From Iphinoe sp. HA4291-MV1 (GTDB lineage: Bacteria > Cyanobacteriota > Cyanobacteriia > Cyanobacteriales > Nostocaceae): DNA of 64,000 nucleotides. The notes beneath the pieces are model-generated. The model was not told the origin of the DNA and did no database searches. It saw nothing but the letters and a program-made list of their open reading frames with translations. Location of the stretch: NCBI GenBank assembly GCA_019359415.1, contig JAHHHH010000024.1, positions 1-64,000 of the forward strand, read 5' to 3'. Position numbers and translations under genes: made by a program. This document shows positions 1-64,000 of this stretch, in pieces. Positions within the stretch are counted from its first letter, which is position 1; each line of letters starts with the position of its first letter.

Positions 1-1
1 A

Positions 2-2701
2 GAGCAACGACAGTTACTGGTAGAGTGGAATGATACAACTGTAGACTATCCGACTGATAAGTGTATCCATCAGTTGTTTGAGGAGCAGGTGGTACGTACA
101 CCGGATGCGGTGGCTGTGGTGTATGAGGGACAACAACTGACTTATGCACAGTTGAATGCACGCGCTAACCAATTGGCGCATTATTTACAGTTGCGAGGAG
201 TAGGGGCGGAAGTGGTTGTGGCTTTGTACGTCGAGCGATCGCTAGAACTAATCGTTGGGATGCTAGGCATTCTCAAAGCTGGCGCAGCGTATCTCCCGCT
301 AGAGCCAGCGTATCCTACTGAGCGTTTGGCTTTGATGCTTGAGGATGCTAAAGTAGCAGTGCTGTTAACCCAACAGCAGCTAGTGAAGACGTTTCCCGAA
401 CACATAGCAGAAGTGATATGTTTAGACACTGATTGGGATTTGATTGCACAACAAAGCCAAGAAAATCTTCACAGCGATATCAAGCCAGAGAATTTAGCCT
501 ATGTACTGTTCACCTCTGGTTCTACAGGTCAACCTAAAGGAGTTGCAGTTGAGCATCGGCAACTTTGCAACTACCTCAATGCTATTGTCGAAAGACTGGA
601 CTTATCAGCCTGTAACAGCTTTGCTTACCTTTCCACCATAGCAGCTGATTTGGGCAACACCACAATCTTTCCTTCTCTGTGTAAAGGTGGATGTTTACAT
701 ATAGTGTCGCTAGATCGTGCTACCAATCCAGAGGCACTAGCAGATTATTTTCATTATCATCCTATTGACTGTCTCAAGATTGTTCCTTCTCACCTAGCAA
801 ATCTATTAACATCTTCTTCTCGTCCCAAACAGATACTGCCGAGGCAGAGCTTGATTTTGGGTGGTGATATTTGTAGTTGGCAGTTGATTGAGCAGATTCG
901 ACAATTAACGATTGAGTGCCAAATTTTCAATCACTACGGTCCAACAGAAGCCACTGTAGGCGTACTAACTTATGCGATCGCACCAGAGTACACAGAGGGT
1001 TATTCTGATACACTTACGATTGGTCGCCCGCTGACTAACATCCAGATTTACATCCTAGACTCACACTTACAACCAGTACCCATCGGCGTACCAGGAGAGT
1101 TACACATCGCAGGCGTTGGACTAGCACGCGGTTACCTCAACCGTCCCGAATTAACAACTGAAAAATTCATCCCCAACCCCTTTAGCACTGACGGAGATTC
1201 CCGCCTCTACAAAACCGGGGACTTAGCCCGTTATCTGCCCAATGGCAACATCGAATACCTAGGACGCATCGACAACCAAGTCAAGATACGCGGCTTCCGC
1301 ATCGAATTAGGCGAGATAGAAACAGTACTAAACCAACACCCCCAAGTCCACTCAGTCGTCGTCAACGCGGGCGCTGACACTCCCGGGGATCAACGCTTAG
1401 TCGCCTACATCGTACCACAACAGAACACAGCACCCACAATCAGCGAGTTGCGGCAATTCCTCAAAGCAAAGTTGCCAGAATACATGGTGCCCTCAGCCTT
1501 CGTCATCCTAGAAGCCCTACCCCTGACACCCAACGGCAAAGTAGATCGCCGTGCCCTACCAACACCGGATACAAACAACAAAGCTATGCAAGCTAGCTTT
1601 GTCCCACCCCTTGACATCGTAGAACAGAAACTGGCAGAAATTTGGGCAGAAGTTCTGAAAGTCTATCCTGTTGGAGTAAGAGATAACTTCTTTGATTTGG
1701 GTGGCCATTCTCTTTTAGCCGTACAACTGATGGCACGGATTGAGCAGCAATTTCAGAAAAATCTACCTTTGGCAACACTCTTCCAAAACTCAACTATTGA
1801 ACAACTAGCGACTATTCTCCGCCAGCCGATAGATGCATTAAATTGGTCTGCTTTAGTACCTATTCAGCCTAATGGTTCTAAGCGACCTTTCTTCTGCGTG
1901 CCTGGGGCTGGTGGCAATACTATCTACTTGTACAACCTGGCTCATCATTTAGGTAAAGACCAACCCTTCTATGGATTGCAATCACTCGGTCTTGATGGGG
2001 AATCAAAGCCGCACACACTCATCGAGGACATGGCAGCTTATTACATTGAAGCAATACAGTCCATTCAACCCTCTGGACCGTACCTTTTAGGTGGTCATTC
2101 CTTTGGCGGTAAGGTAGCGTTTGAGATGGCAACTCAGTTACATAAGCGAGGATATGAAGTTGCTCTAGTTGCCCTTTTGGACGCTGGTGGACCAGGTTAT
2201 AGAACAAATGAACTAGATGTTGCTCGCGTTGATGATGCCCGATGGATGAAGATGATTGCCGGCATAATTGAAACCTTGTACGCAAAGAGCTTAAACGTAT
2301 CCGACGAAACTCTCAAAGCTCTTGCTCCAGATGAGCAACTGAACTATTTCAAAGAGCAGTTACAAATGGTTAATTTCCTGCCTCCCGATGTTGGAATTAA
2401 GCAAGTTCGCGGTTTCATCCAGGTTTTCAAAACTAACCATCAAATTGCTTCTGTTTACATGCCACAATCAGTTTATCCTGCTCAGATTACGCTTTTCAAG
2501 GCAAGCGAAATTGATGCTGTTAGTGATGCAAACTCTGAAACTTTAGATGAACCAGGATTGGGCTGGGACAAGTTTTCTGCTCAACCTCTGGATATCCACC
2601 TTGTTCCAGGTGATCATAACACAATGCTGAATGAACCTCACGTTCAGGTTTTAGCACAACAACTAAGAATCTGCATTGAGCGGTCACAGGCGGATGATTG
2701 A
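2..2701 (+). CDS. Nonribosomal peptide synthetase, terminal module (5' partial)
   Basis: The reading frame is open to the left window edge, so the gene starts outside. The first codons match the tail of a condensation domain leading into an adenylation domain. Adenylation motifs follow in order: A3 (LFTSGSTGQPKG, about codon 167), A5 (NHYGPTEATVG), A7 (YKTGDL), the hinge region (GFRIELGEIE) and A10 (PNGKVDRRAL). A carrier domain has the phosphopantetheine serine in LGGHSLL (about codon 567). A type I thioesterase ends the protein, with nucleophile motif GGHSFGGK (about codon 698), an Asp in LLDAGG and a His in PGDHN. Order A-PCP-TE marks the last elongation module, which loads one amino acid and then releases the peptide by hydrolysis or cyclisation. 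I do not call the substrate: the selectivity pocket cannot be read reliably by eye. The MFS gene downstream overlaps or nearly abuts it, suggesting co-transcription with the exporter. Confidence 0.95.
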   Translation, partial: EQRQLLVEWNDTTVDYPTDKCIHQLFEEQVVRTPDAVAVVYEGQQLTYAQLNARANQLAHYLQLRGVGAEVVVALYVERSLELIVGMLGILKAGAAYLPLEPAYPTERLALMLEDAKVAVLLTQQQLVKTFPEHIAEVICLDTDWDLIAQQSQENLHSDIKPENLAYVLFTSGSTGQPKGVAVEHRQLCNYLNAIVERLDLSACNSFAYLSTIAADLGNTTIFPSLCKGGCLHIVSLDRATNPEALADYFHYHPIDCLKIVPSHLANLLTSSSRPKQILPRQSLILGGDICSWQLIEQIRQLTIECQIFNHYGPTEATVGVLTYAIAPEYTEGYSDTLTIGRPLTNIQIYILDSHLQPVPIGVPGELHIAGVGLARGYLNRPELTTEKFIPNPFSTDGDSRLYKTGDLARYLPNGNIEYLGRIDNQVKIRGFRIELGEIETVLNQHPQVHSVVVNAGADTPGDQRLVAYIVPQQNTAPTISELRQFLKAKLPEYMVPSAFVILEALPLTPNGKVDRRALPTPDTNNKAMQASFVPPLDIVEQKLAEIWAEVLKVYPVGVRDNFFDLGGHSLLAVQLMARIEQQFQKNLPLATLFQNSTIEQLATILRQPIDALNWSALVPIQPNGSKRPFFCVPGAGGNTIYLYNLAHHLGKDQPFYGLQSLGLDGESKPHTLIEDMAAYYIEAIQSIQPSGPYLLGGHSFGGKVAFEMATQLHKRGYEVALVALLDAGGPGYRTNELDVARVDDARWMKMIAGIIETLYAKSLNVSDETLKALAPDEQLNYFKEQLQMVNFLPPDVGIKQVRGFIQVFKTNHQIASVYMPQSVYPAQITLFKASEIDAVSDANSETLDEPGLGWDKFSAQPLDIHLVPGDHNTMLNEPHVQVLAQQLRICIERSQADD

Positions 2702-2711
2702 GGAATCACAC

Positions 2712-3950
2712 ATGGCGCAACATCCAACACCTAGAGGAATGCGTCTGTTCACCTTCATCTGGTTTGGACAGATCATCTCCCTCATCGGTTCTGGTCTCAC
2801 TGGCTTTGCTTTGGGCATCTGGGTATATCAGCGCACTGGGTCAGCCACTAACTTAGCCCTGATAGAGCTATTCGCAACTATACCGTGCATCGCCATCTCC
2901 CCCTTGGCTGGTGCGTTGGTAGACCGTTGTCATCGCCGCTTTTGTATGATTGTTAGTGACTCTGGTGCTGCTGTGAGTATTGTGGCGATCGCTCTCCTAC
3001 TCGCCATCCATCGTCTGGAAATGTGGCATCTTTACCTATTAACTGCTATCAGTTACACTTTCCATGCCTTTCAGTTGCCAGCTTATACTGCCGCCACTAC
3101 CCAGCTAGTACCGTCACAACATCTTGACCGCGCCAGTGGGATGATCCAACTGGGGCAAGCCATTGGTCAGCTGCTCTCACCTGTATTAGGAGGTCTACTA
3201 GTAGTAACTATCCAACTTCAAGGGGTTATTCTGCTCGACTTTGCCAGCTTCCTATGCGCCCTCCTCACCCTGCTTTTGGTTCGATTTCCCAAGATTAAAA
3301 CCACAGGAGCGGAAAAATTGAGGAAAGGTTCATTACTTAGCGAAGTTGCATATGGGTTTTCCTACATCACGAAAAGACCTGGACTATTAGGGCTACTCAT
3401 TTTTCTTGCTGCCAGCAACTTTCTTTTGGGAACCGTTAGCGTGCTAACCACACCACTGGTGCTATCCTTCACCTCGCCTGCTGTCCTTGGGATAATCCTA
3501 TCTTGTGGCGGTATCGGCATGGTGGTTGGTAGTCTAATCGTGGGAACTTGGAGGGGAGGACAGCACCGCATCAACAGAGTATTTGGCTTCATGCTGCTGT
3601 GCGGACTGTGCATTCTAGTTGCCGGATTGCGCCCCTCTGCCCCACTCTTTGCCACTACCACTTTTTTCTTCCTCCTTAGTTTGCCCCTGATTAGCGGTTC
3701 TGCCGTAGTTATCTTTCAAAAGAAAGTCCCGCTTTCTATCCAAGGAAGGGTTTTCGCCTTAAATACAGCCTTGGCTGGAGCATCGTTGCCCCTTGGCTAT
3801 GCTCTAGCCGGACCTTTAGCTGACCGCATCTTTGAACCCCTAATGGCTAGCAACAGTCCCTTGGCTGGAAGCATAGGACAAATCATTGGCGTCGGACCAG
3901 GTCGAGGTACCCCATTAAGTACTTTGCTGCCAAGGAAAATCAAGATTTAG
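2712..3950 (+). CDS. MFS exporter (EntS/MFS_3 type) with altered C-terminus
   Basis: A hydrophobic protein of 412 residues with about eleven predicted membrane helices. It shows MFS features such as the loop-2/3 motif region (GALVDRCHRRF) and the repeated GxxxG-rich helices of enterobactin-exporter-like transporters. The start at 2712 is chosen because GAGG (2700-2703) lies 8 bases upstream; an alternative ATG at 2694 would overlap the NRPS stop. It probably exports the peptide made by the upstream NRPS, inferred from adjacency and from how often the two families are paired. Oddity: after VGPGRG the expected last helix is replaced by a short unrelated tail (TPLSTLLPRKIKI), as if a frameshift or deletion removed the C-terminus. 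Function may be impaired. Confidence 0.85.
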   Translation: MAQHPTPRGMRLFTFIWFGQIISLIGSGLTGFALGIWVYQRTGSATNLALIELFATIPCIAISPLAGALVDRCHRRFCMIVSDSGAAVSIVAIALLLAIHRLEMWHLYLLTAISYTFHAFQLPAYTAATTQLVPSQHLDRASGMIQLGQAIGQLLSPVLGGLLVVTIQLQGVILLDFASFLCALLTLLLVRFPKIKTTGAEKLRKGSLLSEVAYGFSYITKRPGLLGLLIFLAASNFLLGTVSVLTTPLVLSFTSPAVLGIILSCGGIGMVVGSLIVGTWRGGQHRINRVFGFMLLCGLCILVAGLRPSAPLFATTTFFFLLSLPLISGSAVVIFQKKVPLSIQGRVFALNTALAGASLPLGYALAGPLADRIFEPLMASNSPLAGSIGQIIGVGPGRGTPLSTLLPRKIKI

Positions 3951-4126
3951 GAGTTGTCAAAGCCCTACGAAAGCCAGTCTCCAAGCTGGATTTGTCTCCT
4001 TTTCCTGCACCCTCGCAGACATTAGTGCCATTACCTTAACCTCTCACCAATGGGGTACAACACTTTTTATGTAGTACATAAATACTATTTGAATGCGATC
4101 GCACTGTGCCAGTTGCGTAAGTCCTG

Positions 4127-5104
4127 TCACGAATTTTGTGAAATGGTATTACTCCTGGGTGTGTAACCAATATCCAATTTTTCCATCACTTTACGCTTGG
4201 TTTCGTCCCCGCGCCGGTCATACTTTGCCGTCGTCGTCGGGCTAGTGTGTCCGGCCAGTTGCTGTACCGTGACAATATCTGCCCCACTATCAAGTAAGTC
4301 AGAACAAAACGTCCTTCTAAAATCATGGGGAGAAAACTGCTCAACAGAGGCTTCTAATGCGCGTTTTCGCACAATCATCAACACCGCTTGCGGAGTCATG
4401 CGCTTGTAGTCTACTATAGATCCCCCCTTACGAATCGGATGCAACAAAGGTCCCGGTCTGCTACCACGTATCATAAGCCAATCAGAAACCGCTGCAATTG
4501 CAGTCGCAGGCATATACACCGTCCGGTCCTTCTCACCTTTACCGCGATCAATTTCTAACGCACCAGTTGTTGCATCAAAATCCTTCAAATGCAGCGCCAC
4601 CACCTCCGCCCTTCTTAACCCACACCGCAGTAGTGCAATTAACGCGCTATCGCGCACACCCAAAGGTGAGGAGTCAGCTTGACAAACCCGAATCAGCGCC
4701 TTAATTTCATCTGGTTTAAGTCGCCTACCTCGTTGCTTTTTACTCGCCTTAATACTACGTAAATCAACCGCTTTTTGGTAGTCAGTAGCACTTATAAGGT
4801 CGAGTTTGAACGCTTCTTGCAACACCCTCCTTAACGCACATAACATTTTATTCGCTGTTGCTGGGGCGTGTTTTTTCATCAGCGCAGAACGAACAGCAGC
4901 GGTGTGTTGATACCTCAATCCTGCCCAGTTTAATGTCATCGCATCGCAGTTACCATTGCTCAACAAACCCGCGATCGCGTTGAGAGCTTGTTCCATAGTC
5001 GGGCGCGACCCAGGTGCAAGACTATCGAGATACACCGCCGCTGGGTGCAGCGTCAGTGGTAATGGCTCGCTTAGAACTAGCGCTGGAACTGTCGCTGGGC
5101 GCAT
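4127..5104 (-). CDS. Tyrosine recombinase / phage-type integrase
   Basis: A 325-residue XerC/D-like recombinase. The N-terminal half resembles a core-binding (SAM-like) domain. The catalytic half carries the first Arg in LRCGLRRAEV, the HxxR box in SPHDFRRTF, the distal His in LAGHTSPTTT and the Tyr nucleophile in AKYDRR, so the active-site set looks complete. It would carry out site-specific recombination, such as integration, excision or dimer resolution. Its start lies about 20 bp from one copy of a 74-bp direct repeat (5124-5196), whose second copy lies 2 kb away at the break of a methyltransferase gene. This makes it a candidate enzyme for that rearrangement, though this is inference. 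The stop codon is near 4127, close to a small AT-rich gap behind the exporter gene. Confidence 0.93.
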   Translation of the reverse strand: MRPATVPALVLSEPLPLTLHPAAVYLDSLAPGSRPTMEQALNAIAGLLSNGNCDAMTLNWAGLRYQHTAAVRSALMKKHAPATANKMLCALRRVLQEAFKLDLISATDYQKAVDLRSIKASKKQRGRRLKPDEIKALIRVCQADSSPLGVRDSALIALLRCGLRRAEVVALHLKDFDATTGALEIDRGKGEKDRTVYMPATAIAAVSDWLMIRGSRPGPLLHPIRKGGSIVDYKRMTPQAVLMIVRKRALEASVEQFSPHDFRRTFCSDLLDSGADIVTVQQLAGHTSPTTTAKYDRRGDETKRKVMEKLDIGYTPRSNTISQNS

Positions 5105-5515
5105 TTATTTATCAGAACTAATCTTCTAGTAAATTATTCTGCCACGGTTCGTGCATCGCCATTGCTATTCGTCAAGCATTGTTTGCATTTCTTTATCATC
5201 GAAGAAGGGAACTCTTAACTCTTAACAGAGATTGATAAAACCGAACATTCGCAACAGACTCCATGAGCTGCGTGAGCGCAAAGCGCACGCTACGCGAACA
5301 CAAGGAACAATGAAAATGATACTGGAACGATTTTGCGTGAGTACAGGATCTAGGTTTGACGGCGGGACATTTTATTACGCTTAAGTGCCTTGGGTTATTA
5401 TATTTTTGCCACTAAGAGCGGTTGATTCCAAGTAATTAAAATACATTTTATTGAGGAAATGAAACCAGGTAAAATAATACTAATTGCATTTACATAAATC
5501 CAGTCTCCAAATTAA
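5105..5515. other. Intergenic region with direct repeat copy A and palindromic repeat
   Basis: No gene seen. It holds one copy of the 74-bp repeat (5124-5196), a short GC-rich cyanobacterial repeat around 5265-5300 (GCGTGAGCGCAAAGCGCACG), and an AT-rich stretch before the DUF4351 gene that probably contains its promoter (TAAAATAAT near 5471). Confidence 0.6.
5124..5196 (+). repeat. Direct repeat copy A (about 74 bp)
   Basis: Nearly identical to 7152-7225. The core GTTCGTGCATCGCCATTGCT is shared exactly, with a handful of mismatches elsewhere. This copy sits directly upstream of the integrase gene. It may be a recombination (att-like) site or a shared remnant of an insertion element end. Confidence 0.8.
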
Positions 5516-6394
5516 ATGACGCGCTTTATACATGACAAGTTCGCCAAGGATTATCTAGAAGAATTACTAAAAGATTACGGAGAAGTCAAGCCGTCGGAAA
5601 AAGTTTCAGGAGAGATTAAAGAAATAGATGTTTTCTTCACTCCTTCTAAACAGCAAAGCTCTAATTTACAAGTACTGGGTTTGCTAGGAATATTTGCTGA
5701 ACATCCTGCGATAATAGAACCATTTCGCAATCCAGCTTCTACCGATGAAATATGCGACTGTATTCTAAAATTATTAGAAGTCAAGGCTCTCTTGCGACGA
5801 GAAGCTAAAGCAAATAAAACCAAACTTCAGGACTCAGAAATTCCCAAGTTGTGGGTTCTTACACCTACCGTATCTGAAACTAGATTGTCTAGCTTTGGAA
5901 CTCTTCAAAAAGAAGGTTGGTTATCGGGAGTACATTTTATGCCAGATGCCTTGCGGACAGCAATTGTGGCGATACACCAACTACCACAAATACCGGAGAC
6001 GTTGTGGTTGAGGCTTTTGGGAAGGGGAAGTGTGCAGTCACAAGCGATTATCGAGTTGCAAGCGTTACCATTAAATTATCCATACCAGAAAGCAGCACTC
6101 GAATTAGTTTACAACTTGCGCGAAAACTTGAGAGTCAATCAAGAATTAGAAGAAGATGATAGAGAGTTAATTATGCGACTAGAACCACTTTATCAAAGAG
6201 ACAAAGAACAAGCTGTACAGTCAGGAGAACAACGTTTAGTTTTACGCTTACTCAATCGCCGTATTGGGGAAGTTAATGCATCATTAATCGAGCGAATTAA
6301 AGGATTATCTATTGAACAATTAGAGAATTTAGGAGAAGCATTACTAGACTTTTCTAGTGTTGCTGATTTAGAAGCTTGGTTAAACCAACAATAA
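5516..6394 (+). CDS. DUF4351 family protein (Rpn/PD-(D/E)XK-like transposase relative)
   Basis: A 292-residue cyanobacterial family protein. The N-terminal part (FAKDYLEELL...EIDVFFTP) and a middle region with LWVLTPT and GVHFMP match the nuclease-like domain of the family. The last about 55 residues, beginning GEQRLVLRLLNRRIG, form the DUF4351 helical tail. Families of this type occur in many copies in Nostoc-like genomes and are thought to be related to Rpn-like recombination nucleases. No specific role is established. A second, broken copy lies at 8142-9036 on the other strand. The stop codon is abutted by a MITE-like inverted-repeat element beginning at 6395. Confidence 0.8.
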   Translation: MTRFIHDKFAKDYLEELLKDYGEVKPSEKVSGEIKEIDVFFTPSKQQSSNLQVLGLLGIFAEHPAIIEPFRNPASTDEICDCILKLLEVKALLRREAKANKTKLQDSEIPKLWVLTPTVSETRLSSFGTLQKEGWLSGVHFMPDALRTAIVAIHQLPQIPETLWLRLLGRGSVQSQAIIELQALPLNYPYQKAALELVYNLRENLRVNQELEEDDRELIMRLEPLYQRDKEQAVQSGEQRLVLRLLNRRIGEVNASLIERIKGLSIEQLENLGEALLDFSSVADLEAWLNQQ

Positions 6395-6538
6395 GAGGTT
6401 GTTTTAAAAGTCCCGGAAGGTATAATCTTTTCGTTCCGACTTGGGTCAACTGCAACGAAAAATAAAGGTTTCAGCCATGTACTGAGATATTGCACTGTGC
6501 TCACTATGAGAGCAAAAGACCCTTTTAAAACATCCTCT
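6395..6538. mobile_element. MITE-like element with about 17-bp terminal inverted repeats
   Basis: The left end GAGGTTGTTTTAAAAG (6395-6410) and the right end CTTTTAAAACATCCTC (6523-6538) are inverted copies with one mismatch. The element is flanked on both sides by TAA, a possible 3-bp target duplication. It has no coding capacity. The left TAA is also the stop codon of the DUF4351 gene. Confidence 0.7.
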
Positions 6539-6540
6539 AA

Positions 6541-6760
6541 TAACGCCAACATTGATTGACCAAAGAAGCGGTTCTATTAGCAAGGGACTTTATCGCTTCT
6601 GGCAAATCTGTGAGCTTGCGTCCGGAAGCGACCATCAGCATGTGATGGGCTTCATCAATAAAAAATCATGGGACGCAGAGGGATGGTAGACTACAATGGT
6701 CACGCACAACCCGATGAAGCGTCAAGAATCACCGTGGCTGTTGTCTTCCCAGTGAGTATG
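6541..6760 (-). pseudogene. Relic of TnsC/TniB-like transposition ATPase
   Basis: On the minus strand a Walker A-like segment (LTGKTTATVIL, starting near 6756) is followed by a stop. About 100 bases on, in another frame, comes a Walker B-like segment (FIDEAHHML, near 6660) leading into VASGRKLTDLPEAIKSLANRT. This spacing and the IDEAHH...ASGRKL...IKSLAN pattern are typical of the AAA+ regulators of Tn7/Tn5053-type transposons. The frame is broken between the two motifs, so it is a pseudogene fragment. It may belong with the repeat-rich end at 7874-7923. Assignment is by motif only. Confidence 0.55.
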
Positions 6761-6790
6761 TCAACATAAAGATGTTTTGCAGCAACTGCT

Positions 6791-7207
6791 TTGAAATTGG
6801 AACGAGTGAAATCGATAGAGTTATGTACAGGTGCTGGAGGCTTGGCGATGGGCTGTGCCAAGGCGGGGTTTCATCATCTGGCACTTGTGGAACTCTCTAA
6901 GCACAGTTGTCACACCATCCGTGAGAATCAACGGCTTGGAATTGCCCTTCTGGACGACTGGCATATTTACAATATGGATGTGACAGATTTTGACTATTCC
7001 ACGATTTCTTCTGAAATTGACCTCAAGGCTAGTGGACCACCTTGTCAGCCCTTTTCAATTGGCGGTAGGCATGGTGCTTATTTAGACAAACGGGATATGT
7101 TCCCCGAGTTTTTTCGTGCAGTACGCGCATTACGCCCCAAAGCGTTTCTGATTCTAGTAAATAATTCTCCCACAGTTCGTGCATCGCCATTGCTATTCGT
7201 CAAGTAA
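6791..7207 (+). pseudogene. C5 cytosine DNA methyltransferase, 3'-truncated
   Basis: The N-terminal third of a C5-methyltransferase: motif I (IELCTGAGGLAMG), the motif II/III region, and motif IV with the catalytic Cys (GPPCQPFSIGG). Homology stops after RALRPKAFLI, just where the ENV motif VI would follow. From there the frame runs into the second copy of the 74-bp direct repeat (7152-7225) and ends at a stop. Motifs VI-X and the target recognition domain are missing, so it cannot methylate. The start is either TTG 6791 or GTG 6806. The breakpoint coincides with the repeat, suggesting recombination removed the 3' part. Confidence 0.8.
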
Positions 7208-7225
7208 TGATTTGCATTTCTTTAT
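7152..7225 (+). repeat. Direct repeat copy B (about 74 bp)
   Basis: Second copy of 5124-5196 in the same orientation. It replaces the 3' part of the C5-methyltransferase gene. Confidence 0.8.
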
Positions 7226-7247
7226 AATTATTGGGGAGATTTATTCT

Positions 7248-7802
7248 CTACCTGATGGGGTAGTACAGTCCGTCCCTTGCCTTCCATTCCCAAGCAATAC
7301 TCATAGGATCGCGGTTCCGAGACCAACTCAAAAATTCTTTAGCGCTCTTGTTTTCTCTTTCAGTGACGAGGCCTTGGGAAGTGACACCAAGTCTTTGGGC
7401 AAGACTTTCGTTTGTTCTGGGCTGTAGTTCAACTTGTGTGTGTTGGTACGGGTACGCAAGTCTTCGCGGTTTAGTGTTGCCCAATCTCCCAGAGGCAATA
7501 GACCGTTCAATTGACTCTAGTTTCTTAGTAATAACTTCTAGTTTTGTTTCCACCGAGGAGCCTTGAGCAGTAAGATGGGATTCTAGTTTCAAAAGCCTCT
7601 CTTCTAGCTGTTTGACTGATTTGTTGCCTGCTGTTACATCGATATCATTATTGATATCGAAATTTGACATTAGTTCTTCTAAGGCTTGCAGCAAGGCAAT
7701 TGTATGACCCTGCCTGTGTAGTTTTGATAGTCGCCGAACCACCCCAATGAGTGGAACGGGCACACGAATCATCTCGCTTGGTGGGGATTTTTGGTCTGGC
7801 AT
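7248..7802 (-). CDS. Hypothetical coiled-coil protein, possibly DNA-binding
   Basis: A 184-residue protein not assigned to a named family. The N-terminal segment (IRVPVPLIGVVRRLSKLHRQG) is basic and could be a short DNA-binding region. The middle (KQLEERLLKLESHL...KLEVITKKLESIERSI) is a clear coiled coil, suggesting it forms oligomers. The C-terminal part has LAQRLGVTSQGL, which reads like a helix-turn-helix, followed by a Trp-rich tail (WSRNRD...WEWKARDGLYYPI). A perfect GATATCA-4-TGATATC inverted repeat lies immediately upstream of the ATG, and a second copy lies inside the gene. This fits an autoregulated DNA-binding protein, which is inference. Confidence 0.7.
   Translation of the reverse strand: MPDQKSPPSEMIRVPVPLIGVVRRLSKLHRQGHTIALLQALEELMSNFDINNDIDVTAGNKSVKQLEERLLKLESHLTAQGSSVETKLEVITKKLESIERSIASGRLGNTKPRRLAYPYQHTQVELQPRTNESLAQRLGVTSQGLVTERENKSAKEFLSWSRNRDPMSIAWEWKARDGLYYPIR
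7640..7659. promoter_or_regulatory. Inverted repeat GATATCA-N4-TGATATC (intragenic copy)
   Basis: Perfect 7-bp arms (8 with the flanking C/G) and a 4-bp spacer. It lies within the coiled-coil gene and encodes its DINNDID segment. It is the same motif as at 7805-7822. Confidence 0.5.
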
Positions 7803-7804
7803 TT

Positions 7805-7822
7805 GATATCATTGTTGATATC
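7805..7822. promoter_or_regulatory. Candidate operator: GATATCA-N4-TGATATC
   Basis: A perfect inverted repeat with a 4-bp spacer, starting three bases upstream of the ATG of the minus-strand gene 7248-7802. Position and symmetry suit a repressor site. A second copy is 160 bp away. Confidence 0.5.
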
Positions 7823-7873
7823 GACTAGTTAATTGTAAAAGGTTTGGCGGAACCTGGGAATTTACTTAGTATT

Positions 7874-7923
7874 AATTGTGTCCAGATTTTTCCAAATGTC
7901 ACATATCGACACAATTTGTGACA
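7874..7923. repeat. Candidate transposon end with repeated TGTCACA/TGTGACA motifs
   Basis: Read on the minus strand from 7923, TGTCACAAATTGTGTCG is followed by ATGTGACATTTGG and then GGACACAATTA. These are three spaced copies of a TGT(C/G)-rich motif. A TGT terminus followed by repeated transposase-binding motifs is how Tn7/Tn5053-like element ends look. The rest of 7803-8141 shows no gene. Confidence 0.35.
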
Positions 7924-8141
7924 GGAGCTATGGCTCACGCCCCGCCGGAGGCGCAAGAGCTGAAGTGTTTGATAAATGGATTATTAAGCTTGCTGCCCGA
8001 AAGGAAAAACTAAAGATGTACCAGTAACCACCTGAGTGCTTAATAGTGCAAGTCCTGAGTTTCTCGATGCTAGTCAAATCGCGGCTGTGATGCATCGTAA
8101 ACAATCGCGCCGAAGCATTGCTGATCGCCTTCATTAACTGA

Positions 8142-9036
8142 TCACTCAAACAAAAATCTTATCAACTCCTGCTCTTCTTCAGTTAAATTTTCCTGAACCT
8201 CTACGCTCACACGCCAATTAAAAATCAGTTCTAGGACGTTGCTACGCAAAGGGTTTAGGCGTGGAAGTGCAATCAGTTCTCGCTCCAGCTTGCTGTTGAA
8301 CTGTTCCCCGTCCTAAAAGCCGGAACTAGAGTGTTTCGTTTGTAACTGGTAACTGGTTGATTGCCACTATCCCCGTCCTAAAAGACTTAGGTAGAAAGTA
8401 AATACCTGACGACCAGTTTTCTAACTCTAGTCTAGCGCCAAAGCTATCCAGCAAAGCCGCTGAAGCAGAAGGTGCCAAAATCCAGAGACGAGGTAAATTA
8501 TCTTCTGGCAAAGATGTGCTTTCTCGTTTTGCTTTGCGCTGAAACTCAGCGCACACGGAAAATAGCTTCAGGATACAATTTCTCACTTCTGTTTTGCTTG
8601 GTGGATTGCGAAAGGGTTCTAACAACGAGGCACTCGCTGCAATTCTACCAAGCAATCCTAAAGACTGCGGGTCAGCGTCAGGTGATGCTGTGGGGGAAAA
8701 TAGAATGTCAGTAAACCACAAACTTTTGGAAATGAACGTAAAAATCAGGGTTTCAGCCTTCGTGAACAAGGAGGTAAACAGCATTGGTTTAAAGGCGATC
8801 ACATTAGGGTAACTAGTGACATCGCCTGAAATGCTCAACAAATGGTTGTTTTGTGGAATCTCTCCATTTATGTGAAATGTCCGCATGGCAAGGCTTTTAA
8901 AAAACTTTTTGGTTTACTGAATGTCTACTTGTCGGACTTCATCAGTCACTTCACGACTGACTTCTACCTTTCCCAAAGGCGAGAGTAACTCTTCCAAATA
9001 CTGCTTTGCGAACTGGTCATGAGGCTGTCGAGTCAT
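8142..9036 (-). pseudogene. DUF4351-type gene broken by a MITE and a nonsense codon
   Basis: The minus strand starts MTRQPHDQFAKQYLEELL at 9036, matching the intact gene at 5516-6394. The frame runs to VDI and is then interrupted by a 209-bp element (8710-8918). When that element and one 7-bp duplication are removed, the frame rejoins as VDILFSPTA and continues through SLGLLGRIAA, PRLWILAPSA and GIYFLPKSFRTGIVAINQLP. Near 8328 a Trp codon of the intact homologue (ETLW) is TAG here. After this amber codon the frame stays open (FRLLGRG), later shifts, and similarity continues to a stop at 8142. The DUF4351 tail is absent. Confidence 0.85.
8710..8918. mobile_element. 209-bp MITE with 7-bp target duplication
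   Basis: Terminal inverted repeats AGTAAACCA (8710-8718) and TGGTTTACT (8910-8918) extend imperfectly inward. The element is flanked by perfect direct repeats GAATGTC at 8703-8709 and 8919-8925. It has no transposase gene. It is inserted in the DUF4351-type pseudogene, and precise removal restores that reading frame. Confidence 0.88.
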
Positions 9037-9593
9037 CTATTTTCAGGTGCGGTAATCTCAATTTACGTAATGTGTCCAGCATTTGGTAAAGCCCTGCTGT
9101 AGGCATCGTTACTTTTTATTGGAGCATTGTAGTATCGCGGGCGTGTAAGTAAACCAACCATTATTTTGACTTATTTTGACTGGTTAACTTAACGGTAAAG
9201 AAGGCTAATTATTTTGGATATATAGGAATCCGATTTGAATCTTGCGCTCGTATACTGAACCTCTAAGCTATTGCCTAAGTTTTGGACGCAACACATTGCT
9301 GAGGTAACTATCGGTAAGCAAGTACGGTTTAAAGTGCAATCAGGTAGCCAGCTCGCAACAATAAAAACCACAACTAAAGGCATACGCCCTAACCATGTGA
9401 ATCAAACATATAACGGATTTCAACTGGATGAAGTACAGAATCTAAGGTTCGCGCGCCAGATACGAAGTCTGTTTTACTCCTGACTGCTGTATTGCTGCTA
9501 TAGGTGTATCCCATCATTTCACTGGTGAATCGCTTCATTTACTCGCTTCCAAATCACCAGTTACTAGTCATATCAAGACAAGGATTTCAAACA
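9037..9593. other. Non-coding stretch, decayed
   Basis: No convincing gene. It contains a tandem ATTTTGACTT direct repeat near 9161-9181. A segment at 9433-9499 is repeated in inverted orientation at 12896-12961. The 70-codon frame at 9271 has no recognisable features. Confidence 0.5.
9433..9499 (+). repeat. Dispersed repeat, inverted mate at 12896-12961
   Basis: Shares GTACAGAA, GCCAG, GAAG, CTGTTT and the exact run ACTCCTGACTGCTGTATTGC with the minus strand of 12896-12961. The two copies bracket a 3.4-kb stretch. Confidence 0.6.
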
Positions 9594-10004
9594 ATGCAAG
9601 AAATACTAGACGTAATTCTCTACATCCTCATCTATGGATTCTCCACGCTATTTATATTAACCTTCTTGTTAGAGTTACAAGTCGCATTTGAGAAACAACT
9701 AGTAGCAGGTCAAACCTACAAATTAGAAAACACAGTTCCACAAAATCAAGAGAAACCTACCGTAAAAGCCTCATTATATACAAATAACAAGCGCAAAAAA
9801 ACTTCACCACTTCCTCAAATCTGCATCAGTCAAAAACGACTTATTCTACCAGTAAAAGCCCAAAGCTGTAGACAAGTGAAAGTAAAAAAGCTACGAGAAA
9901 AAGCGCCGAAGCCCAATCAATTACATCCTCAACTACTCTTACCTACAAAAATAAGAAATGCCGTACAAAATTCTATCAAATATTCGTATTTGGCAGCAAT
10001 ATAG
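9594..10004 (+). CDS. Small membrane protein, function unknown
   Basis: A 136-residue protein. ATG 9594 is preferred because AAGGA (9580-9584) is 9 bases upstream; a GTG at 9504 would lengthen it without support. The first 30 residues form one hydrophobic helix (ILYILIYGFSTLFILTFLL). The rest is strongly basic and Lys/Gln-rich, so it is probably a single-pass protein with a cytoplasmic basic tail. No family recognised. Confidence 0.5.
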   Translation: MQEILDVILYILIYGFSTLFILTFLLELQVAFEKQLVAGQTYKLENTVPQNQEKPTVKASLYTNNKRKKTSPLPQICISQKRLILPVKAQSCRQVKVKKLREKAPKPNQLHPQLLLPTKIRNAVQNSIKYSYLAAI

Positions 10005-10085
10005 AGGTGATCGCATTTTGTCTAACGTTTCATCCCACCTCAACAGGGGCGCAATCCAAAAAAATATGTCACCTAAATTATAACA

Positions 10086-11018
10086 ATGACTACACCTCCT
10101 GTAGTTACAAAAACTACGTCTTATCAACTCAATCAACTCCTAACTTCCTTACTACAAGAGAACAAGTCTCTTAAACAAGAGTTGGAGAAAGCATATACAA
10201 ATAGTAACTTCGGCTGTTATAACCGTTCCGGAGCAGAGAAAAGAGGCAACGAATTTCTTACCAGAGAACGCCGCAGAGTGCAATCAGGACAATTGGTCAT
10301 GGTTGTCTGCGATATCGCTGAGATGGGCAAGCGTAATAATGATATCGGAGAAGAGGCAGTAAATAAAGCGATCGCCAGCGCTCTTGCCGAGATTCGACAG
10401 TGGCGTGGAGTGGAATTCATCTCTCAGCTTAATAGCGGCGATGAATTTGTGTTCATCGTGGATAAGGTGGATGTCGAGGGTATTGTCACTCGCATGGATG
10501 GAGTGTTTCGACGTCACGGCTTTGAAGGAATCTATGGCGCTGTTGTAAGAATTGCAGGTTGCTATATCACATCTGCAAACAATGGCATGAACTCTGTTTA
10601 TAAACAGAAAAACCAGTCAGTTGATGAGGGTCTAACACGTAAAATAATTGGGCAGTCTTTCTCGGTTGACTCGATTCCCAACACGATTAATCGTGGGGTT
10701 TCTATCGCCTTTGGCGTCTCCCCTTGGGAGAAGACTGCCCAATTATTTCGGGGACAATGCGATGGAAAGACCAATTCTATACAAAAAGGGGAGAAAAGCA
10801 TGTTGAGAGTTGGGAATATAGTTATCAATTTGAATGCTATTGCCTACGTTGATTTGGAAGCTACAAAGAGTTATGTTACCAGGTATGAGAATACAGGTGT
10901 GAGAATTTATTTGCTCTCAAATGGAAGTACAAGCAACCTTGTAAGTCTATTTTTTCAGGGTGATGATGCACTCTTGTTGCGGAAATACTTTCTTCTAGTG
11001 GGCGAATTGTGTGGTTGA
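10086..11018 (+). CDS. GGDEF-like protein with degenerate signature and extra C-terminal domain
   Basis: A 310-residue protein. Residues about 15-35 are a short coiled coil (LLQENKSLKQELEK). Residues about 38-160 look like a GGDEF (diguanylate cyclase) domain: FGCYNRSGAEKR, then VVCDIAEMGKRNNDIG (the metal-binding Asp region), then the signature as SGDEF (about residues 117-121). SGDEF is known in some active cyclases, but the remaining substrate residues look reduced, so activity is uncertain. Near residues 186-221 a 107-bp perfect inverted-repeat element is read through in frame. The last 75 residues (RVGNIVINLNAIAYVDL...LFFQGDDALLLRKYF) resemble a small stand-alone cyanobacterial protein, suggesting a fusion. 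No receiver or sensor domain is present. Confidence 0.65.
   Translation: MTTPPVVTKTTSYQLNQLLTSLLQENKSLKQELEKAYTNSNFGCYNRSGAEKRGNEFLTRERRRVQSGQLVMVVCDIAEMGKRNNDIGEEAVNKAIASALAEIRQWRGVEFISQLNSGDEFVFIVDKVDVEGIVTRMDGVFRRHGFEGIYGAVVRIAGCYITSANNGMNSVYKQKNQSVDEGLTRKIIGQSFSVDSIPNTINRGVSIAFGVSPWEKTAQLFRGQCDGKTNSIQKGEKSMLRVGNIVINLNAIAYVDLEATKSYVTRYENTGVRIYLLSNGSTSNLVSLFFQGDDALLLRKYFLLVGELCG
10642..10748. repeat. 107-bp element with perfect 18-bp terminal inverted repeats
   Basis: AAATAATTGGGCAGTCTT (10642-10659) and its exact complement AAGACTGCCCAATTATTT (10731-10748) bracket a segment with an inner CACGATTAATCGTG palindrome. The element is read through in frame by the GGDEF-like gene. Confidence 0.85.
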
Positions 11019-11290
11019 CCTTTCCCTTATCTTCAGAAGAGGGGATTCTAAGCTGTTGTTGCTCGCCTTGGCTATAACCCAGATTTCTCACAAAACCGGA
11101 AAAAAGAGGGGTCAAAAACTGCCAAAATACATATTGCAAAAGGATTTTAGCAGTTGTCAAACATGACCCCTAGTGATACAAATTGTATAGCAGAACAATT
11201 CAAATTTGAACGAGAGAAGCTATGCCCAGTCATAGTTAATTTCAAGGGTAGGACTGTAACATCGCGCCAAAGCCGTTAGTTCAATATTTT

Positions 11291-11608
11291 TTACAAAGAG
11301 CGCAGTTGAGCCGTAAGTGATTCAATTAACCCTTCTGCTTCATCCTTGCTAATACCTTCTAAAATCGCAATCGCTTCTTTCAAATTAATTTGATAGTCTT
11401 CTGAATATCCTTGCATCATATTCTCTAAGGCATGATTTAAAGTATACTCACCTAAATCAGCAACTTCGCAGTGGAATAACCAATATGTTAATGTTACCCG
11501 TAATGCCAGCTTATCAGCTAGGGTAAGTTTCTCTAGCGTTGTGCCGAAATACTCGACAAGTTGGTCAATTTGATTCGTCTGCATATAATATGTAACGCAC
11601 TTGCTCAT
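11291..11608 (-). CDS. Small hypothetical protein
   Basis: About 105 residues from ATG 11608; longer upstream starts exist up to 11668. Sequence such as IDQLVEYFGTTLEKLTLADKLALRVTLTYWLFHCE is predicted helical, and LKEAIAILEGISKDEAEGLIESL forms a second helical part. No family or neighbour indicates a role. Confidence 0.5.
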   Translation of the reverse strand: MSKCVTYYMQTNQIDQLVEYFGTTLEKLTLADKLALRVTLTYWLFHCEVADLGEYTLNHALENMMQGYSEDYQINLKEAIAILEGISKDEAEGLIESLTAQLRSL

Positions 11609-12243
11609 CTTGATAAACTCCCTAATTTTTTCTCGAAAATACCACCAGTAGTAGCCCTGACTTTTCACGGTATGTGGAAAAGGTTATTTTGAGGGTTTCC
11701 CAAGCCCTGATTTTTCCGTTAGTGATTTTCATTAATTTACGACTATTGAGAATTAGACTGTGGAAAAAGCCACGTTCTTTGGTGGGTTGAGGACTTCCCG
11801 TGAAAAGTCAGGTAGTAGCCCAGCGCTCTAGGCTAAATACCTAAAAAACTTTACTAGTGCAGCGGGTTTTGGAAATAACTATCCAGTTGAAAAAGGTGTT
11901 GAGATAGCATTTGGATAGAAAACAACGCTCGACGTATAATTCTTGAAGTGAAATTTATGAATGTCAACGCAGAATAAGAGATTGAGCTAATTGACCGAGT
12001 AAGGCTTTAAGTTCTCGAGTCTTGATGATTTTTGATTATACGTCGAGTTTTTTGAGCAATAATCCTAGCTTTTTCACGGTTTATACGTCCAGTTGTCCCA
12101 AAACTAAACGTATAACAATATTTATACGTCCTGCGCTGTTTTCTGTCTGCATCGCAACACCAAAAAGGTTAAAAAGCTTACTGTACAAGCAATATTCCTA
12201 CCCTACACCGAAAGGCTTTGCCTTCTCTCGTTGATGAATTGCA
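11609..12243. other. Non-coding region with iteron-like repeats
   Basis: No gene seen over 630 bases. It holds five copies of an ACGTATA/TATACGT motif, described separately, and the segments TGACTTTTCACGG and CCGTGAAAAGTCA (near 11660 and 11798), an inverted pair. Confidence 0.6.
11931..12130. repeat. Cluster of five TTATACGTC-type motifs
   Basis: GACGTATAA at 11931, TTATACGTC at 12036, 12081 and 12122, and ACGTATAA at 12108-12115. The motifs occur in both orientations within 200 bp of gene-free DNA. This could be a replication-initiator (iteron) or regulator binding array. No initiator gene is adjacent, so the role is open. Confidence 0.5.
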
Positions 12244-12831
12244 CTAGTTCCTAGATGCCAAATACCCTTGACGGTAATTACTTTTCTTCAGCTTCGTAGC
12301 CTGACGAAGTGTCCACTGCTTAATAACGTCTACCCTACCCGCATGGCGCAACTTCTCTTCATAAGTAGTATTGCCCGTCAGTTTTGCGATCGCACCAGCT
12401 ATGACAAGCGCACAACGCTCCGGCTGGCTGGAAACCTGTTCCTCCGCAAAGCGCACCACCACCCAGTTAGCTTCGACAAAGCACTTGTTCCTGTAGTTAT
12501 CCTCCCCAATACAGTGGGTAGGTTTTCCCGTCACAAATGAGATAGGCTCATCCACTTCAACATCTAGGTGTAGCCCAGTAGTGGGTTCCACAATCAGAAA
12601 ATCAGCCGTGTAATGTAAATCGTGCCCTGGAGGTAACATCTTCTGTTGGGGTAAAACAACCCCCTCACCAAAATAATGCTTCAAGACATTCCCGAATAGA
12701 TTCTCACTCGCCCCCACAGGGGCATCACCCGTACCTGAACGTGTAATCACGGGAGCAAATTTCCTATCTCGAACCAACTGCGGGACAAATATTTGAGGAA
12801 AAGATGGAACTGGTAATGCTGATTTCGCCAT
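12244..12831 (-). CDS. Predicted PD-(D/E)XK / DUF559-like nuclease
   Basis: A 195-residue protein. The core YTADFLIVEPTTGLHLDVEVDEP has the Asp...(D/E)xE/K-like arrangement of restriction-endonuclease-fold proteins. NYRNKCFVEANWVVVRFAEEQV resembles the helix and final strand of DUF559/Vsr-like proteins. It is therefore a candidate DNA endonuclease on a mobile element. There is no methyltransferase partner beside it. The assignment is structural pattern recognition only. Confidence 0.6.
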   Translation of the reverse strand: MAKSALPVPSFPQIFVPQLVRDRKFAPVITRSGTGDAPVGASENLFGNVLKHYFGEGVVLPQQKMLPPGHDLHYTADFLIVEPTTGLHLDVEVDEPISFVTGKPTHCIGEDNYRNKCFVEANWVVVRFAEEQVSSQPERCALVIAGAIAKLTGNTTYEEKLRHAGRVDVIKQWTLRQATKLKKSNYRQGYLASRN

Positions 12832-12895
12832 GCTTGTTAATCAAATCTGTGACAGAGCACATCAAACTCCCCATCAGTTAAATAAGGAACAATAC

Positions 12896-12961
12896 AGCAG
12901 CAATACAGCAGTCAGGAGTCAAACAGCCTTCATACCTGGCTTTGAAGTCTAGGTTCTGTAC
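12896..12961 (-). repeat. Dispersed repeat, inverted mate of 9433-9499
   Basis: See 9433-9499. The surrounding 12832-13111 gap also has a local AATACAGCAGC tandem repeat. Confidence 0.6.
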
Positions 12962-13111
12962 CTTACTTGCAAACTGCTGTATTACACCCAGTTTTACAAG
13001 TACACCAATATTATTGAAACCAACAGATGTTGCATATTTTTTACAACTAAAATTGGATGCCAATTGTCAGTCACATAGAAGAAAATACGCTAAAAGCACT
13101 CCGGACAAGGT

Positions 13112-14743
13112 ATGTACAGCTTCCAGATACTCTCAGGACTGATTCAAGAAGAATACCCCGTCATCGCCTGCGAATCTCCCCTCCAAGAAAGACTGCGCCT
13201 ACTCACTCATATCAGTCAGTTCTGCCAAACCACCAGAAAAAGGTGCTACCTGTGGAACCTAGGAGAGGAAACAATCAAGGAACTGACAGTTGAAAATTCA
13301 AAATTAGTGATTGGAGAATTTCAAGACTATATTCCTAAACCAAGACAAAATAAAGAAGATTATTTTCAAAGCCTCAATTTTTGGAAAGAATATCAAGAAA
13401 CTGGGATACTAATTCTCGAAAATATATATCCCTGGATTCAGGAAAATCGCCCAAAAGAAACCGACTTTTTCCTAGTGTCAGAGTGGATAAAATCTTCACT
13501 AATTAATCTGAAACTTTATACCCAAAATACTGGTAAAGTTACCCTACTTCTAGGAGCAACTGCTGATATTAGTAGCGATATCTCCGCCGAGATTCCTATC
13601 TGGAAACAAGATTTACCTGATGTTAGTGAAATCATCAACTCTCTTACTCAAACCAGCCTCCTACCCCCAGAATATACAGATACAGACTATCTCACAGTAG
13701 CAAACGCTGGGATGGGATTATACATATCTGATATCATAACCCTACTCAAGGAAGTTAGAAAAACCACCGATTTCAATAACTCCGAATTTGTAGCACAATC
13801 TCTGCTCAAACAAAAAATCCAACTGCTCAACCGCCTCTACGATATTGAGTTTCTACCTCCACCCAAAGTCCAACTAGGTGGGTTAGAACTTATGCAAGAG
13901 TCATTTAAAAAATTCAAGCGCCTCCTCACCCCTCGCGCCAAACAATATAATCTCAAAGTGCCCAAAGGTATCATGTTAGTGGGACCACCAGGAACAGGTA
14001 AATCTCACTCCGCCAAAGCTTGTTCCCAAAATATGGGTATTCCCCTCATCATGGTCAATTGGGGGAACTTCCGCAGTTTCGGGAATCAAGCTGAAATTAA
14101 GCTTGAACGTCTGCTAAAACTCGCTGATAAATTGTCACAAATCATACTTTATTTTGATGATTTTGATAAGGCTTTTGCCGGAGATGACGATTTAGCTAAA
14201 CGGCTAGCTGGCAAACTTTTGACCTGGATGCAAGAAAGACAGTCTGATGTATTAGTTATTGCTTCAGTAAACCGAATGGAGTGGCTACCACCCGAACTCA
14301 CCCGCGCCGGACGGTTTGACTACCTCTTCAAGGTAGACCTACCCAACAATGGGGAAAGATATACTATCTTCAAACTGCACGCTGCCCGATTTGACGAACG
14401 CTTCCGCAATGGCGGCGACCCTTGGGACGAAGAACAGTGGCGCAGAATTCTTAAAGCCACCAATAGGTGTGTGGGTGCTGAAATCCAGACAATTGTAGAA
14501 CGTGCTGCTAGCACCATATTCTACCAGACAGTAATAGAAGATACTTACTCACAAAGCAAACTCCCACCTCTAGAATTAACCATTGAAGCACTACTCGAAG
14601 AACGCCGCCAAATTAACCCGCTTGCTATCCGGGAAGCAGATAGAGTCGAGTCAATGCGTAATAAAGCAGACCAACAAGCTTTACCTAGTAGCCCTCTTGA
14701 TGAAAGCAAGTTTGCTGTTGGAAACATCAATATTTTCAGCTAG
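13112..14743 (+). CDS. Ycf46-like AAA+ ATPase
   Basis: A 543-residue protein. The N-terminal about 250 residues match the Ycf46-type pattern (an inactive ATPase-like domain, e.g. FQILSGLIQEEYPVIACESP). The C-terminal AAA domain has Walker A GPPGTGKSHSAK (about residue 290), Walker B ILYFDDFDKAF (about residue 345), sensor-1 ASVNRM and arginine finger LTRAGRFD. Ycf46 proteins are conserved in cyanobacteria and plastids, where they are linked to stress and CO2 responses. This divergent plasmid copy sits directly before the secretion cluster, so it may be a remodelling factor for transfer or replication, which is inference. Confidence 0.85.
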   Translation: MYSFQILSGLIQEEYPVIACESPLQERLRLLTHISQFCQTTRKRCYLWNLGEETIKELTVENSKLVIGEFQDYIPKPRQNKEDYFQSLNFWKEYQETGILILENIYPWIQENRPKETDFFLVSEWIKSSLINLKLYTQNTGKVTLLLGATADISSDISAEIPIWKQDLPDVSEIINSLTQTSLLPPEYTDTDYLTVANAGMGLYISDIITLLKEVRKTTDFNNSEFVAQSLLKQKIQLLNRLYDIEFLPPPKVQLGGLELMQESFKKFKRLLTPRAKQYNLKVPKGIMLVGPPGTGKSHSAKACSQNMGIPLIMVNWGNFRSFGNQAEIKLERLLKLADKLSQIILYFDDFDKAFAGDDDLAKRLAGKLLTWMQERQSDVLVIASVNRMEWLPPELTRAGRFDYLFKVDLPNNGERYTIFKLHAARFDERFRNGGDPWDEEQWRRILKATNRCVGAEIQTIVERAASTIFYQTVIEDTYSQSKLPPLELTIEALLEERRQINPLAIREADRVESMRNKADQQALPSSPLDESKFAVGNINIFS

Positions 14744-15119
14744 CAAACGTCACCGAAGAGGCAGAGGAGCAGGGAGCGGGGAGCAGGGGGGCAACCTCAT
14801 GCTTGAAAGGGCAGGGGCTTGAGTGGGGGATGTTAGCGTTTGCGCAGCGCGCCCTCCGGGGCTAGCGAGCCGTAGGCTGGAAACAGGGAGAACTTCCACG
14901 AATAAATTCGCTTGCTCGGACCGATTGCTCTGACGCGGGGGCTTCCCCAAATACTGATTTTCTTCCCTCCCCCTGCCCCCAGCAAAGCTGCACCCCTGCA
15001 TGGTTTGGTCAGAAATCAGTTTCAAGTTTCATCATCTAAAGCAAACATACCAAAAACATTTCAACAGTTCATAATGTTTGCCATTTCTAATCACCTTATC
15101 ACTTTACTTATCTAAAATT
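14744..15119. other. Intergenic region with purine-rich tract and palindromic repeats
   Basis: No gene. A G/A-rich tract (GAGGAGCAGGGAGCGGGGAG, about 14764) and GC-rich dispersed repeats (GCGCAGCGCGCCCTCCGGGG, about 14841) fill much of it. The last 60 bases are AT-rich and should hold the promoter of the DUF192 gene. Confidence 0.5.
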
Positions 15120-15659
15120 ATGGAAGTCACAAGACCAACCACTCAAAGAGGCATTCAAACAAAAGGCGCACAAACTTCAGAAAAAAGTTTATTCTTCAAA
15201 ATTCTCAATGTCGTTGGACCAATTGCCGGTTTCATTGCTGCCCTCTCACCCCTAGCGCTCTACTTTTGGAATCATCAACCCCAGTATCTACCTATTGGTG
15301 CAACCTTTACTAGTAATAACCAAACTATCAAACTAGAGGTAGCTAGAGTTGCCCAGGAACTATCCAAAGGACTCAAATTCCGCAAGTCAATACCGAAGAA
15401 CCACGGGATGCTATTTGTTATCAACAAATCCGAACCAATTAGCTTGTGGATGAAGGATACTCACATCCCCTTAGATCTAATATTTCTCAAAAGTGGAGAA
15501 ATTAAACATATCGTTAGGAATGTACCACCTTGTAGAACGAGAGAATGTCCTAAATACAATTCAGTGTACCCTGTAAACCAAGTCATCGAATTACCCGCAG
15601 GTAGTGTAGATTCTCTAAGGTTAAATAATGGAGAATTTCTCAAAATAAATCTGAAATAG
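15120..15659 (+). CDS. DUF192 family protein, membrane-anchored
   Basis: A 179-residue protein starting at ATG 15120. A single hydrophobic segment (VVGPIAGFIAALSPLALYFW, about residues 28-47) anchors it. The DUF192 domain follows: GLKFRKSIPKNHGMLFVINKSEP, ISLWMKDTHIPLDLIFL, then PCRTRECPKYNSVYPVNQVIELPAGS. DUF192 is a small beta-rich domain of unknown function, usually periplasmic. The two Cys in PCRTREC could form a disulfide. A strong terminator follows at 15702. Confidence 0.85.
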   Translation: MEVTRPTTQRGIQTKGAQTSEKSLFFKILNVVGPIAGFIAALSPLALYFWNHQPQYLPIGATFTSNNQTIKLEVARVAQELSKGLKFRKSIPKNHGMLFVINKSEPISLWMKDTHIPLDLIFLKSGEIKHIVRNVPPCRTRECPKYNSVYPVNQVIELPAGSVDSLRLNNGEFLKINLK

Positions 15660-15701
15660 CCTCAATTCCTAGTCAAACAAAAAATTAGCAAAAGTCAAGC
15701 A

Positions 15702-15740
15702 TAAAATCCCTCAAACTCCTTGTTTGAGGGATTTTATTTT
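15702..15740 (+). terminator. Intrinsic terminator after DUF192 gene
   Basis: Stem TAAAATCCCTCAAAC / GTTTGAGGGATTTTA, 15 bp perfect, with a 5-base loop, followed by TTTT. It is the only notable structure in the 353-base gap 15660-16012. Confidence 0.9.
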
Positions 15741-16012
15741 GTTTAAAGATAGTGTTGAGATACATTTTTATTTTTGTCAATCCAACTAGATTTTAAATTA
15801 ACTTCAACACTGTATAGGCAAAGATAACATCAAAACTTAAACAATTAATCGGATGTATCAAAATTCCTTCCACCCATAGAATAAACGTATAAGCCACAGG
15901 GCTTTCAAGAGTTTTAACCAATACCGATTCTCCATTGAACTTTGCCGCAAAGAGTATCTCCCCGACAAGTTCTCTCAAAAATTAGCTCTCATAAATCGAT
16001 AATTACACTCAC

Positions 16013-16627
16013 ATGAGAACAAACTACGACCCCGATTACAATAAGGACTATACATCCTACGAACAAGAATACGGATATCCTGTTTCAGATCGACGCCGCC
16101 GCACTTGGAAAGAAAATGGCACAATCGCCGGTTTGATGGCTGTTGGTACCGGATTGATGATTGTAGATCTCTCAATCCACAACATGGTTATGGCATCACT
16201 CGCATTTGCTACTGCCATCGTCGCATTAATGCCCAAAGAAGCAAACAGCCTGCTTTTTAACTTTGAGAAATGGCAGCGCAAGTACGGTATCAACATTTAC
16301 ACAATCATGTTTTGCTTGGTAGGTGCGGTATTCCTACTGGATATGTCAGTTGCACCAGCCAGCGCGCAATTCATGAACAGCGCTGAAAAATTCTTCACTT
16401 CGGACAAGTACTTTCCTGGTATTGATAAAAAAATAACTGGTTTTATCTTCGCAGTACTACGCGGTCTATTCCTTATCTATCTTGCTATCGGTCTTATCCG
16501 AGTCGTCCAAGCAGCCAGAAATGATGAAGATTGGCAGACCATTGCCCGTACTCCAATTATTATTGCTATCACTGTAATAGTTGGCGATATCCTAGCTGGA
16601 TTAGTAGTCGGTACTGGCGGTGGCTAA
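16013..16627 (+). CDS. VirB2/TrbC-like conjugation membrane protein
   Basis: A 204-residue protein with a charged N-terminus (YDPDYNKDYTSYEQEYGYP) and about four hydrophobic segments. The segment VFLLDMSVAPASAQF resembles a signal-peptidase site (ASA). It precedes a pilin-sized remainder with two helices, as in VirB2/TrbC pilin precursors. It is the first gene of the secretion cluster, just upstream of VirB3- and VirB4-like genes, which is the usual VirB2 position. Assignment rests on topology and gene order, not clear sequence identity. Confidence 0.55.
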   Translation: MRTNYDPDYNKDYTSYEQEYGYPVSDRRRRTWKENGTIAGLMAVGTGLMIVDLSIHNMVMASLAFATAIVALMPKEANSLLFNFEKWQRKYGINIYTIMFCLVGAVFLLDMSVAPASAQFMNSAEKFFTSDKYFPGIDKKITGFIFAVLRGLFLIYLAIGLIRVVQAARNDEDWQTIARTPIIIAITVIVGDILAGLVVGTGGG

Positions 16628-16691
16628 ACACAAAAGAGTACCATAATCAACCCTCTAGGAGTGATTGGTATCACTCCTACTCGAATCAAAT

Positions 16692-17045
16692 ATGCCTAGA
16701 GATAGAGAATTCCGTACCGTCAACCGAGTCTTAGGTGACCAACCCCGCCTCGGTCCATTTCCCGCCGACCAAATTGTTCCTTGGAGTGCGATCGCACTGA
16801 TCATGTATTTCGTAGTTCAAGGATTTCTTCAAGCAGGATGGCTAGCAACAGGAATATCAATTACCTGGGGATGGGCAACTTGGTGGACAGTCACGTCAAA
16901 TAAAGCCTTCTTAGGTAAGTTTGTCGGTACTCCCCGCATCACTCGCGGATATAAGCCCTTTGTTTCACTGCTTAATCCACACCAAAGCGAACCAAGGAAA
17001 AAACCCGCTTCTAAGCGCAAACGCAATTCAAACAGTGAACAGTAA
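16692..17045 (+). CDS. VirB3/TraL-like inner membrane protein
   Basis: A 117-residue protein from ATG 16692. The N-terminal motif MPRDREFRTVNRVLG is followed by two close hydrophobic segments (residues about 30-62), and it ends in a Lys/Arg-rich tail. Size, topology and position directly before the VirB4-like ATPase fit VirB3. The gap to the next gene holds tandem CAGTGAACAGTGA/TAACTGATAACTGG microrepeats. Confidence 0.6.
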   Translation: MPRDREFRTVNRVLGDQPRLGPFPADQIVPWSAIALIMYFVVQGFLQAGWLATGISITWGWATWWTVTSNKAFLGKFVGTPRITRGYKPFVSLLNPHQSEPRKKPASKRKRNSNSEQ

Positions 17046-17128
17046 ACAGTGAACAGTGACCAGTGGTAACTGATAACTGGTAACTGATAACCTTCTCTTT
17101 TAAGAATTAACGCAGATATCATACCGCC

Positions 17129-19942
17129 ATGACTTCGACTAAATCAACCAAGCCGAAAGATAAACTTGGCAGACAATCCCTCGAAACCGAACAATTAGGA
17201 GTAGTAAAAAATCTCACCCCGTTTGAAGATATTACCCATCTAGCAGGGATTGCAAGTATCTCACTTGGTGGTCGTAAAAATATTGGTGCACTCATTCTCA
17301 AGAAGAAGGAAAGTATCCAAATCAGATTTTGCTTTGATATCCAAGGTATTCACCCATCCTTAAGTTCTGAACAAATCCTACCTATATTTGAAAATATTGA
17401 GGGCGGACTCAAAGAATTACCCGAACGCGAAACCTTAACAATCCACATTGGCTCATTTACCTCGGATACCTTCCGGCAACAAGAATTAAAGAAAATCGAA
17501 AAAGAATGCGACCTCGAACAGCTAACACTACTCATTCGGTCAGAGCGCCTGCGAACACGCGAACTTACTCAAGCAGGGGTACGTAAAAATAAGTTCCTCC
17601 GCTTTTGGTGTACCTATACCGTGCTTGCAGCTGAAAATAGCAAAAGCAACGACCCTATCGAGAAAACAATCAAACAACTGCAAACCTACTGGCAAGGATT
17701 TACTGGAGAAATTCACAAACTTCGTCACCAGAGAATCGAAACCATTCTGCACGATAGCTTCACTTCTGGATTCCAAATGTGGGAGCAAATTATCTCCAAC
17801 ACAATGGGATTAAGCGCCAAAATACTTACAGCAGGTGATATTTGGGAAGTTATCTGGAATCAATTCAACCGTAGTGAAGTACCACCCATTCCCAACCCCC
17901 TCATCCTCGATGAAGCAGGGCTTAGGGAAGAACAAACTAGCGATTTTCATATCAAACACCTAGTTCTGGAAAACGAACAATCAGTTCCCTTTCTCGACCG
18001 TAGTTGGGTTAAGCTTCAAGATAAGTATATCGGTGTCTTGCAATTTAGCGAGAAACCTCAAGGGTGGGTAGATGAATACGACCAACTACGATACCTCTGG
18101 AGAGTACTTTCTAAAGAAAAAATCTCCGATACCGAAATTATCTGCCAGCTATCCAAAGCAAATCAAGGGCTAGCAAAAACAGTTTTACAACGCATAACTA
18201 AACAGTCAATTACATCTAGCGCCATGTCTCTTGATAAAGGCTCCATTGATGTCAAGGCAAACATGAACATTGAAGAAGCTGTACGGGCACAAGAAACTAT
18301 TCTTAGAGGTTCTATCCCCATCCACACGGCAGTTGTCTTTTGTATCCATCGTCACAGTCGTCATCAACTAGATGAAGCTTGCAGGTATCTCTCCAGCTGC
18401 TTCCTACGCCCGACAGTCGTTGATAGAGAAGTAGAATACGCATGGAAAACTTGGCTGCAAACAATACCTATCATTTGGGAGAATTTACTAACAAAGCCAT
18501 TTAACCGCCGCCTTCCATATTTCTCTTCTGAAGTACCAGGAATCACACCCTTAGTACGCACCGCCACAGGTGATAAAAATGGGTTTGAACTCATTGCTGA
18601 AGAGGGAGGAACACCCGTACATCTCGACTTGTACAACCAACATAAAAACTTAGCTGTGTTTGGTACCACCAGGGCTGGGAAATCCGTACTAGTAGCAGGA
18701 TTATTAACACCTGCACTCGCTCAAGGTATCCCCGTCATCGCCTTGGACTATCCCAAGCCTGATGGTAGTTCCACCTTCACAGATTATACACAGTTTCTGG
18801 GCAGAGAAGGTGCTTATTTTGATATCACAAAGGAAGCGAATAACTTATTTGAGCTTCCAGATTTAAGGGGATACGAACCTGATGTTATCAAAGAGCGAAT
18901 GACTGATTTCAAGGAATTCTTGAAATCAACATTAATGACAATGGTACTTGGTACTAATTCAGTTGGTGTTAGCCCAACTATGGTATCAAATATTGAGAGT
19001 CTTCTTACTCTTGGTCTTGAAACTTTCTTTAATGACGATGATATCAAACTGCGGTACAAATTAGCACTAGAATCAGGTGTAGGAACAAACGAGTGGAATG
19101 ATATTCCTACACTCCAAGACTTCTATAATTTCTGTTCGCCTGGGTATATCAAACTTGATTCGATTGCTAATAACTCTAAGGAAATATTAGATGCACTCGA
19201 CCAAATCCGATTGAGGTTAAAGTTCTGGTTAAATTCAAGAGTAGGTCAGTCAGTTGCTAAACCATCCAGCTTTAGAACTGACGCTCGATTATTAGTATTC
19301 GCCTTACGTTCACTTGGGTCAGAAAACGATGCAGCAATCCTCGCATTATCAGCATATGCAGCTGCATTAAGACGAGCATTATCCTCTAAGTCAAGTATCT
19401 TCTTTTTGGACGAAGCACCTATCCTGTTTAGCTTTGATTCCATCGCCGAATTAATTGGAAGACTCTGCGCTAACGGTGCGAAAGCTGGTATTAGGGTAAT
19501 TTTATCAGCCCAAGAACCCGAAAGTATCTTCCAGAGCAAATTTGCTCCCAAGATATTTGCGAACCTGACAACTAGACTAATTGGACGAATTCAAACATCA
19601 GCAGTAGACCCATTGATCGCAAGATTTAAATACCCATCAGAGATTATTTCTCGTAACAGTACAGAAGCTTTCTTCCCCAAACCGGGTAATATCTACTCAC
19701 AGTGGTTGCTTGATGATAACGGCAAACTAACCTTCTGTAGATATTACCCAGCTTATTGCTTGCTTGCGGCTGTGGCAAATAATCCTAATGAGCAAGAATT
19801 ACGCACGCTATATCTCAACAAGTATAAAAATAACCTCATGTTGGGAATGGTTAAATTCTCCCAAGCATACGTGGGGATGATTCGTGGAGAAGAACCAACA
19901 GTAGAAACCAAAGAACTATTAGATTTAGCTAAGAAAAAGTAA
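17129..19942 (+). CDS. VirB4/TraC-like conjugation ATPase
   Basis: A 937-residue protein. The N-terminal half is the VirB4/TraC-type non-catalytic domain. The ATPase half begins near residue 505 with Walker A FGTTRAGKSVLV (about 511), continues through VIALDYPKPDG, and has Walker B SIFFLDEAPILF (about 758) and a sensor-like RVILSAQEPES. VirB4 powers pilus assembly and substrate movement in type IV secretion systems. It is the anchor gene identifying the cluster. The start is ATG 17129. Confidence 0.93.
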   Translation: MTSTKSTKPKDKLGRQSLETEQLGVVKNLTPFEDITHLAGIASISLGGRKNIGALILKKKESIQIRFCFDIQGIHPSLSSEQILPIFENIEGGLKELPERETLTIHIGSFTSDTFRQQELKKIEKECDLEQLTLLIRSERLRTRELTQAGVRKNKFLRFWCTYTVLAAENSKSNDPIEKTIKQLQTYWQGFTGEIHKLRHQRIETILHDSFTSGFQMWEQIISNTMGLSAKILTAGDIWEVIWNQFNRSEVPPIPNPLILDEAGLREEQTSDFHIKHLVLENEQSVPFLDRSWVKLQDKYIGVLQFSEKPQGWVDEYDQLRYLWRVLSKEKISDTEIICQLSKANQGLAKTVLQRITKQSITSSAMSLDKGSIDVKANMNIEEAVRAQETILRGSIPIHTAVVFCIHRHSRHQLDEACRYLSSCFLRPTVVDREVEYAWKTWLQTIPIIWENLLTKPFNRRLPYFSSEVPGITPLVRTATGDKNGFELIAEEGGTPVHLDLYNQHKNLAVFGTTRAGKSVLVAGLLTPALAQGIPVIALDYPKPDGSSTFTDYTQFLGREGAYFDITKEANNLFELPDLRGYEPDVIKERMTDFKEFLKSTLMTMVLGTNSVGVSPTMVSNIESLLTLGLETFFNDDDIKLRYKLALESGVGTNEWNDIPTLQDFYNFCSPGYIKLDSIANNSKEILDALDQIRLRLKFWLNSRVGQSVAKPSSFRTDARLLVFALRSLGSENDAAILALSAYAAALRRALSSKSSIFFLDEAPILFSFDSIAELIGRLCANGAKAGIRVILSAQEPESIFQSKFAPKIFANLTTRLIGRIQTSAVDPLIARFKYPSEIISRNSTEAFFPKPGNIYSQWLLDDNGKLTFCRYYPAYCLLAAVANNPNEQELRTLYLNKYKNNLMLGMVKFSQAYVGMIRGEEPTVETKELLDLAKKK

Positions 19943-20064
19943 GAATTCAGCATCAATGAGGTTAGAAGTCAGAAATTCTTACGGAGTCTATTATTATTGG
20001 TACATTCATTTCATCAAATGTTTTCCTGATTCTTTAACTATTCACCAATCCTGTAGAGTGCAAG

Positions 20065-20101
20065 GGCGTTGGCGCAGCCTCTGGGATAGGAGAAGCCCAT
20101 T
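20065..20101 (+). repeat. Dispersed 37-bp cyanobacterial repeat
   Basis: Identical over 37 bp to 34957-34993 (core GTTGGCGCAGCCTCTGGGAT). Related inverted copies occur at 47171-47199 and inside the polymerase gene near 50293. It makes up part of the 285-base gap behind the VirB4 gene. Confidence 0.85.
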
Positions 20102-20227
20102 TTCGCTCCTGAATTCTTACAAAAAAACCGTACTAACCATACAAGCTATAGAAAAACTAGCAGAAGAAAATCCTAAACAAGTGGCTTCAAGTAATTAATT
20201 GCCACATCGACAACTAATTAGTCAAGT

Positions 20228-20971
20228 ATGAAAAAACCATTCAAGTTGAAACCCAAAAAAGGAATAATAATCGGCTTAGTAATCGGGGTATGTACTCTTA
20301 TCGGAACAGCCCCGTCCTACGCCCTCTCACTCGATTTCTTTAATGAAATATTGGGCGAACTCAATAGCTACTTTGAAGAAACCAAAGGCGAACTCATCGC
20401 TGCCATCAATACTAGTTGGGGTGGACTCAAAAATGAGGCAAAAACTGCTACCAATAATTCTACTAGTAGCATGGGTTTGCCTGACCCAGTAAACTCAGCC
20501 CAGAAGCTTAAAGAGCAGCTTAAAAATAAGGGTTCCTGGAACGAGAGTAATACTGTCGAGGGTGCAGTTGCTGCTGGGAATGAACTCGAACGGGAAACCA
20601 CCCGTGCTACAGTTGAAAGCGTCCTGGGAGAAAAAGGGCAAAAACGTACCAAGAAGGAAATTGAAGCAACCCAACAAACAGTAGCCGACGCGCAAGATTT
20701 GGCAAACCAAGCCCAAGGTATGGATGCTTCCCAAAATATCCTCAAGGTAATCGCTGCCCAAAATGCCCAGATTGTCTCAATGCTTGGACAGTCCCGTACT
20801 GATGGACTGCAACAAAGGCACGACGCCCAACAAACTAACCTCATGCTATCCCAAATCGCCGAACAAGGCGCAAGCGATCGCCGCCGTCAAAATCTGATGA
20901 TGGACGGTATCACCTCCCAATACATGGAAATCAGTGGGTTTAGCTCTCTCAAAACGACTGCTGGTAAATAG
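20228..20971 (+). CDS. VirB5/TrbJ-like secreted protein
   Basis: A 247-residue protein with a classic signal peptide: basic MKKPFKLKPKKG, hydrophobic IIIGLVIGVCTLIGTA, and a cleavage site near SYALS. The mature part is alpha-helical and Gln/Asn-rich (ILKVIAAQNAQIVSMLGQSR, QQTNLMLSQIAEQ), like the coiled VirB5/TrbJ minor pilus components. It lies between the VirB4-like and VirB6-like genes, which is the expected order. Assignment is by features and position. Confidence 0.6.
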   Translation: MKKPFKLKPKKGIIIGLVIGVCTLIGTAPSYALSLDFFNEILGELNSYFEETKGELIAAINTSWGGLKNEAKTATNNSTSSMGLPDPVNSAQKLKEQLKNKGSWNESNTVEGAVAAGNELERETTRATVESVLGEKGQKRTKKEIEATQQTVADAQDLANQAQGMDASQNILKVIAAQNAQIVSMLGQSRTDGLQQRHDAQQTNLMLSQIAEQGASDRRRQNLMMDGITSQYMEISGFSSLKTTAGK

Positions 20972-21277
20972 TTTGTGTGAATAGGAGTCAGAAGTCACCG
21001 AGTCAGGAGCCAGAATAAAATGCTGTAAGCGCAAGCGCACACTGCGTGTTCGCCGTAAGGCGAAAGCAGCCATACGCGCAGCGTGCCCTACGGGCATATA
21101 CTGAATTTTTCTTACTCTCCTGAATACTGACTCCTTGGCGGAGCGGAGTCACGCCTACGCTCCTGAATGCTTCTTCAATTCTTCTTCTTACTCTCCTGAC
21201 TCCTGAATACTGTAGAGTGCAAGGGCGTTAGCCCATTCTGAATTCTTCTTAATGGAGTCTCCTTTCAATTGCACCAG
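20972..21277. other. Repeat-packed intergenic spacer
   Basis: It has several copies of an ACTCCTGA(A/C)T microrepeat plus palindromic elements such as GTTCGCCGTAAGGCGAA and CGTGCCCTACGGGCA. There is no gene. A GGAG near 21254 may serve the next gene. Confidence 0.6.
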
Positions 21278-22459
21278 ATGACCCCTGAAGCATCAGGTAA
21301 TCAAAGCATCATGTTAGAACATCTCATAATCGCCACCGATCCATTTTTTGGACAAGACATTCTCGAAAATGCTGCTGGCGGAGCACAACTCGTAGCAGAA
21401 GGATTTAAAGAACTTTGGCAGGAAACCCTCAACGGTAACTTGTATGGCTCGATGTGCAAAGTTGGTCAGTTTTTTGCACTCGCCACTCTCACCTTGTATA
21501 TGGTGGAACTTGGTAAAAACTTTATCAACCAAGAAGACATGAAGGCACTGTCAAGTTGGATATGGCCCATCATAGTCATTGCATTGTTGGCAAACAACGG
21601 CACCCTACTGAGAAGCGGAACCTTCACTATTAGAGGTTATATCAATAATGTTAATAATGATGTCATAAATTTTACCGCAGCCGGAGCAAACCTTGAGGTA
21701 GCATTCAACCGCGCAGTTGGAAATATTGCCCTCCAACAGCAAGTCGGAGGCGCAATGGAAAGATGTAGGTCAATTCCCGGTAGTACACAAGATGCGATCG
21801 CATGTCTCCAACAAGCCGAACTCGAAATCAAAAAATCTGCGCCCGACCTATTTAAGGGAGAAGCACCAAGCGTTGGGAGTTGGGAATTTAACCCCCTTAA
21901 GTCTCTATCCGACGCCAAAGACGCACTCTCAAATCTTTCCCCAGGTCAAGTATTAGAAAAAGTCGGTAACACAATCACCAGTACCATTGGTGCAATGATG
22001 ACTGGTTTTGTCGCTGTCATATTACTTGCCCTTAATAATGCGTATCAGTGGGGAATCGAATTTACCATGCTGCTAGCCGCCCTCCTTGGTCCATTAGCAG
22101 TTGGTGGTTCGTTACTCCCCTTTGGTGCTAAACCAATATTTGCCTGGTTAACGGGCTATTTCACCGTTGGAATGGCGAAACTTTGCTTCAACATCATTAT
22201 CGGGTTGTGCGGACAACTCATTGCAAATTCCGAACAAAATCAACCAATGATATTTCTCCTCTTCGTCGGGTTAGTATCCCCCATTCTCGCATCAGCTCTC
22301 GCTGCTGGTGGTGGAATAGCCGTTTGGACGGGACTAGGTAAAGTCACATCATTTGGGGCTGAAGTTGCAGCAGGAATTGCCACTGGTGGAGCAAGTACAG
22401 CAGCGACAGTAGCTGTCAATACCACAAAATTTATCGCTTCAAAAACCAGGAAAAAATAA
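21278..22459 (+). CDS. VirB6/TrbL-like polytopic membrane protein
   Basis: About 393 residues from ATG 21278; ATG 21311 (MLEHLII) is an alternative, and neither has a strong ribosome site. It has multiple hydrophobic segments: FFALATLTLYMVE, WPIIVIALLANN, and a dense C-terminal set from MMTGFVAVILLAL through LAALLGPLAVGGSLLPFG to FVGLVSPILASALAAGGGIAV. The region around residues 150-220 contains Cys residues (MERCRSIPG, AIACLQQ) that could pair outside the cytoplasm. VirB6/TrbL proteins line the inner-membrane substrate path. It is 6 bases from the next gene. Confidence 0.7.
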   Translation: MTPEASGNQSIMLEHLIIATDPFFGQDILENAAGGAQLVAEGFKELWQETLNGNLYGSMCKVGQFFALATLTLYMVELGKNFINQEDMKALSSWIWPIIVIALLANNGTLLRSGTFTIRGYINNVNNDVINFTAAGANLEVAFNRAVGNIALQQQVGGAMERCRSIPGSTQDAIACLQQAELEIKKSAPDLFKGEAPSVGSWEFNPLKSLSDAKDALSNLSPGQVLEKVGNTITSTIGAMMTGFVAVILLALNNAYQWGIEFTMLLAALLGPLAVGGSLLPFGAKPIFAWLTGYFTVGMAKLCFNIIIGLCGQLIANSEQNQPMIFLLFVGLVSPILASALAAGGGIAVWTGLGKVTSFGAEVAAGIATGGASTAATVAVNTTKFIASKTRKK

Positions 22460-22465
22460 TCAACC

Positions 22466-23248
22466 ATGCTCAAATCAAAGTCAAAATCACAACCACTTCG
22501 CCTCCTCAGTTACGGGCAATCTACATCAGCACCAGTTGCAATCACAACTACAGTAGGGGCAGCAGCAGGCATATTCTCTCTTCTATTACAATTTGTCAAT
22601 TTTGGGGCAAATTCTGCTGCTGCCAAATACATGAAGGGCATGACATTTGTACAACTCCAAGATGGAACAACTGTAGCAGCCAAAACTCTCGCCCCCGGAC
22701 AAAGAACTAACGAAACTATTAAAACTTTTGTCACCAATAGCATGGTGAAGTTATTCAACTGGGATGGAATTATCAACACCGACGAAAATGGCAAGCTCAT
22801 TCAAAAAGTTGATAAAGGAGTAGAAATCGAAACCGAAAATGGAGGTAGAAGAAAAATTCCCAGTGATGTTTGGGAAGCAGCATTTACTTTATCTGAAAAC
22901 CAAGATTTTCGTGCTAGCTTTCTCAAAACACTAGCAGAAACAATTCCTGAAGGTATACTCTCCGGACAAGGTACAGTCACAATTGTCACCAACTACATCT
23001 CCGAACCTAGAAAAATATCTGAGGGCAAGTGGGAAGTGGATATTATCGCCAGTTTAGTTACATTTAATAGCGAAAGAAACAAAAGTAAAGGTTTACCTTT
23101 TAATAAAACAATAACTATTGCAGCAGTAGATACACCACAGAATCCACCCCAAACTACTGATATTGCTCAAAAAGTATACAAAGCCAGAAATTCTGGTTTA
23201 GAAATCATTCAAATTGTCGATTATGAACTTGGTAAAAATCAAAAATAA
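22466..23248 (+). CDS. VirB8/TrbF-like conjugation protein
   Basis: A 260-residue protein. A basic, poorly structured N-terminus is followed by one membrane segment (VGAAAGIFSLLLQFV, about residues 31-45). A soluble domain ends in beta-strand-like segments (GTVTIVTNYISEPRKISEGKW, then a VDIIASLVTF strand). One membrane helix plus an NTF2-like periplasmic domain is the VirB8 pattern, and the gene lies just before VirB10. Sequence similarity is not obvious by eye. Confidence 0.5.
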   Translation: MLKSKSKSQPLRLLSYGQSTSAPVAITTTVGAAAGIFSLLLQFVNFGANSAAAKYMKGMTFVQLQDGTTVAAKTLAPGQRTNETIKTFVTNSMVKLFNWDGIINTDENGKLIQKVDKGVEIETENGGRRKIPSDVWEAAFTLSENQDFRASFLKTLAETIPEGILSGQGTVTIVTNYISEPRKISEGKWEVDIIASLVTFNSERNKSKGLPFNKTITIAAVDTPQNPPQTTDIAQKVYKARNSGLEIIQIVDYELGKNQK

Positions 23249-23291
23249 TACGACAAATTAATTTTTATTAATCTATTTCAATCAAATAATT

Positions 23292-25028
23292 ATGTTACAG
23301 TTGCAAAACGACAATCAAGACAGGGTTAATGATAACGGGAATTTACAACAAGCTAATTCTGTTGATGCACTCTTACCGTTAGATGAGAAATTAGTGAAAA
23401 ATCCCGAATCCGAAGATAAATTAGAATCAGAAGAGGGGGAAGAGGAAGAAAACCCCGCAGCGGTTCAAACCAAACACGACTTTGTAACTTCTCCCTGGTC
23501 AAGACTTGGTATTATTGGAGGTGCATTTGGAGTAGGTTTTCTAGTCATGTTTGTCGCCCTTAACGGCATGATGAACAGTGGTAGCAATACTGCCCAAACT
23601 CCAGTTGCACTTTCCTCTCCTACTCCCACATCCACACCATTTCAAGAGAAAGATGGGGATGTTTATGCAAAACTAGCGCTGCAAAAGCAACAGCAAGAAC
23701 TTGAAACACTCAACGGTAAAGAGGAAGAAACCAAAGAAAATAATACTGAACAAGAAACTCCAAATAAAGAAAAACAAGCCTCAGCTACCACCAACATAAA
23801 TACTAACAAAACAGCAAGTCAAATTAGAGTTACTCCGCAACAGACACCTCCCCCTCCCAATAGACGGGTATATCAGGAACCAAATTCCGAAGGCGAATAC
23901 AGACTAAGGCGCAGTGCGGTACTCGCATCTCGTCCCATCGAACCCAAAAGCCCTACTGCAACTTTCCCTCGAATAACCCTACCAACTAGTAAAAATAATA
24001 CTGCGAGCGTACGCACAGCCCTATCAGCCAGCAGGGGTAGTATGTTGGGAACACCGAAAGACCCCCTCGCCGAACTCGAACGCCTTCGTAATTTAGGAAG
24101 TGTCGGTAGGGTTGAATATACCAGCGCTGACAACACCACTGTTGCAAGCAAGGTAAGTGAAGAGGAAGTACCGAATGGTGATGAAACACCCCGCCGCCGT
24201 CGCAACCGTCGCAGTGAAACAAGCGTTGAAAACACAATCAACAGTACACCCAACAACACAGGGGAAGTTGAAGAACTGCGTCCCCGGTGGAAACCAACTA
24301 ACAATACAGTCGAGTTGACTGCATCTTATAGCAAGCAAACCCAACTCGCTTCTCTTAACTATCTGACTGATGAAGCCCAAATTTTAGAGGAAAGACAAAC
24401 TCAATATTTAGTAGTAGGTTCTTCCGCAAGCGCTACCCTAGTTACTCCCCTGATACTTGCCCAAGGCAGTGCAAATAATAATCTCAGGTTTGTTGCTCGC
24501 CTAGATGAACCAATGAAAAGTAATACAGGTGGAATAGCCATACCTGCTGGTACCCAGGTAGCAGTTGCTATGACTGGTGTAGATAGTGGATTTAATATCA
24601 CCGCCTCAGTCAGCGCCATACTCAAAGATGGTACTGAATACCCCATCTCCCCTGGCGCAATCTCAATCCTGGGTAAAGGTAACAACCCCCTTATTGCCCG
24701 TCCCTACAAAAATAAGGGGGGTGAAATCGCTCTTAGTGACGCCACTGTCGGTACTATCGCCGGACTTGCAAAGCTAGGGGAAATTATCAATCAGCCTCAA
24801 GAAGAAATAACCGAAGATTTACCCTTTGGTGGTAGTCGTACCCGTTCTAGAGGTAACAACCGCAATATCATGGGTGCATTTTTAGAAGGTGCATTCGGCA
24901 AAGTTGCTGAAACTATGGGCAGCCGCACCCAACAGGCTAGTAGTGAAATTACCAGCCGTCCCCATACCTGGTATGTACCTGCTAATACCAAAATCTCCAT
25001 TCGTGTCAATCGCTCTATAAAACTATAA
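23292..25028 (+). CDS. VirB10/TrbI-like protein
   Basis: A 578-residue protein. It has an acidic cytoplasmic N-terminus (ESEEGEEEENP), one membrane helix (LGIIGGAFGVGFLVMFVAL, about residues 73-91), and a long Pro/Thr/Asn-rich linker (about 100-340). The C-terminal domain has TrbI/VirB10 features: VTPLILAQG, RFVARLDEPM, GIAIPAGTQVAVAM and the closing YVPANTKISIRVNRSI. VirB10 bridges both membranes and senses ATP use. The stop is followed by a hairpin and then an IscB relic. Confidence 0.88.
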   Translation: MLQLQNDNQDRVNDNGNLQQANSVDALLPLDEKLVKNPESEDKLESEEGEEEENPAAVQTKHDFVTSPWSRLGIIGGAFGVGFLVMFVALNGMMNSGSNTAQTPVALSSPTPTSTPFQEKDGDVYAKLALQKQQQELETLNGKEEETKENNTEQETPNKEKQASATTNINTNKTASQIRVTPQQTPPPPNRRVYQEPNSEGEYRLRRSAVLASRPIEPKSPTATFPRITLPTSKNNTASVRTALSASRGSMLGTPKDPLAELERLRNLGSVGRVEYTSADNTTVASKVSEEEVPNGDETPRRRRNRRSETSVENTINSTPNNTGEVEELRPRWKPTNNTVELTASYSKQTQLASLNYLTDEAQILEERQTQYLVVGSSASATLVTPLILAQGSANNNLRFVARLDEPMKSNTGGIAIPAGTQVAVAMTGVDSGFNITASVSAILKDGTEYPISPGAISILGKGNNPLIARPYKNKGGEIALSDATVGTIAGLAKLGEIINQPQEEITEDLPFGGSRTRSRGNNRNIMGAFLEGAFGKVAETMGSRTQQASSEITSRPHTWYVPANTKISIRVNRSIKL

Positions 25029-25057
25029 CAAGCCGTCAGGGTTCTCTAGTTGAGCGG

Positions 25058-25087
25058 CAAGTCCATGCCTAAAAGGCAGGGGCTTGC
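25058..25087 (+). other. Stem-loop after VirB10-like gene
   Basis: CAAGTCC...GGGGCTTG encloses GCCT-AAA-AGGC, an extended hairpin without a T-run. It could be a weak terminator or mRNA-stabilising structure, or a piece of the non-coding RNA of the neighbouring IscB-type element. Confidence 0.4.
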
Positions 25088-25125
25088 TGATTAACTCCAC
25101 CTGACCAGACTTCCGTTTAGAGTAA

Positions 25126-25401
25126 GCGTTAAACTTCCTACCTTGGGATGCTGGCACTGATAAATACGGTTTCCCAACTCGACATCGTGAACGCAAACAA
25201 ATTCATTTTGGCTTTAAGACTGGCGACATCATTAAAGCTGTTGTCACATCCGGGAAAAAAATTGGCGATTACGTTGGTCGTGTCTTGTGTCGCAAAACTG
25301 GCAGTTTTGATATTGTCACTTCTACTGGTCGTATTGCTGGTATTAGCTACAGATTTTGTACACCGATTCACAAAAAGGATGGTTACTCGTATGCATTCTA
25401 A
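25126..25401 (+). pseudogene. C-terminal relic of an IscB/IsrB-type RNA-guided nuclease
   Basis: The frame after an upstream stop encodes about 91 residues. It includes GTDKYGFPTRHRERKQ, HFGFKTGDIIKAVVTSGKK, IGDYVGRVLCRKTGSFDI and SYRFCTPIHKKDGYSYAF. This matches the C-terminal end of RRXRR/HNH proteins (IscB/IsrB, the OMEGA nucleases): the last RuvC part and the following beta-rich domain. The RRXRR, bridge-helix, HNH and most RuvC parts are missing, so it is inactive. A GGCGATTAAAATCGCC hairpin right after the stop could be the element's right end. It lies inside the secretion operon between the VirB10- and VirB9-like genes. Confidence 0.7.
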
Positions 25402-25482
25402 GATATCTGGACGGCGATTAAAATCGCCCGCTCCTTCCTCCCCATATTTAGAAAACAGGGGCTTCTGGGGCGAGGAGGTTCG

Positions 25483-26322
25483 GTGAAAGCTAAACATATA
25501 TCCAGTTTCAGCTTACTTTTATTGAGTGCGATCGCCCCCTTGGGGCGGGCGCTCTGCGCCATCGCACCACTTATATTACTGGTGCAAACCGCTACAGCAG
25601 GTATCGTAAGGCAGGTGCAAGCATCCCAGGTATCAGGAGAAAAAGCGACTGGGCAAACAGTCAAGGTATGGGCGGGACACGGGGTATCCATCTCGTTTTA
25701 CCGCACTGAGGAAGTTATTAAAAAAATCTGGTTGGATGACCCCTCTAAGTTCGTAATTGACGTGGATGGCTGTCTGGAAGGATTAGGGAGATGTTCAAAA
25801 GAGGGAACAGGAGCAGGACTTATTCACCTGAGCCGCATCGAAACAGTAAAAATCCCCGGCTTACCACAAGCTACCTACGGCGCACACCTCACCGTAATCA
25901 CTGAATCTGGAAGTACCAAAAAATCCTATCACTTTCGTATCGTACCGGGCACGGGAAAACCCGAATACAGCCAATTAGAAATTATAGGTGACTCAAGCAA
26001 TGACCGAGAACTCAGAAAACCAAAAGCTGATTACACCGCCATATCCGATAGCAAATATATCGCCAAAGGAATGGAGTTTGCACTTTCCAAACAGTGGATA
26101 ACCAGCGATACCCCGCTGTGGGAAAGACTAACCAAACTCGTCGAGTTGCGATCGCAAGGAGAAGAACTCACTATCGCTGCAACCAACGCTGGAGTATCGA
26201 TGAAATTAGTTGAAAAGCTCATGCTTATGGGTGGAAAACGCTTGCTAGAGATGCCCCCTCCCAAACCAGTAGAAACAAATAATACTCAACCTACACCAAA
26301 AAAGCTAGTTGTTGAAAAGTAA
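25483..26322 (+). CDS. VirB9-position secreted protein of the secretion cluster
   Basis: A 279-residue protein with a GTG start at 25483. The signal peptide runs KAKHISSFSLLLLSAIAP... to TATAG. Its hydrophobic core is lengthened by an in-frame palindromic repeat (25526-25567) that encodes PLGRALCAIA. The mature domain is beta-rich (VKVWAGHGVSISFYRTEEVI, FVIDVDGCLEG, YGAHLTVITES, KKSYHFRIVPG). This resembles secretin/VirB9-like periplasmic modules and occupies the VirB9 slot, but clear VirB9 motifs are not seen. Two Cys flank a loop (GCLEGLGRCS). Confidence 0.55.
   Translation: MKAKHISSFSLLLLSAIAPLGRALCAIAPLILLVQTATAGIVRQVQASQVSGEKATGQTVKVWAGHGVSISFYRTEEVIKKIWLDDPSKFVIDVDGCLEGLGRCSKEGTGAGLIHLSRIETVKIPGLPQATYGAHLTVITESGSTKKSYHFRIVPGTGKPEYSQLEIIGDSSNDRELRKPKADYTAISDSKYIAKGMEFALSKQWITSDTPLWERLTKLVELRSQGEELTIAATNAGVSMKLVEKLMLMGGKRLLEMPPPKPVETNNTQPTPKKLVVEK
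25526..25567. repeat. HIP1-like palindromic repeat inside a signal peptide
   Basis: GTGCGATCGCC...GCCATCGCAC arms surround a CCCCTTGGGGC core. The near-duplicate protein segments SAIAP and CAIAP at its edges suggest insertion into one GCGATCGC site. It is read in frame. Confidence 0.7.
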
Positions 26323-26330
26323 TAAAGATT

Positions 26331-27803
26331 ATGGAAACTAAAGATTTCTTGACAGACAATTCTAGAGTTAAAGTAATAAATCTTACAACAGAATCAGTAC
26401 CGCCGCAAACAAGTGCTATCCAAGTCAACTCGGAGATAGTTGCAATCGTCCCAGTTAGAACCACGAATGACAACCCTCCTAAAAATGAACTAAGTAAGGG
26501 GTATCAATGGCGCGAACAAAAGATGAACACTTGGCGCTACCTCATGGCTGCTGGTATGGTAGCAGGACTCGCCCTGCACGGGTTAATTAGATTCGGGGGT
26601 AGCTACAATATCGGCAGTCTCGTGTTTGAGGATAAAGCTGTCGCAGCTACACCAACGAATGATTCAAATTTGAATCATTCGACCAAACAAGCTAAAACAC
26701 TGAAAAAACAACCTCTTGCGGTCAAGTATGTTAATGGGGTGCCTGTCCCTGACTGGAGCAAGATTAACTTTGATAGCATGAAGTTTTCAAGTGCAGGGGA
26801 AGTCGAATTTCCTAACATTAAAGACCTAAAACTTAAAGGAAAGCGTATTTGGAGCGCAGGACAGTCACTTGCTGAAGTAATGCAGTTGGGAGATTTTGAG
26901 GCAACAGAATTCAAAATCGAAAATCTTAACCTCACTCAAATCTCAAAAATAACGGATACCAGCCTCAAAAATCTTAAACTATCAGACTTTGAGACACTCA
27001 AGTGGCAGTCACTCGGCGACTTAGCTTCAGCTATCCCAGAATTATCCAAATTAGAAGTTGCCGATATTCCAGCAATTGATGATTTAGTTACTAAAGTGAC
27101 AGGAGATGCAACAAGCAGTCTGACTATAGGAGAAGCACTCGAAATTTACCCCAAACTTGAAACCGCCGAACTTGGCAAATACCTCAAACTTGATAAATAC
27201 AAACTCACCAGCATTCCCGGTATCGAAAAAGCCGCCCTCAAAAAGTTTAATAACTGGGAAAATACTATTATTGGCAAGGTTCCGGGATTGGGAAAAGTAC
27301 CATTCGACCAGTTACCTGGAGTACCCGTACCCGATCTCAGCTTTATCGGTAAGGTAGATGTGGTACTTAAAGAGGTAGAAAATGGCAGGTGGAAATCAAT
27401 ATCAGGTAGCGAGCAAGAAGGATTTAACGTTCCCTGTTATAACAAAGAATGCGCCCACATCGAAGTAGCTGGAAGCGATATCCTCACCGGAGCAACCTGG
27501 ATGAGTGGAAAATTTCAAAAGGTAAGAGGTGGATTTGGAGTGCTGGGTAAACTCAACGGTGGGAAAGAACCAACCGGAAGACATCCCTTCGGTAAATCAT
27601 TCAAACAAGTCATTTGGGATGTCAACGAAGCTGACGGAAGTATAACTACCGCGATGTTCTTCCGTTTCTGCAAAACAATCCCCTTCGTTGGTCGCACCTG
27701 CACGCCCTACTTTATCGGTCCCGTTCCATTCTTCAACTATAGCGAGATGGACCCAATTATCTTAGGCACACCCCTCACAGTGCCTAAAAAACCAACTCCT
27801 TGA
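26331..27803 (+). CDS. Large conserved-looking hypothetical of the conjugation cluster
   Basis: A 490-residue protein. The N-terminal 65 residues are soluble, then one membrane helix (LMAAGMVAGLALHGLIRF, about residues 71-88). Beyond it lies a long periplasmic part with repeating helical segments (FPNIKDLKLKGKRIW, ISKITDTSLKNLKLSDFETL, LPGVPVPDLSFIG). The C-terminal about 130 residues contain four or more Cys (VPCYNKECAH, FCKTIPFVGRTCTPYF) and a GGFGVLGKLNGGKEPTGRHPFG segment reminiscent of a peptidase or lectin-like domain, but no family can be named. Wedged between the VirB9-like gene and the coupling protein, it is likely a cyanobacteria-specific structural part of the secretion channel. 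Confidence 0.6.
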   Translation: METKDFLTDNSRVKVINLTTESVPPQTSAIQVNSEIVAIVPVRTTNDNPPKNELSKGYQWREQKMNTWRYLMAAGMVAGLALHGLIRFGGSYNIGSLVFEDKAVAATPTNDSNLNHSTKQAKTLKKQPLAVKYVNGVPVPDWSKINFDSMKFSSAGEVEFPNIKDLKLKGKRIWSAGQSLAEVMQLGDFEATEFKIENLNLTQISKITDTSLKNLKLSDFETLKWQSLGDLASAIPELSKLEVADIPAIDDLVTKVTGDATSSLTIGEALEIYPKLETAELGKYLKLDKYKLTSIPGIEKAALKKFNNWENTIIGKVPGLGKVPFDQLPGVPVPDLSFIGKVDVVLKEVENGRWKSISGSEQEGFNVPCYNKECAHIEVAGSDILTGATWMSGKFQKVRGGFGVLGKLNGGKEPTGRHPFGKSFKQVIWDVNEADGSITTAMFFRFCKTIPFVGRTCTPYFIGPVPFFNYSEMDPIILGTPLTVPKKPTP

Positions 27804-27911
27804 CATCCTCCCGCCGCAGACTCTCCCTTAAGGTCAATCTCAAGTTTTTCTCTTTAAACACCACAAGGAGAAATATGCAATCCAAAAGTATATCTCTTCA
27901 TAGCAATTTTT

Positions 27912-29681
27912 ATGTATAACCTATATTTCGCCACAGCCAAAACCGTCAAAGTTAAAACTACTACAGAAACTAAACCTTCGTCCAGCTACGACTTCAGCAA
28001 ATATACCAACCAACTAATATCTCCCCAAGGACTAGCACTTGCTGGGGGAATATTAGCACTATTTCTCCTACAAATGTTTTCTCTTGGTAAGAAGGGCAAA
28101 CTTGCTACCAGCTATTGGGGTGGAGGAAAAGAAACAGCACGCGCCAAGAAAAAAGCCATCAAGCAAGTCACCTCCCCCAAGTGCGATAGCGCTAGTTTGT
28201 ATATCGGAGTACATAAGTACAAGGGACAAAAACTACCTAAGGGGAGTGGGGGGACACCTATGTATGTACCCGATGTTCAAAGAGGTACAGCCGTCATTGG
28301 GGCACCTGGTAGCGGTAAATCCTTCTCGGCAATCAACCCCATGCTTTACTCAGCTATCGACCAAGGGTTTGGTATTGTTCTATACGACTTTAAGTACGCC
28401 AGCCAAGCCAAAATCGCCAGTTACGCAAAATCAAAAGGGTACGAAGTACACGTCTTTGCTCCGGGTTTTCCCGAATCTGAAGTATGCAACCCCATCGATT
28501 TCTTGCGCGACAGTAGCGATGCTGAAACTGCACGGCAGTTAGCTACAGTCATCAACAAAAACTTCCGTATGCTTGGTGGTGGAAACGAAGACGCATTCTT
28601 CGGTCCTGCGGGTGACCAGCTAACCCAAGCAATTCTCATGCTTACCAAAGAGTTTGGGGAGTTTGCTGATATCATGACCGCAGCAGCTATTCTCTCAAGC
28701 GAGAAGATGGTCGAACGCTTGATGGCAGCAAGTCTTAATCCGTGGATACGGATAGCCTTCGGTCAATTATTTAGCTCCAGCGGAAGTGAAAAAACCATTG
28801 CAGGTATCGCTGGTACCGCCTCGCTCATGTTCACGCGCTTCATGGCAAAAAACACGCTTGGCTGCTTTGTCGGCAAGACTACCCTACCACTAGAGGTAGG
28901 CAAGAAACAGATGATTATCTTCGGACTTGACCGCGAACGCCGGGATGCAGTTGGTCCGCTCATGACTTCAATTTTACATATGACCGTCGCCCGCAGTATT
29001 GCCAAAAAGAGGAAAGAAACTGGTCCACTTGTAGTTAGCGTTGATGAGCTGCCATCAATTTTTCTCCCAGACCTATTCAAATGGCTTAACGAATCCCGAA
29101 GTGAAGGATTCTGCGGAATTCTCGGATGGCAGAACATGGGACAGTTGGAGAAAATTTATGGCAAGGAAATCTCAAAAGCAATCCTCGGTGCATGCGGTAC
29201 CAAGTTTGTATTCAACCCAGGTGAAGAGGAATCTGCAAGAGTTTTTAGTGCTTACCTCGGTGAAGAGGAAATTAAATATAAGCAGAAATCCCGGTCAACT
29301 GGAGGGGGGAAAGCTTCAACATCTATCTCAGAACAAGAGAAAATTAAAAAGCTTTTTGAACCCGCCCAATTTCTCAAATTACCACCCGGAAAATGCGTAT
29401 TTATCAACCCTGCCTACGACAACAACAAGGAAGGTTCTGTACCAATCTTAAAAAGTATTAAAGTCCCAAAATATATCATCTCGTTAGAGTCAGAAAACGG
29501 GAACAATTGGGATAAACTTATCACAAAACTCGCTCGAAAAAGTACCCAAAAAAGACCAACTCAAGAAGACTTGGATATCAGAGTCAAAGAGGTAGACAAG
29601 CGTTTTCCCATTCCTCAAGCACCTGTACAAGCAGGAAATGCACCATTACCTGTGGATAGTTACAAAGAATTTTTCTCATGA
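27912..29681 (+). CDS. VirD4/TraG-type coupling ATPase (T4CP)
   Basis: A 589-residue protein. It has an N-terminal membrane segment (LALAGGILALFLLQMF, about residues 40-55), Walker A VIGAPGSGKSFSA (about residue 128), a conserved GIVLYDFKYASQAK region, Walker B VVSVDELPSIFLPD (about 373) and the motif ILGWQNMGQLEKIYG. The helical all-alpha domain lies between the Walker motifs. Coupling proteins deliver relaxosome DNA to the secretion channel, so this implies conjugative transfer rather than protein secretion alone. No relaxase is recognisable in the window. Confidence 0.92.
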   Translation: MYNLYFATAKTVKVKTTTETKPSSSYDFSKYTNQLISPQGLALAGGILALFLLQMFSLGKKGKLATSYWGGGKETARAKKKAIKQVTSPKCDSASLYIGVHKYKGQKLPKGSGGTPMYVPDVQRGTAVIGAPGSGKSFSAINPMLYSAIDQGFGIVLYDFKYASQAKIASYAKSKGYEVHVFAPGFPESEVCNPIDFLRDSSDAETARQLATVINKNFRMLGGGNEDAFFGPAGDQLTQAILMLTKEFGEFADIMTAAAILSSEKMVERLMAASLNPWIRIAFGQLFSSSGSEKTIAGIAGTASLMFTRFMAKNTLGCFVGKTTLPLEVGKKQMIIFGLDRERRDAVGPLMTSILHMTVARSIAKKRKETGPLVVSVDELPSIFLPDLFKWLNESRSEGFCGILGWQNMGQLEKIYGKEISKAILGACGTKFVFNPGEEESARVFSAYLGEEEIKYKQKSRSTGGGKASTSISEQEKIKKLFEPAQFLKLPPGKCVFINPAYDNNKEGSVPILKSIKVPKYIISLESENGNNWDKLITKLARKSTQKRPTQEDLDIRVKEVDKRFPIPQAPVQAGNAPLPVDSYKEFFS

Positions 29682-30151
29682 TTTCTACACCCGGAAAAGA
29701 AGAAGTTAGTAAGTATAAAAACTTCCGTATATGAAATTAACAATTTATCTCTAATCTACAAAAACCTGATTTTTATAATATTCTACGGGAGCAAAGCGAA
29801 AAAGTGAGTCCAGAAAATTAGTAACTTAAGTCACCTATATGGTTAGCGATTACGCAGAGCGCAGACGCCAGAGGCGTATCGCTAGTCAAAAACCATGATA
29901 AATAGCGAATCTTGGCTCAGGTTATTGACAATTAAAAGTGATAATTGAGAACCAAAATCTGATCTCACCAAATCGCGTTGCTCCCGTATTCTACTCTCTC
30001 ACTACAACCGCAAGAATTCGCATAATATTTATAGCAATTAATTTTACCAATATGGAGCTAAAGCATTATTACTAATCATTATATTTGATAACCAGTTAGT
30101 ATTCGTTAGATACCAAAAGTCAGTACTGTTCGATAGATTACCAACACCACC
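29682..30151. other. Intergenic region with palindromic repeat
   Basis: 470 bases without a gene. A GC-rich element at about 29846-29883 (GCGATTACGCAGAGCGCAGA...GCGTATCGC) is a cyanobacterial palindrome. The AT-rich 30000-30151 stretch probably carries the promoter of the next gene. Confidence 0.5.
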
Positions 30152-32674
30152 ATGTTTGACCCGCAGCAACAACGAATAGCAGATAATTATCTTCAAGTAG
30201 CTGATACTGCTGGTAAAGCAGCCTTGGAATTAGCCAAAATCCTGATTAACACTTTTAAAAAGATTCAAGAAATACTTAAAGAACGGGAAGAAATAGATAA
30301 AATCGCAGTCGAGGTTGGCAAGGATACTTACAACCTCGTACCTGATGAATCTACCTCTGGGGCTTACAAATGGGAAAAGGTAGATTTAAACCAGGAGGTA
30401 GGTAGTAGAGACACAGTAGTCTTCATGCCGGATATGTACATGGATAATGTACAGTACAGCATGACAGTTGAATATAATACACAAAACGAACCTAGCGAAT
30501 ATCAAGCACAAACTATCGCCGCCCTAATTATACAAAATGTACCTGATTTAGGTGATAATTACACCACAGATTACGAACCAGCTATCAAGATAACTGCCTA
30601 TACTGAATCAGGCGAGAAAACTGTCATTTACGAACAAGATTCAAAAGGTAAATGCCGAATAAACTTAGTCACAGAAAATCTCTCTCAAAATGAAATTATA
30701 GATGTAGCTTACGAACCAATCGTAAAGCTACTACCTCCTTCATCTGATATCATTCAAACTTACCAATATCCCATTTTTTTAGAAGATAATAGTAATTTCC
30801 AGCATGAATGTAACGTAAATAATCAGTTCTTTAATATTCTAAAAAACCAACTCAAACATCTATCAATAGCAGCAAATGATATGTCATCGGAAGTTTTAAA
30901 TAATAACAAAATTGAAGAATACGCAACAGATTTAATGACTACTGATGCCAACGATATTCAATCATTAAGATATACTCCAATAGAAGATGTACCGCCGTCA
31001 GAAGAGACAGTTGTGTTTTTAGAAGATATAGATATTAGCAATCCTCCAGATTTTGATGCACCAGATGAAGATGAGGAAATTATTGTGGTCATTCAGAATA
31101 ATGAGGAAGCAGAATTAATAGATAATACTGGTGCAACATTTATATCAGAATCAAGTAATCAGATAGATAACCAACCTTCAAGTATTGAAAATCCTAACTC
31201 CATAGTATTAACCATATCAGAGAAAGCCGAAGAGAAGTTTGAAGAATTTGTCATCAACAATCTTCAGGAAGAGGTAGAAAATCAAGAAAATTCTACTTTA
31301 GAAGAAATAAAAGTTACTAATAATAGAAAACCTATTGAGGAAGAAGAAAGCCCAAGCAGAACTCCCAAAAGAGAAAATTTGGAGGAAGAAGAACAATATG
31401 CTAGTCAATATACTTACCAACAAGCAGCCAACTCCGGGGGAGTAGAACCGCAAGCGCAACAGTGGACACGTCAAGTAGAAGTACCAGTATACGAGATAAA
31501 AAACAAACAAGCAGAAAAAGAACGTTACAATGGCGAAAACAAAGATATTGCCCAAGCTGCAACCGAAATGTTGAAAAAATATGGCACCATCGAGCAAGAT
31601 GGTTCTCGTATTTACAGAAGTGATGCTTTTGTAATTCGGCAAGAAGGGGATACCATCAGCGTCCACCGCCGCAGTGACGAACTTCAGGGTTGGAACAACT
31701 CCTTGATGGAGTTCAAACCCGGTAAGGCAAACAAAGAACCCAAAATCACCAAACAGCCTAAAGAAATGTTAGGGGTAGAACGTCAGGAATTCTTGATGGT
31801 AAACGAACACCTCCAGGATAAGGGTAGACTACCCGACTTGAATTCTTCAGATATCCGAGATGTGGCAAATACACTTGGTTCTCTTGCGCCTGCTGGTACT
31901 ATCAAAACTCTTGAGGTATTCAAACAAAACGAGATGTTGGATACTCTCAACAACATACTCCTGACAGCAGGGAAGGATGAACTCGCCGTAGGAGAATTTA
32001 CCATTAAACGCACCCGTGACCCTGAAGGAAAAAAAGCCAGCCTGCAACTATTTAAAACCACCGAGGACAAGGGAATTCAGGAATTGGTCAAGTTCGACTT
32101 AACCAAAACTGAGGAGGGCATAAAAAAAGAAGTCGCCAAGATGAATATCAGCGACTATGACATCAACCAAGTGAAGTTTCTTGCCCAACAGCAACGCAAA
32201 CTCAATCTTGAACAGATATTTGACGGCGGACAAACAGCACAGGCGCAACAACCCCCCACTCCCCAACCTCAACAAATCCAAAGTGCAGGTGATATCCCTG
32301 TCAAGGTTCACCCGTACACTGCTCAAGAATGGGCAGAGATAACAAGAAAGGGTGGTCCCGCCTGGGGAGGGGCTATCAATCAAGGCAATGAAGAAATCCT
32401 ACAAAAGCTGAAAGACAATGATGGCAAGCTACCCATTGCCGACCAGCGGGAAATGTACCTCAAAATCATGACCCACAAAACAAACGAGGCAGAAAATCTT
32501 GGGGAAAGCATCATTGAATTTACCCCCCTCAAATACATTATGCAGGACTTGCAGCAATGGCGGGCTGAAGAAATCAAACAGCAGTTTACCCCCACTCAAG
32601 TTGTTGGCTCCTCCCAAAGGCAAACAGTTGTCGCTGCTGCACCCAAAAGGAAATCAAGAGGGATAGAGATTTGA
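30152..32674 (+). CDS. Large acidic protein of unknown function near the coupling gene
   Basis: An 840-residue protein. The N-terminal about 70 residues are helical (AGKAALELAKILINTFKKIQ). Residues about 250-420 are very acidic and low-complexity (FDAPDEDEEIIVVIQ). The segment at about 460-560 (AATEMLKKYGTIEQDGSRIY, AFVIRQEGDTISVHRR) looks like a compact folded domain. Further helical regions and a Pro/Gln linker precede a C-terminal domain with HPYTAQEWAEITRKGGPAWG. No relaxase histidine motif or ATPase motif is seen. Position after the coupling protein suggests a transfer-accessory or mobilisation role, which is inference. Confidence 0.6.
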   Translation: MFDPQQQRIADNYLQVADTAGKAALELAKILINTFKKIQEILKEREEIDKIAVEVGKDTYNLVPDESTSGAYKWEKVDLNQEVGSRDTVVFMPDMYMDNVQYSMTVEYNTQNEPSEYQAQTIAALIIQNVPDLGDNYTTDYEPAIKITAYTESGEKTVIYEQDSKGKCRINLVTENLSQNEIIDVAYEPIVKLLPPSSDIIQTYQYPIFLEDNSNFQHECNVNNQFFNILKNQLKHLSIAANDMSSEVLNNNKIEEYATDLMTTDANDIQSLRYTPIEDVPPSEETVVFLEDIDISNPPDFDAPDEDEEIIVVIQNNEEAELIDNTGATFISESSNQIDNQPSSIENPNSIVLTISEKAEEKFEEFVINNLQEEVENQENSTLEEIKVTNNRKPIEEEESPSRTPKRENLEEEEQYASQYTYQQAANSGGVEPQAQQWTRQVEVPVYEIKNKQAEKERYNGENKDIAQAATEMLKKYGTIEQDGSRIYRSDAFVIRQEGDTISVHRRSDELQGWNNSLMEFKPGKANKEPKITKQPKEMLGVERQEFLMVNEHLQDKGRLPDLNSSDIRDVANTLGSLAPAGTIKTLEVFKQNEMLDTLNNILLTAGKDELAVGEFTIKRTRDPEGKKASLQLFKTTEDKGIQELVKFDLTKTEEGIKKEVAKMNISDYDINQVKFLAQQQRKLNLEQIFDGGQTAQAQQPPTPQPQQIQSAGDIPVKVHPYTAQEWAEITRKGGPAWGGAINQGNEEILQKLKDNDGKLPIADQREMYLKIMTHKTNEAENLGESIIEFTPLKYIMQDLQQWRAEEIKQQFTPTQVVGSSQRQTVVAAAPKRKSRGIEI

Positions 32675-32773
32675 CCATAAAGAACCAGCACGCCTACATT
32701 TCTATCAAGAAGATTGTCCTCTAGTTAACCATATTTTTACATAAGCTAAATCTTTAAAGAAATATTACTAAAT

Positions 32774-33589
32774 ATGCGTCGTCGAACTATTGACATTGGA
32801 GAAAAGTTTGGTTATTGGCAAGTCATTGAAAATAAAGGGACAGAAATACTATGCCAGTGTACAGCATGTGGAACAAGAAGAGAAGTATTTAAGTTTAATC
32901 TTCTCAACGGCAAAACAAAAAGCTGTGGATGCATTAAAAAAGGAAACCTTTTAGAAATAGGAAAAACCTTCGGCAAGTTAACAGTAATTGATAACCAAGA
33001 AATACAACAAGCAGGTAGATTTGTAAAAGTTTTAGTACTTTGTAGCTGCGGAACTGAGAAATATGTCTATAAGCATAGCTTAATTGCTGGTAATACCCTA
33101 AGCTGTGGCTGTGGAAGAAAGAAGCCGATCAAAATAACAAGCAAAAACCCAAGAGAATACCACTCATGGAACTATATTAAACAAGTTTGTTATAACAAGA
33201 AACACCCCTTTTATAAAAAACATGGCGGTTGTGGAATCGAAGTACATCCAGATTGGAAAGATAATTTTAACCAATTCTTTTTAGATATGGGAACCGCTCC
33301 CAATAATACAATTATCGCCCGTATCGATCCCAGTGGGAATTATGCACCTGGTAATTGTTTTTGGAGCAACCGCAAAAAATATTGGCAAGAACTCGAACGA
33401 GCAGAAATCAACAAATTTCTCAAAAGCTTTTACACCAGTACAGGTCAAGACAAAAAGGTAAAGATATCTGAATCAACTATTCGCCTGATACTACTGGAAC
33501 ACATGAACGGGGAGGCCAATATAAACAACATTGCTCGCAAATTTAACATCTCTAAAGATGATGTATTAAATATAATTATTAATATTTGA
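32774..33589 (+). CDS. Phage/plasmid DNA-binding protein with zinc motifs and HNH-like segment
   Basis: A 271-residue protein. Two tandem N-terminal repeats each have a CxCxxCG/CSCG pair and a SCGC pair (CQCTACGTRREV...SCGCI, then LCSCGTEKYV...SCGCG), suggesting two zinc-binding beta modules. The middle (YHSWNYIKQVCYNKKHPFYK, HGGCGIEVHPDWKDNFNQFF, ARIDPSGNYAPGNCFWSNR) matches a family common in phages and often grouped with HNH/AP2 homing-type proteins. The C-terminus resembles a helix-turn-helix (INNIARKFNISKDDVLNIII). It is probably a DNA-binding or homing-like nuclease. Which His/Asn would catalyse is unclear. Confidence 0.6.
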   Translation: MRRRTIDIGEKFGYWQVIENKGTEILCQCTACGTRREVFKFNLLNGKTKSCGCIKKGNLLEIGKTFGKLTVIDNQEIQQAGRFVKVLVLCSCGTEKYVYKHSLIAGNTLSCGCGRKKPIKITSKNPREYHSWNYIKQVCYNKKHPFYKKHGGCGIEVHPDWKDNFNQFFLDMGTAPNNTIIARIDPSGNYAPGNCFWSNRKKYWQELERAEINKFLKSFYTSTGQDKKVKISESTIRLILLEHMNGEANINNIARKFNISKDDVLNIIINI

Positions 33590-33790
33590 TACTCGCCGAT
33601 CTTCAAGTACGGGAATTCTGTAGAAGCTTATTATGAAAGTTCACTATCAAGAAGACCTATCAGTAGCGCGTCATTAACATTGTTTGTCATGATTCGTCTA
33701 TTTCGTGAGATTCGCCTTTTTCTGCCATTGCGCCTGTTTCTTTGTACGTTATATACTTAAACAAGATGGCAATTCTAAAAGACAAAACCT

Positions 33791-34255
33791 ATGGCTACGC
33801 TTCGCCCACCTGATCCTCTCATCCCTACTCCCGAAGTCGCTACTATGGCTGAAGCGGCGTTGTATTCTCTGGGACAATTCCTTGACAATCCGCCCGACAA
33901 GATAACCCTCGCGGTCATCGAACCGCCTCTTGCGAACACGGAAATCACTCTTAATGGCGACATGTTTCGGCTTGTAACCGAAGTCCTAAAGACGATCAGC
34001 AAAGGACATCCGGTCACCATCCTACCTCTACAGGCAGAACTCTCGACACAGGAAGCCGCTGATATACTCAACGTCTCACGTCCCTATTTAGTCAAACTAC
34101 TTGACGAAGGAACAATCCCTTCTCGTAAAGTAGGAGTCTATCGGCGAGTACTCGCCTCTGATGTTTTACAGTATAAGCAACAGAACGAAGCAGCTCGTCA
34201 TCAAGCGCTCGACGAGTTGACAAAACAGGCACAGGAACTCGACATGGGATATTAA
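33791..34255 (+). CDS. Antitoxin with excisionase-type helix-turn-helix
   Basis: A 154-residue protein. The C-terminal half has an excisionase/MerR-like HTH (LSTQEAADILNVSRPYLVKL) followed by GTIPSRKVGVYRRVLASDVLQY, the usual wing. It ends four bases before the PIN toxin start, so the two are co-translated. Base use is GC-richer than the neighbours, pointing to separate acquisition. It would neutralise the toxin and repress the operon. Confidence 0.8.
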   Translation: MATLRPPDPLIPTPEVATMAEAALYSLGQFLDNPPDKITLAVIEPPLANTEITLNGDMFRLVTEVLKTISKGHPVTILPLQAELSTQEAADILNVSRPYLVKLLDEGTIPSRKVGVYRRVLASDVLQYKQQNEAARHQALDELTKQAQELDMGY

Positions 34256-34258
34256 TGG

Positions 34259-34819
34259 ATGTCTGTTGCCGTTGCCCTTCTCGATGCGTGCGTGCTGTAT
34301 CCTGCTCCTCTGCGCGACTTTCTTATGCGTCTTGCCACCACTGGTAGTTACAAGCCACGTTGGTCGGCAATGATACACGATGAATGGATACGTAACGTCC
34401 GTGCAAATCGACCTGACCTCTCACTCGCATACTTGGAACGCACGCGCACCTTAATGGATTTGCATGTGAAGGATGCGCTTGTGGAGGGGTACGAAACGAT
34501 CATTCCTACGCTGTCACTGCCAGATGCCGATGATCGCCATATCCTTGCAGCCGCAATCGTCGGTCAGTGCGACACCATCATTACCTTCAATTTGAAAGAT
34601 TTTCCTCAAGAGACGTTAGCGCCCTATCGGATTGAGGCTATACATCCTGATGTGTTTGTCATGCGCTGCATTGAAGTATCTCTGGATGCAGTGCATCGTA
34701 CGGTACTCCGACAGCAACAAGCGCTCAAAAATCCGACAAAGACACTTGAGGAGGTGTTGTCAGCACTGGAACGGACGTCAGGAGTCAGAATGGCTCCTGT
34801 ACAACTGGCGGATGAGTAA
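34259..34819 (+). CDS. PIN-domain toxin (VapC-like ribonuclease)
   Basis: A 186-residue protein. PIN features are the first acidic residue in VALLDACVLYP, a second acidic cluster (MIHDEW), LPDADDRHILAAAIVGQCD with the conserved DxxD, and the final TFNLKDFP. This layout matches the larger PIN_3-type toxins paired with HTH antitoxins. It probably cleaves RNA when free of antitoxin, adding plasmid maintenance by post-segregational killing. The gene is GC-rich compared with the surrounding DNA. Confidence 0.82.
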   Translation: MSVAVALLDACVLYPAPLRDFLMRLATTGSYKPRWSAMIHDEWIRNVRANRPDLSLAYLERTRTLMDLHVKDALVEGYETIIPTLSLPDADDRHILAAAIVGQCDTIITFNLKDFPQETLAPYRIEAIHPDVFVMRCIEVSLDAVHRTVLRQQQALKNPTKTLEEVLSALERTSGVRMAPVQLADE

Positions 34820-35157
34820 AGGGGTTCAAATCCCCACCGTCTACACGGGAGCCAGTACTGCAGGAGGGTTTCCCTCACTTGGTATCTGGAGTTGTCTACA
34901 ATTGGTTTGGTGCTGCACCGATCCAATCATATTGCTGAATTCTGTTAGCGTAGCGGGGCGTTGGCGCAGCCTCTGGGATAGGAGAAGCCCATTCTGTCTT
35001 CTGACCTCTTCTTCAATTACAAAAAATAAGAAAATGAAACTATGTTGAAAATTTAAATCTGAAAAATTAACAGAATAAATGTAATACTAACTAACATAAA
35101 TTAAACCACTACTAGTAACTAACGTTGACCAAAATCAAAAGTATTTTGGTTAGTGTT
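34820..35157. other. Intergenic region with tRNA-like 3' fragment and repeats
   Basis: No gene. It begins with GGGGTTCAAATCCCC (34819-34833), which looks like a tRNA T-arm but has no 5' half. Next comes a palindromic repeat piece (CTGCAGGAGGGTTTCCCTC, also near 63645) and a copy of the 37-bp repeat. The last 100 bases are AT-rich and promoter-like. Confidence 0.5.
34957..34993 (+). repeat. Dispersed 37-bp cyanobacterial repeat, second copy
   Basis: Identical to 20065-20101. Confidence 0.85.
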
Positions 35158-35901
35158 ATGTACGTAGAATTAGTTCCTGACTGCGAGCAATCACCTCAAA
35201 AATTCCAAATTATTTATGCGCCGACATATTTACTTTTAGATACAAATTATAAGTTGGGTGATTATATCCCTGCATCAGATATTTATCTAATCGTTAATCA
35301 TGCAGTAAGTTTAGGGTATCAAGTGAAAATATGCCCTAATTTAAAGAAAAAGATTCAATATCCTTTACCTGCTATCAGCGATGAACTAGCTGATTTAATG
35401 ATTGATTATCCATCAGATTTAAAAATGCGAACCAATGGAATGGTTTTTGAGCAAAGAGCATATTTAATGTCTAAATGCCATTACGAAGTATGTCAGGATA
35501 CGGAATCAAAAACCCTCCTCAAGGAAGCCGAGTATTGGCTGGTAAATTATGCGCGAGAAGTTATCACCCAAGAGTGTAACTACTTGCCAGACATACTTAC
35601 TAAGCTTGATGATCCAGTTGTTAGGTCAATGGCAATAAATACTCTCATGGTCTGGCAACCTAACTGGAAAAAAGCTATCTCCCAGCATGCAGGAAGCAAG
35701 TTTGAAGCAGGTAATAATGAGTTCGAGGTCATCAGCTACTATCACAATCAAGAGAAAAAGGGGAGGGAGGGAGTAATGGTACTGTGCAGGGTAACAAAAA
35801 CCATGAATAACTACCTCGAATTCCCCACATTCCCTCTCAATACAAACTGCACTCTTGGTACTTATCAAGTAGAAAATGCTCTTAACCAACGATTGGCTTA
35901 A
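35158..35901 (+). CDS. Hypothetical protein upstream of the primase/PRTRC block
   Basis: A 247-residue protein from ATG 35158; a TTG at 35125 is possible. Mixed alpha/beta composition with no recognised motif (ADLMIDYPSDLKMRTNGMVF, EAEYWLVNYAREVITQE). A strong imperfect 12-bp inverted repeat without T-run follows the stop (about 35907-35932, GAGCAGGTAGTT / AACTGCTTGCTC). It may be the first gene of the following group, but a 71-base gap separates it. Confidence 0.6.
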   Translation: MYVELVPDCEQSPQKFQIIYAPTYLLLDTNYKLGDYIPASDIYLIVNHAVSLGYQVKICPNLKKKIQYPLPAISDELADLMIDYPSDLKMRTNGMVFEQRAYLMSKCHYEVCQDTESKTLLKEAEYWLVNYAREVITQECNYLPDILTKLDDPVVRSMAINTLMVWQPNWKKAISQHAGSKFEAGNNEFEVISYYHNQEKKGREGVMVLCRVTKTMNNYLEFPTFPLNTNCTLGTYQVENALNQRLA

Positions 35902-35972
35902 AACATAGAGCAGGTAGTTATAACTGCTTGCTCCAACACTATAAAGTTAACTATTAAGAATCGAATGAAATC

Positions 35973-36929
35973 ATGCACGCCCAGGCACGTAAAATAATCT
36001 CGTCCCTGGAAACACTACCCGATATATGGCGAATTATACCCACCTTCGGCAAACGCCCTCTAGGAGGAAAACAATGGCAACATAAAACTTATTCCCCCAA
36101 ACAGCTACAAGCCGAACTCATTCGTACTAGATGCAAAATTTGGTCGGGGAAAAGGTATATACACGCGACTGGTGTTGCTATTGTTTGCGGTAACTATGAT
36201 CCCCAAGGGCACATCGTTGCTATTGACTGCGACGGACCACGCGCTTGGGGTCAAATCCTGATCCTCAACAAAAAACTCGAAGAGGATGAAATGGAGAAAA
36301 TTTCTCCCCAAAAGTTATACGAAGGCGCACTCACTTACCTCCCGCCGACAGTCGCCTTTACCTCTGGAGGCGAATATAAGCGCCAGCTTCTCTACCTAAT
36401 CCCCGGAAACTCATCAATCACCTCCAGCAAAATCTCAAACCTAGAGTTCAGAGGCAAAAATCATGCCTCAGTTCTACCTCCTTCCTATCACCCAGAAGGA
36501 AGATACTACCAGTGGGTTTCCGGTTGCAGTCCTCAAGAAAAGCAAGTTGCGATCGCACCAGATTGGGTAATAGCCCAAATGTTATTAAAGCAGAAGAAAG
36601 AAAGGTTAATCAGCTTTCCACAAGAAAAATACAACCGCAGAGATAGGCGAGACAAATACATCAACTTATACCCAAACATCGAAACCAGTATCCAAGCTGC
36701 ACTCACATTCTTAGAAGTTATCCATCCCCGATTTGCTTCGGACTACACAAGCTGGATTCAAATTGGAATGGCACTCAAGTCAGTCAGCCCTATCTTACTC
36801 GACGCTTGGGACCGATGGAGTCAGCTGTCACCCAAATACAAACCAGGAGAGTGTGCCTACAAATGGCAGTCTTTCCGCAGAACGGGCATTACCATTCGTA
36901 CCCTCGTAAAATTTGCTAACCTTTCATGA
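35973..36929 (+). CDS. Primase-polymerase (archaeo-eukaryotic primase type) with PriCT-like tail
   Basis: A 318-residue protein. The N-terminal bifunctional primase/polymerase fold shows catalytic AIDCDGP (about residues 81-87), then TVAFTSGG and RQLLYLIP strands, and the third motif region EFRGKNHASVLPPSYHPEGR with YYQWV. The C-terminal about 75 residues (LEVIHPRFASDYTSWIQIGM ... AYKWQSF) match a PriCT-2-type domain. No helicase follows. It should lay primers, or short DNA, for plasmid replication. The stop overlaps the ATG of the next gene (ATGA at 36926), so it is translationally coupled to the PRTRC cassette. Confidence 0.85.
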   Translation: MHAQARKIISSLETLPDIWRIIPTFGKRPLGGKQWQHKTYSPKQLQAELIRTRCKIWSGKRYIHATGVAIVCGNYDPQGHIVAIDCDGPRAWGQILILNKKLEEDEMEKISPQKLYEGALTYLPPTVAFTSGGEYKRQLLYLIPGNSSITSSKISNLEFRGKNHASVLPPSYHPEGRYYQWVSGCSPQEKQVAIAPDWVIAQMLLKQKKERLISFPQEKYNRRDRRDKYINLYPNIETSIQAALTFLEVIHPRFASDYTSWIQIGMALKSVSPILLDAWDRWSQLSPKYKPGECAYKWQSFRRTGITIRTLVKFANLS

Positions 36930-37363
36930 ACAATCAAAACCAAGAAAGTATAACTAACTCCGAAGCTAGTTACAGTAGCGATTTTAATCCTAATAACAAT
37001 AATCACTTAGAAAGAGATGATGAAATTCATGAGCAAGGCGATAGTAATAACTGCCCAAACACCAAAACTTATCTAATAACCATCCAAATTCATCCAGAAG
37101 AAGAACAAGCTATCCTATCAATTGGTATCAGAAACGCACCACCCGTAATTAAAACTATCGACTATCAAGAAATAACTTCACAACCGGCCATCAAAGACTG
37201 CATCCGAGAGTTGGAAGAAATACTACCCAAAATCATAGAAACTGCTGAAAAGGCAATAAATACTACCAGTAATTCCACTCAAACAAGACAAGTACAACAG
37301 CGAGAATTACCCAAAGATTATCAAAAAGCCGAATCTAACAGAAAACAACTTTCACTTTTCTAA
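36926..37363 (+). CDS. PRTRC cassette protein (protein E-like) with C-terminal clamp motif
   Basis: A 145-residue protein. The first about 45 residues are low-complexity and polar. A compact part follows, strand-rich (YLITIQIHPEEEQAILSIGI), then a helix (CIRELEEILPKIIETAEKAI). The protein ends RKQLSLF, a perfect bacterial beta-clamp-binding pentapeptide (QLSLF). The same kind of tail closes the plasmid polymerase and delta-prime. It is coupled to the primase by an ATGA overlap and lies 6 bases before the ubiquitin-like gene. The PRTRC protein E label rests on position and size and is tentative; the clamp tail is plain in the sequence. Confidence 0.6.
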   Translation: MNNQNQESITNSEASYSSDFNPNNNNHLERDDEIHEQGDSNNCPNTKTYLITIQIHPEEEQAILSIGIRNAPPVIKTIDYQEITSQPAIKDCIRELEEILPKIIETAEKAINTTSNSTQTRQVQQRELPKDYQKAESNRKQLSLF

Positions 37364-37369
37364 ATAATT

Positions 37370-37792
37370 ATGAACTATATCGCTATTATCGAAGGACAGC
37401 AAGTACCTATCCCAGAGGAAACAGCAATCAGTGACGAAAAGCTAAAATTAGCAATCACCACCTATTTCCCAGAGTACGCCAATGCTGAAATTACCAGACA
37501 GATCTTAGGAGATACAACCGAAATAAGACTAATTAAACGCGCTGGAACTAAGGGCAACTGCATCACCGAACTCAAGTTAGCACCCGAACAAATTAACCCG
37601 GCATTTGAGTTAGCCTGGGATTTGAAACTTCTAGAAATAAAAAATCAACTAACCCTGGAAGTTTTGATTGATATGCAGGGAAACATAAACAAAACAATCA
37701 AAATAGGGGAAAGCTGGGAAACATACATCGACAAAGTTTTTAGCTCTCTCAGGCAACAACCTCCTGCACCCAGCAATTATCCCGTACTGTAG
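37370..37792 (+). CDS. Ubiquitin-like protein (PRTRC protein C type) with C-terminal extension
   Basis: A 140-residue protein. Residues 1-62 fit the PRTRC protein C/prokaryotic ubiquitin-like pattern: a first strand MNYIAIIEGQQVPIPEE, helix DEKLKLAITTYFPEYANAEI, then strand TEIRLIKRAGTKG ending at Gly62. As I recall the family, members are about 70 residues and end near this GTKG. Here a further 78 residues follow (helical AFELAWDLKLLEIKNQLTLE, Pro-rich end). The modifier may therefore need processing before conjugation, or the extension may be a fused partner. It is encoded among E2-, JAMM- and E1-like genes. Cytoplasmic. Confidence 0.65.
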   Translation: MNYIAIIEGQQVPIPEETAISDEKLKLAITTYFPEYANAEITRQILGDTTEIRLIKRAGTKGNCITELKLAPEQINPAFELAWDLKLLEIKNQLTLEVLIDMQGNINKTIKIGESWETYIDKVFSSLRQQPPAPSNYPVL

Positions 37793-37833
37793 TCAGGTAA
37801 TGTCGCTACTATATAGCGGCATATCTCAAAATC

Positions 37834-38556
37834 ATGATATCACTAGAACTATTTAAAATACCCATCACCTACAGAGAAACAATCATCTATCTGGAAAACC
37901 TATCTCAAAAAGCGAATTTACTCGGCTTATATCAAAAACTATTTCCAGAACAGTGGAGTGAATCAACAACACTCCTAAATAGAAAAACATATCCTAATTG
38001 CATATATTCAGACAGGGAAATTGAATTTCTTCAGCTAGTAAATTCCAACTTGTTTCCCATTGAATTTATTGATGAAATAGAAGCATACAAGGAGTATGAA
38101 AATCTTGTTATATTGCCACAAAGACTTGAATGGTGGAATGATAATTTTGAAGATTTAGAGATTAGCGAAAAGTTCTTACTTTCCGTTATGGGCAATGGAT
38201 ACAGCTTGAAAGATTGGCAAGAAGAATTTGGGTTTGAACCTAAGTGTCTAACAAATGACGAAGATATAGATTTACAAAAACTTGTGAAAATCTGTAACAA
38301 GTTAAAATCACCAATCAAATATTTAGTAACTAGCCTCATGATTCTCGACTACTCAACAGGGAATATTTGGTTAGATACAACCTACGAAACAGGTTATTGG
38401 TGGGAATGGAGTGAAGAAAATATTATTTTACTAGCAGAGCAATGGCAAGAAGCTATTATCATGCTAAAGCACTTTCAAGAGTTAACAGACTGGATAGAAG
38501 CATCAGTAACTAATAGAAAAAAACTTGTCAGAATCTGGAATCAAGCCGCCATATGA
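37834..38556 (+). CDS. PRTRC-cassette protein of unknown function (position of protein F)
   Basis: A 240-residue, acidic, Trp-rich, mostly helical protein (EWWNDNFEDLEISEKFL, YETGYWWEWSEENIILLAEQW). No motif recognised. Its stop overlaps the ATG of the E2-like gene (ATGA), so it belongs to the same operon. Assignment to any PRTRC subfamily is only positional. Confidence 0.55.
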   Translation: MISLELFKIPITYRETIIYLENLSQKANLLGLYQKLFPEQWSESTTLLNRKTYPNCIYSDREIEFLQLVNSNLFPIEFIDEIEAYKEYENLVILPQRLEWWNDNFEDLEISEKFLLSVMGNGYSLKDWQEEFGFEPKCLTNDEDIDLQKLVKICNKLKSPIKYLVTSLMILDYSTGNIWLDTTYETGYWWEWSEENIILLAEQWQEAIIMLKHFQELTDWIEASVTNRKKLVRIWNQAAI

Positions 38557-39242
38557 ATACAGAAGCCAACGCCCAACCCATATTATCAAACATTCCAACA
38601 CAGGAAATTTTAGGGTATCTAATCATTCTCAGAGGACAGTTTGTACTAGTAGAAAAAGAGGGTAATAAAACACAGCACAAGTTTCTATCACCCGAAGCAG
38701 TAGAAAAGGCATTTACAACTAAAACTGTAAGTTCTGGATGGCTATCTCCCAATATGCTGTGGTGGGAAAAAACACCCTCTGGAGAGGGTGTTATTCAATT
38801 TTACCCACCCCAAAAATATTCAGTCTCAATACAAACCTTAGAAGAAAACAAAACGATAACTATTCCTATGCCAGCATTTCTATTCGCTGGCTGCGACAGC
38901 AGCTACTACTTGTGGGCAATTAAAGGAAAAACCTTCAAGCAGGATTGTCAATTATACAAGGCACCCTTACCAAATATTTGGGATGACTCAAATAGAATTT
39001 GCTTTGGCAGAAATACTCCACCAGCTTGCAATCCAAACTCAATTAATAAAGCCTGGAAACTGTTCTGGAGCAGCCCTTTCAACCAAGACCTCAGCCAGAA
39101 CAAATCCAAATCACACCTCCACAATGTCTGCGACCTACTAATCAGCCTGCAAGGTACAAGATCCTTCCCAGCAAAGGAATTAGTAACTAGCAACTATCAA
39201 AGAATCAAAACTCCAAATGATATACCCAGATATATATTTTAA
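38553..39242 (+). CDS. E2-like PRTRC system protein B
   Basis: A 229-residue protein. The family pattern is present: SSGWLSPNMLWWEKTPSGEG, IPMPAFLFAGC, YKAPLPNIWDDSNRICFGRN and NKAWKLFWSSPFNQ. The PLPNI...ICFG box carries Cys150, which matches the active-site Cys proposed for this prokaryotic E2-like (Prok-E2_D) group. It would accept the ubiquitin-like protein from the E1 enzyme by thioester transfer and pass it to a target or to the JAMM protein's context. It overlaps both neighbours, in line with one operon. Confidence 0.8.
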   Translation: MNTEANAQPILSNIPTQEILGYLIILRGQFVLVEKEGNKTQHKFLSPEAVEKAFTTKTVSSGWLSPNMLWWEKTPSGEGVIQFYPPQKYSVSIQTLEENKTITIPMPAFLFAGCDSSYYLWAIKGKTFKQDCQLYKAPLPNIWDDSNRICFGRNTPPACNPNSINKAWKLFWSSPFNQDLSQNKSKSHLHNVCDLLISLQGTRSFPAKELVTSNYQRIKTPNDIPRYIF

Positions 39243-39243
39243 C

Positions 39244-39888
39244 ATGAATAACCCCTTCATCAGTTATAACTATGCCATCAGTCACAATCTTCCTCCCTAC
39301 AGCCAAAAGCTTCAGGAATACTGGCTTGCGGCTGATGGAGTATACGTGCGTGCGCACCGCTTAGAACTAGAAATCTGCCTGCAAATCGCTCATACTCAGG
39401 TACCAGGATTGACACAAATACAACCCTATTTCAAATTAAATGTACCGAAAGTGCCAGCAAGCATCATTGCAGACATTATCAATGCTGCACGGGTTAATCC
39501 CCATCAAGAAATCCTCTTTTACTTGGGGGTTGAGAATAACATTTGGTGGTATCACATTCCACTGCAAGAAGCATCCTCAACCCATGTGCGATGGGCAAAG
39601 CCCCGCCTTCGCCCTTTGGGCGACGCCAGAGGCGAACGCGCAGCGTGTCGCAGACAAGGGCGTTCGCTCTTAACTACAAACTTCAAATACAGCCAAGCAC
39701 TGGTTGAAGTACACAGCCACGGCTGTATGAAAGCAACCCCCTCATGCCAGGACAACCAAGAAGAGTCAGGAAAGTTCCGCATATTCGGAATTATCGGGAC
39801 AGTTAATACGACCCCCACCATATACACCCGCTTAGGGGCATACAACCACTTCTTTGAAATTGACCCCAATTTTATATTTGAGTCATGA
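39244..39888 (+). CDS. JAMM/JAB-domain PRTRC system protein A
   Basis: A 214-residue protein from ATG 39244. The metalloprotease motif is intact: HSH (His157, His159), then seven residues, then SCQD (Ser167, Asp170), giving HxH-x7-SxxD. Glu89 (HQEILFY) is a candidate for the upstream catalytic Glu. Residues about 118-142 (PRLRPLGDARGERAACRRQG) are encoded by an in-frame palindromic repeat just before the catalytic core. JAMM enzymes cut after the C-terminal Gly of ubiquitin-like proteins, so it may mature or remove the modifier. Its stop overlaps the E1 start. Confidence 0.82.
   Translation: MNNPFISYNYAISHNLPPYSQKLQEYWLAADGVYVRAHRLELEICLQIAHTQVPGLTQIQPYFKLNVPKVPASIIADIINAARVNPHQEILFYLGVENNIWWYHIPLQEASSTHVRWAKPRLRPLGDARGERAACRRQGRSLLTTNFKYSQALVEVHSHGCMKATPSCQDNQEESGKFRIFGIIGTVNTTPTIYTRLGAYNHFFEIDPNFIFES
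39598..39670. repeat. Palindromic repeat inserted in frame in the JAMM gene
   Basis: GC-rich, with nested inverted parts (CGCCCTTTGGGCG, GCCAGAGGC, AGCGTGTCGC). Its composition is unlike the AT-rich gene around it. It belongs to the dispersed repeats seen at 21040-21095 and 47100-47320. Confidence 0.75.
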
Positions 39889-40718
39889 TACAAATCAATA
39901 CAGAAATTTTCTTACCCGTTTTCCCCCATCCTCACCGCAAAGTAGACTTTCTCTTAGTGGGGGCTGGCGGCACAGGAGGATACCTCGCAGAAGATGTTTG
40001 CCGTCTCATACTACAGTTACAGCAAAACGAGAAAAAGGCTAATCTCACCATCATTGATGGAGATAGCGTCGAAACTAAAAATATTGCACGCCAAAATTAC
40101 CAACCATCAGAGATAAGTTTGCCCAAAGCACAGTGTTTAGCCACGAGATGTAGTGCCAAATATGGGCTAGAAGTCACAGCAATTTCAGATTGGTTCTCCC
40201 CCAACTATGTAGAAAAATACAGGTGGAATACCCTCACAGTTATCATCGGTTGCGTAGATAATGCCGCCGCTAGAACGCAAATTCACTCGTGTCTGGAATA
40301 TAGCAACAGCCGCGAGCAAGCTGATCTATTCTGGCTGGACTGCGGTAACACAAGCACTTCCGGACAAGTTCTATTGGGCAGTCTCACTAACTTCGATATT
40401 GTAAGCACCTCGGATAACGCAGACAATCCCTCTTTCTGGAAACATCTACCATCTCCAGCACTGGTGCATCCTGATCTGCTAATTCCAAAGGCTGAAGAAC
40501 TCAGCAACAATAAACTCTCATGTGCGGAACTTCAAATACTGAATTACCAAACTCTATTCATAAACCGCATGACATCAGCTATCGCATCTCAATACCTTCT
40601 AGAATTAACACTAGCAGGAAAAATAACCAAATTTGCTAGCTACTTCAATCTAATGACTATGTCCTGTCGCAGCATTCAAACCACAATTACAAACCTTGGG
40701 AAATATCATCTTGTCTAA
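39885..40718 (+). CDS. ThiF/E1-like activating enzyme of the PRTRC cassette
   Basis: A 277-residue Rossmann-fold protein. Nucleotide loop LLVGAGGTGGYL (about residues 23-34), then TIIDGDSVETKNIARQNY with the acidic and Arg/Asn residues that contact ATP, then IIGCVDNAAAR. WLDCGNTSTSG and LSCAEL provide candidate catalytic Cys. E1-like enzymes adenylate the C-terminal Gly of a ubiquitin-like protein and often form a thioester. It is the last gene of the cassette, followed by a terminator at 40747. Confidence 0.85.
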   Translation: MIQINTEIFLPVFPHPHRKVDFLLVGAGGTGGYLAEDVCRLILQLQQNEKKANLTIIDGDSVETKNIARQNYQPSEISLPKAQCLATRCSAKYGLEVTAISDWFSPNYVEKYRWNTLTVIIGCVDNAAARTQIHSCLEYSNSREQADLFWLDCGNTSTSGQVLLGSLTNFDIVSTSDNADNPSFWKHLPSPALVHPDLLIPKAEELSNNKLSCAELQILNYQTLFINRMTSAIASQYLLELTLAGKITKFASYFNLMTMSCRSIQTTITNLGKYHLV

Positions 40719-40746
40719 ATAAAAACAACCACAAGAGTTAACACAC

Positions 40747-40779
40747 ATCTGTTCTGAAAAATACTCAGGACAGATTTTT
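40747..40779 (+). terminator. Intrinsic terminator after the PRTRC cassette
   Basis: ATCTGTTCTGA / TCAGGACAGAT, 11-bp stem with one G-T pair and a 7-base loop, then TTTTT. It closes the primase-to-ThiF operon. Confidence 0.85.
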
Positions 40780-40782
40780 CTT

Positions 40783-41013
40783 ATGAACAAATTCAATCCA
40801 AGCCTATTAGAAAAACTCGGCAGTGAGTTTCACCTCATCATGCAGCAGATTGGATTGGGACTACCTGTAGAACTATTTTTCAAAGCATATCCTCAAATAG
40901 ACAAGTGGATAGAAGCAGCAAAACCATTTCTAGATATTCCCGGCAGCAAACAATGGAATACCGAGGCACAATATCTCTTCCTGAAGTTGAATTATGAACT
41001 CCCCCGAAATTAA
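40783..41013 (+). CDS. Small hypothetical protein
   Basis: 76 residues (MNKFNPSLLEKLGSEFH...), mostly helical with two Trp. It overlaps the next gene by 20 bases. No family recognised. Confidence 0.55.
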   Translation: MNKFNPSLLEKLGSEFHLIMQQIGLGLPVELFFKAYPQIDKWIEAAKPFLDIPGSKQWNTEAQYLFLKLNYELPRN

Positions 41014-41341
41014 AGTCAAAAAAGTTGAACTGACATGCGATGGTTGGACACTCAACATCCTATCTCCAAGAGTCGCCACCATTACTAGTCCTACGGGAGT
41101 GAGGAAAACTACTTACTTTGGGTTTGACTCCAAGGAAAAAGCCAAAACCTTTCAAAACTGGATAATCCGTAAGGACAAATGCTCCAAAGCTATAGTTCGC
41201 TCAAGCGAACGACTTTCTACCTTGTGTGAAGTTAAAACTTGGGATACTGAAGAATCTCTCATCGTTGAATGTGCGCTTAAGGATTTGAAAGAAAATGCAG
41301 CTAAGTACTTACGCAAAATAAATTGTATATTAGGAAAATAA
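40994..41341 (+). CDS. Small hypothetical protein
   Basis: 115 residues (MNSPEIKVKKVELTCDGWTL, then a strand-rich ILSPRVATITSPTGV and a helical C-terminus). It overlaps the previous small gene, so the pair is probably co-translated. No family recognised. An IS630 transposase relic begins 40 bases downstream. Confidence 0.55.
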   Translation: MNSPEIKVKKVELTCDGWTLNILSPRVATITSPTGVRKTTYFGFDSKEKAKTFQNWIIRKDKCSKAIVRSSERLSTLCEVKTWDTEESLIVECALKDLKENAAKYLRKINCILGK

Positions 41342-41381
41342 TCATGTACAATATCTTCTTAGTAATAAGAAGCTCAAAGAA

Positions 41382-42380
41382 ATGCGATTTATTAAAGACT
41401 TAACTCTTGATACAATCAAATTACTTAACAGAGTATATAAACAAAGTTCTCATTATCAAGTTAAACAAAGAGCGCACTGTATTTTATTGAGCTACGAAGG
41501 AAAAACAATTTCGGAATTGATGAAAATTTTCCAAGTAAGCCGAGGAACTATATATAACTGGATGAACGATTGGGAGGACTACAGATTATTAGGATTATAT
41601 AATCTTCCAGGACGAGGTAGAAAACCAATTTTCAATGAACTCCAAGAGCGACAAATCAAAGAATGGGTAAAACAATCGCCCAAAGATTTAAAAAAAGTTT
41701 TATTCCAAATTGAATAATTATGGGAAATCACAGTAAGTAAGGATACAGTCAAACGAATTTTAAAAAACTTTGACTTGACATGGAGAAGATTTAAAAGGGG
41801 CTTAGCAGGAGAGCCAGACCCTCTGGAATATAAGCAAAAATATGAAGAACTAGCTGACCTAAAAAAACGAGAAAATAAGAGTGAAATTGATTTAAGATAT
41901 TTAGATGAAACAGGTTTTTGTTTAACACCTTATGTACCTTATGGATGGCAAGAAAAGGGAGAAGATATTCAAATTAAAAGTAGTCGTAGTCGTCGGCTAA
42001 ATATCTTAGGATTAATGAATTGCAATCTAGAATTAGACGCTTATATATTTGAAGGAAGAATTACAAGTGAAGTGGTTATTTCTTGTCTTGATAAATTCGC
42101 CGAAAATATTCAAATAAAAACCGTTGTCATTATGGATAAAGCATCATTCCATAGAAGCAAGAAAATTCACGAAAAAATTAGTGAATGGAAAGATAAAAAA
42201 TTAGAGATATTTTGGCTACCATCCTATTCTCCTCAAATGAATTTAATAGAGATTCTCTGGCGATTTATGAAATATGAATGGATAGAAATAAATGCGTATC
42301 AAAGCTGGGAGAATTTAGTTAATTATGTTGAAAAAGTTATTCGAGATTTTGGAGAAAAATATGTAATTAATTTTGCATAG
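41382..42380 (+). pseudogene. IS630-family transposase with one in-frame stop
   Basis: The N-terminal helix-turn-helix part (LLSYEGKTISELMKIFQVSR, then GTIYNWMNDW) runs to a TAA at 41715-41717. The same frame continues LWEITVSKDTVKRIL into the catalytic part: Asp in RYLDETGF, Asp in VVIMDKASFH and Glu in SPQMNLIEILWRFMKYEW, the DDE set of IS630 elements. Only one codon is broken, so decay is recent. Terminal inverted repeats are not obvious. The right part runs into the start of the methyltransferase gene. Confidence 0.85.
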
Positions 42381-42498
42381 GTACTTATCACTCTTTAAAG
42401 TAACTCCACAACATACAACCTCCAACAGCTTCTATACCTTCAATTTTAACACTCCTAACCCGAAGCAAGCCGCAAAACTGCGAGAAAAAGCTGCCTCA

Positions 42499-43440
42499 AT
42501 GCAACAATCAATTAACAGTAAGCTCCATCCCGCCATAAACAAACAGCGGGCAACAAAACGCCGTAAAACAATAGCCCAAGGAATTATTGCCGAAGGGGTG
42601 GAACTACAGACAATCCAGTCTTGGTTGCTTGCAATAGCCGAAATGTGGTTCGTAGGAAATATTCCCGAAGTGCTGCGCGGCATTTCTCAAAAGTCCCAAG
42701 TAGAAGCCCTGTACAAAATCTCTCAAAGAGCAAAGACTCTCGAAGAAGTCAAGAAAGTTTTTAACAATGAATCTTATCAAAATAGGGTGAAGTCTCTTAA
42801 CCGTGCAAGTATCTACACCGCAGGCGAGATTATGTCTGCAATAGCCGAAATTCAGAAAGTTGTAAAACCTGAAGATATTGATACCACCCAACAAGAGTTA
42901 AACCGACTGGAATTAAAAATCATCGGCATGAAGTCAGGAGACTTCTTCCCCACCCCATTTTCTGTTTGTGCTCGCCTGATTCAACTAGCAGAAATTAATG
43001 AAAATTCTCGCATACTTGAACCCAGCGCTGGCTCTGGCTGCATTGCCGAATCCATATTAAAAAAACATCCTCAAGCCAATATAGAAGTCGTAGAAATTAA
43101 TCCAACTCTACGCAAGATACTTGAACTCAAAAGATTCAATTTAGTAGGTAGAGATTTTCTAGATTACACAACTGATAATCTCTACTCACATATCATTATG
43201 AACCCTCCCTTCTCTCAATTAATTGAGCATACATACCATGCTTGGGAGTTAATGAAATCAGGAGGAATACTAATAGCAATAATTCCAGAGTCAGTATTCT
43301 TCAATCGCAAATACCAAGAATTTAAAGCATGGTTAGATAGCCGAGATACATACAAAGAATCTCTACCCAAAGATGCCTTTCTCCAGTCAAACAATCCCAC
43401 AGGTGTAGTCACCCGTATCATCAAAATAAATAAGCCGTAA
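42499..43440 (+). CDS. N6-adenine DNA methyltransferase
   Basis: The ATG start at 42499 gives 313 residues, but the frame is open upstream to a TTG at 42373 and the upstream part (PKQAAKLREKAASM) looks like family sequence. The true start may thus have been disrupted by the adjoining IS630. N-terminal helices of the type ATKRRKTIAQGIIAEG precede the catalytic domain: GDFFPTPFSVCARLIQLA, motif I RILEPSAGSGCIAES, acidic VVEINPTLR and motif IV IIMNPPFSQ. NPPF marks an amino-methyltransferase. Comparable genes accompany PRTRC cassettes on other plasmids as far as I know. It may mark plasmid DNA against restriction. Confidence 0.83.
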   Translation: MQQSINSKLHPAINKQRATKRRKTIAQGIIAEGVELQTIQSWLLAIAEMWFVGNIPEVLRGISQKSQVEALYKISQRAKTLEEVKKVFNNESYQNRVKSLNRASIYTAGEIMSAIAEIQKVVKPEDIDTTQQELNRLELKIIGMKSGDFFPTPFSVCARLIQLAEINENSRILEPSAGSGCIAESILKKHPQANIEVVEINPTLRKILELKRFNLVGRDFLDYTTDNLYSHIIMNPPFSQLIEHTYHAWELMKSGGILIAIIPESVFFNRKYQEFKAWLDSRDTYKESLPKDAFLQSNNPTGVVTRIIKINKP

Positions 43441-43845
43441 TATGAGATTGAAGAAGGCAGGAGGCAGAGGGCAGAAGGTTTCGTACCCTTCGGGAAGCTA
43501 ACGCAACAGATGGGGATTCAAAACCAACCATGACGAGAACCACGCAAGATTGAAAATTTGGTGGGGGTCTTAAACCCTTGCTCTCTCCGGTCGCGCAGAG
43601 GTCCCTTGCATTCAGGAGAAGGGACAAATCCCTTCTGCCCTCTGCCTTTCTTCGATAAGTATGTAACAAACTTATTCCCTGCATAAGGCATCCTGTTGAA
43701 AGTGTCAACAAAGCTATTATTCACAATTTCCCAGGTGTATCGGTTCTCGCAAAATCGGACAGCTTGGAAGGATAGGGATTTGATAGTTTCCTCGCTGCAA
43801 GGGGGAGTGCTGAACTCAGCTAATTCCTCTATCGCATACTTATGT
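43441..43845. other. Gene-free region with nested repeats
   Basis: Contains a 186-bp inverted-repeat element (43462-43647) with GC-rich repeat pieces inside (CCCTTCGGGAAGCTAACGC), then the probable promoter of the next gene. Confidence 0.5.
43462..43647. repeat. Element with perfect 17-bp terminal inverted repeats
   Basis: AGGCAGAGGGCAGAAGG (43462-43478) and CCTTCTGCCCTCTGCCT (43631-43647) are exact complements. No coding capacity. Confidence 0.75.
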
Positions 43846-43868
43846 GTGTAGAATCGCGTGTAGAATCG
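43846..43868 (+). promoter_or_regulatory. Tandem GTGTAGAATCG repeat before a partition-like gene
   Basis: Two exact 11-bp copies at 43846-43856 and 43858-43868, spaced 12 bp start to start, 27 bases upstream of ATG 43895. They could be a binding site of the encoded protein. Confidence 0.4.
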
Positions 43869-43894
43869 GAGGTATTGTTGTTGGTAAAAAAGCG

Positions 43895-44923
43895 ATGCCC
43901 AGAAGGAAGAAGCTTTCCGTTGAAGAACCGAACGAGCAACAGGAAGCGGCAGTAGAGATAGTACAGACCGAAGAACATGTCTCTGTTCCTGTCGAGAAGG
44001 GGAAAGCCGAACGTGATGAGTCCACGACCGAAGAAAAGGGTGTAGTCCCTGTCGAAGCGGAGCTTGTCGCTGAAGGAGAAGATGCACCGCTCTCCGACGA
44101 AGAAAAGGAGCTTCTCCTACAACTAGAACGCCAGGTAGAAGACTCCTTTTACGCTGCCGCTACGGCACTTCGAGCGATCAATGAAAAGCGTCTCTACCGA
44201 GAGAGCTACCGGACGTTTGCAGAATATTGTGAGTCACGTTTCGGCTTCAAACGTCGTCAAGCATACCACTATATCGAGGCCGCAAACGTCACCGATACTC
44301 TAGCGAAAAGTGCACGTCCCGTGCACGTTCTTCCGACGACCGAGTACCAAATTCGTCCCCTCTCGACGATAAAAGACCCGGAGAAACAGGTAGAGGTATG
44401 GGTGCGAGCGGTCGAGAAGGCAGGGGGACGAGCTCCAAGCCATGAGATCGTAAAGGAGATGAAGCAGGAAATTATAGGGAATGGCACGTCACCGAAACTC
44501 CCTTCAAACCCACTTCAGGAGGGGGACGTGTGCGTCATAAAGCGCTCATCAGATGCCCTTCTTTCGGATCGTGCAGGCTTCTGGGGGGTGGTGACGGAAG
44601 AGGCGGGGGAGACGGTCACCCTTGAGCTTTTCGACCGTACAGTCCCCAAGGTAGCCATTACTGACGTTGTGCCGCTCAAGCTTTCCAAGAAAGAGGAGAA
44701 GGAGAGAGCAGAGCTTCTTAGCCGTTTGAAAGCAATTTACGAAGGAGTTGGGGTCGGAGAGGATGCTCTTGTCCCCATTTTCCGGCATTTCGGTACCCTT
44801 ACCGCGCGAGCGACCCTTACCCGGTTCGAGAAGAAGCTCTTGTCCTTCCTTGAGCGACAATTCAAAGACGCAAAGATAGAGACGGACGACGAGGATTCTA
44901 CACCTCAAGACGCTTCTGAATAA
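43895..44923 (+). CDS. Plasmid ParB-adjacent-type DNA-binding protein, GC-rich
   Basis: 342 residues from ATG 43895. A charged N-terminus leads into a conserved-looking block (LLLQLERQVEDSFYAAATAL; LYRESYRTFAEYCESRFG; FKRRQAYHYIEAANVTDTL). This block is of a type seen in plasmid and phage proteins, including some ParB-like or replication-accessory proteins. RPLSTIKDPEKQVEVWVRAV follows. The C-terminus has a beta-rich part (GDVCVIKRSSDALLSDRAGF) and a helical acidic tail. The specific role is unknown. Codon and base use is clearly GC-richer than the flanking plasmid DNA, like the toxin pair at 33.8 kb, suggesting separate transfer. Confidence 0.65.
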   Translation: MPRRKKLSVEEPNEQQEAAVEIVQTEEHVSVPVEKGKAERDESTTEEKGVVPVEAELVAEGEDAPLSDEEKELLLQLERQVEDSFYAAATALRAINEKRLYRESYRTFAEYCESRFGFKRRQAYHYIEAANVTDTLAKSARPVHVLPTTEYQIRPLSTIKDPEKQVEVWVRAVEKAGGRAPSHEIVKEMKQEIIGNGTSPKLPSNPLQEGDVCVIKRSSDALLSDRAGFWGVVTEEAGETVTLELFDRTVPKVAITDVVPLKLSKKEEKERAELLSRLKAIYEGVGVGEDALVPIFRHFGTLTARATLTRFEKKLLSFLERQFKDAKIETDDEDSTPQDASE

Positions 44924-45721
44924 GCGCACTTCTTTAACGACGGGTGATCTGTTTTTCGTCCGTTTAATCGAATCCGGAAAAATCTGCCTTAGCGTAGCGG
45001 CTCCCCTTGGGAGCTTCCTCATTACTAATTAACTGGTTTAGAGTCCACGCTCTTGACGGAAAAATCACCCAAATGTTAATTGGTATACAAAAATCACAAT
45101 CTTTCATAGGGCGATTTTTCCGGAGGCTGGCAGATTTTTCTAGGTTTTTACCCAACCCTCGCGTCTTCCGTTCAAGCCTTTTTGCTTGCGGTTCTATATC
45201 CTGTCGTGCCGAGGTTTTGTTTGAGAAAAACATCCCACAATCTCATTAAGACTAAAAAGGAGTACATAGAAGGAGAATATTCATATAAATTGGAAGATAT
45301 TACTTAAATAACACTTTCAAATTTCACTTTCAGAGTCGTTTGTAAATGCAGACGACTTTAGTTTTTTACCACAACATATGCAAATGCACAGGTTATTTGA
45401 ACTAGTTCAAGAACCATAATTATGGCTAAAAATCCAATAAAACTAGTGCCCTCAATGCAGTGACAAAACAAGACATTATTGGATGGTTCACCCACTGCTG
45501 TTACTATATTTCACCCAACTGAGAACCGCTATAGCCACCGCATTGGTAAAACCTCCACCGTCGTAGCTACACATCACCAGCTAACAGGTGTAAATACTAC
45601 CGATATACCTGCATTACCTCTCTCAACAATCGAGGAACTACTCTATTAAGTTCTTCTCCTTCTTAAAGGTGCTAGTTGACACACGAGTACCTTTACAAGT
45701 CATGTTCCGGCAAAATACACT
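44924..45721. other. Long intergenic region upstream of the beta clamp gene
   Basis: Nearly 800 bases. Repeat pieces near 44990-45025 (TAGCGTAGCGGCTCCCCTTG) and an AGTCGT...ACGACT hairpin followed by T-runs at about 45333-45366. One possible tiny gene (45479-45649) is listed separately. Otherwise nothing recognisable. Confidence 0.5.
45479..45649 (+). CDS. Possible small protein, 56 residues
   Basis: An open frame with a TTG start and protein-like composition (MDGSPTAVTIFHPTENRYSH; VVATHHQLTGVNTTDIPALP). There is no ATG, no clear ribosome site and no family. It may be a remnant. Confidence 0.25.
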   Translation: MDGSPTAVTIFHPTENRYSHRIGKTSTVVATHHQLTGVNTTDIPALPLSTIEELLY

Positions 45722-47086
45722 ATGAAACTAACAACTACTCAATTTGTACTGACAGAACTCCTAGAAATAGCAAAAAACGGCATATCCACAAGACCAGTAG
45801 ACCCTATACTCGGAAGTTTGCTAATCGAAGCCTCGGATGAAGGTAGACTTACCGTCATTGGTACTGATCTGAATGTCAGTATCAAAACTACGGCAATAAC
45901 TAATATTCTACAGGCAGGTGTAGTCGCCTTAAACGCCAAACTACTAACCAACACGGTTAACAATCTAGGAAGCGGCGAACTGGATATTGAAGTAAGCGAA
46001 CACATTTGCGTTATCAGCCACAGTACGGGGAAATGTCGTATCGTAGGAGGAAATCCAGAAGATTTTCCAAGTATCTCAGAAACAGAAAACCCCACGGAAA
46101 TCAGTATCCCTAGCAAAAAGCTACAAGCTGCCTTAGAAGCTTGTCTGTATTGCAGTAGCACAGACGAAACCAAACTTATCCTCACAGGCGTACATTTTCA
46201 GTTACAAGGCGAAAATTGGAGTTGCGCTAGCACCGACGGACACCGCCTTGCGTTGGTATCCTCCAAGCTAGAGGGAAACTACTCGCCAATCTCATTCACA
46301 GTCCCTAGAAGAAGTCTCACCGAGTTGGCAAAGCTCCTCTCGACAACAACCGAAAATAGCAGTTGTACGCTCAAGGTTGGAAACAACACTATCCAGTTTA
46401 TCTTGCCAAATGCTGAACTCACATCCAGGTTGTTAGAAGGAGAATTTCCCCATATTAACCACCTTATTCCTAAAAGCTTTGCTAACGAACTCATAGTAGA
46501 ACGCAAAGGAATGGAAATAATTCTTAAAAGAATCAGCCATTTCGCAGAGAAAAAACACAAAATTGTCAAAATTCTATGGGAGGTAAATGACCAACAGGCA
46601 ACATTAATGACGGGTAATACTGATATTGGGGACGCGGTAGATTCTTTGCTTATCAAGACCAAAACCAGTATAGGAGAAAACATCGGTATTGGGCTAAATA
46701 GTGGCTATCTACAAGAAGCGCTCAAGCACATCTCAACTGATGAAATTATATTCAGATTTAACAAGCCCCTCCAACCAGTCATCATTTCTCCTCTAGGTGG
46801 ATTGCTTGACCAACTAACACTAATTATGCCCGTAGAAGTGCAAGATTTCGATAAACCAGAAGGTCTTACCAAACAGAAAACTGACACTTCAAAACCAGAA
46901 AATAAAACAGGAGCAGAAAATATTACTGGGGTGGATAAACTTCCAGAACTAGAAAAAGTATCCAATGAAACAACTAATGTCACAGACACACCGCCGTCTC
47001 ATACACCTACCGCTAACAAATCAAAATCCCGCAAGCGCAAGCAAGAACTAAAACCAGAACCAAAATTAGAAACAACAGCCGTATAG
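45722..47086 (+). CDS. dnaN: DNA polymerase III beta subunit (sliding clamp) with C-terminal tail
   Basis: A 454-residue protein. All three clamp domains are visible: domain 1 up to about 120 (RIVGGNPEDFPSI), domain 2 with ASTDGHRLALV, domain 3 from RLLEGEFPHINHLIPKSF to QPVIISPLGG and LTLIMPVEV near residue 379. That is where chromosomal cyanobacterial clamps end. A 75-residue charged, low-complexity tail follows (NKSKSRKRKQELKPEPK). The clamp encircles DNA and tethers polymerases carrying QLxLF motifs. Several window proteins carry such a motif, indicating a dedicated plasmid clamp. The start is ATG 45722. Confidence 0.93.
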   Translation: MKLTTTQFVLTELLEIAKNGISTRPVDPILGSLLIEASDEGRLTVIGTDLNVSIKTTAITNILQAGVVALNAKLLTNTVNNLGSGELDIEVSEHICVISHSTGKCRIVGGNPEDFPSISETENPTEISIPSKKLQAALEACLYCSSTDETKLILTGVHFQLQGENWSCASTDGHRLALVSSKLEGNYSPISFTVPRRSLTELAKLLSTTTENSSCTLKVGNNTIQFILPNAELTSRLLEGEFPHINHLIPKSFANELIVERKGMEIILKRISHFAEKKHKIVKILWEVNDQQATLMTGNTDIGDAVDSLLIKTKTSIGENIGIGLNSGYLQEALKHISTDEIIFRFNKPLQPVIISPLGGLLDQLTLIMPVEVQDFDKPEGLTKQKTDTSKPENKTGAENITGVDKLPELEKVSNETTNVTDTPPSHTPTANKSKSRKRKQELKPEPKLETTAV

Positions 47087-47427
47087 ACCAAAAATTGAAT
47101 CCTCTGCGCTCTGAAGACACGCAGATTCACGCCATATCCCCGTCTAGCTTTTCGCCCCTTCGGGTGAGTCCTTCTCCTATCCCAGAGGCTGCGCCAACGG
47201 ACACGCCACGCGTTAGCGAAGCTCCTCTGAAAGAGGTACGCCAGTCACCTGCGGTAAGTCCTGCGGACAGGCTGCGCCAACGCGTAGCGTCTCCATCAGG
47301 AGAGGGAAACCCTTCCACAATGCTGGACCCACCGTTCTGGCTATCAAGCTCCCGCATTATTTTCGGTATAGTCAGTTTTCTGACTGGCTATACACAAATT
47401 CATCTATAAAATCAAATACTCTTAAAT
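47087..47427. other. Repeat-packed spacer between clamp and DnaX genes
   Basis: Mostly nested palindromic repeats (GTGAGTCCTTCTCCTATCCC, GCTGCGCCAACG twice, GAGGGAAACCC). It ends in CTATCAAGCTCCCGCATTAT (47341-), part of a 30-bp sequence repeated exactly at 55213-55242. Any reading frame here translates repeats. Confidence 0.8.
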
Positions 47428-48744
47428 ATGTACACACCACTGCATCTCAAATATCGCCCTCAGCAACTTTCACAAATAATCGGACAAGAACATATTGTAC
47501 GCACTCTGGATAATGCAATACTCCCAAGAGGGAGTAGCTCTGCGAGCGCACTCAGCAAGATTGCCCCAGCCTATGTATTTACCGGTCCCAAGGGTACAGG
47601 TAAAACCAGTACAGCTCGCATTCTCGCCAAATCCCTCAACTGTCAATCAACAGAAGAACCAACAACTAAACCCTGTGGCGAGTGCAATTCTTGTCAGACG
47701 ATTTCTCACTCCTCATCCCTTGATGTAACCGAACTCGACGCCGCCAGTCACTCAGGAGTAGAGAACATTCGCGAGATAGTCTCTAACCTTCAACTTAAAC
47801 CAATCGAGAGTAGGCGCAAAATCCTAATAGTAGATGAATGTCATGCCCTTTCCCACCAATCGTGGCAAGCATTACTCAAAACAGTAGAACAACCACCCGC
47901 CCATGTTGTGTTCATCTTCTGTACCACCGAGGTACACAAGGTTCCAGAAACTATCATCTCCCGCTGCCAAAAGTTTGACTTTAGAAGAGTTTCCCTCTCA
48001 CTAGTTGTAGATTACCTGGAAAAAGTTGCCTACCAAGAAAGTATAAATATCACTCCTACAGCATTAACCGCCATCGCTAAAGCTTGCCACGGACACCTAC
48101 GCGACTCACTCAAACTCTTAGACCAACTAACCTTACTAGGATTCGGGGAAATCACTCCCAACTGGGTATGGGAACTATCAGGTACTATCCCCTCAGACGA
48201 TTTAGTTACTTTCTGTGAAAATATCACCAAGGGGGAAATGACAGGCAATTTAGGCATTCTCCAAGATTGGATGAAATATGGCAAGCACCCAATCACCATC
48301 CACACAAGTCTTGTCAGCTTTCTAAAAGACCTACTTATCTGCAAAAACAACCCGAATGGCAGAAATCTCACTGAACTAGAGGAGGACACCTGGAAGGAAC
48401 TTACAACAATCTCTAAATCGTGGAGTACTAACCACATTCAGTCGGCGATCGCACTTCTAATGGCACGCCAAAATCTCATGCGAGATGAAGGGGCGCATTT
48501 ATGGTTGCAAGCTACCCTTATCGAGATAGTTCCAACCACAAACAGTCCCCAAACTCAACCTTGGAAGAATTGGAAAACTGCCCAAGATGCAATTAATTGG
48601 GGGAAAGAACAACTACCCCATCTATCACAAGCACAGTTGCAGAAACACTGGCAGAAGCTTACACCCATTAATGGAAAAAAGGCTCCAGCATGGGTACAAC
48701 TAGTAGAAAAGCTTCAAACTGATTCTCAATTACAGACTGCGTAA
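47428..48744 (+). CDS. dnaX: DNA polymerase III gamma/tau-type clamp-loader ATPase
   Basis: A 438-residue protein. LKYRPQQLSQIIGQEHIV is the classic DnaX start. Walker A FTGPKGTGKTSTA (about residue 51), a zinc module (CQSTEE...CGECNSCQ), Walker B KILIVDECHAL, SRC motif IISRCQKF and sensor AKACHGHLRDSLKLLDQ follow. A short tail without the long tau C-terminus suggests a gamma-like form. Codons near 47519-47557 (LPRGSSSASALS) form an extra GC-rich loop from a small repeat insertion between the N-terminal helix and the KIAPAYVF strand. It loads the plasmid clamp together with delta and delta-prime. Confidence 0.93.
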   Translation: MYTPLHLKYRPQQLSQIIGQEHIVRTLDNAILPRGSSSASALSKIAPAYVFTGPKGTGKTSTARILAKSLNCQSTEEPTTKPCGECNSCQTISHSSSLDVTELDAASHSGVENIREIVSNLQLKPIESRRKILIVDECHALSHQSWQALLKTVEQPPAHVVFIFCTTEVHKVPETIISRCQKFDFRRVSLSLVVDYLEKVAYQESINITPTALTAIAKACHGHLRDSLKLLDQLTLLGFGEITPNWVWELSGTIPSDDLVTFCENITKGEMTGNLGILQDWMKYGKHPITIHTSLVSFLKDLLICKNNPNGRNLTELEEDTWKELTTISKSWSTNHIQSAIALLMARQNLMRDEGAHLWLQATLIEIVPTTNSPQTQPWKNWKTAQDAINWGKEQLPHLSQAQLQKHWQKLTPINGKKAPAWVQLVEKLQTDSQLQTA

Positions 48745-49035
48745 AAATACTTTTAACTTTAGAAAAATCAAAAATCCACTTTCCCCAATTTTTGGCTACG
48801 GTATACACACAAGTCTCGAAATTCCACCTAACACTTGGTTTCGTCGCCCTAGCTCCCAAATTATGGAAAGAAGTGGAGTTTCAAGTCCCCCAAGATTTGG
48901 GTATTTAGGGGGTTAGGAGAGTTAAAACGTATGCGGACAGGACTTGTGTGTACGAGGTTGACATACCAGCAAAAAAATTTAACAAAGCCTCAATAATTTA
49001 CAAAAATAACTGACCATTTTGCGGCAACAACGAGT

Positions 49036-49422
49036 ATGTTTACCAGAACCGAACTTGAAACGAAGAGTTTTTTGGAGTTAGTTACATTGTGCAATCGATA
49101 TGGTTTGAAAGCACATTCTGACCCTAATCTGAGGTCTTCTTGGGCTGCTGTTTTGCTGTCGTTTTCTAATATCGCTATTTCCCAGATGCAGCGGGGAGTG
49201 GGGTTAAAGCATCCTGGGCGTGATGCTATTGAGTCTTTAATTGTTGCTTATGATGCTTTTGGGTTACCGACTCGTGAGCAATCTGCTTTGATTAAAGTTT
49301 CTGTGGAAGAGAGAAGATTAATGCTTCAACCGTATAAAGTGGAGCAGCAAAGAATGCTGGCTCTTTATCAGGCGAAAGTGAATATTGATAAAGCGATATC
49401 TTTGCTTGGTGGTTTTTATTAA
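49036..49422 (+). CDS. Small protein with SAP/Rho-N-like N-terminus
   Basis: 128 residues. The first 45 (FTRTELETKSFLELVTLCNR...RSSWAAVLLSF) resemble a SAP/Rho-N-type nucleic-acid-binding helix pair. The rest is helical (REQSALIKVSVEERRLMLQP). It sits between dnaX and polB, within the replication block, so a DNA-binding accessory role is possible. Assignment tentative. Confidence 0.55.
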   Translation: MFTRTELETKSFLELVTLCNRYGLKAHSDPNLRSSWAAVLLSFSNIAISQMQRGVGLKHPGRDAIESLIVAYDAFGLPTREQSALIKVSVEERRLMLQPYKVEQQRMLALYQAKVNIDKAISLLGGFY

Positions 49423-49735
49423 GAGGGAACTCTTAACGGGCAACAGGCAACAGGGGAATCCTCATAAATAAATGATACTGTTGGTCAATTCGTAAGGGGT
49501 TTAGCCCCTCACCCGTAAAACATTGATTTTGCGTTGTTCACCCACCCGGAAATAAATTTTGGGCTAATAGCTCAAGTTCATTGAAATGGACTGAAATCAA
49601 AGAAATCAATACGGATTGGAACTGAGGAGTTAGACCCCCTATTAATTCGCCAACAGTATCATAAATTAAGGCGCTTGCATCCTTTATCTTCTCCTGTCGG
49701 AATTTGGCATTTGTAATTCGTAAAATTCAGAATTT
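49423..49735. other. Non-coding spacer upstream of the polymerase gene
   Basis: Contains GGGGTTTAGCCCC (hairpin near 49497) and TTCATTGAAATGGACTGAAA, both resembling degenerate cyanobacterial repeats. No gene. Confidence 0.5.
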
Positions 49736-51823
49736 ATGAGTTATAACCATAGAAATTTTATTACCAAATTTAGTAATAAAATTATAGTTGATGAGGAAAA
49801 ACTTGACATATTCTGGGAAGATACCACTCCTATACTCCAGTGGCAACCTACAGTAAATATTTCGACCTACTCTAGTCTCAAAACTCTGGTAGTTGATATT
49901 GAAACAGCAGGAATCAACCCAAGAGAGAATCGCATCTATGCAATTGGCTGTATGAGTGAAATGGGGAAAGTCTCCATTTTTATGGATATCTCCGAAAGCA
50001 AAATCCTCATCTCGTTTCTCAAACACCTAGAAATAAGCAAACTAGACGTAATTTATACTTACAATGGAACTGAGTTTGACCTACCGTTTATTATCACCCG
50101 CTGCGAATTACATGGCATTGCTCATCCCTTTAGAATTGCATCTAGAACGCGCACTATCCGAACTGCCCAGGTACATGGTACATCACTAACTATCCGAGAA
50201 ATATTCATCCGAAACAGCACCGGACACTCCCCTCAAATCGGGAAACCCTTATGCCTATGTCCTGTGGACACGCTACGCGTTCACGAAGTGTGCCCGTTGG
50301 CGCAGCCTCTCCGACAGGAGAAGGGCTTACGGCACACCTATGTCCAGAGGACACGTTACGCGAACGGTGAACGTCAGAGCCTCAACGTCTCTTGCGCGTC
50401 TCCGACAGGAGAGGGAAAGCCGTCATTCGTACTGGACCCCTCACGCACCAGTTCCCCTGCTACAGCGCTGATTCACCACGGAGGTGTCCTCCAGCACGTA
50501 GATATCTATATCTGCGTTCTCAGATGGGATTTTGTCGCTAAGGAGCTAACCAACGGACGGTCACTCAAACAAGCCGTCCGAGAAATGGGATTGCGCTCTC
50601 AAGCTCGACTGGTTCTCCCCTATGAGGAAATTCTAGCTTGCTGGAAAGCTGGTTCCGGTAGTGAGGGATGGCAGAAAATTAAGGAGTATCTTACTTACGA
50701 CTTAGAAGATACCCGACTCATCGCCAATAGGCTAGTACCCTCATATTACTACGAAGCGCTAGTTGTACCGGGAATGAACCTCCAACAACTAGCCATCACG
50801 GGTAATGGCACTAAGTGGGAGAGAATTTTCGAGCATCACTACCAAGGGATAAAACCTAAACCCGACCGCAAGTACAAATTCCAAGGGGGAATAGCGTATT
50901 CTGTTCCAGGACTGTATAGGAAAGTTGGATACATAGACATTAGTTCAATGTATCCCAATGCCATACTGTCGAAAGGCATTGTCTCTTGTAAGGATACAAA
51001 TCGCATTGGGTTAAGCATCTTGCAATATCTGGTAAAAGAAAAATCAAGGCTGGAACAACTTGCTAAGACTGGAGATATTGTTGCCAAGGAAAAAAGAGAA
51101 TCCACCAAAGTCCTAGCTAATTCTCAGTTTGGGTTCTTTGGCACATCTGAACTTGCCTTTAATGATATGGAAGCAGCAGCCCTGGTAACAGCCTATGGTC
51201 GGCGTATCCTACAGTTTATGATTGAGGTAATCAATCAAGCTGGCGCAGTCCCTATAGAAGTTGATACCGATGGTGTATTCTTTACCCACCCTAATGTAGA
51301 AGAGGTGTACGCCATACTTCAATCTCAATTACCCAAAGGGATAATCGTCAAACTAGAATTTATTGCCGAAGCCATGTTTATTCCCGAAAGGGGAACTAAG
51401 AACTATCTCTTGTGGCTAAAAGATGGCAGGATTATCCGTAAAGGTAGTTGGAGAAGTCGTTCTCGCTCGAAGCTAGAAAAAGAATTTGCTGTTGAATATC
51501 TAACCCATTTCATTCAAAATCAGCTACGCGCAGAAGAACATTACAGAAATATCAAATCGCAGATTTCATCAAGAGACTACCCAAAAGAGAAACTCGCCAT
51601 CACTCGCAAAATTCGTGAAGGTGAAAAAGAACTTCTCAAACTAGGAAAACCTGGAGATATCGTCACCTACTATTACAGCATTCAAGGTGTAACAAATATC
51701 AAAAGTTCGCAGAACTATTCATCACAGTATTATCTCAATTTACTTGCCCAAAAACGACTAGAAATCTTGCAAATAGCAAACCCTCAAATGCTAGACAGTC
51801 GCAAACAATTGACCCTATTCTAA
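49736..51823 (+). CDS. Family B DNA polymerase with proofreading domain and clamp motif
   Basis: A 695-residue protein. Proofreading exonuclease: Exo I VVDIETAG (about 52), Exo II YNGTEFDLPF (about 108), Exo III YLTYDLEDTR (about 318). Polymerase: motif A YIDISSMYPNA (about 400), motif B KVLANSQFGFFG (about 457), motif C VDTDGVFF (about 508). All catalytic acids are present. Residues about 161-252 between Exo II and Exo III are encoded by GC-rich palindromic repeats inserted in frame. The protein ends SRKQLTLF, a beta-clamp-binding motif. Family B polymerases on plasmids are unusual in bacteria. Presumably this one copies the element. Confidence 0.92.
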   Translation: MSYNHRNFITKFSNKIIVDEEKLDIFWEDTTPILQWQPTVNISTYSSLKTLVVDIETAGINPRENRIYAIGCMSEMGKVSIFMDISESKILISFLKHLEISKLDVIYTYNGTEFDLPFIITRCELHGIAHPFRIASRTRTIRTAQVHGTSLTIREIFIRNSTGHSPQIGKPLCLCPVDTLRVHEVCPLAQPLRQEKGLRHTYVQRTRYANGERQSLNVSCASPTGEGKPSFVLDPSRTSSPATALIHHGGVLQHVDIYICVLRWDFVAKELTNGRSLKQAVREMGLRSQARLVLPYEEILACWKAGSGSEGWQKIKEYLTYDLEDTRLIANRLVPSYYYEALVVPGMNLQQLAITGNGTKWERIFEHHYQGIKPKPDRKYKFQGGIAYSVPGLYRKVGYIDISSMYPNAILSKGIVSCKDTNRIGLSILQYLVKEKSRLEQLAKTGDIVAKEKRESTKVLANSQFGFFGTSELAFNDMEAAALVTAYGRRILQFMIEVINQAGAVPIEVDTDGVFFTHPNVEEVYAILQSQLPKGIIVKLEFIAEAMFIPERGTKNYLLWLKDGRIIRKGSWRSRSRSKLEKEFAVEYLTHFIQNQLRAEEHYRNIKSQISSRDYPKEKLAITRKIREGEKELLKLGKPGDIVTYYYSIQGVTNIKSSQNYSSQYYLNLLAQKRLEILQIANPQMLDSRKQLTLF
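50215..50490. repeat. Nested palindromic repeats inside the polymerase gene
   Basis: Contains GTTGGCGCAGCCTCT-type repeat (about 50293), two CTATGTCC(T/A)G(T/A)GGACACG halves (50256 and 50338) and TCTCCGACAGGAGAGGGAAA (about 50399). They are related to the spacer at 47100-47320. The frame stays open through all of it. Confidence 0.85.
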
Positions 51824-51825
51824 CA

Positions 51826-52023
51826 ATGGCTAAAAAATTATCACTACTCAACAAAAAACAACGCAAGTGGTTAGATAATTTCCTGAAAGACAAACCCCAC
51901 GCCAGATTAACCAACGTCTATGACTTATTAGATGGCGACCGGGTTATTGAAATTGAATGGTGGGAACATACCATACCTTTAATTCTTGATAGGCATACGC
52001 TTATTGAGAACAAGTTAAAATAG
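51826..52023 (+). CDS. Small basic protein after polymerase
   Basis: 65 residues (KKLSLLNKKQRKWLDNFLKD...), beginning two bases after the polymerase stop, so likely co-translated. Basic helix followed by strands. Function unknown. Confidence 0.6.
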   Translation: MAKKLSLLNKKQRKWLDNFLKDKPHARLTNVYDLLDGDRVIEIEWWEHTIPLILDRHTLIENKLK

Positions 52024-52081
52024 GGCTTCGGAGCAAACAACGAGAAATAAGGAGTTTTGAGGATTTATTATCCCGAACTCA

Positions 52082-53219
52082 TACCATTTCACGAAAAATT
52101 TGATGTAAATAAAGCATCAAGAATAAAATCCCAACCTGTAATAGAAGCAACGATTGATGTGTTTAATTTCTCCAAACGTTTCCAGATAAATTGCCTTAAT
52201 TCATCTAAGGTTTCAAAGCTTTCCCAAGCTAAATGTCTTTTAACTTCCTCCCACAATCGCTCAATTGGATTAACTTGTGGCGTATGTGGAGGTTGAAATA
52301 ACAAAATTATATTTTCTGGTATCTGAAGATATTGGCTAAAATGAAAAGCTCCATTATCTAACTGGATTATATGTATATCTTGAGGATAGCTAGCAGAAAA
52401 TTTTTCTAAAAAAATATTAAAACAAGCTGCATTTAAATGAGAGAATTCCCAGATAAAATACTCCCCAGTTAATGGTTCTACTAATCCATATAAATAAAAG
52501 TTCTCTCGTTTCCATTGCATGATACCAATAGGCTTAGTACCTTTTTTAGTAATTAGTCTCCCCGCTTCGGTCTTTAATCCCACGCGGCTTTCGTCTTCAC
52601 ACCAATATCTAATTCTTTTGTTTTTATCTATTGGTGATATCACGTATGTTTTAATTACTTCTAAGTATTGCAGGAGTTTTTTTTAAATTCTGATTCTGCT
52701 TCGGGCTGGTATTTTACCCCTACTGCACGCGGCACTTTTAGCTTTGCTTTCATTTGATAACGTACTGTATCATGTACTACTTTGTATGACGCTTCTACTC
52801 CCTCTACCGCTTTTAACCATGTTCGTATTTCTTCATAACTTTTAAATCCTTGTGGATCTTCTAATTCTTTTAAAAGTTGCTCTCGAACATCCGAGTTAAT
52901 GATTGGCGGTCGTCCTGAACCCTTTTTTCTTGATACCAGACTGGCTATTCCCGACTCTGTATAAGCCTTTAACCACCTTTGTACCGTCGCGCTTCCTCTT
53001 CCCAACACCACAGCCAAATCTTGTATTGTCTTTACTTGCCCTATTTTCAGTAAATACAAGGCGCTTATACGTTCTTTCCCTAATGCTGTTTTTTGTTTTC
53101 TCAGCAGTTCACGTAATTCCTCTGTTGATTCTTCTATTTTTACTTTAGTGACTCCAGCCATGAACTTCTGCTCATATTTCTTCTTTATCTATCTTTATCA
53201 TTTTTTTAGTGAAATGGTA
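52082..53219. mobile_element. IS630-family insertion sequence, about 1.14 kb
   Basis: Ends TACCATTTCACGAAAAA (52082-) and TACCATTTCACTAAAAA (complement of 53219 inward) form imperfect terminal inverted repeats. Each end shows the TA dinucleotide that this family duplicates. It sits between the replication operon and ilvD. Confidence 0.9.
52089..53161 (-). CDS. IS630-family transposase, two frames joined by likely frameshift
   Basis: The first frame (53161-52661) starts MAGVTKVKIEESTEEL and has two helix-turn-helix regions (LAVVLGRGSATVQRWLKAY). The second frame (to 52089) holds the DDE catalytic part: Asp in YWCEDESRVGL, Asp in IIQLDNGAFH, Glu in NPIERLWEEVKRHL. They overlap at a run of A residues on the coding strand (52675-52682), a typical slippery site for programmed frameshifting in this family. 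Probably functional. Confidence 0.88.
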
Positions 53220-53262
53220 TCACGTTAGACTATTAAGAATCGTTAGACAAATAGGATGCGCC

Positions 53263-55107
53263 ATGCCGACCTATCGATCCAAAACCTCCACTCAGGGACG
53301 CAATATGGCCGGTGCCCGTGCGCTCTGGCGCGCCACCGGAATGCACACCGCAGATTTCGAGAAGCCAATCATTGCGGTTGCCAACTCCTTTACCCAATTC
53401 GTACCCGGCCACGTTCACTTGAAGGATCTGGGCCAATTGGTGTGCCGTGAGATTGAAACCGTTGGTGGTGTCGCCAAGGAATTCAACACCATCGCAGTGG
53501 ACGATGGTATCGCCATGGGCCATGACGGGATGCTCTACAGTCTGCCCTCGCGCGAGATCATTGCCGATTCGGTCGAGTACATGGTCAACGCTCATTGTGC
53601 CGACGCCCTAGTCTGCATTTCCAACTGTGATAAAATCACCCCTGGTATGTTGATGGCAGCCCTGCGTCTCAACATTCCCGCAGTATTCGTCTCCGGCGGT
53701 CCCATGGAAGCTGGCAAGACGAAGCTATCGGAGCACAAACTGGACTTGGTGGACGCTATGGTGGTTGCCGCAAACGATAGTGTCAGCGACGAGATTGTCG
53801 AAGAATATGAGCGTTCTGCGTGCCCGACCTGTGGCTCTTGCTCTGGCATGTTCACCGCCAACTCCATGAACTGTCTCACCGAGGCCATCGGTCTCGCCTT
53901 GCCAGGTAACGGCACGGTGCTCGCGACCCATTTCGACCGTAAGGATCTGTTCCTCAACGCTGCGCGAACCATTGTCAGCATTACCCGCCGCTACTATGAG
54001 CAGGATGATGAATCGATACTGCCACGCTCTGTAGCCAGTTTCAAAGCATTTGAAAATGCCATGATGTTGGACATCGCCATGGGCGGTTCCACCAACACCA
54101 TTTTGCACTTGCTGGCCGCCGCCACCGAAGCCGGTGTCGATTTCACCTTGACCGACATTGATCGCCTCTCGCGCAAGATTCCACAACTGTGCAAGGTAGC
54201 ACCTAACACACTCCAGTATCATATAGAGGATGTCCACCGTGCCGGCGGCATTCCCAGCATTCTCGGCGAGCTGGATCGTGCCGGACTGCTCCACACGGAC
54301 GTGCCGACGGTCCACAGTAAGACGTTGAAAGAAGCGCTCGATTACTGGGATATCATGCGTACCAACAACGAAGCCGTCCACACCTTCTTCAAGGCCGGCC
54401 CTGCGGGTATTCCCACTCAGCAAGCATTTAGTCAATCGACCCGCTGGCCCTCACTCGATCTGGATCGAGTGAGCGGCTGTATCCGCCGTCTCGAAAACGC
54501 CTACAGCACCCAAGGCGGACTGGCTGTGCTATACGGCAACCTGGCTGAGCGCGGTTGTATTGTGAAGACCGCAGGCGTAGACGAAAGCATTCTGGTGTTT
54601 GAAGGGCGGGCGCGCGTTTATGAAAGTCAGGATGCCGCTGTCAAAGGCATTCTCAACTCGGAGGTGGAACCGGGCGACGTAGTGGTCATTCGCTATGAAG
54701 GTCCGCGCGGTGGTCCTGGTATGCAGGAAATGCTCTATCCAACCAGTTACCTTAAATCTAAGGGTCTGGGCAAGGTTTGTGCATTATTGACCGACGGTCG
54801 CTTCTCAGGCGGTACTTCGGGACTCTCGATTGGTCATGCCTCTCCGGAGGCGGCAGCGGGCGGCAACATTGCTCTGGTTCAAGATGGCGATCGCATCGGG
54901 ATCGACATTCCCAATCGCAGCATCAATGTGGATCTATCGGCGGAGGAATTAGCCAACCGTCGTGTTGCAATGGAAGCGAAGGGCAAAGATGCCTGGAAGC
55001 CGGAGCGGCCCCGGCAGCGTCGGGTGAGTGCGGCGCTCAAGGCTTATGCACTGTTGGCGACTAGCGCGGATACTGGCGCGGTACGAAACCTGGAAATGCT
55101 TGAGTAG
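53263..55107 (+). CDS. ilvD: Dihydroxy-acid dehydratase, proteobacterial type
   Basis: 614 residues from ATG 53263 (AGGA at 53253), close to the E. coli length of 616. [20 protein letters not shown], then [46 protein letters not shown] and [20 protein letters not shown] carry the Fe-S cluster Cys residues. [16 protein letters not shown] and the C-terminus [10 protein letters not shown] follow. It converts dihydroxy-isovalerate and -methylvalerate to keto acids in branched-chain amino acid synthesis. It resembles gammaproteobacterial IlvD rather than the usual cyanobacterial form. It is much GC-richer than its surroundings and interrupts the replication block, so it was acquired by transfer. 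Confidence 0.96.
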
Positions 55108-55212
55108 AGAAATACGCAGACACAAAAACGGGGGTTGTGTCGCTTGCAACAGGTTAATGGTAAGGTAGGAAAGCCTATCCTTGTTTCCCCACCCAGATTT
55201 AAAAATACGGGG

Positions 55213-55242
55213 CTATCAAGCTCCCGCATTATTTTCGGTATA
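55213..55242 (+). repeat. 30-bp repeat shared with 47341-47370
   Basis: CTATCAAGCTCCCGCATTAT and the next ten bases are identical at both places, 7.9 kb apart. Confidence 0.85.
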
Positions 55243-55315
55243 AAGTCTACAAGATTTATTTACCACCACTTACTGGCTAACGCAATTATATGTAAAAAAA
55301 TCCAGCCATATACCC

Positions 55316-56269
55316 ATGCCAGTAAAATTCATCTATGGGGAAGATAACCACTCAATTTCAAAAAGGGTAGAACAATTAATCAAATATTTTACTACCCAAG
55401 AGTGGGAAATATTCAACTACATCCGAGTTGATAACAAAACGTCAGCAATATCCCAAACAATAACAGAAGTGATGACAATTCCTTTCGGAGAAGGAGGAAA
55501 GATTGTCCACATCACAGACGGGACGATATTAAACAAATGCCCGGATGGAATAATTTTATCATTCAAAGAAAATCTTCCCAAAATACCCAAACGAAATCTA
55601 CTGTTAATTACCTCACAAAGTAAGCCTGATGACAGAAGTAAAGCCGTCAAAGAACTACTTCAACACGCTGAAATTGAAGAATTTCCCCTCATCTCTAGTT
55701 GGGATAAAGAAGGGATAGAAAAACTCATTCAAGCTGCAGTAAAAACCCACTTCTTAGAGCTTGCTCCCACCGCCATAAGCTATCTAGTAGAGGCAATTGG
55801 AAACAATACTGCAAGGCTCGATAGCGAACTCGCCAAGCTTGCTATCTACGCCCAAGGGGAAAAAGTAGATATTGAGGATATCTCACACTTAGTTAGCAAC
55901 AACAATACTAGTTGTACTGGACTTGCCCACGCCATCAAAAATAGTAAAGCTAATACAGCAGCACAAATACTTTATCGCCTGCTAGACAATAACGAACACG
56001 CTCTCAAGATAGTCGCTACTCTCATAAGTTACTTCCGCACTTGGCTAATTACCAAAGCTGGGGTAGAAGAAAAACTACCCGACAACAAAATCTTAACACT
56101 CGCCGAACTCAACAATCCCAAAAGGCTGTACTTCCTCAAAAAAGAAGTTGAAACTGTAAGCGCCCTCAAACTTAAACAAACCCTCATAGCACTAATCCAA
56201 CTTGAAAGCGAACTCAAGTCTGGCATTGACAACTTTACCTCCACCATCATTCAAATCTGTACTTTATGA
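55316..56269 (+). CDS. holA: DNA polymerase III delta subunit
   Basis: A 317-residue protein. KFIYGEDNHSISKRVEQLI is the delta N-terminal pattern; NLLLITSQSKPDDR and YLVEAIGNNTARLDSELAKL are typical of the HolA family, as is the C-terminal helical collar domain. Delta opens the clamp ring. The start is ATG 55316. It overlaps the delta-prime start by an ATGA. Confidence 0.85.
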   Translation: MPVKFIYGEDNHSISKRVEQLIKYFTTQEWEIFNYIRVDNKTSAISQTITEVMTIPFGEGGKIVHITDGTILNKCPDGIILSFKENLPKIPKRNLLLITSQSKPDDRSKAVKELLQHAEIEEFPLISSWDKEGIEKLIQAAVKTHFLELAPTAISYLVEAIGNNTARLDSELAKLAIYAQGEKVDIEDISHLVSNNNTSCTGLAHAIKNSKANTAAQILYRLLDNNEHALKIVATLISYFRTWLITKAGVEEKLPDNKILTLAELNNPKRLYFLKKEVETVSALKLKQTLIALIQLESELKSGIDNFTSTIIQICTL

Positions 56270-57180
56270 ACAACCTCTTTAACGAGATAGTCGCCCAGCA
56301 TACCGCAAAACTTATCTTAAATAGCGCGATTGGGCAAGCGAGCGTGCCAAAGGCAATCGCCTCACAGAGTCAGCTCCTCCGAACCATCGCAAGCGGTAAA
56401 ATTGCCTCTGCCTACTTATTTACCAGCACCATCGAAGGGGTAGGTAAAACCAAAACCGCCCTCTTATTTGCCTCCTACATCTGTAGCACCACAGACATGC
56501 TGAAAGTACACCCGCAAGAGGAAAATTCCACTATCGGAGTAGAACAGGTACGGGAAATCATCACCTTTGTTTCAACTTCTCCCATTGAAAGCAATCACAA
56601 AGTAGTAATTATCCACGACTGCGACACCATTACACCCACCGCCGCCAACGCCCTACTCAAAACTTTAGAGGAACCAGGAAAAGGAATATTTATTCTTATC
56701 ACATCCCAAGCCCAGAATATACTGCCTACCATCAAAAGTAGGTGTCAAATCATACCATTTGCTCAGTTAGCTATTGACGAAGTAAAAACTATTCTGGAAA
56801 ATCAGAAAATCTTCTTACGCCAAGACATACTCAAACTTTGTTCGGGCAGTCCTGGTCGCGCGATCGCATTTCAGAATTTGTTAAATTCTATACCTGAAAG
56901 CATACTTGACCACACTAACGTTTATCTTTATTGCAGTCATACTACCCTTATCAAACACCAACCATTCCCAAATTATAATTATGACAAACTGTGGGAAAGT
57001 ATTGGTAGCAGCCCTATCGATTACAAACAAATCCAGTATGCTTATGAAAGCATCGCCACCGATATCCGCACTCGTGTCATCAAAAGCGCAAGCAATGAAT
57101 GGGGTAAAAAGCTTAAGCAAAAACCCTTAGAAAATAATCAATCTACAGAGCTAAATAATTCACAATTATCACTGTTTTAA
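56266..57180 (+). CDS. holB: DNA polymerase III delta-prime subunit with clamp motif
   Basis: A 304-residue protein. Clamp-loader AAA+ fold: GKIASAYLFTSTIEGVGKTK (a modified Walker A), KVVIIHDCDTITPTAANALL, KTLEEPGKGIFILITS and IKSRCQIIPF. The gene includes GC-rich loop codons at 56326-56360 (GCGATTGGGC...GGCAATCGC), an extra GQASVPKAIA. It ends NNSQLSLF, a beta-clamp-binding tail unusual for delta-prime. It overlaps holA, forming an operon, and is followed by a terminator. Confidence 0.87.
   Translation: MNNLFNEIVAQHTAKLILNSAIGQASVPKAIASQSQLLRTIASGKIASAYLFTSTIEGVGKTKTALLFASYICSTTDMLKVHPQEENSTIGVEQVREIITFVSTSPIESNHKVVIIHDCDTITPTAANALLKTLEEPGKGIFILITSQAQNILPTIKSRCQIIPFAQLAIDEVKTILENQKIFLRQDILKLCSGSPGRAIAFQNLLNSIPESILDHTNVYLYCSHTTLIKHQPFPNYNYDKLWESIGSSPIDYKQIQYAYESIATDIRTRVIKSASNEWGKKLKQKPLENNQSTELNNSQLSLF
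56326..56360. repeat. Small palindromic repeat in holB
   Basis: GCGATTGGGCAAGCGAGCGT ... GCCAAAGGCAATCGC. The ends GCGATTG and CAATCGC are inverted. It is read in frame as AIGQASVPKAIA. Confidence 0.6.
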
Positions 57181-57232
57181 ACAACTATTACCTACTACCC
57201 AGTGACAGTTGTGCAACCATACATCAAGTATT

Positions 57233-57263
57233 ATCAGGATTGGTTAAACCAACCTGATTTTTT
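57233..57263 (+). terminator. Intrinsic terminator after holB
   Basis: ATCAGG-A-TTGGTT / ACCAA-CCTGAT stem with one bulge and T6. It lies between the convergent holB and the minus-strand gene. Confidence 0.85.
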
Positions 57264-57272
57264 CCTCTTCAT

Positions 57273-58259
57273 CTACAATTTTGCAGCATCTTTTCTACCT
57301 CGTTCGTAGAAGGGTAACAGGTTAGAAAAAGCTTCTCGCAGGAGCCAATTTCTACCTTCCTGCCATTCCTCAACCCCAGAAGTAGTAATAAAATAACCAA
57401 TCCTATAAACAGCAGCAACCAACAATGATTGAAAGGTAGTAGAGACGCGAGAATTAAATGGAATCAACATTATCTCGTCAAGGCGATTAGCATCATACCC
57501 GTGACCAACAAATACGTAATACACTATCCTGTGGACTAATTTTGATAAGAGTACAGTGCGGTCAGTCCATTTTTCAATATAGGGTTTACATTGAAAATAA
57601 CCATCTGGCAATAACCCAAGTTCAATATCAAATTCAGCCCTTTCAACATCATCCATACCTTCCAAAAAATTTTCAGTTTTATCATCTATATCGCTATTAC
57701 CCATACCAAAACCACCCTCAGCTGCAATCTCAAGCGCAAGATAATGCAGCGCCAATCCCCACATAAGGCTATCTGAGTCCTCAATTCCAGTTAGGGAAAA
57801 ACTATCTGTTCCATTAAAATATTTCCTACCCATAGTTTGAAGACTCTGATAAACTATCCTACGCGCAAAATACTGGTCAGCAGGATTAATAAACTTTCCC
57901 TTAAGCTCACCATCTACTAAATACATTGCAATTGCCACAAGAGCATAATAGGAAGCATCATGCAAGCAAGTCGAGTTGGGAGAAAGAAGGTCTACCAAAC
58001 GAAGTGACATCACCTCATCCCAAGCACCAATCCTAACTGTGTTAGATACCTTCCTAAAATGTTCAACATCCGGACCACCATTTCTATCCCACCATTCAGA
58101 ATTGTCTACAAGTAAAGGTGACGAGTAATCAGCACTCTCAATTCTTTGTTGATCTTCGTCATACTGCATCCACATCAGAGCGAGCATGACCAACTTACAT
58201 TTGACAAATCTGGATTGAAGCGATCGCATTGAGTCTATTTCTAATTTAAATGTTTCCAT
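57273..58259 (-). CDS. Hypothetical protein between replisome operons
   Basis: A 328-residue, mostly helical, acidic protein (EWWDRNGGPDVEHFRKVSNT, LVDGELKGKFINPADQYF, LVHRIVYYVFVGHGYDANRL). No domain recognised. It is divergent from ssb. Confidence 0.55.
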   Translation of the reverse strand: METFKLEIDSMRSLQSRFVKCKLVMLALMWMQYDEDQQRIESADYSSPLLVDNSEWWDRNGGPDVEHFRKVSNTVRIGAWDEVMSLRLVDLLSPNSTCLHDASYYALVAIAMYLVDGELKGKFINPADQYFARRIVYQSLQTMGRKYFNGTDSFSLTGIEDSDSLMWGLALHYLALEIAAEGGFGMGNSDIDDKTENFLEGMDDVERAEFDIELGLLPDGYFQCKPYIEKWTDRTVLLSKLVHRIVYYVFVGHGYDANRLDEIMLIPFNSRVSTTFQSLLVAAVYRIGYFITTSGVEEWQEGRNWLLREAFSNLLPFYERGRKDAAKL

Positions 58260-58431
58260 AAAAAATTAATAAATCGATACATATATATTTCCCATATCTA
58301 CAATTTTTATACCAATAAATAAACAAAATATCAGAAAAATTATGACTAGCTCCACACAGTTACAAACAACCACAAACTAACAAGTGCTAACGCAGTAGAA
58401 ATGTAAAGTATTAGAAAATTTCACAAATCCT

Positions 58432-58815
58432 ATGAGCGACTATCTCAATCGCATCACAATCGTCGGACGCTGCGGTCAAAATCCGGACATTCGCTACTTT
58501 GAAAGCGGTTCGGTAAAAGCAAGTATTTCGGTTGCAGTTAAACCTCCCTACAAAAGTGAAACTGCATTATGGTTTGACCTCATCGCCTGGGGTTCAACCG
58601 CCGAGGTAATCGCAAATTACGTCAAAAAGGGAACCCAAATTTCTATATTAGGCGAGTTCGGATTTGATAGATGGACAGATAAAAACTCAGGTGCAATGCG
58701 CTCTAAACCCGTAGTAACTGTCCAAACAATCGAATTATTAGGTTCTCCTCGCAGTGAAGAGAAATCCTCCTTTGAGCAAGAACAAACCATAAGCCTAGCT
58801 AATGCTAATTTCTAA
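58432..58815 (+). CDS. ssb: Single-stranded DNA-binding protein
   Basis: A 127-residue OB-fold protein. LNRITIVGRCGQNPDIRYFE, then KASISVAV, LWFDLIAWGSTAEVIANYVK and KGTQISILGEF are the classic SSB blocks. The usual acidic tip (DDDIPF) is absent; it ends TISLANANF, so partner recruitment may be lost or shifted to the neighbour, which carries a DVPPF tail. Confidence 0.93.
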   Translation: MSDYLNRITIVGRCGQNPDIRYFESGSVKASISVAVKPPYKSETALWFDLIAWGSTAEVIANYVKKGTQISILGEFGFDRWTDKNSGAMRSKPVVTVQTIELLGSPRSEEKSSFEQEQTISLANANF

Positions 58816-59081
58816 GGACAGTCTCGTGCTTTGAGTGTCCCGCGTTGAGAAAATTATCTGGTAAAAATGTCTGCACAAAAAAACTAGAGTGGCAAAGTTA
58901 ACTAGAGAAGGACGAGCAGGGGAGATCAAGAGCCGGGGAAGAAAGAAAAACAATCTTCATTACCCCTAAAGTTGCTTCTATTTTTCGCCAATCCAGTTAA
59001 TATTGCCGTCCTAGAAAAAAATAGTTTCAACCCAAAGTAACTGGTTGAAAAGTAGTCAATTAGTAAAAAACCTACAATACC
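58816..59081. other. Short spacer between two SSB-like genes
   Basis: 266 bases. GGACAGTCTCGTGCTTTGAGTGTCC is a weak hairpin. Nothing else notable. Confidence 0.4.
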
Positions 59082-59501
59082 ATGATTGAAACCAACACAG
59101 CAGTAGTCATCAAAAGCGTTAATGAAACCCACGACTCATTGGGTAGCTTAATCACCTACGGAATAGCTGAATTTAGCTATCGGGGTAAAGATGGCGTGGT
59201 AATAGATGAAATCTCCTACCGCGCCAAAGGAACTCCAGCCGTAGAAATCAAAGGGAGTGGAGAATACCCTCAAGGTGTAGCTACCGGATACATCAATTTA
59301 CAAGTCAACGAACGGGAAGGCTACAAAGAAAAAGTCGCTACCCTCGTCATTAGAGGGTTCATCCCAACTGGGAAAATACTTCCTCAATTAGCACAATTTG
59401 GAGCTACAAAAGAAGAAACTCCCGACTTTGCACAAGAATTACTGGAGGAAAACATCAACAGCGATAGTAACGAAGAATTAAGCGACGTCCCACCGTTCTA
59501 A
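59082..59501 (+). CDS. Possible second SSB-like protein with DVPPF tail
   Basis: A 139-residue protein. A beta-rich N-terminal 100 residues (TYGIAEFSYRGKDGVVIDEI, ATLVIRGFIPTG) are compatible with an OB fold. It ends in an acidic stretch LLEENINSDSNEELSDVPPF, very like the SSB C-terminal tip that docks replication proteins. The next gene is parA, separated by a terminator. Assignment as SSB is inferred from the tail and location. Confidence 0.5.
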   Translation: MIETNTAVVIKSVNETHDSLGSLITYGIAEFSYRGKDGVVIDEISYRAKGTPAVEIKGSGEYPQGVATGYINLQVNEREGYKEKVATLVIRGFIPTGKILPQLAQFGATKEETPDFAQELLEENINSDSNEELSDVPPF

Positions 59502-59518
59502 CAGGCAGTTTTTGGAAT

Positions 59519-59566
59519 AATGTCAGTATGAGTCAGTCTAGACACTCATACTGACATTATTTTTTT
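59519..59566 (+). terminator. Intrinsic terminator before parA
   Basis: AATGTCAGTATGAGT / ACTCATACTGACATT, 15-bp perfect stem with a 10-base loop, followed by TTTTTTT. Confidence 0.92.
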
Positions 59567-59627
59567 ACTTTTTCTGAATCATAGTTTGATAGAATCGCAA
59601 CAGTTAGGTACCCAACACTCTTGAAAA

Positions 59628-60401
59628 ATGACAAGTAAAACGAAAATAATCGCCGCATTCAACCAGTCAGGGGGTGCGGGGAAAACGACAACTATACACA
59701 ATCTGGGGTATCATCTCGCCCAAAAACACCAAGTCCTGCTTGTTGATATGGACCCACAAGCAAGCCTAACAACCTTCATGGGAATCGAACCAAAAGAGCT
59801 AAAAGACGAACAGACAATATATACTGCCATCACCGAACGCGCACCCCTAAATATTTGGCACGAACCCATCCACAAGATGCATCTTGTACCCAGTAATAAT
59901 GCTTTAGTTGGGGCTGAACTCGAACTAGGGCGTGATATCACAATCGACGGTCGCCAGAAACTAAAACTAGTACTCGAACCAATAGCCAATCAATACGATT
60001 ACATCTTAATCGATTGTCCTCCTTCGCTGGGCTATTTAAGCATTATGAGCGTACTTGCAGCTACCCATCTAATAATCCCAGTCCAAACAGAATATAAATG
60101 CTATGCAGCTACAGAACAACTACTAACAACAATTGCCCGTCTCAAAAAAGGAGGACACAAAGACTTACAAATTGCAGCTTTTATCCCAACCCAGCACAAC
60201 CAACGTACCCTTCAACAATCAGGTATACTCGAAGCTATCAAAAACCAAATTGAGGGGCGCGTCCACATAACTACTCCTATTCCCAAATCAATAGACTTCC
60301 CAAGTGCATCACAAGCACACCTTCCACTTGCTCTGTGGAAGAAAAATCACCCAGCAGTTAGTATCTTAGAAGAAATCGCAAATTATCTCAAAAAACTATA
60401 A
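59628..60401 (+). CDS. parA: ParA partition ATPase
   Basis: A 257-residue protein. Deviant Walker A AFNQSGGAGKTTTIHN, VDMDPQASLTTFMG, Walker B YILIDCPPSLGY. It is a ParA/Soj-type ATPase that moves plasmid copies along the nucleoid together with ParB. It begins 62 bases after a strong terminator and lies 2 bases before parB. Confidence 0.95.
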   Translation: MTSKTKIIAAFNQSGGAGKTTTIHNLGYHLAQKHQVLLVDMDPQASLTTFMGIEPKELKDEQTIYTAITERAPLNIWHEPIHKMHLVPSNNALVGAELELGRDITIDGRQKLKLVLEPIANQYDYILIDCPPSLGYLSIMSVLAATHLIIPVQTEYKCYAATEQLLTTIARLKKGGHKDLQIAAFIPTQHNQRTLQQSGILEAIKNQIEGRVHITTPIPKSIDFPSASQAHLPLALWKKNHPAVSILEEIANYLKKL

Positions 60402-60403
60402 AT

Positions 60404-61396
60404 ATGACCACCAAGAAAGTCGAACTCAAAGAATATGACAAAAATGCACTCGATGATTTATTGGGTAGTAGTGCAAGCCAAGAAGAATCAACCAAGAAAA
60501 ACACTACTACCCTACCAATAGATTCAATCATCCTCCCTGCATCCCAACCAAGACGCTACTTTGATACCGAAGCACTACAATCACTGGCAAACGATATCAA
60601 AGAAAATGGACTTCTTGCACCGATCGCAGTCAGATATACATCAGGCAACACTTACGAACTCATGGCTGGCGAACGCCGCCTCCGTGCTTGCAAGATTGCA
60701 GGATGTGAAGAAATACCTGTCAATATCATTGACTGCGATGACAAAACAGCCACCCGCATCCGCATCGCAGAGAACCTACAAAGGGAAGACCTCAACGCCT
60801 ATGAAGAAACTATCGGCATTCTTGAACTACTCGCTCTGGAGCTAGATATTAACCAAGATACGGTAGTCTCACTACTATATGAGATGAATAATGAAACGAA
60901 AGGAAATTCTAACCATAATGTTATGGTTAGCTCCGAAGCCGTGACTGTACAAGACATTTTTTCCAAGTTAAGCAAAATCACCTGGCAATCATTTGTAGCT
61001 AACCGCTTACCTATACTCAAACTACCTGGTGACATTCAGTCAGTACTGGCGAAAGGTGAACTGGAGTACACTAAAGCAACAACAATTTCCAAAATCAAGA
61101 ATTTAGAGCAACGACAAGAGGTATTAAAACAGGCAATTGAGGAAAAACTATCTTTATCACAGATAAAAAAGATAGTAGGGAATATCCTAGAAGCTAGCAA
61201 ACAAGAGAAACAAGAAACGCCTACAAGAGAATTAGCAACACGAGTCGGAAAAATATCATCACTGATAAGGAAAGACAAAACTCTGAATGAAGATAAAAAA
61301 AGATTGAATAAAGTTAATAAACTAATAGAACAGCTTATAGAATTGCTTAAACTTCCAGAAGAGATAGAAACAGCAGAAGAAACTCTAGAAAACTGA
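60404..61396 (+). CDS. parB: ParB-type partition protein
   Basis: A 330-residue protein. SIILPASQPRRYFD, the ParB box ELMAGERRLRACKIAG and AENLQREDLNAYEETIGILE are the CTP-binding/nuclease-like N-terminal motifs. A helix-turn-helix region and a helical C-terminal dimer part (KRLNKVNKLIEQLIELLKLP) follow. A 22-bp inverted repeat occurs within it (60909-60930), possibly a parS-like site. It is the ParB member of the cassette name PRTRC; it lies 20 kb from the ThiF gene. Confidence 0.9.
   Translation: MTTKKVELKEYDKNALDDLLGSSASQEESTKKNTTTLPIDSIILPASQPRRYFDTEALQSLANDIKENGLLAPIAVRYTSGNTYELMAGERRLRACKIAGCEEIPVNIIDCDDKTATRIRIAENLQREDLNAYEETIGILELLALELDINQDTVVSLLYEMNNETKGNSNHNVMVSSEAVTVQDIFSKLSKITWQSFVANRLPILKLPGDIQSVLAKGELEYTKATTISKIKNLEQRQEVLKQAIEEKLSLSQIKKIVGNILEASKQEKQETPTRELATRVGKISSLIRKDKTLNEDKKRLNKVNKLIEQLIELLKLPEEIETAEETLEN
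60909..60930. repeat. 22-bp inverted repeat inside parB
   Basis: CTAACCATAA-TG-TTATGGTTAG: perfect 10-bp arms and a 2-bp spacer. It encodes SNHNVMVS. A possible centromere-like site. Confidence 0.45.
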
Positions 61397-61460
61397 TTAT
61401 CAAAACTATAGAGCTTCCAAAGAGTTCGCACGTTTCTATAGAAATTTCACTGAAATTCTC

Positions 61461-61490
61461 ATCGCAGCACTCAACTAGTAGTACTGCGAT
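61461..61490. terminator. Possible bidirectional terminator after parB
   Basis: ATCGCAGCAC / GTACTGCGAT (9 of 10 pairs) with a 10-base loop. It lies between converging genes. Confidence 0.45.
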
Positions 61491-61507
61491 TCTCTTGAGA
61501 GAACTTT

Positions 61508-61900
61508 TTATTTACAATAATCCAGTTTGAAACAATGCTTTAAAAAGTAGACTTGAGTAAGAGGATGAGCATTCGTCAAGCACACATCCGAAACTACATT
61601 AACTAACCCGTAGGGACGAATATCATCTGGAGCGTACAAAACCCTGGATAAACTATGTCCCAACCGAGAAAGAATATCTTCGTAGTTCTTGATATAGACT
61701 ATGTCAGAAGGTAGGGTGTAGACAACATACCCCAAACAAAAGCCTATATCCCACGGTTTGCCTGTTTTATAAATAGGACACATGAAAGGCTCAACTGCAA
61801 TAAAAGAACGCTGCAGATGAGAACGAATCAACCCACAAGTTGCATTGACTAGTACCTGGGGCACAACCAAATCATCAGAATTATAGGAGTCATACATCAT
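61508..61900 (-). CDS. Small hypothetical protein
   Basis: About 130 residues from ATG 61900 (or 61897). Composition is mixed alpha/beta, e.g. CGLIRSHLQRSFIAVEPFMC. The ATGA overlap with the gene upstream suggests an operon. No family recognised. Confidence 0.5.
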   Translation of the reverse strand: MMYDSYNSDDLVVPQVLVNATCGLIRSHLQRSFIAVEPFMCPIYKTGKPWDIGFCLGYVVYTLPSDIVYIKNYEDILSRLGHSLSRVLYAPDDIRPYGLVNVVSDVCLTNAHPLTQVYFLKHCFKLDYCK

Positions 61901-62106
61901 TCCAAACCTTCTGAAGTTACCAACACACAACAGGATAAATTGCTGTAGTAAAGAGTTTTTACCTCAGAAGGTCGAAAAGCTTGAGCTTCCCAACCCTCTA
62001 GAACCCGAGAACCAAATCGATTCAAGCTGGTATATGCGTAGCCTAACTCTTGTTTTACAGTCAACATAATAGATGCATATTTCTCTATTTGAAAAGTGTA
62101 AGTCAT
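61897..62106 (-). CDS. Small hypothetical protein
   Basis: 69 residues from ATG 62106 (MTYTFQIEKYASIMLTVKQE). It overlaps the following gene (ATGA). Unknown family. Confidence 0.45.
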   Translation of the reverse strand: MTYTFQIEKYASIMLTVKQELGYAYTSLNRFGSRVLEGWEAQAFRPSEVKTLYYSNLSCCVLVTSEGLE

Positions 62107-62356
62107 CAAGTTTTTATCTTCCCTTACGTACCGAAAAATTTACAACAAATAAGTGTTTTATAATTACATACAACTCAACTTGGAGAACATCAAAAAACCA
62201 TCATTTAGCAAAATAAAATCAACTAAGTCTTTGGTTGCTACAGGCGAAAGCTGGGAGTTTGCAGCTATGCTGTGGATGTGGACAGTATCCCAGTGCAGAC
62301 TTACCGCGACACGAGCGGTTGTACAGGCGAAGAATTTTTAGGTGTCATTAAGGGGT

Positions 62357-62520
62357 GCGATAGCCGAAGGCTTAAGCTCCGCTTATCGCCCGTACATGCC
62401 CCAACCCCGTCTTTCAGACGGAGTTGCACCCAATCTCCGATTGGGTGGACTCCCACTTCGTGGGAGTCGGGCATAGGGCGCGCTTTGCGATAGCCGAAGG
62501 CTTAAGCTCCGCTTATCGCC
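62357..62520. repeat. Array of hairpins flanked by a 34-bp direct repeat
   Basis: Identical 34-bp copies (GCGATAGCCGAAGGCTTAAG...) lie at 62357-62390 and 62487-62520, each able to fold as a small cruciform. Between them lie three perfect stem-loops, all with 3-base loops: CCGTCT-TTC-AGACGG (62407-62421), CACCCAATC-TCC-GATTGGGTG (62427-62447) and GACTCCCAC-TTC-GTGGGAGTC (62448-62468). Confidence 0.85.
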
Positions 62521-62997
62521 TGTTGAAAGCCAGTTATAGATAGGCATTAGCATTTTTCGGAGATGTCTAATAAGCACTCTCAATTTTTGGTAAACGAGTG
62601 CGGCAAACTCGGTGAGCCAGTCTACATACTCGTGTTGTTCTTTTGCCGTATTCTTTTTATCGTCTCAAATCAACCATTTTGGAGCCGTTTTATACTTTGT
62701 AGGAAACTAAGTGGTACAACGATGGAGGGAAGGACATTAACAACTCAAAAATTCCTTTAACTCAGATCTTGCACCTATCCGTATAAGCCTGGGCTTAGTC
62801 AAAAACAGCGCAATAAAGTTACATGATTTTTATTGACTTTTCTCGGTATAATAGGGGCTTTAGGCTTCGTACTGAGTGTAGAAAGAACATCAATTTTTCT
62901 TAGTGCAAGATGTGAGTTTAAAGTATGTCGTCGAGAATGGCGAATTGCTATATGGCACTCCTCCTAAAACACCGATTCAGTATTCATAGTTGTGACT

Positions 62998-63066
62998 AAA
63001 AAACCCGGTTTCTTCTAATAGAGTCAACCAAATTTCAGTCTTTCCGGTAACAGAAATCGGGTTTTT
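62998..63066. repeat. Inverted-repeat element AAAAACCCGGTTTCT
   Basis: AAAAACCCGGTTTCT (62999-63013) and AGAAATCGGGTTTTT (63052-63066) form a 15-bp stem with a G-T pair. A common cyanobacterial repeat type. Confidence 0.7.
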
Positions 63067-63153
63067 GGCATTAGTGAATCGATGTTCTAGCATCTCTCCC
63101 AAAAGGAGACGATGATAACATCTAAAGCACTTAGTTTAACCACATTTGATTTT

Positions 63154-63700
63154 TTAGCTCGTGCCATACTTTTGTAAAATTGTTGTCCAATCTGTCAAAA
63201 CTTTGGGAGAAATGTGTTTACCCCGCTCCTTGATTAAGGTATCAGCCATTGTCGTCACCTCTATCACTGTTTTGTGTCCTGTCTCTACCATCTCAGCTAA
63301 TAATCGCAGTGTTCTGGTGTAGGTAACACCGTATGCCTTGCAGGTTTCAATAACTAGCCCATCATCACTAGCACAAATCAGCAATTGATGACGGGCAATG
63401 GCAATTGTAGATCGATCCGCGACACTCAAAAGGGGCGCTCTAACGCTAAATTCTAGAAAACTGGCAAACATCTCTTCTGTGGAAAGAGTTAGAGGTGTTA
63501 AGTATTGATTGGCAGCGGGCGCGAGTTGGGGGTTCCAGTTGATCTGAGTCTAGAAGTTCTTGGGAAATGTACAGCGGGCTGTAGTGCTGTTGTAGCCACC
63601 CCCACTCGTTCAGCCAGCGAAAATCAATGAGTGCTGTGAGCCAGCGCTGCAGGAGGGTTTCCCTCCGTAGGCGACTGGCGAACCCGAAGGGTTGCGTCAA
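63154..63700 (-). pseudogene. PIN-domain toxin-like gene, frameshifted and repeat-invaded
   Basis: The upstream frame encodes LIDFRWLNEWGWLQQHYSPL and YISQELLDS. The frame then shifts, and the other frame continues LAPAANQYLTPLTLSTEEMF, LLSVADRSTIAIARHQLLI, CASDDGLVIETCKAYGVTYT and TLIKERGKHISPKVL. The conserved D and the xDG pattern match PIN/DUF3368 nucleases. A GC-rich palindromic repeat (ACGCAACCCTTCGGGTTCGC, CGGAGGGAAACCCTCC) lies at the 5' end. It is probably inactive, and paired with the antitoxin-like gene upstream. Confidence 0.65.
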
Positions 63701-63711
63701 GAATTATTCCG

Positions 63712-63999
63712 TTAAGCGACTGCATAAACCTCATTTTCTTGACGACGCACCCGCAGTTTTTCAACAGTTAAGTTGAGAAGTTCTGCTGCCTTCATCTCTG
63801 AAATCTTGCCCAATTTTAAGGACTGCCAAATTAGAAATTCATAACGTTCATTTTCTGGATAATCCTCCGCAGCCAGTGCTGGTGGTAATTCCATTGAGTT
63901 TTGTAAAGATGCACCATCATGTTGCTTTTTATAAATTGCACATATTTTGGCTTTCTCTTTAGCAAAATCAATGATTCCCATGGATGCTAAACGATTCAA
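63712..63999 (-). CDS. Antitoxin-like small protein (5' end uncertain, at window edge)
   Basis: Reads MGIIDFAKEKAKICAIYKKQ from ATG 63981, but the frame is open to the window edge, so the start may lie outside. The C-terminus (ISEMKAAELLNLTVEKLRVR) resembles a helix-turn-helix or ribbon antitoxin (UPF0175-like). It ends about 10 bases before the PIN pseudogene. Confidence 0.5.
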   Translation of the reverse strand: MNRLASMGIIDFAKEKAKICAIYKKQHDGASLQNSMELPPALAAEDYPENERYEFLIWQSLKLGKISEMKAAELLNLTVEKLRVRRQENEVYAVA

Positions 64000-64000
64000 G

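Follow-up and report, generated by a model that had tools for sequence, protein, structure and literature searches.

What does a ubiquitin-like conjugation cassette do on a bacterial plasmid, and at which structure would it act? Cassettes of this kind were described in 2006, and a literature search found no publication showing a function for them. We analysed one in Iphinoe sp. HA4291-MV1, within a stretch of 64,000 nucleotides (contig JAHHHH010000024.1; the whole stretch is called the window below). The cassette is real and is a divergent cyanobacterial member of operon type 6d (Iyer et al. 2006), elsewhere annotated as PRTRC. Judging from its sequences, we lean by a small measure towards the view that a complete ubiquitin-like conjugation cascade is brought here to the DNA sliding clamp.

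Identity and layout of the cassette

All of the open reading frames in the original prediction were found where it had placed them (Table 1), and the ATGA overlaps that it claimed are present at primase/P0002, P0004/P0005 and P0006/P0007. The remaining gaps are 6 nt (P0002-P0003), 41 nt (P0003-P0004) and 1 nt (P0005-P0006, computed with the P0006 start at 39244, which agrees with its relatives). The single terminator proposed has a counterpart in a terminator-like site after the E1 gene, but a second such site lies inside the E2 gene, and the six terminator-like sites observed are a weak excess over the 4.8 expected in shuffles. Missing from that description were the sixth conserved gene (P0004), the repeat within the JAMM gene, the tail of P0002 with its clamp-binding motif, the ubiquitin fusion and the rule linking JAMM genes to ubiquitin tails.

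Table 1. Features of the cassette and of the replication genes around it
Feature	Position	Strand	Evidence or remark
Primase-polymerase (Prim-Pol + PriCT_2)	35973..36929	+	Upstream of the cassette, outside it; Pfam Prim-Pol 7e-23, PriCT_2 2e-22
P0002, 145 aa, E-position protein	36926..37363	+	First cassette gene; ATGA overlap with primase
QLSLF at the C terminus of P0002 (residues 141-145), beta-clamp-binding motif	37346..37360	+	Motif match, conservation
P0003, 140 aa, ubiquitin-like protein + fused 78-aa C-terminal domain	37370..37792	+	Profile comparison
Ubiquitin-like domain of P0003, residues 1-62, end G59-T-K61-G62	37370..37555	+	hhalign to PRTRC_C
78-aa C-terminal domain of P0003	37556..37789	+	Separate gene in Planktothrix, Oscillatoria, Pseudanabaena
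P0004, 240 aa, F-position protein	37834..38556	+	Position, conservation
P0005, 229 aa, E2-like conjugating enzyme (Prok-E2_D)	38553..39242	+	Cys150 codon 39000-39002
P0006, JAMM/JAB protease, 214 aa from likely start	39244..39888	+	ORF listed from 39217; JAMM motif 39712-39753
In-frame dispersed repeat inside JAMM gene	39590..39670	+	Just upstream of active-site motif; own-genome matches
P0007, 277 aa, ThiF/E1-like enzyme	39885..40718	+	Invariant Cys213 codon 40521-40523
Terminator-like hairpin after E1 gene	40747..40775	+	Hairpin site prediction
Plasmid beta sliding clamp DnaN	45722..47086	+	TIGR00663 3.8e-72
QLTLF, C terminus of plasmid family-B DNA polymerase (49736-51823)	51806..51820	+	Internal positive control
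QLSLF, C terminus of plasmid clamp-loader delta' (56266-57180)	57163..57177	+	

The gene order P0002-P0007 matches the PRTRC order E-C-F-B-A-ThiF, as found in Cupriavidus pMOL28, and the C, B, A and ThiF proteins are homologous. Against the PRTRC reference (NCBIfam TIGR03734-03738; Pfam Prok_Ub, Prok-E2_D, alpha-hel2, PRTRC_E and Prok-JAB), the PRTRC assignment proved right in kind, but the scores fall below the NCBI cut-offs for PRTRC_B (59.1/131.45 bits), PRTRC_A (45.9/101.8) and PRTRC_ThiF (140.1/144.75). The ParB of the window (60404-61396) is also under its cut-off, scoring 81.6 of 278.6 in a match confined to the generic ParB part, and no PRTRC ParB lies beside the cassette. P0003 (C), P0002 (E) and P0004 (F) have no PRTRC match in NCBIfam, and P0002 has no family above cut-off in Pfam or NCBIfam. 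The E- and F-position proteins showed no detectable homology to PRTRC_E and PRTRC_F, respectively (hhalign probability 0.1% each), and agree with them in position alone; P0004 is nevertheless conserved at the same position across related loci. The window cassette further differs from PRTRC in its clamp tail and ubiquitin fusion.

The enzymes are as originally predicted. P0005 matches Pfam Prok-E2_D (7e-39), and P0007 matches ThiF (4.7e-15, its sole Pfam match and a single one in 277 aa), PRTRC_ThiF (7e-41) and the MoeB family (NCBIfam). The catalytic residues are invariant in the aligned sets of E2 (14 sequences, Cys150 in 14/14), E1 (20) and JAMM (14).

As outlined by Iyer et al., operon type 6d encodes a ubiquitin-like protein with a C-terminal Gly, an alpha-helical protein with conserved charged residues, an E2-like Cys protein, a JAB protein with an amino-terminal JAB-N domain and an E1-like protein, and its listing includes Anabaena variabilis (PMC1779556). 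The window cassette shares the small ubiquitin-like protein ending in Gly (here domain 1-62, ending GTKG but fused to 78 residues), the E2-like protein with a conserved Cys and an E1-like protein that has no rhodanese domain. P0004 occupies the place of the alpha-helical protein. It differs in its P0002-like gene, clamp motif and ubiquitin fusion, which the passages describing type 6d do not include, and in its E2, for which those passages give an absolutely conserved downstream His (PMC1779556) whereas the window has Asp (FNQD). No His downstream of the Cys is invariant in the aligned cyanobacterial set, in which this position is His, Asp or Glu and others have FNxH. We take Anabaena variabilis to be Trichormus variabilis ATCC 29413; its plasmid C cassette (L003), which may be the locus listed, has an E2 56% identical to P0005.

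The ubiquitin-like fusion and its JAMM protein

P0003 is a fusion of 62 residues ending GTKG with 78 more. The claim of a ubiquitin-like protein holds for residues 1-62, but it had not described the fused 78 residues. P0003 itself has no match in Pfam or NCBIfam, and TIGR03738 is matched by 8 of the 40 members of its family alignment, P0003 not among them. Residues 1-62 align over their full length with PRTRC_C (hhalign probability 97.2%, E 3.5e-11), and a PRTRC_C protein matches Pfam Prok_Ub at 6e-26; the homology of this domain to Prok_Ub via PRTRC_C is confirmed at the level of profile comparison. At its end, K61 is invariant and G59 and G62 occur in at least 90% of 40 sequences. The two parts of P0003 are two genes in some cyanobacteria (Planktothrix, Oscillatoria, Pseudanabaena).

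The JAMM motif noted earlier is present in P0006 (HSH-x7-SCQD), and E98, H166, H168, S176 and D179 (223-aa numbering) are invariant in 14/14 sequences. Prok-JAB matches at 9.3e-6 (25.9 bits, cut-off 25); DUF2016 matches at 0.044, under its cut-off, and is matched by the pMOL28 relative at 2.6e-30. We assume that DUF2016 is the JAB-N domain of Iyer et al. The repeat inside this gene has 47 matches in its own genome, itself counted, and is missing at that place in the other 13 aligned sequences.

The presence of a JAMM gene follows the end of the ubiquitin-like protein. Where residues extend beyond the Gly, the JAMM gene is kept in 117/117 loci; where the protein ends at the Gly, it is absent in 22 of 32. 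In Planktothrix agardhii the protein ends GSKG* and the whole record has no JAMM match, while Oscillatoria/Microcoleus-type loci, with two residues after GSKG, have a JAMM gene. Two loci outside the counted table also fit, L202 and L004, the latter with JAMM and E1 genes elsewhere on the plasmid. Because the JAMM gene tracks residues beyond the Gly, the JAMM protein probably processes the ubiquitin-like protein, and P0006 probably processes P0003. This agreement rests on few independent events in the tree: of four supported pairs, 2.5 agree on average and none is contrary, and the sign test is not significant.

A similar role is known from BilABCD, with which the cassette shares Ubl, E1, E2 and JAB; there BilC, the JAB protein, exposes the reactive C-terminal Gly of BilA (PMC11354881), which is by analogy the role proposed for P0006. 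As that source presents them, BilA has two ubiquitin-like domains and BilD two adenylation domains, one inactive and one active, with a Cys domain (PMC11354881), in contrast to what is found here, a one-domain modifier of 62 aa that continues into an unrelated C-terminal part and a single 277-aa ThiF protein.

The C-terminal tail of P0002 and the plasmid clamp

P0002 ends in QLSLF, which matches the beta-clamp-binding consensus, given as QL[S/D]LF / QxxLF (PMC12309361) or Q-aliphatic-x-[L/M][F/L] (PMC11139829) in the parts of these sources that treat it. B. subtilis DnaE illustrates that a consensus match can mean weak clamp binding (PMC12309361). The motif is a signal of five residues only. 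Such an ending is shared by just three of the likely genes of the window, those for PolB, delta' and P0002. In the loci analysed, 12/12 PolB relatives that are 450 aa or longer have the clamp-binding C terminus; the Calothrix delta' relative has a different ending and does not keep QLSLF.

Of 83 cyanobacterial loci with a ubiquitin gene on the + strand, 79 have an open reading frame at the E position, and all 79 (main set; 76 distinct proteins, 15/15 clusters at 50% identity) carry Q..(LF/IF/FF/LL) in the last 10 residues. Shuffling would lead one to expect 0.07 such cases, and 36 of 1,363 control ORFs have the pattern. The strict form Q[LIM].L[FL] occurs in 65/66 loci outside the 13 of the first sighting. 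In an alignment of 12 sequences, Q141 and L144 are invariant and a variable stretch precedes the motif. A cassette found later, outside the main set, is the one exception: it is complete, lies on Chondrocystis NIES-4102 plasmid1 and encodes an E-position protein that carries no motif, so the tail can be dispensed with.

The plasmid DnaN is likely, judging from sequence and co-occurrence, to be the docking partner of P0002. DnaN was found on 13 of the 15 E2-bearing cyanobacterial plasmids checked, versus none of three E2-free ones not chosen for DnaN, a control of three cyanobacterial plasmids only. The two cassette plasmids that have no DnaN are the tail outliers, Pseudanabaena (QMALL) and Chondrocystis, and on the 12 plasmids where DnaN is present and the E protein is known, that protein always has Q..LF, followed by no more than four residues. 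Outside cyanobacteria most cassettes have no tail (the pattern used for the main set is found within the final 12 residues of 3/71), and an IncP-2 Pseudomonas plasmid has PRTRC and DnaN and no clamp tail. Of the 65 IMG/VR loci that have an ORF at the E position, 3/6 with DnaN on the record and 1/59 without showed a looser LF tail, a post hoc association (p 0.0018) in which the second batch alone gave 0/3 and one counted DnaN match is below the family cut-off.

The original prediction had tied the cassette to the primase. Here the primase does overlap the first cassette gene, but this coupling is lineage-limited: it adjoins the E gene in 34/79 cyanobacterial loci. In the proposed co-occurrence check, at least 16 of 56 primase-bearing plasmid records recur among the E2-bearing ones, of which 40 of 42 were listed. 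A Calothrix plasmid carries the primase and a full replisome string with no E2 anywhere and no cassette gene in that stretch, so the cassette is not needed for the Calothrix replisome. The idea that conjugation acts on the replication machinery is thus weakened in its primase argument but gains from the P0002 tail and from the plasmid DnaN; the docking signal suggests that tagging would happen there.

Possible roles of the cassette

The events would begin with P0006 cutting P0003 after Gly62, as the strong comparative rule predicts, to leave a 62-residue Ubl with C-terminal Lys-Gly. Going by their families, the E1 P0007 would activate Gly62 with ATP and hand it, probably via Cys213, to Cys150 of the E2 P0005. 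P0002 would dock on the beta clamp by its observed QLSLF, like PolB and delta', either as an adaptor placing the conjugation machinery at the replisome or as the tag carrier itself. More speculatively, the clamp or a clamp-bound replication protein would be tagged, changing clamp occupancy and thereby plasmid replication, and the JAMM protein may also reverse the tagging. P0004 and the cleaved 78-aa domain could be accessory subunits.

Eukaryotic PCNA is modified by ubiquitin and SUMO, a ubiquitin-like tag at a sliding clamp. We tentatively propose a bacterial counterpart of PCNA ubiquitination, in which a JAMM-released plasmid Ubl and an E2 tethered by P0002 to the beta clamp would tag the clamp or a clamp-bound polymerase and control plasmid replication. 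The parallel would be functional and does not imply that the recruiting parts are homologous. If true, clamp-directed conjugation in bacteria would resemble a use of ubiquitin that is among the best known in eukaryotes. The conserved docking tail and the JAMM/ubiquitin-tail rule turn "function unknown" into testable predictions, namely that P0002 binds DnaN and that P0006 cuts P0003 after Gly62.

It is possible, if rather doubtful, that P0002 is itself the clamp occupant, that it competes with polymerases for a pocket on the plasmid's or the host's clamp, and that the conjugation enzymes work on P0002, which they would thereby load or remove, and not on the clamp; its role, with the same doubt, might then be that of a copy-number brake or an antagonist of host replication. 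The motif follows a variable stretch, much as a free docking peptide would, and Pseudanabaena retains a QMALL tail without a plasmid DnaN; both are consistent with this. However, the frequency of DnaN on the same plasmids and the motif-less cassette on a plasmid that has none favour the plasmid clamp as partner.

We consider it unlikely that the proteins tagged are unrelated ones (of partition, of conjugation or of the host), with the clamp tail only coupling the cassette's timing or location to replication. A PRTRC ParB adjoins PRTRC cassettes elsewhere, the tail is absent from most non-cyanobacterial cassettes and from one cyanobacterial, and the plasmid has type IV secretion and ParA/ParB genes. 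Yet the cassette of the window lineage is embedded in the string of replisome genes, with the primase on one side and DnaN on the other, and not next to parB.

Antiphage or anti-plasmid defence, by analogy with the Bil and CBASS conjugation systems, seems improbable. The E1 weakly matches PADLOC E1-E2 models (best 1.8e-7), P0003 matches the PADLOC "Type III-C specific" family (1.3e-19) and the Anabaena cylindrica cassette adjoins Cmr/Csx11 CRISPR genes; but the PADLOC label may stem merely from neighbourhoods of that type, no PADLOC model matched P0002, the E2 or the JAMM protein with an E of 1 or less, and the near neighbours in the window are replication and transfer genes.

Least probable of all is sulphur transfer or small-molecule adenylation by the E1/Ubl pair, like ThiF/ThiS and with no protein conjugation: the E1 matches the ThiF and MoeB families and the ubiquitin-like proteins of type 6d were threaded on ThiS, according to the passages on that operon (Iyer et al. 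2006, PMC1779556), but the window proteins that were scanned or read included none for thiamine or molybdopterin, the E1 comes together with a dedicated E2 whose Cys is invariant, and a JAMM gene is always found where the ubiquitin-like protein has a tail.

The cassette and its plasmid

The window carries a cassette of a known kind with one unexpected feature that is open to testing, the C-terminal tail of the first protein. We established the genes, their order and their catalytic residues, the conservation of this tail with one exception, and an association between the JAMM gene and the residues that follow the ubiquitin-like (Ub) domain. The genes encode in turn the E-position protein P0002, the Ub fusion P0003, the F-position protein P0004, the E2 P0005, the JAMM protease P0006 and the ThiF/E1 P0007, and their junctions are 4-nt overlaps or gaps of 1, 6 and 41 nt. 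This order is the same as that of PRTRC cassettes, E-C-F-B-A-ThiF (pMOL28). The cassette belongs to operon type 6d, which has been known since 2006, Anabaena variabilis included (PMC1779556).

The enzymes named in the original prediction were all recovered by profile. P0005 matches Prok-E2_D (7e-39), all 14 aligned sequences share its Cys150, the JAMM residues of P0006 are invariant across 14 sequences, and P0007 matches ThiF and PRTRC_ThiF. In the E1, C213 in an S-C motif is the invariant cysteine (20/20 aligned E1s, cyanobacteria to Bacillota); C153 ('LDCGN') was rejected as the catalytic residue because it is replaced in several of these 20 proteins. The predicted ubiquitin-like nature of P0003 was confirmed indirectly by profile comparison: residues 1-62 align end to end with PRTRC_C (hhalign, 97.2%, E 3.5e-11), and three PRTRC_C proteins match Pfam Prok_Ub with E-values of 4e-18 to 6e-26. 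No homology was detected by hhalign between P0002 and PRTRC_E or between P0004 and PRTRC_F. PDB searches returned relatives of the E1 and no meaningful match for the E2 and Ub profiles. The PADLOC label of the Ub protein, 'Type III-C specific', was set aside as a sign of CRISPR function; it may have arisen because Cmr and Csx11 CRISPR genes adjoin the cassette on Anabaena cylindrica pANACY.02.

The genome comprises 7.36 Mb in 140 contigs, with the window at 1-64000 of contig 38. A large plasmid backbone surrounds the cassette, with type IV secretion genes, ParA and ParB, a primase-polymerase, DnaN, DnaX, a family-B DNA polymerase, the clamp-loader subunits delta and delta', and an SSB-like protein recognised by eye. 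Among the tblastn matches listed for annotated plasmids, Brasilonema octagenarum pBOCT1 has the E2 nearest to that of the window (91%). Profile matches identify the plasmid's DnaN as a beta clamp, with about 80 extra residues at its C terminus. A second DnaN in the same genome, presumably chromosomal, is an alternative candidate partner for P0002. The family-B polymerase is longer than its relatives (695 aa vs 601-610), and its tblastn alignment to the closest records is split into two or three pieces; it therefore likely contains an insertion of about 90 aa.

Coordinates of the features discussed
Feature	Record	Position	Profile or match
Six-gene cassette P0002, P0003, P0004, P0005, P0006, P0007	window	36926-40718	
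81-bp repeat in JAMM gene	window	39590-39670	
Sliding clamp DnaN	window	45722-47086	TIGR00663 3.8e-72; PDB clamp matches
Family-B DNA polymerase	window	49736-51823	
Second DnaN	own genome (G000), contig 34	85606-85932	
Cassette bordering Cmr and Csx11 genes	A. cylindrica pANACY.02 (L018)	1-6178	
Exceptional cassette	Chondrocystis sp. NIES-4102 plasmid1 (L202)	116000-130000	
dnaN with E2-JAMM-E1	Virgibacillus plasmid (L017)	2971-7840	
dnaN with E2-JAMM-E1	Planococcus plasmid (L195)	8488-13131	
Interruption of JAMM gene	pBOCT1 (L001)	10148-12343	
Group II intron signature	pBOCT1 (L001)	12274-12351	Rfam RF00029

In an evenly drawn set of 386 cyanobacterial genomes the E2 profile matched 10, including the genome of the window and one (G385) with internal stops; the cassette is thus uncommon in cyanobacteria. 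On annotated plasmids, tblastn gave 42 records, and 39 of the 40 matches listed were cyanobacterial.

Coupling to the primase was rejected as the main functional link: the primase is adjacent in 34 of 79 loci, and in other loci examined different genes precede the cassette instead. On Calothrix sp. NIES-4105 plasmid1, the primase, a homologue of the window protein P0009, DnaN, an ATPase, the polymerase (ending QLSLF), delta and delta' stand in the same order as in the window. This 14-kb replisome stretch gave no cassette profile match (the E profile is weak), and the plasmid as a whole gave no E2 match. The cassette, probably with P0002, is therefore an optional module in that string of genes. 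The Calothrix locus is a naturally cassette-free version of the site that lies between primase and DnaN.

The C-terminal tail of the E-position protein

P0002 ends in QLSLF. The published beta-clamp-binding consensus is QL[S/D]LF, more generally QxxLF (PMC12309361, PMC11139829). For comparison the E gene was identified purely from its place: of the ORFs with 50 aa or more that stop immediately ahead of the Ub domain, the longest was taken. Such an ORF was found in 79/83 cyanobacterial loci with the Ub on the plus strand, the four without an upstream ORF being L026, L156, L191 and L193; L025 has its Ub on the opposite strand. All 79 ORFs carry Q..LF, Q..FF or Q..LL within the last 10 residues (QLSLF in 32 loci, QISLF in 18, QLTLF in 14, QMALL or QMTLL in 6, and one of eight further variants in 9). 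The E proteins of these loci comprise 76 different sequences; L002 and L128 come from one plasmid, and some other loci may also be duplicates. The tail is present in 45/45, 25/25 and 15/15 E-protein clusters at 90, 70 and 50% identity, and shuffling of the last 40 residues gave an expectation of 0.07 of 15 with the tail. Identity of P0002 to eleven divergent relatives is only 12-47%. The strict form Q[LIM].L[FL] occurs in 65/66 loci outside the 13 of the first sighting (L128, from the same plasmid as L002, is among the 66).

As a control, the loose motif was found in 36 of 1,363 other unique ORFs from these loci, and 11 of the 36 were recognised as the plasmid DNA polymerase. All 12 relatives of this polymerase in the loci that are 450 aa or longer bear such a C-terminal motif. 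Only four window ORFs of at least 60 residues have it: P0002, the polymerase, delta' and a spurious reading frame within the E2 gene. The tail of delta' is not general, since a Calothrix relative lacks the motif.

From these sequences we infer that P0002 would dock on the clamp and that the cassette would carry out conjugation; that the clamp or the replisome might be the conjugation target is speculative. Judged by titles and the openings of abstracts, a search of papers in journals open without subscription found none on a system joining a ubiquitin-like cassette to a sliding clamp.

A putative clamp-like motif, QL[AMT]LF, also lies within the first dozen residues of other proteins in IMG/VR records, namely those upstream of the Ub gene in L063, L066, L067 and L068 and those downstream of ThiF in L039 and L040.

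DnaN on cassette plasmids and the Chondrocystis exception

The pool of E2-bearing plasmids comprised the 42 tblastn records plus Chondrocystis. DnaN was present on 13 of the 15 cyanobacterial ones checked, which were the 14 contained in the first 22 records and that of Chondrocystis. The two without DnaN are those of Chondrocystis and of Pseudanabaena galeata, where the E protein has the ending QMALL. On 12 of the 13 plasmids that carry DnaN the E protein is known (none was found in Stanieria W21), and each of these 12 proteins ends in Q..LF, followed by no more than four residues. In a small control, DnaN was present on 0/3 E2-free cyanobacterial plasmids picked irrespective of DnaN. Outside cyanobacteria, it was found on 1/7 plasmids from the ThiF search (W11-W17), gave no match on a Chloroflexota record (W08), and was present on three further plasmids, selected because both searches had returned their genera or records.

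In IMG/VR contigs, which are fragments, the tail occurred in 3/6 with DnaN and 1/59 without (p 0.0018, post hoc), one of the DnaN matches scoring below the family cut-off. The first 50 records gave 3/3 vs 1/37, and the other 30 included three with DnaN, all tail-less. The association of tail and DnaN in these contigs is only partial.

Among the cyanobacterial cassettes compared, only that on Chondrocystis sp. NIES-4102 plasmid1 lacks the E-protein tail. This plasmid carries the whole cassette, with an E-position ORF of 110 aa that overlaps the Ub gene, a Ub in which GTKG is followed by a long tail, and F, E2, JAMM and E1. The E-position protein ends SSGLI without a clamp motif, and no DnaN match was obtained on the plasmid. 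This case weakens the description of the tail as invariant, yet it sits on a plasmid without DnaN, and the odds given to the competing readings were for that reason left as before. Chondrocystis was missing from the 40 listed tblastn records and was detected by profile, which suggests that tblastn misses some cassettes.

On the Virgibacillus and Planococcus plasmids, dnaN lies two small genes upstream of E2-JAMM-E1. In Virgibacillus, QTDIF occurs close to the N terminus of the JAMM protein.

The ubiquitin-like fusion and the JAMM protease

In P0003, 78 residues follow the Ub domain. Of 84 cyanobacterial Ub ORFs, 69 are fused likewise or reach a length of 120 aa or more; a second-part-like gene follows in 13, and none was found by script in 2. 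Ubs encoded by a separate gene end at GSKG, or in GSKG, GTKG or GPKG plus two residues. Among 149 loci with Ub, E2 and E1, a JAMM gene is present in all 117 whose Ub has residues past the Gly and absent in 22 of the 32 whose Ub ends there. For cyanobacteria the figures for JAMM presence are 75/75 tailed Ubs vs 0/3 Gly-terminal ones, all three from Planktothrix; the whole 119,566-base record of Planktothrix agardhii gave no JAMM match.

Of the 193 loci (L001-L193), 32 had no Ub by profile (16 of these among 100 cyanobacterial) and enter neither count. The 161 with Ub gave 150 rows, with L004, L023-L026, L028, L032, L033, L074, L084 and L158 omitted because E2 or E1 was not found placed as required by the script, because of opposite strand, or, for L028 (own genome), by prior exclusion. 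L013, with no parsable tail, was then dropped, leaving 149, and L095 was scored as JAMM-bearing by motif only. Outside the table, L004 and Chondrocystis are consistent with the rule, and cassettes of IncP-2 Pseudomonas, Vibrio and Alteromonas have Gly-terminal Ubs with no annotated gene in the interval between E2 and E1. For Stanieria L021, which has E2 and E1, no Ub was detected in the stretch, and the plasmid gave no JAMM match. Because close relatives share history, a tree test was run; it gave four supported independent pairs and none contrary, which is not significant.

Read most simply, the association means that the JAMM protein would cut the Ub tail and expose Gly62. Such processing is not new in principle, because in the Bil system the JAB partner is described as processing the bacterial Ubl (PMC11354881).

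The JAMM gene of the window contains an 81-bp repeat in frame, with the reading frame open, in a variable stretch right before the active-site HxH; the repeat has 47 matches in its own genome, itself included. On pBOCT1 the same gene is broken by about 2.2 kb, and this interruption ends in a group II intron signature.
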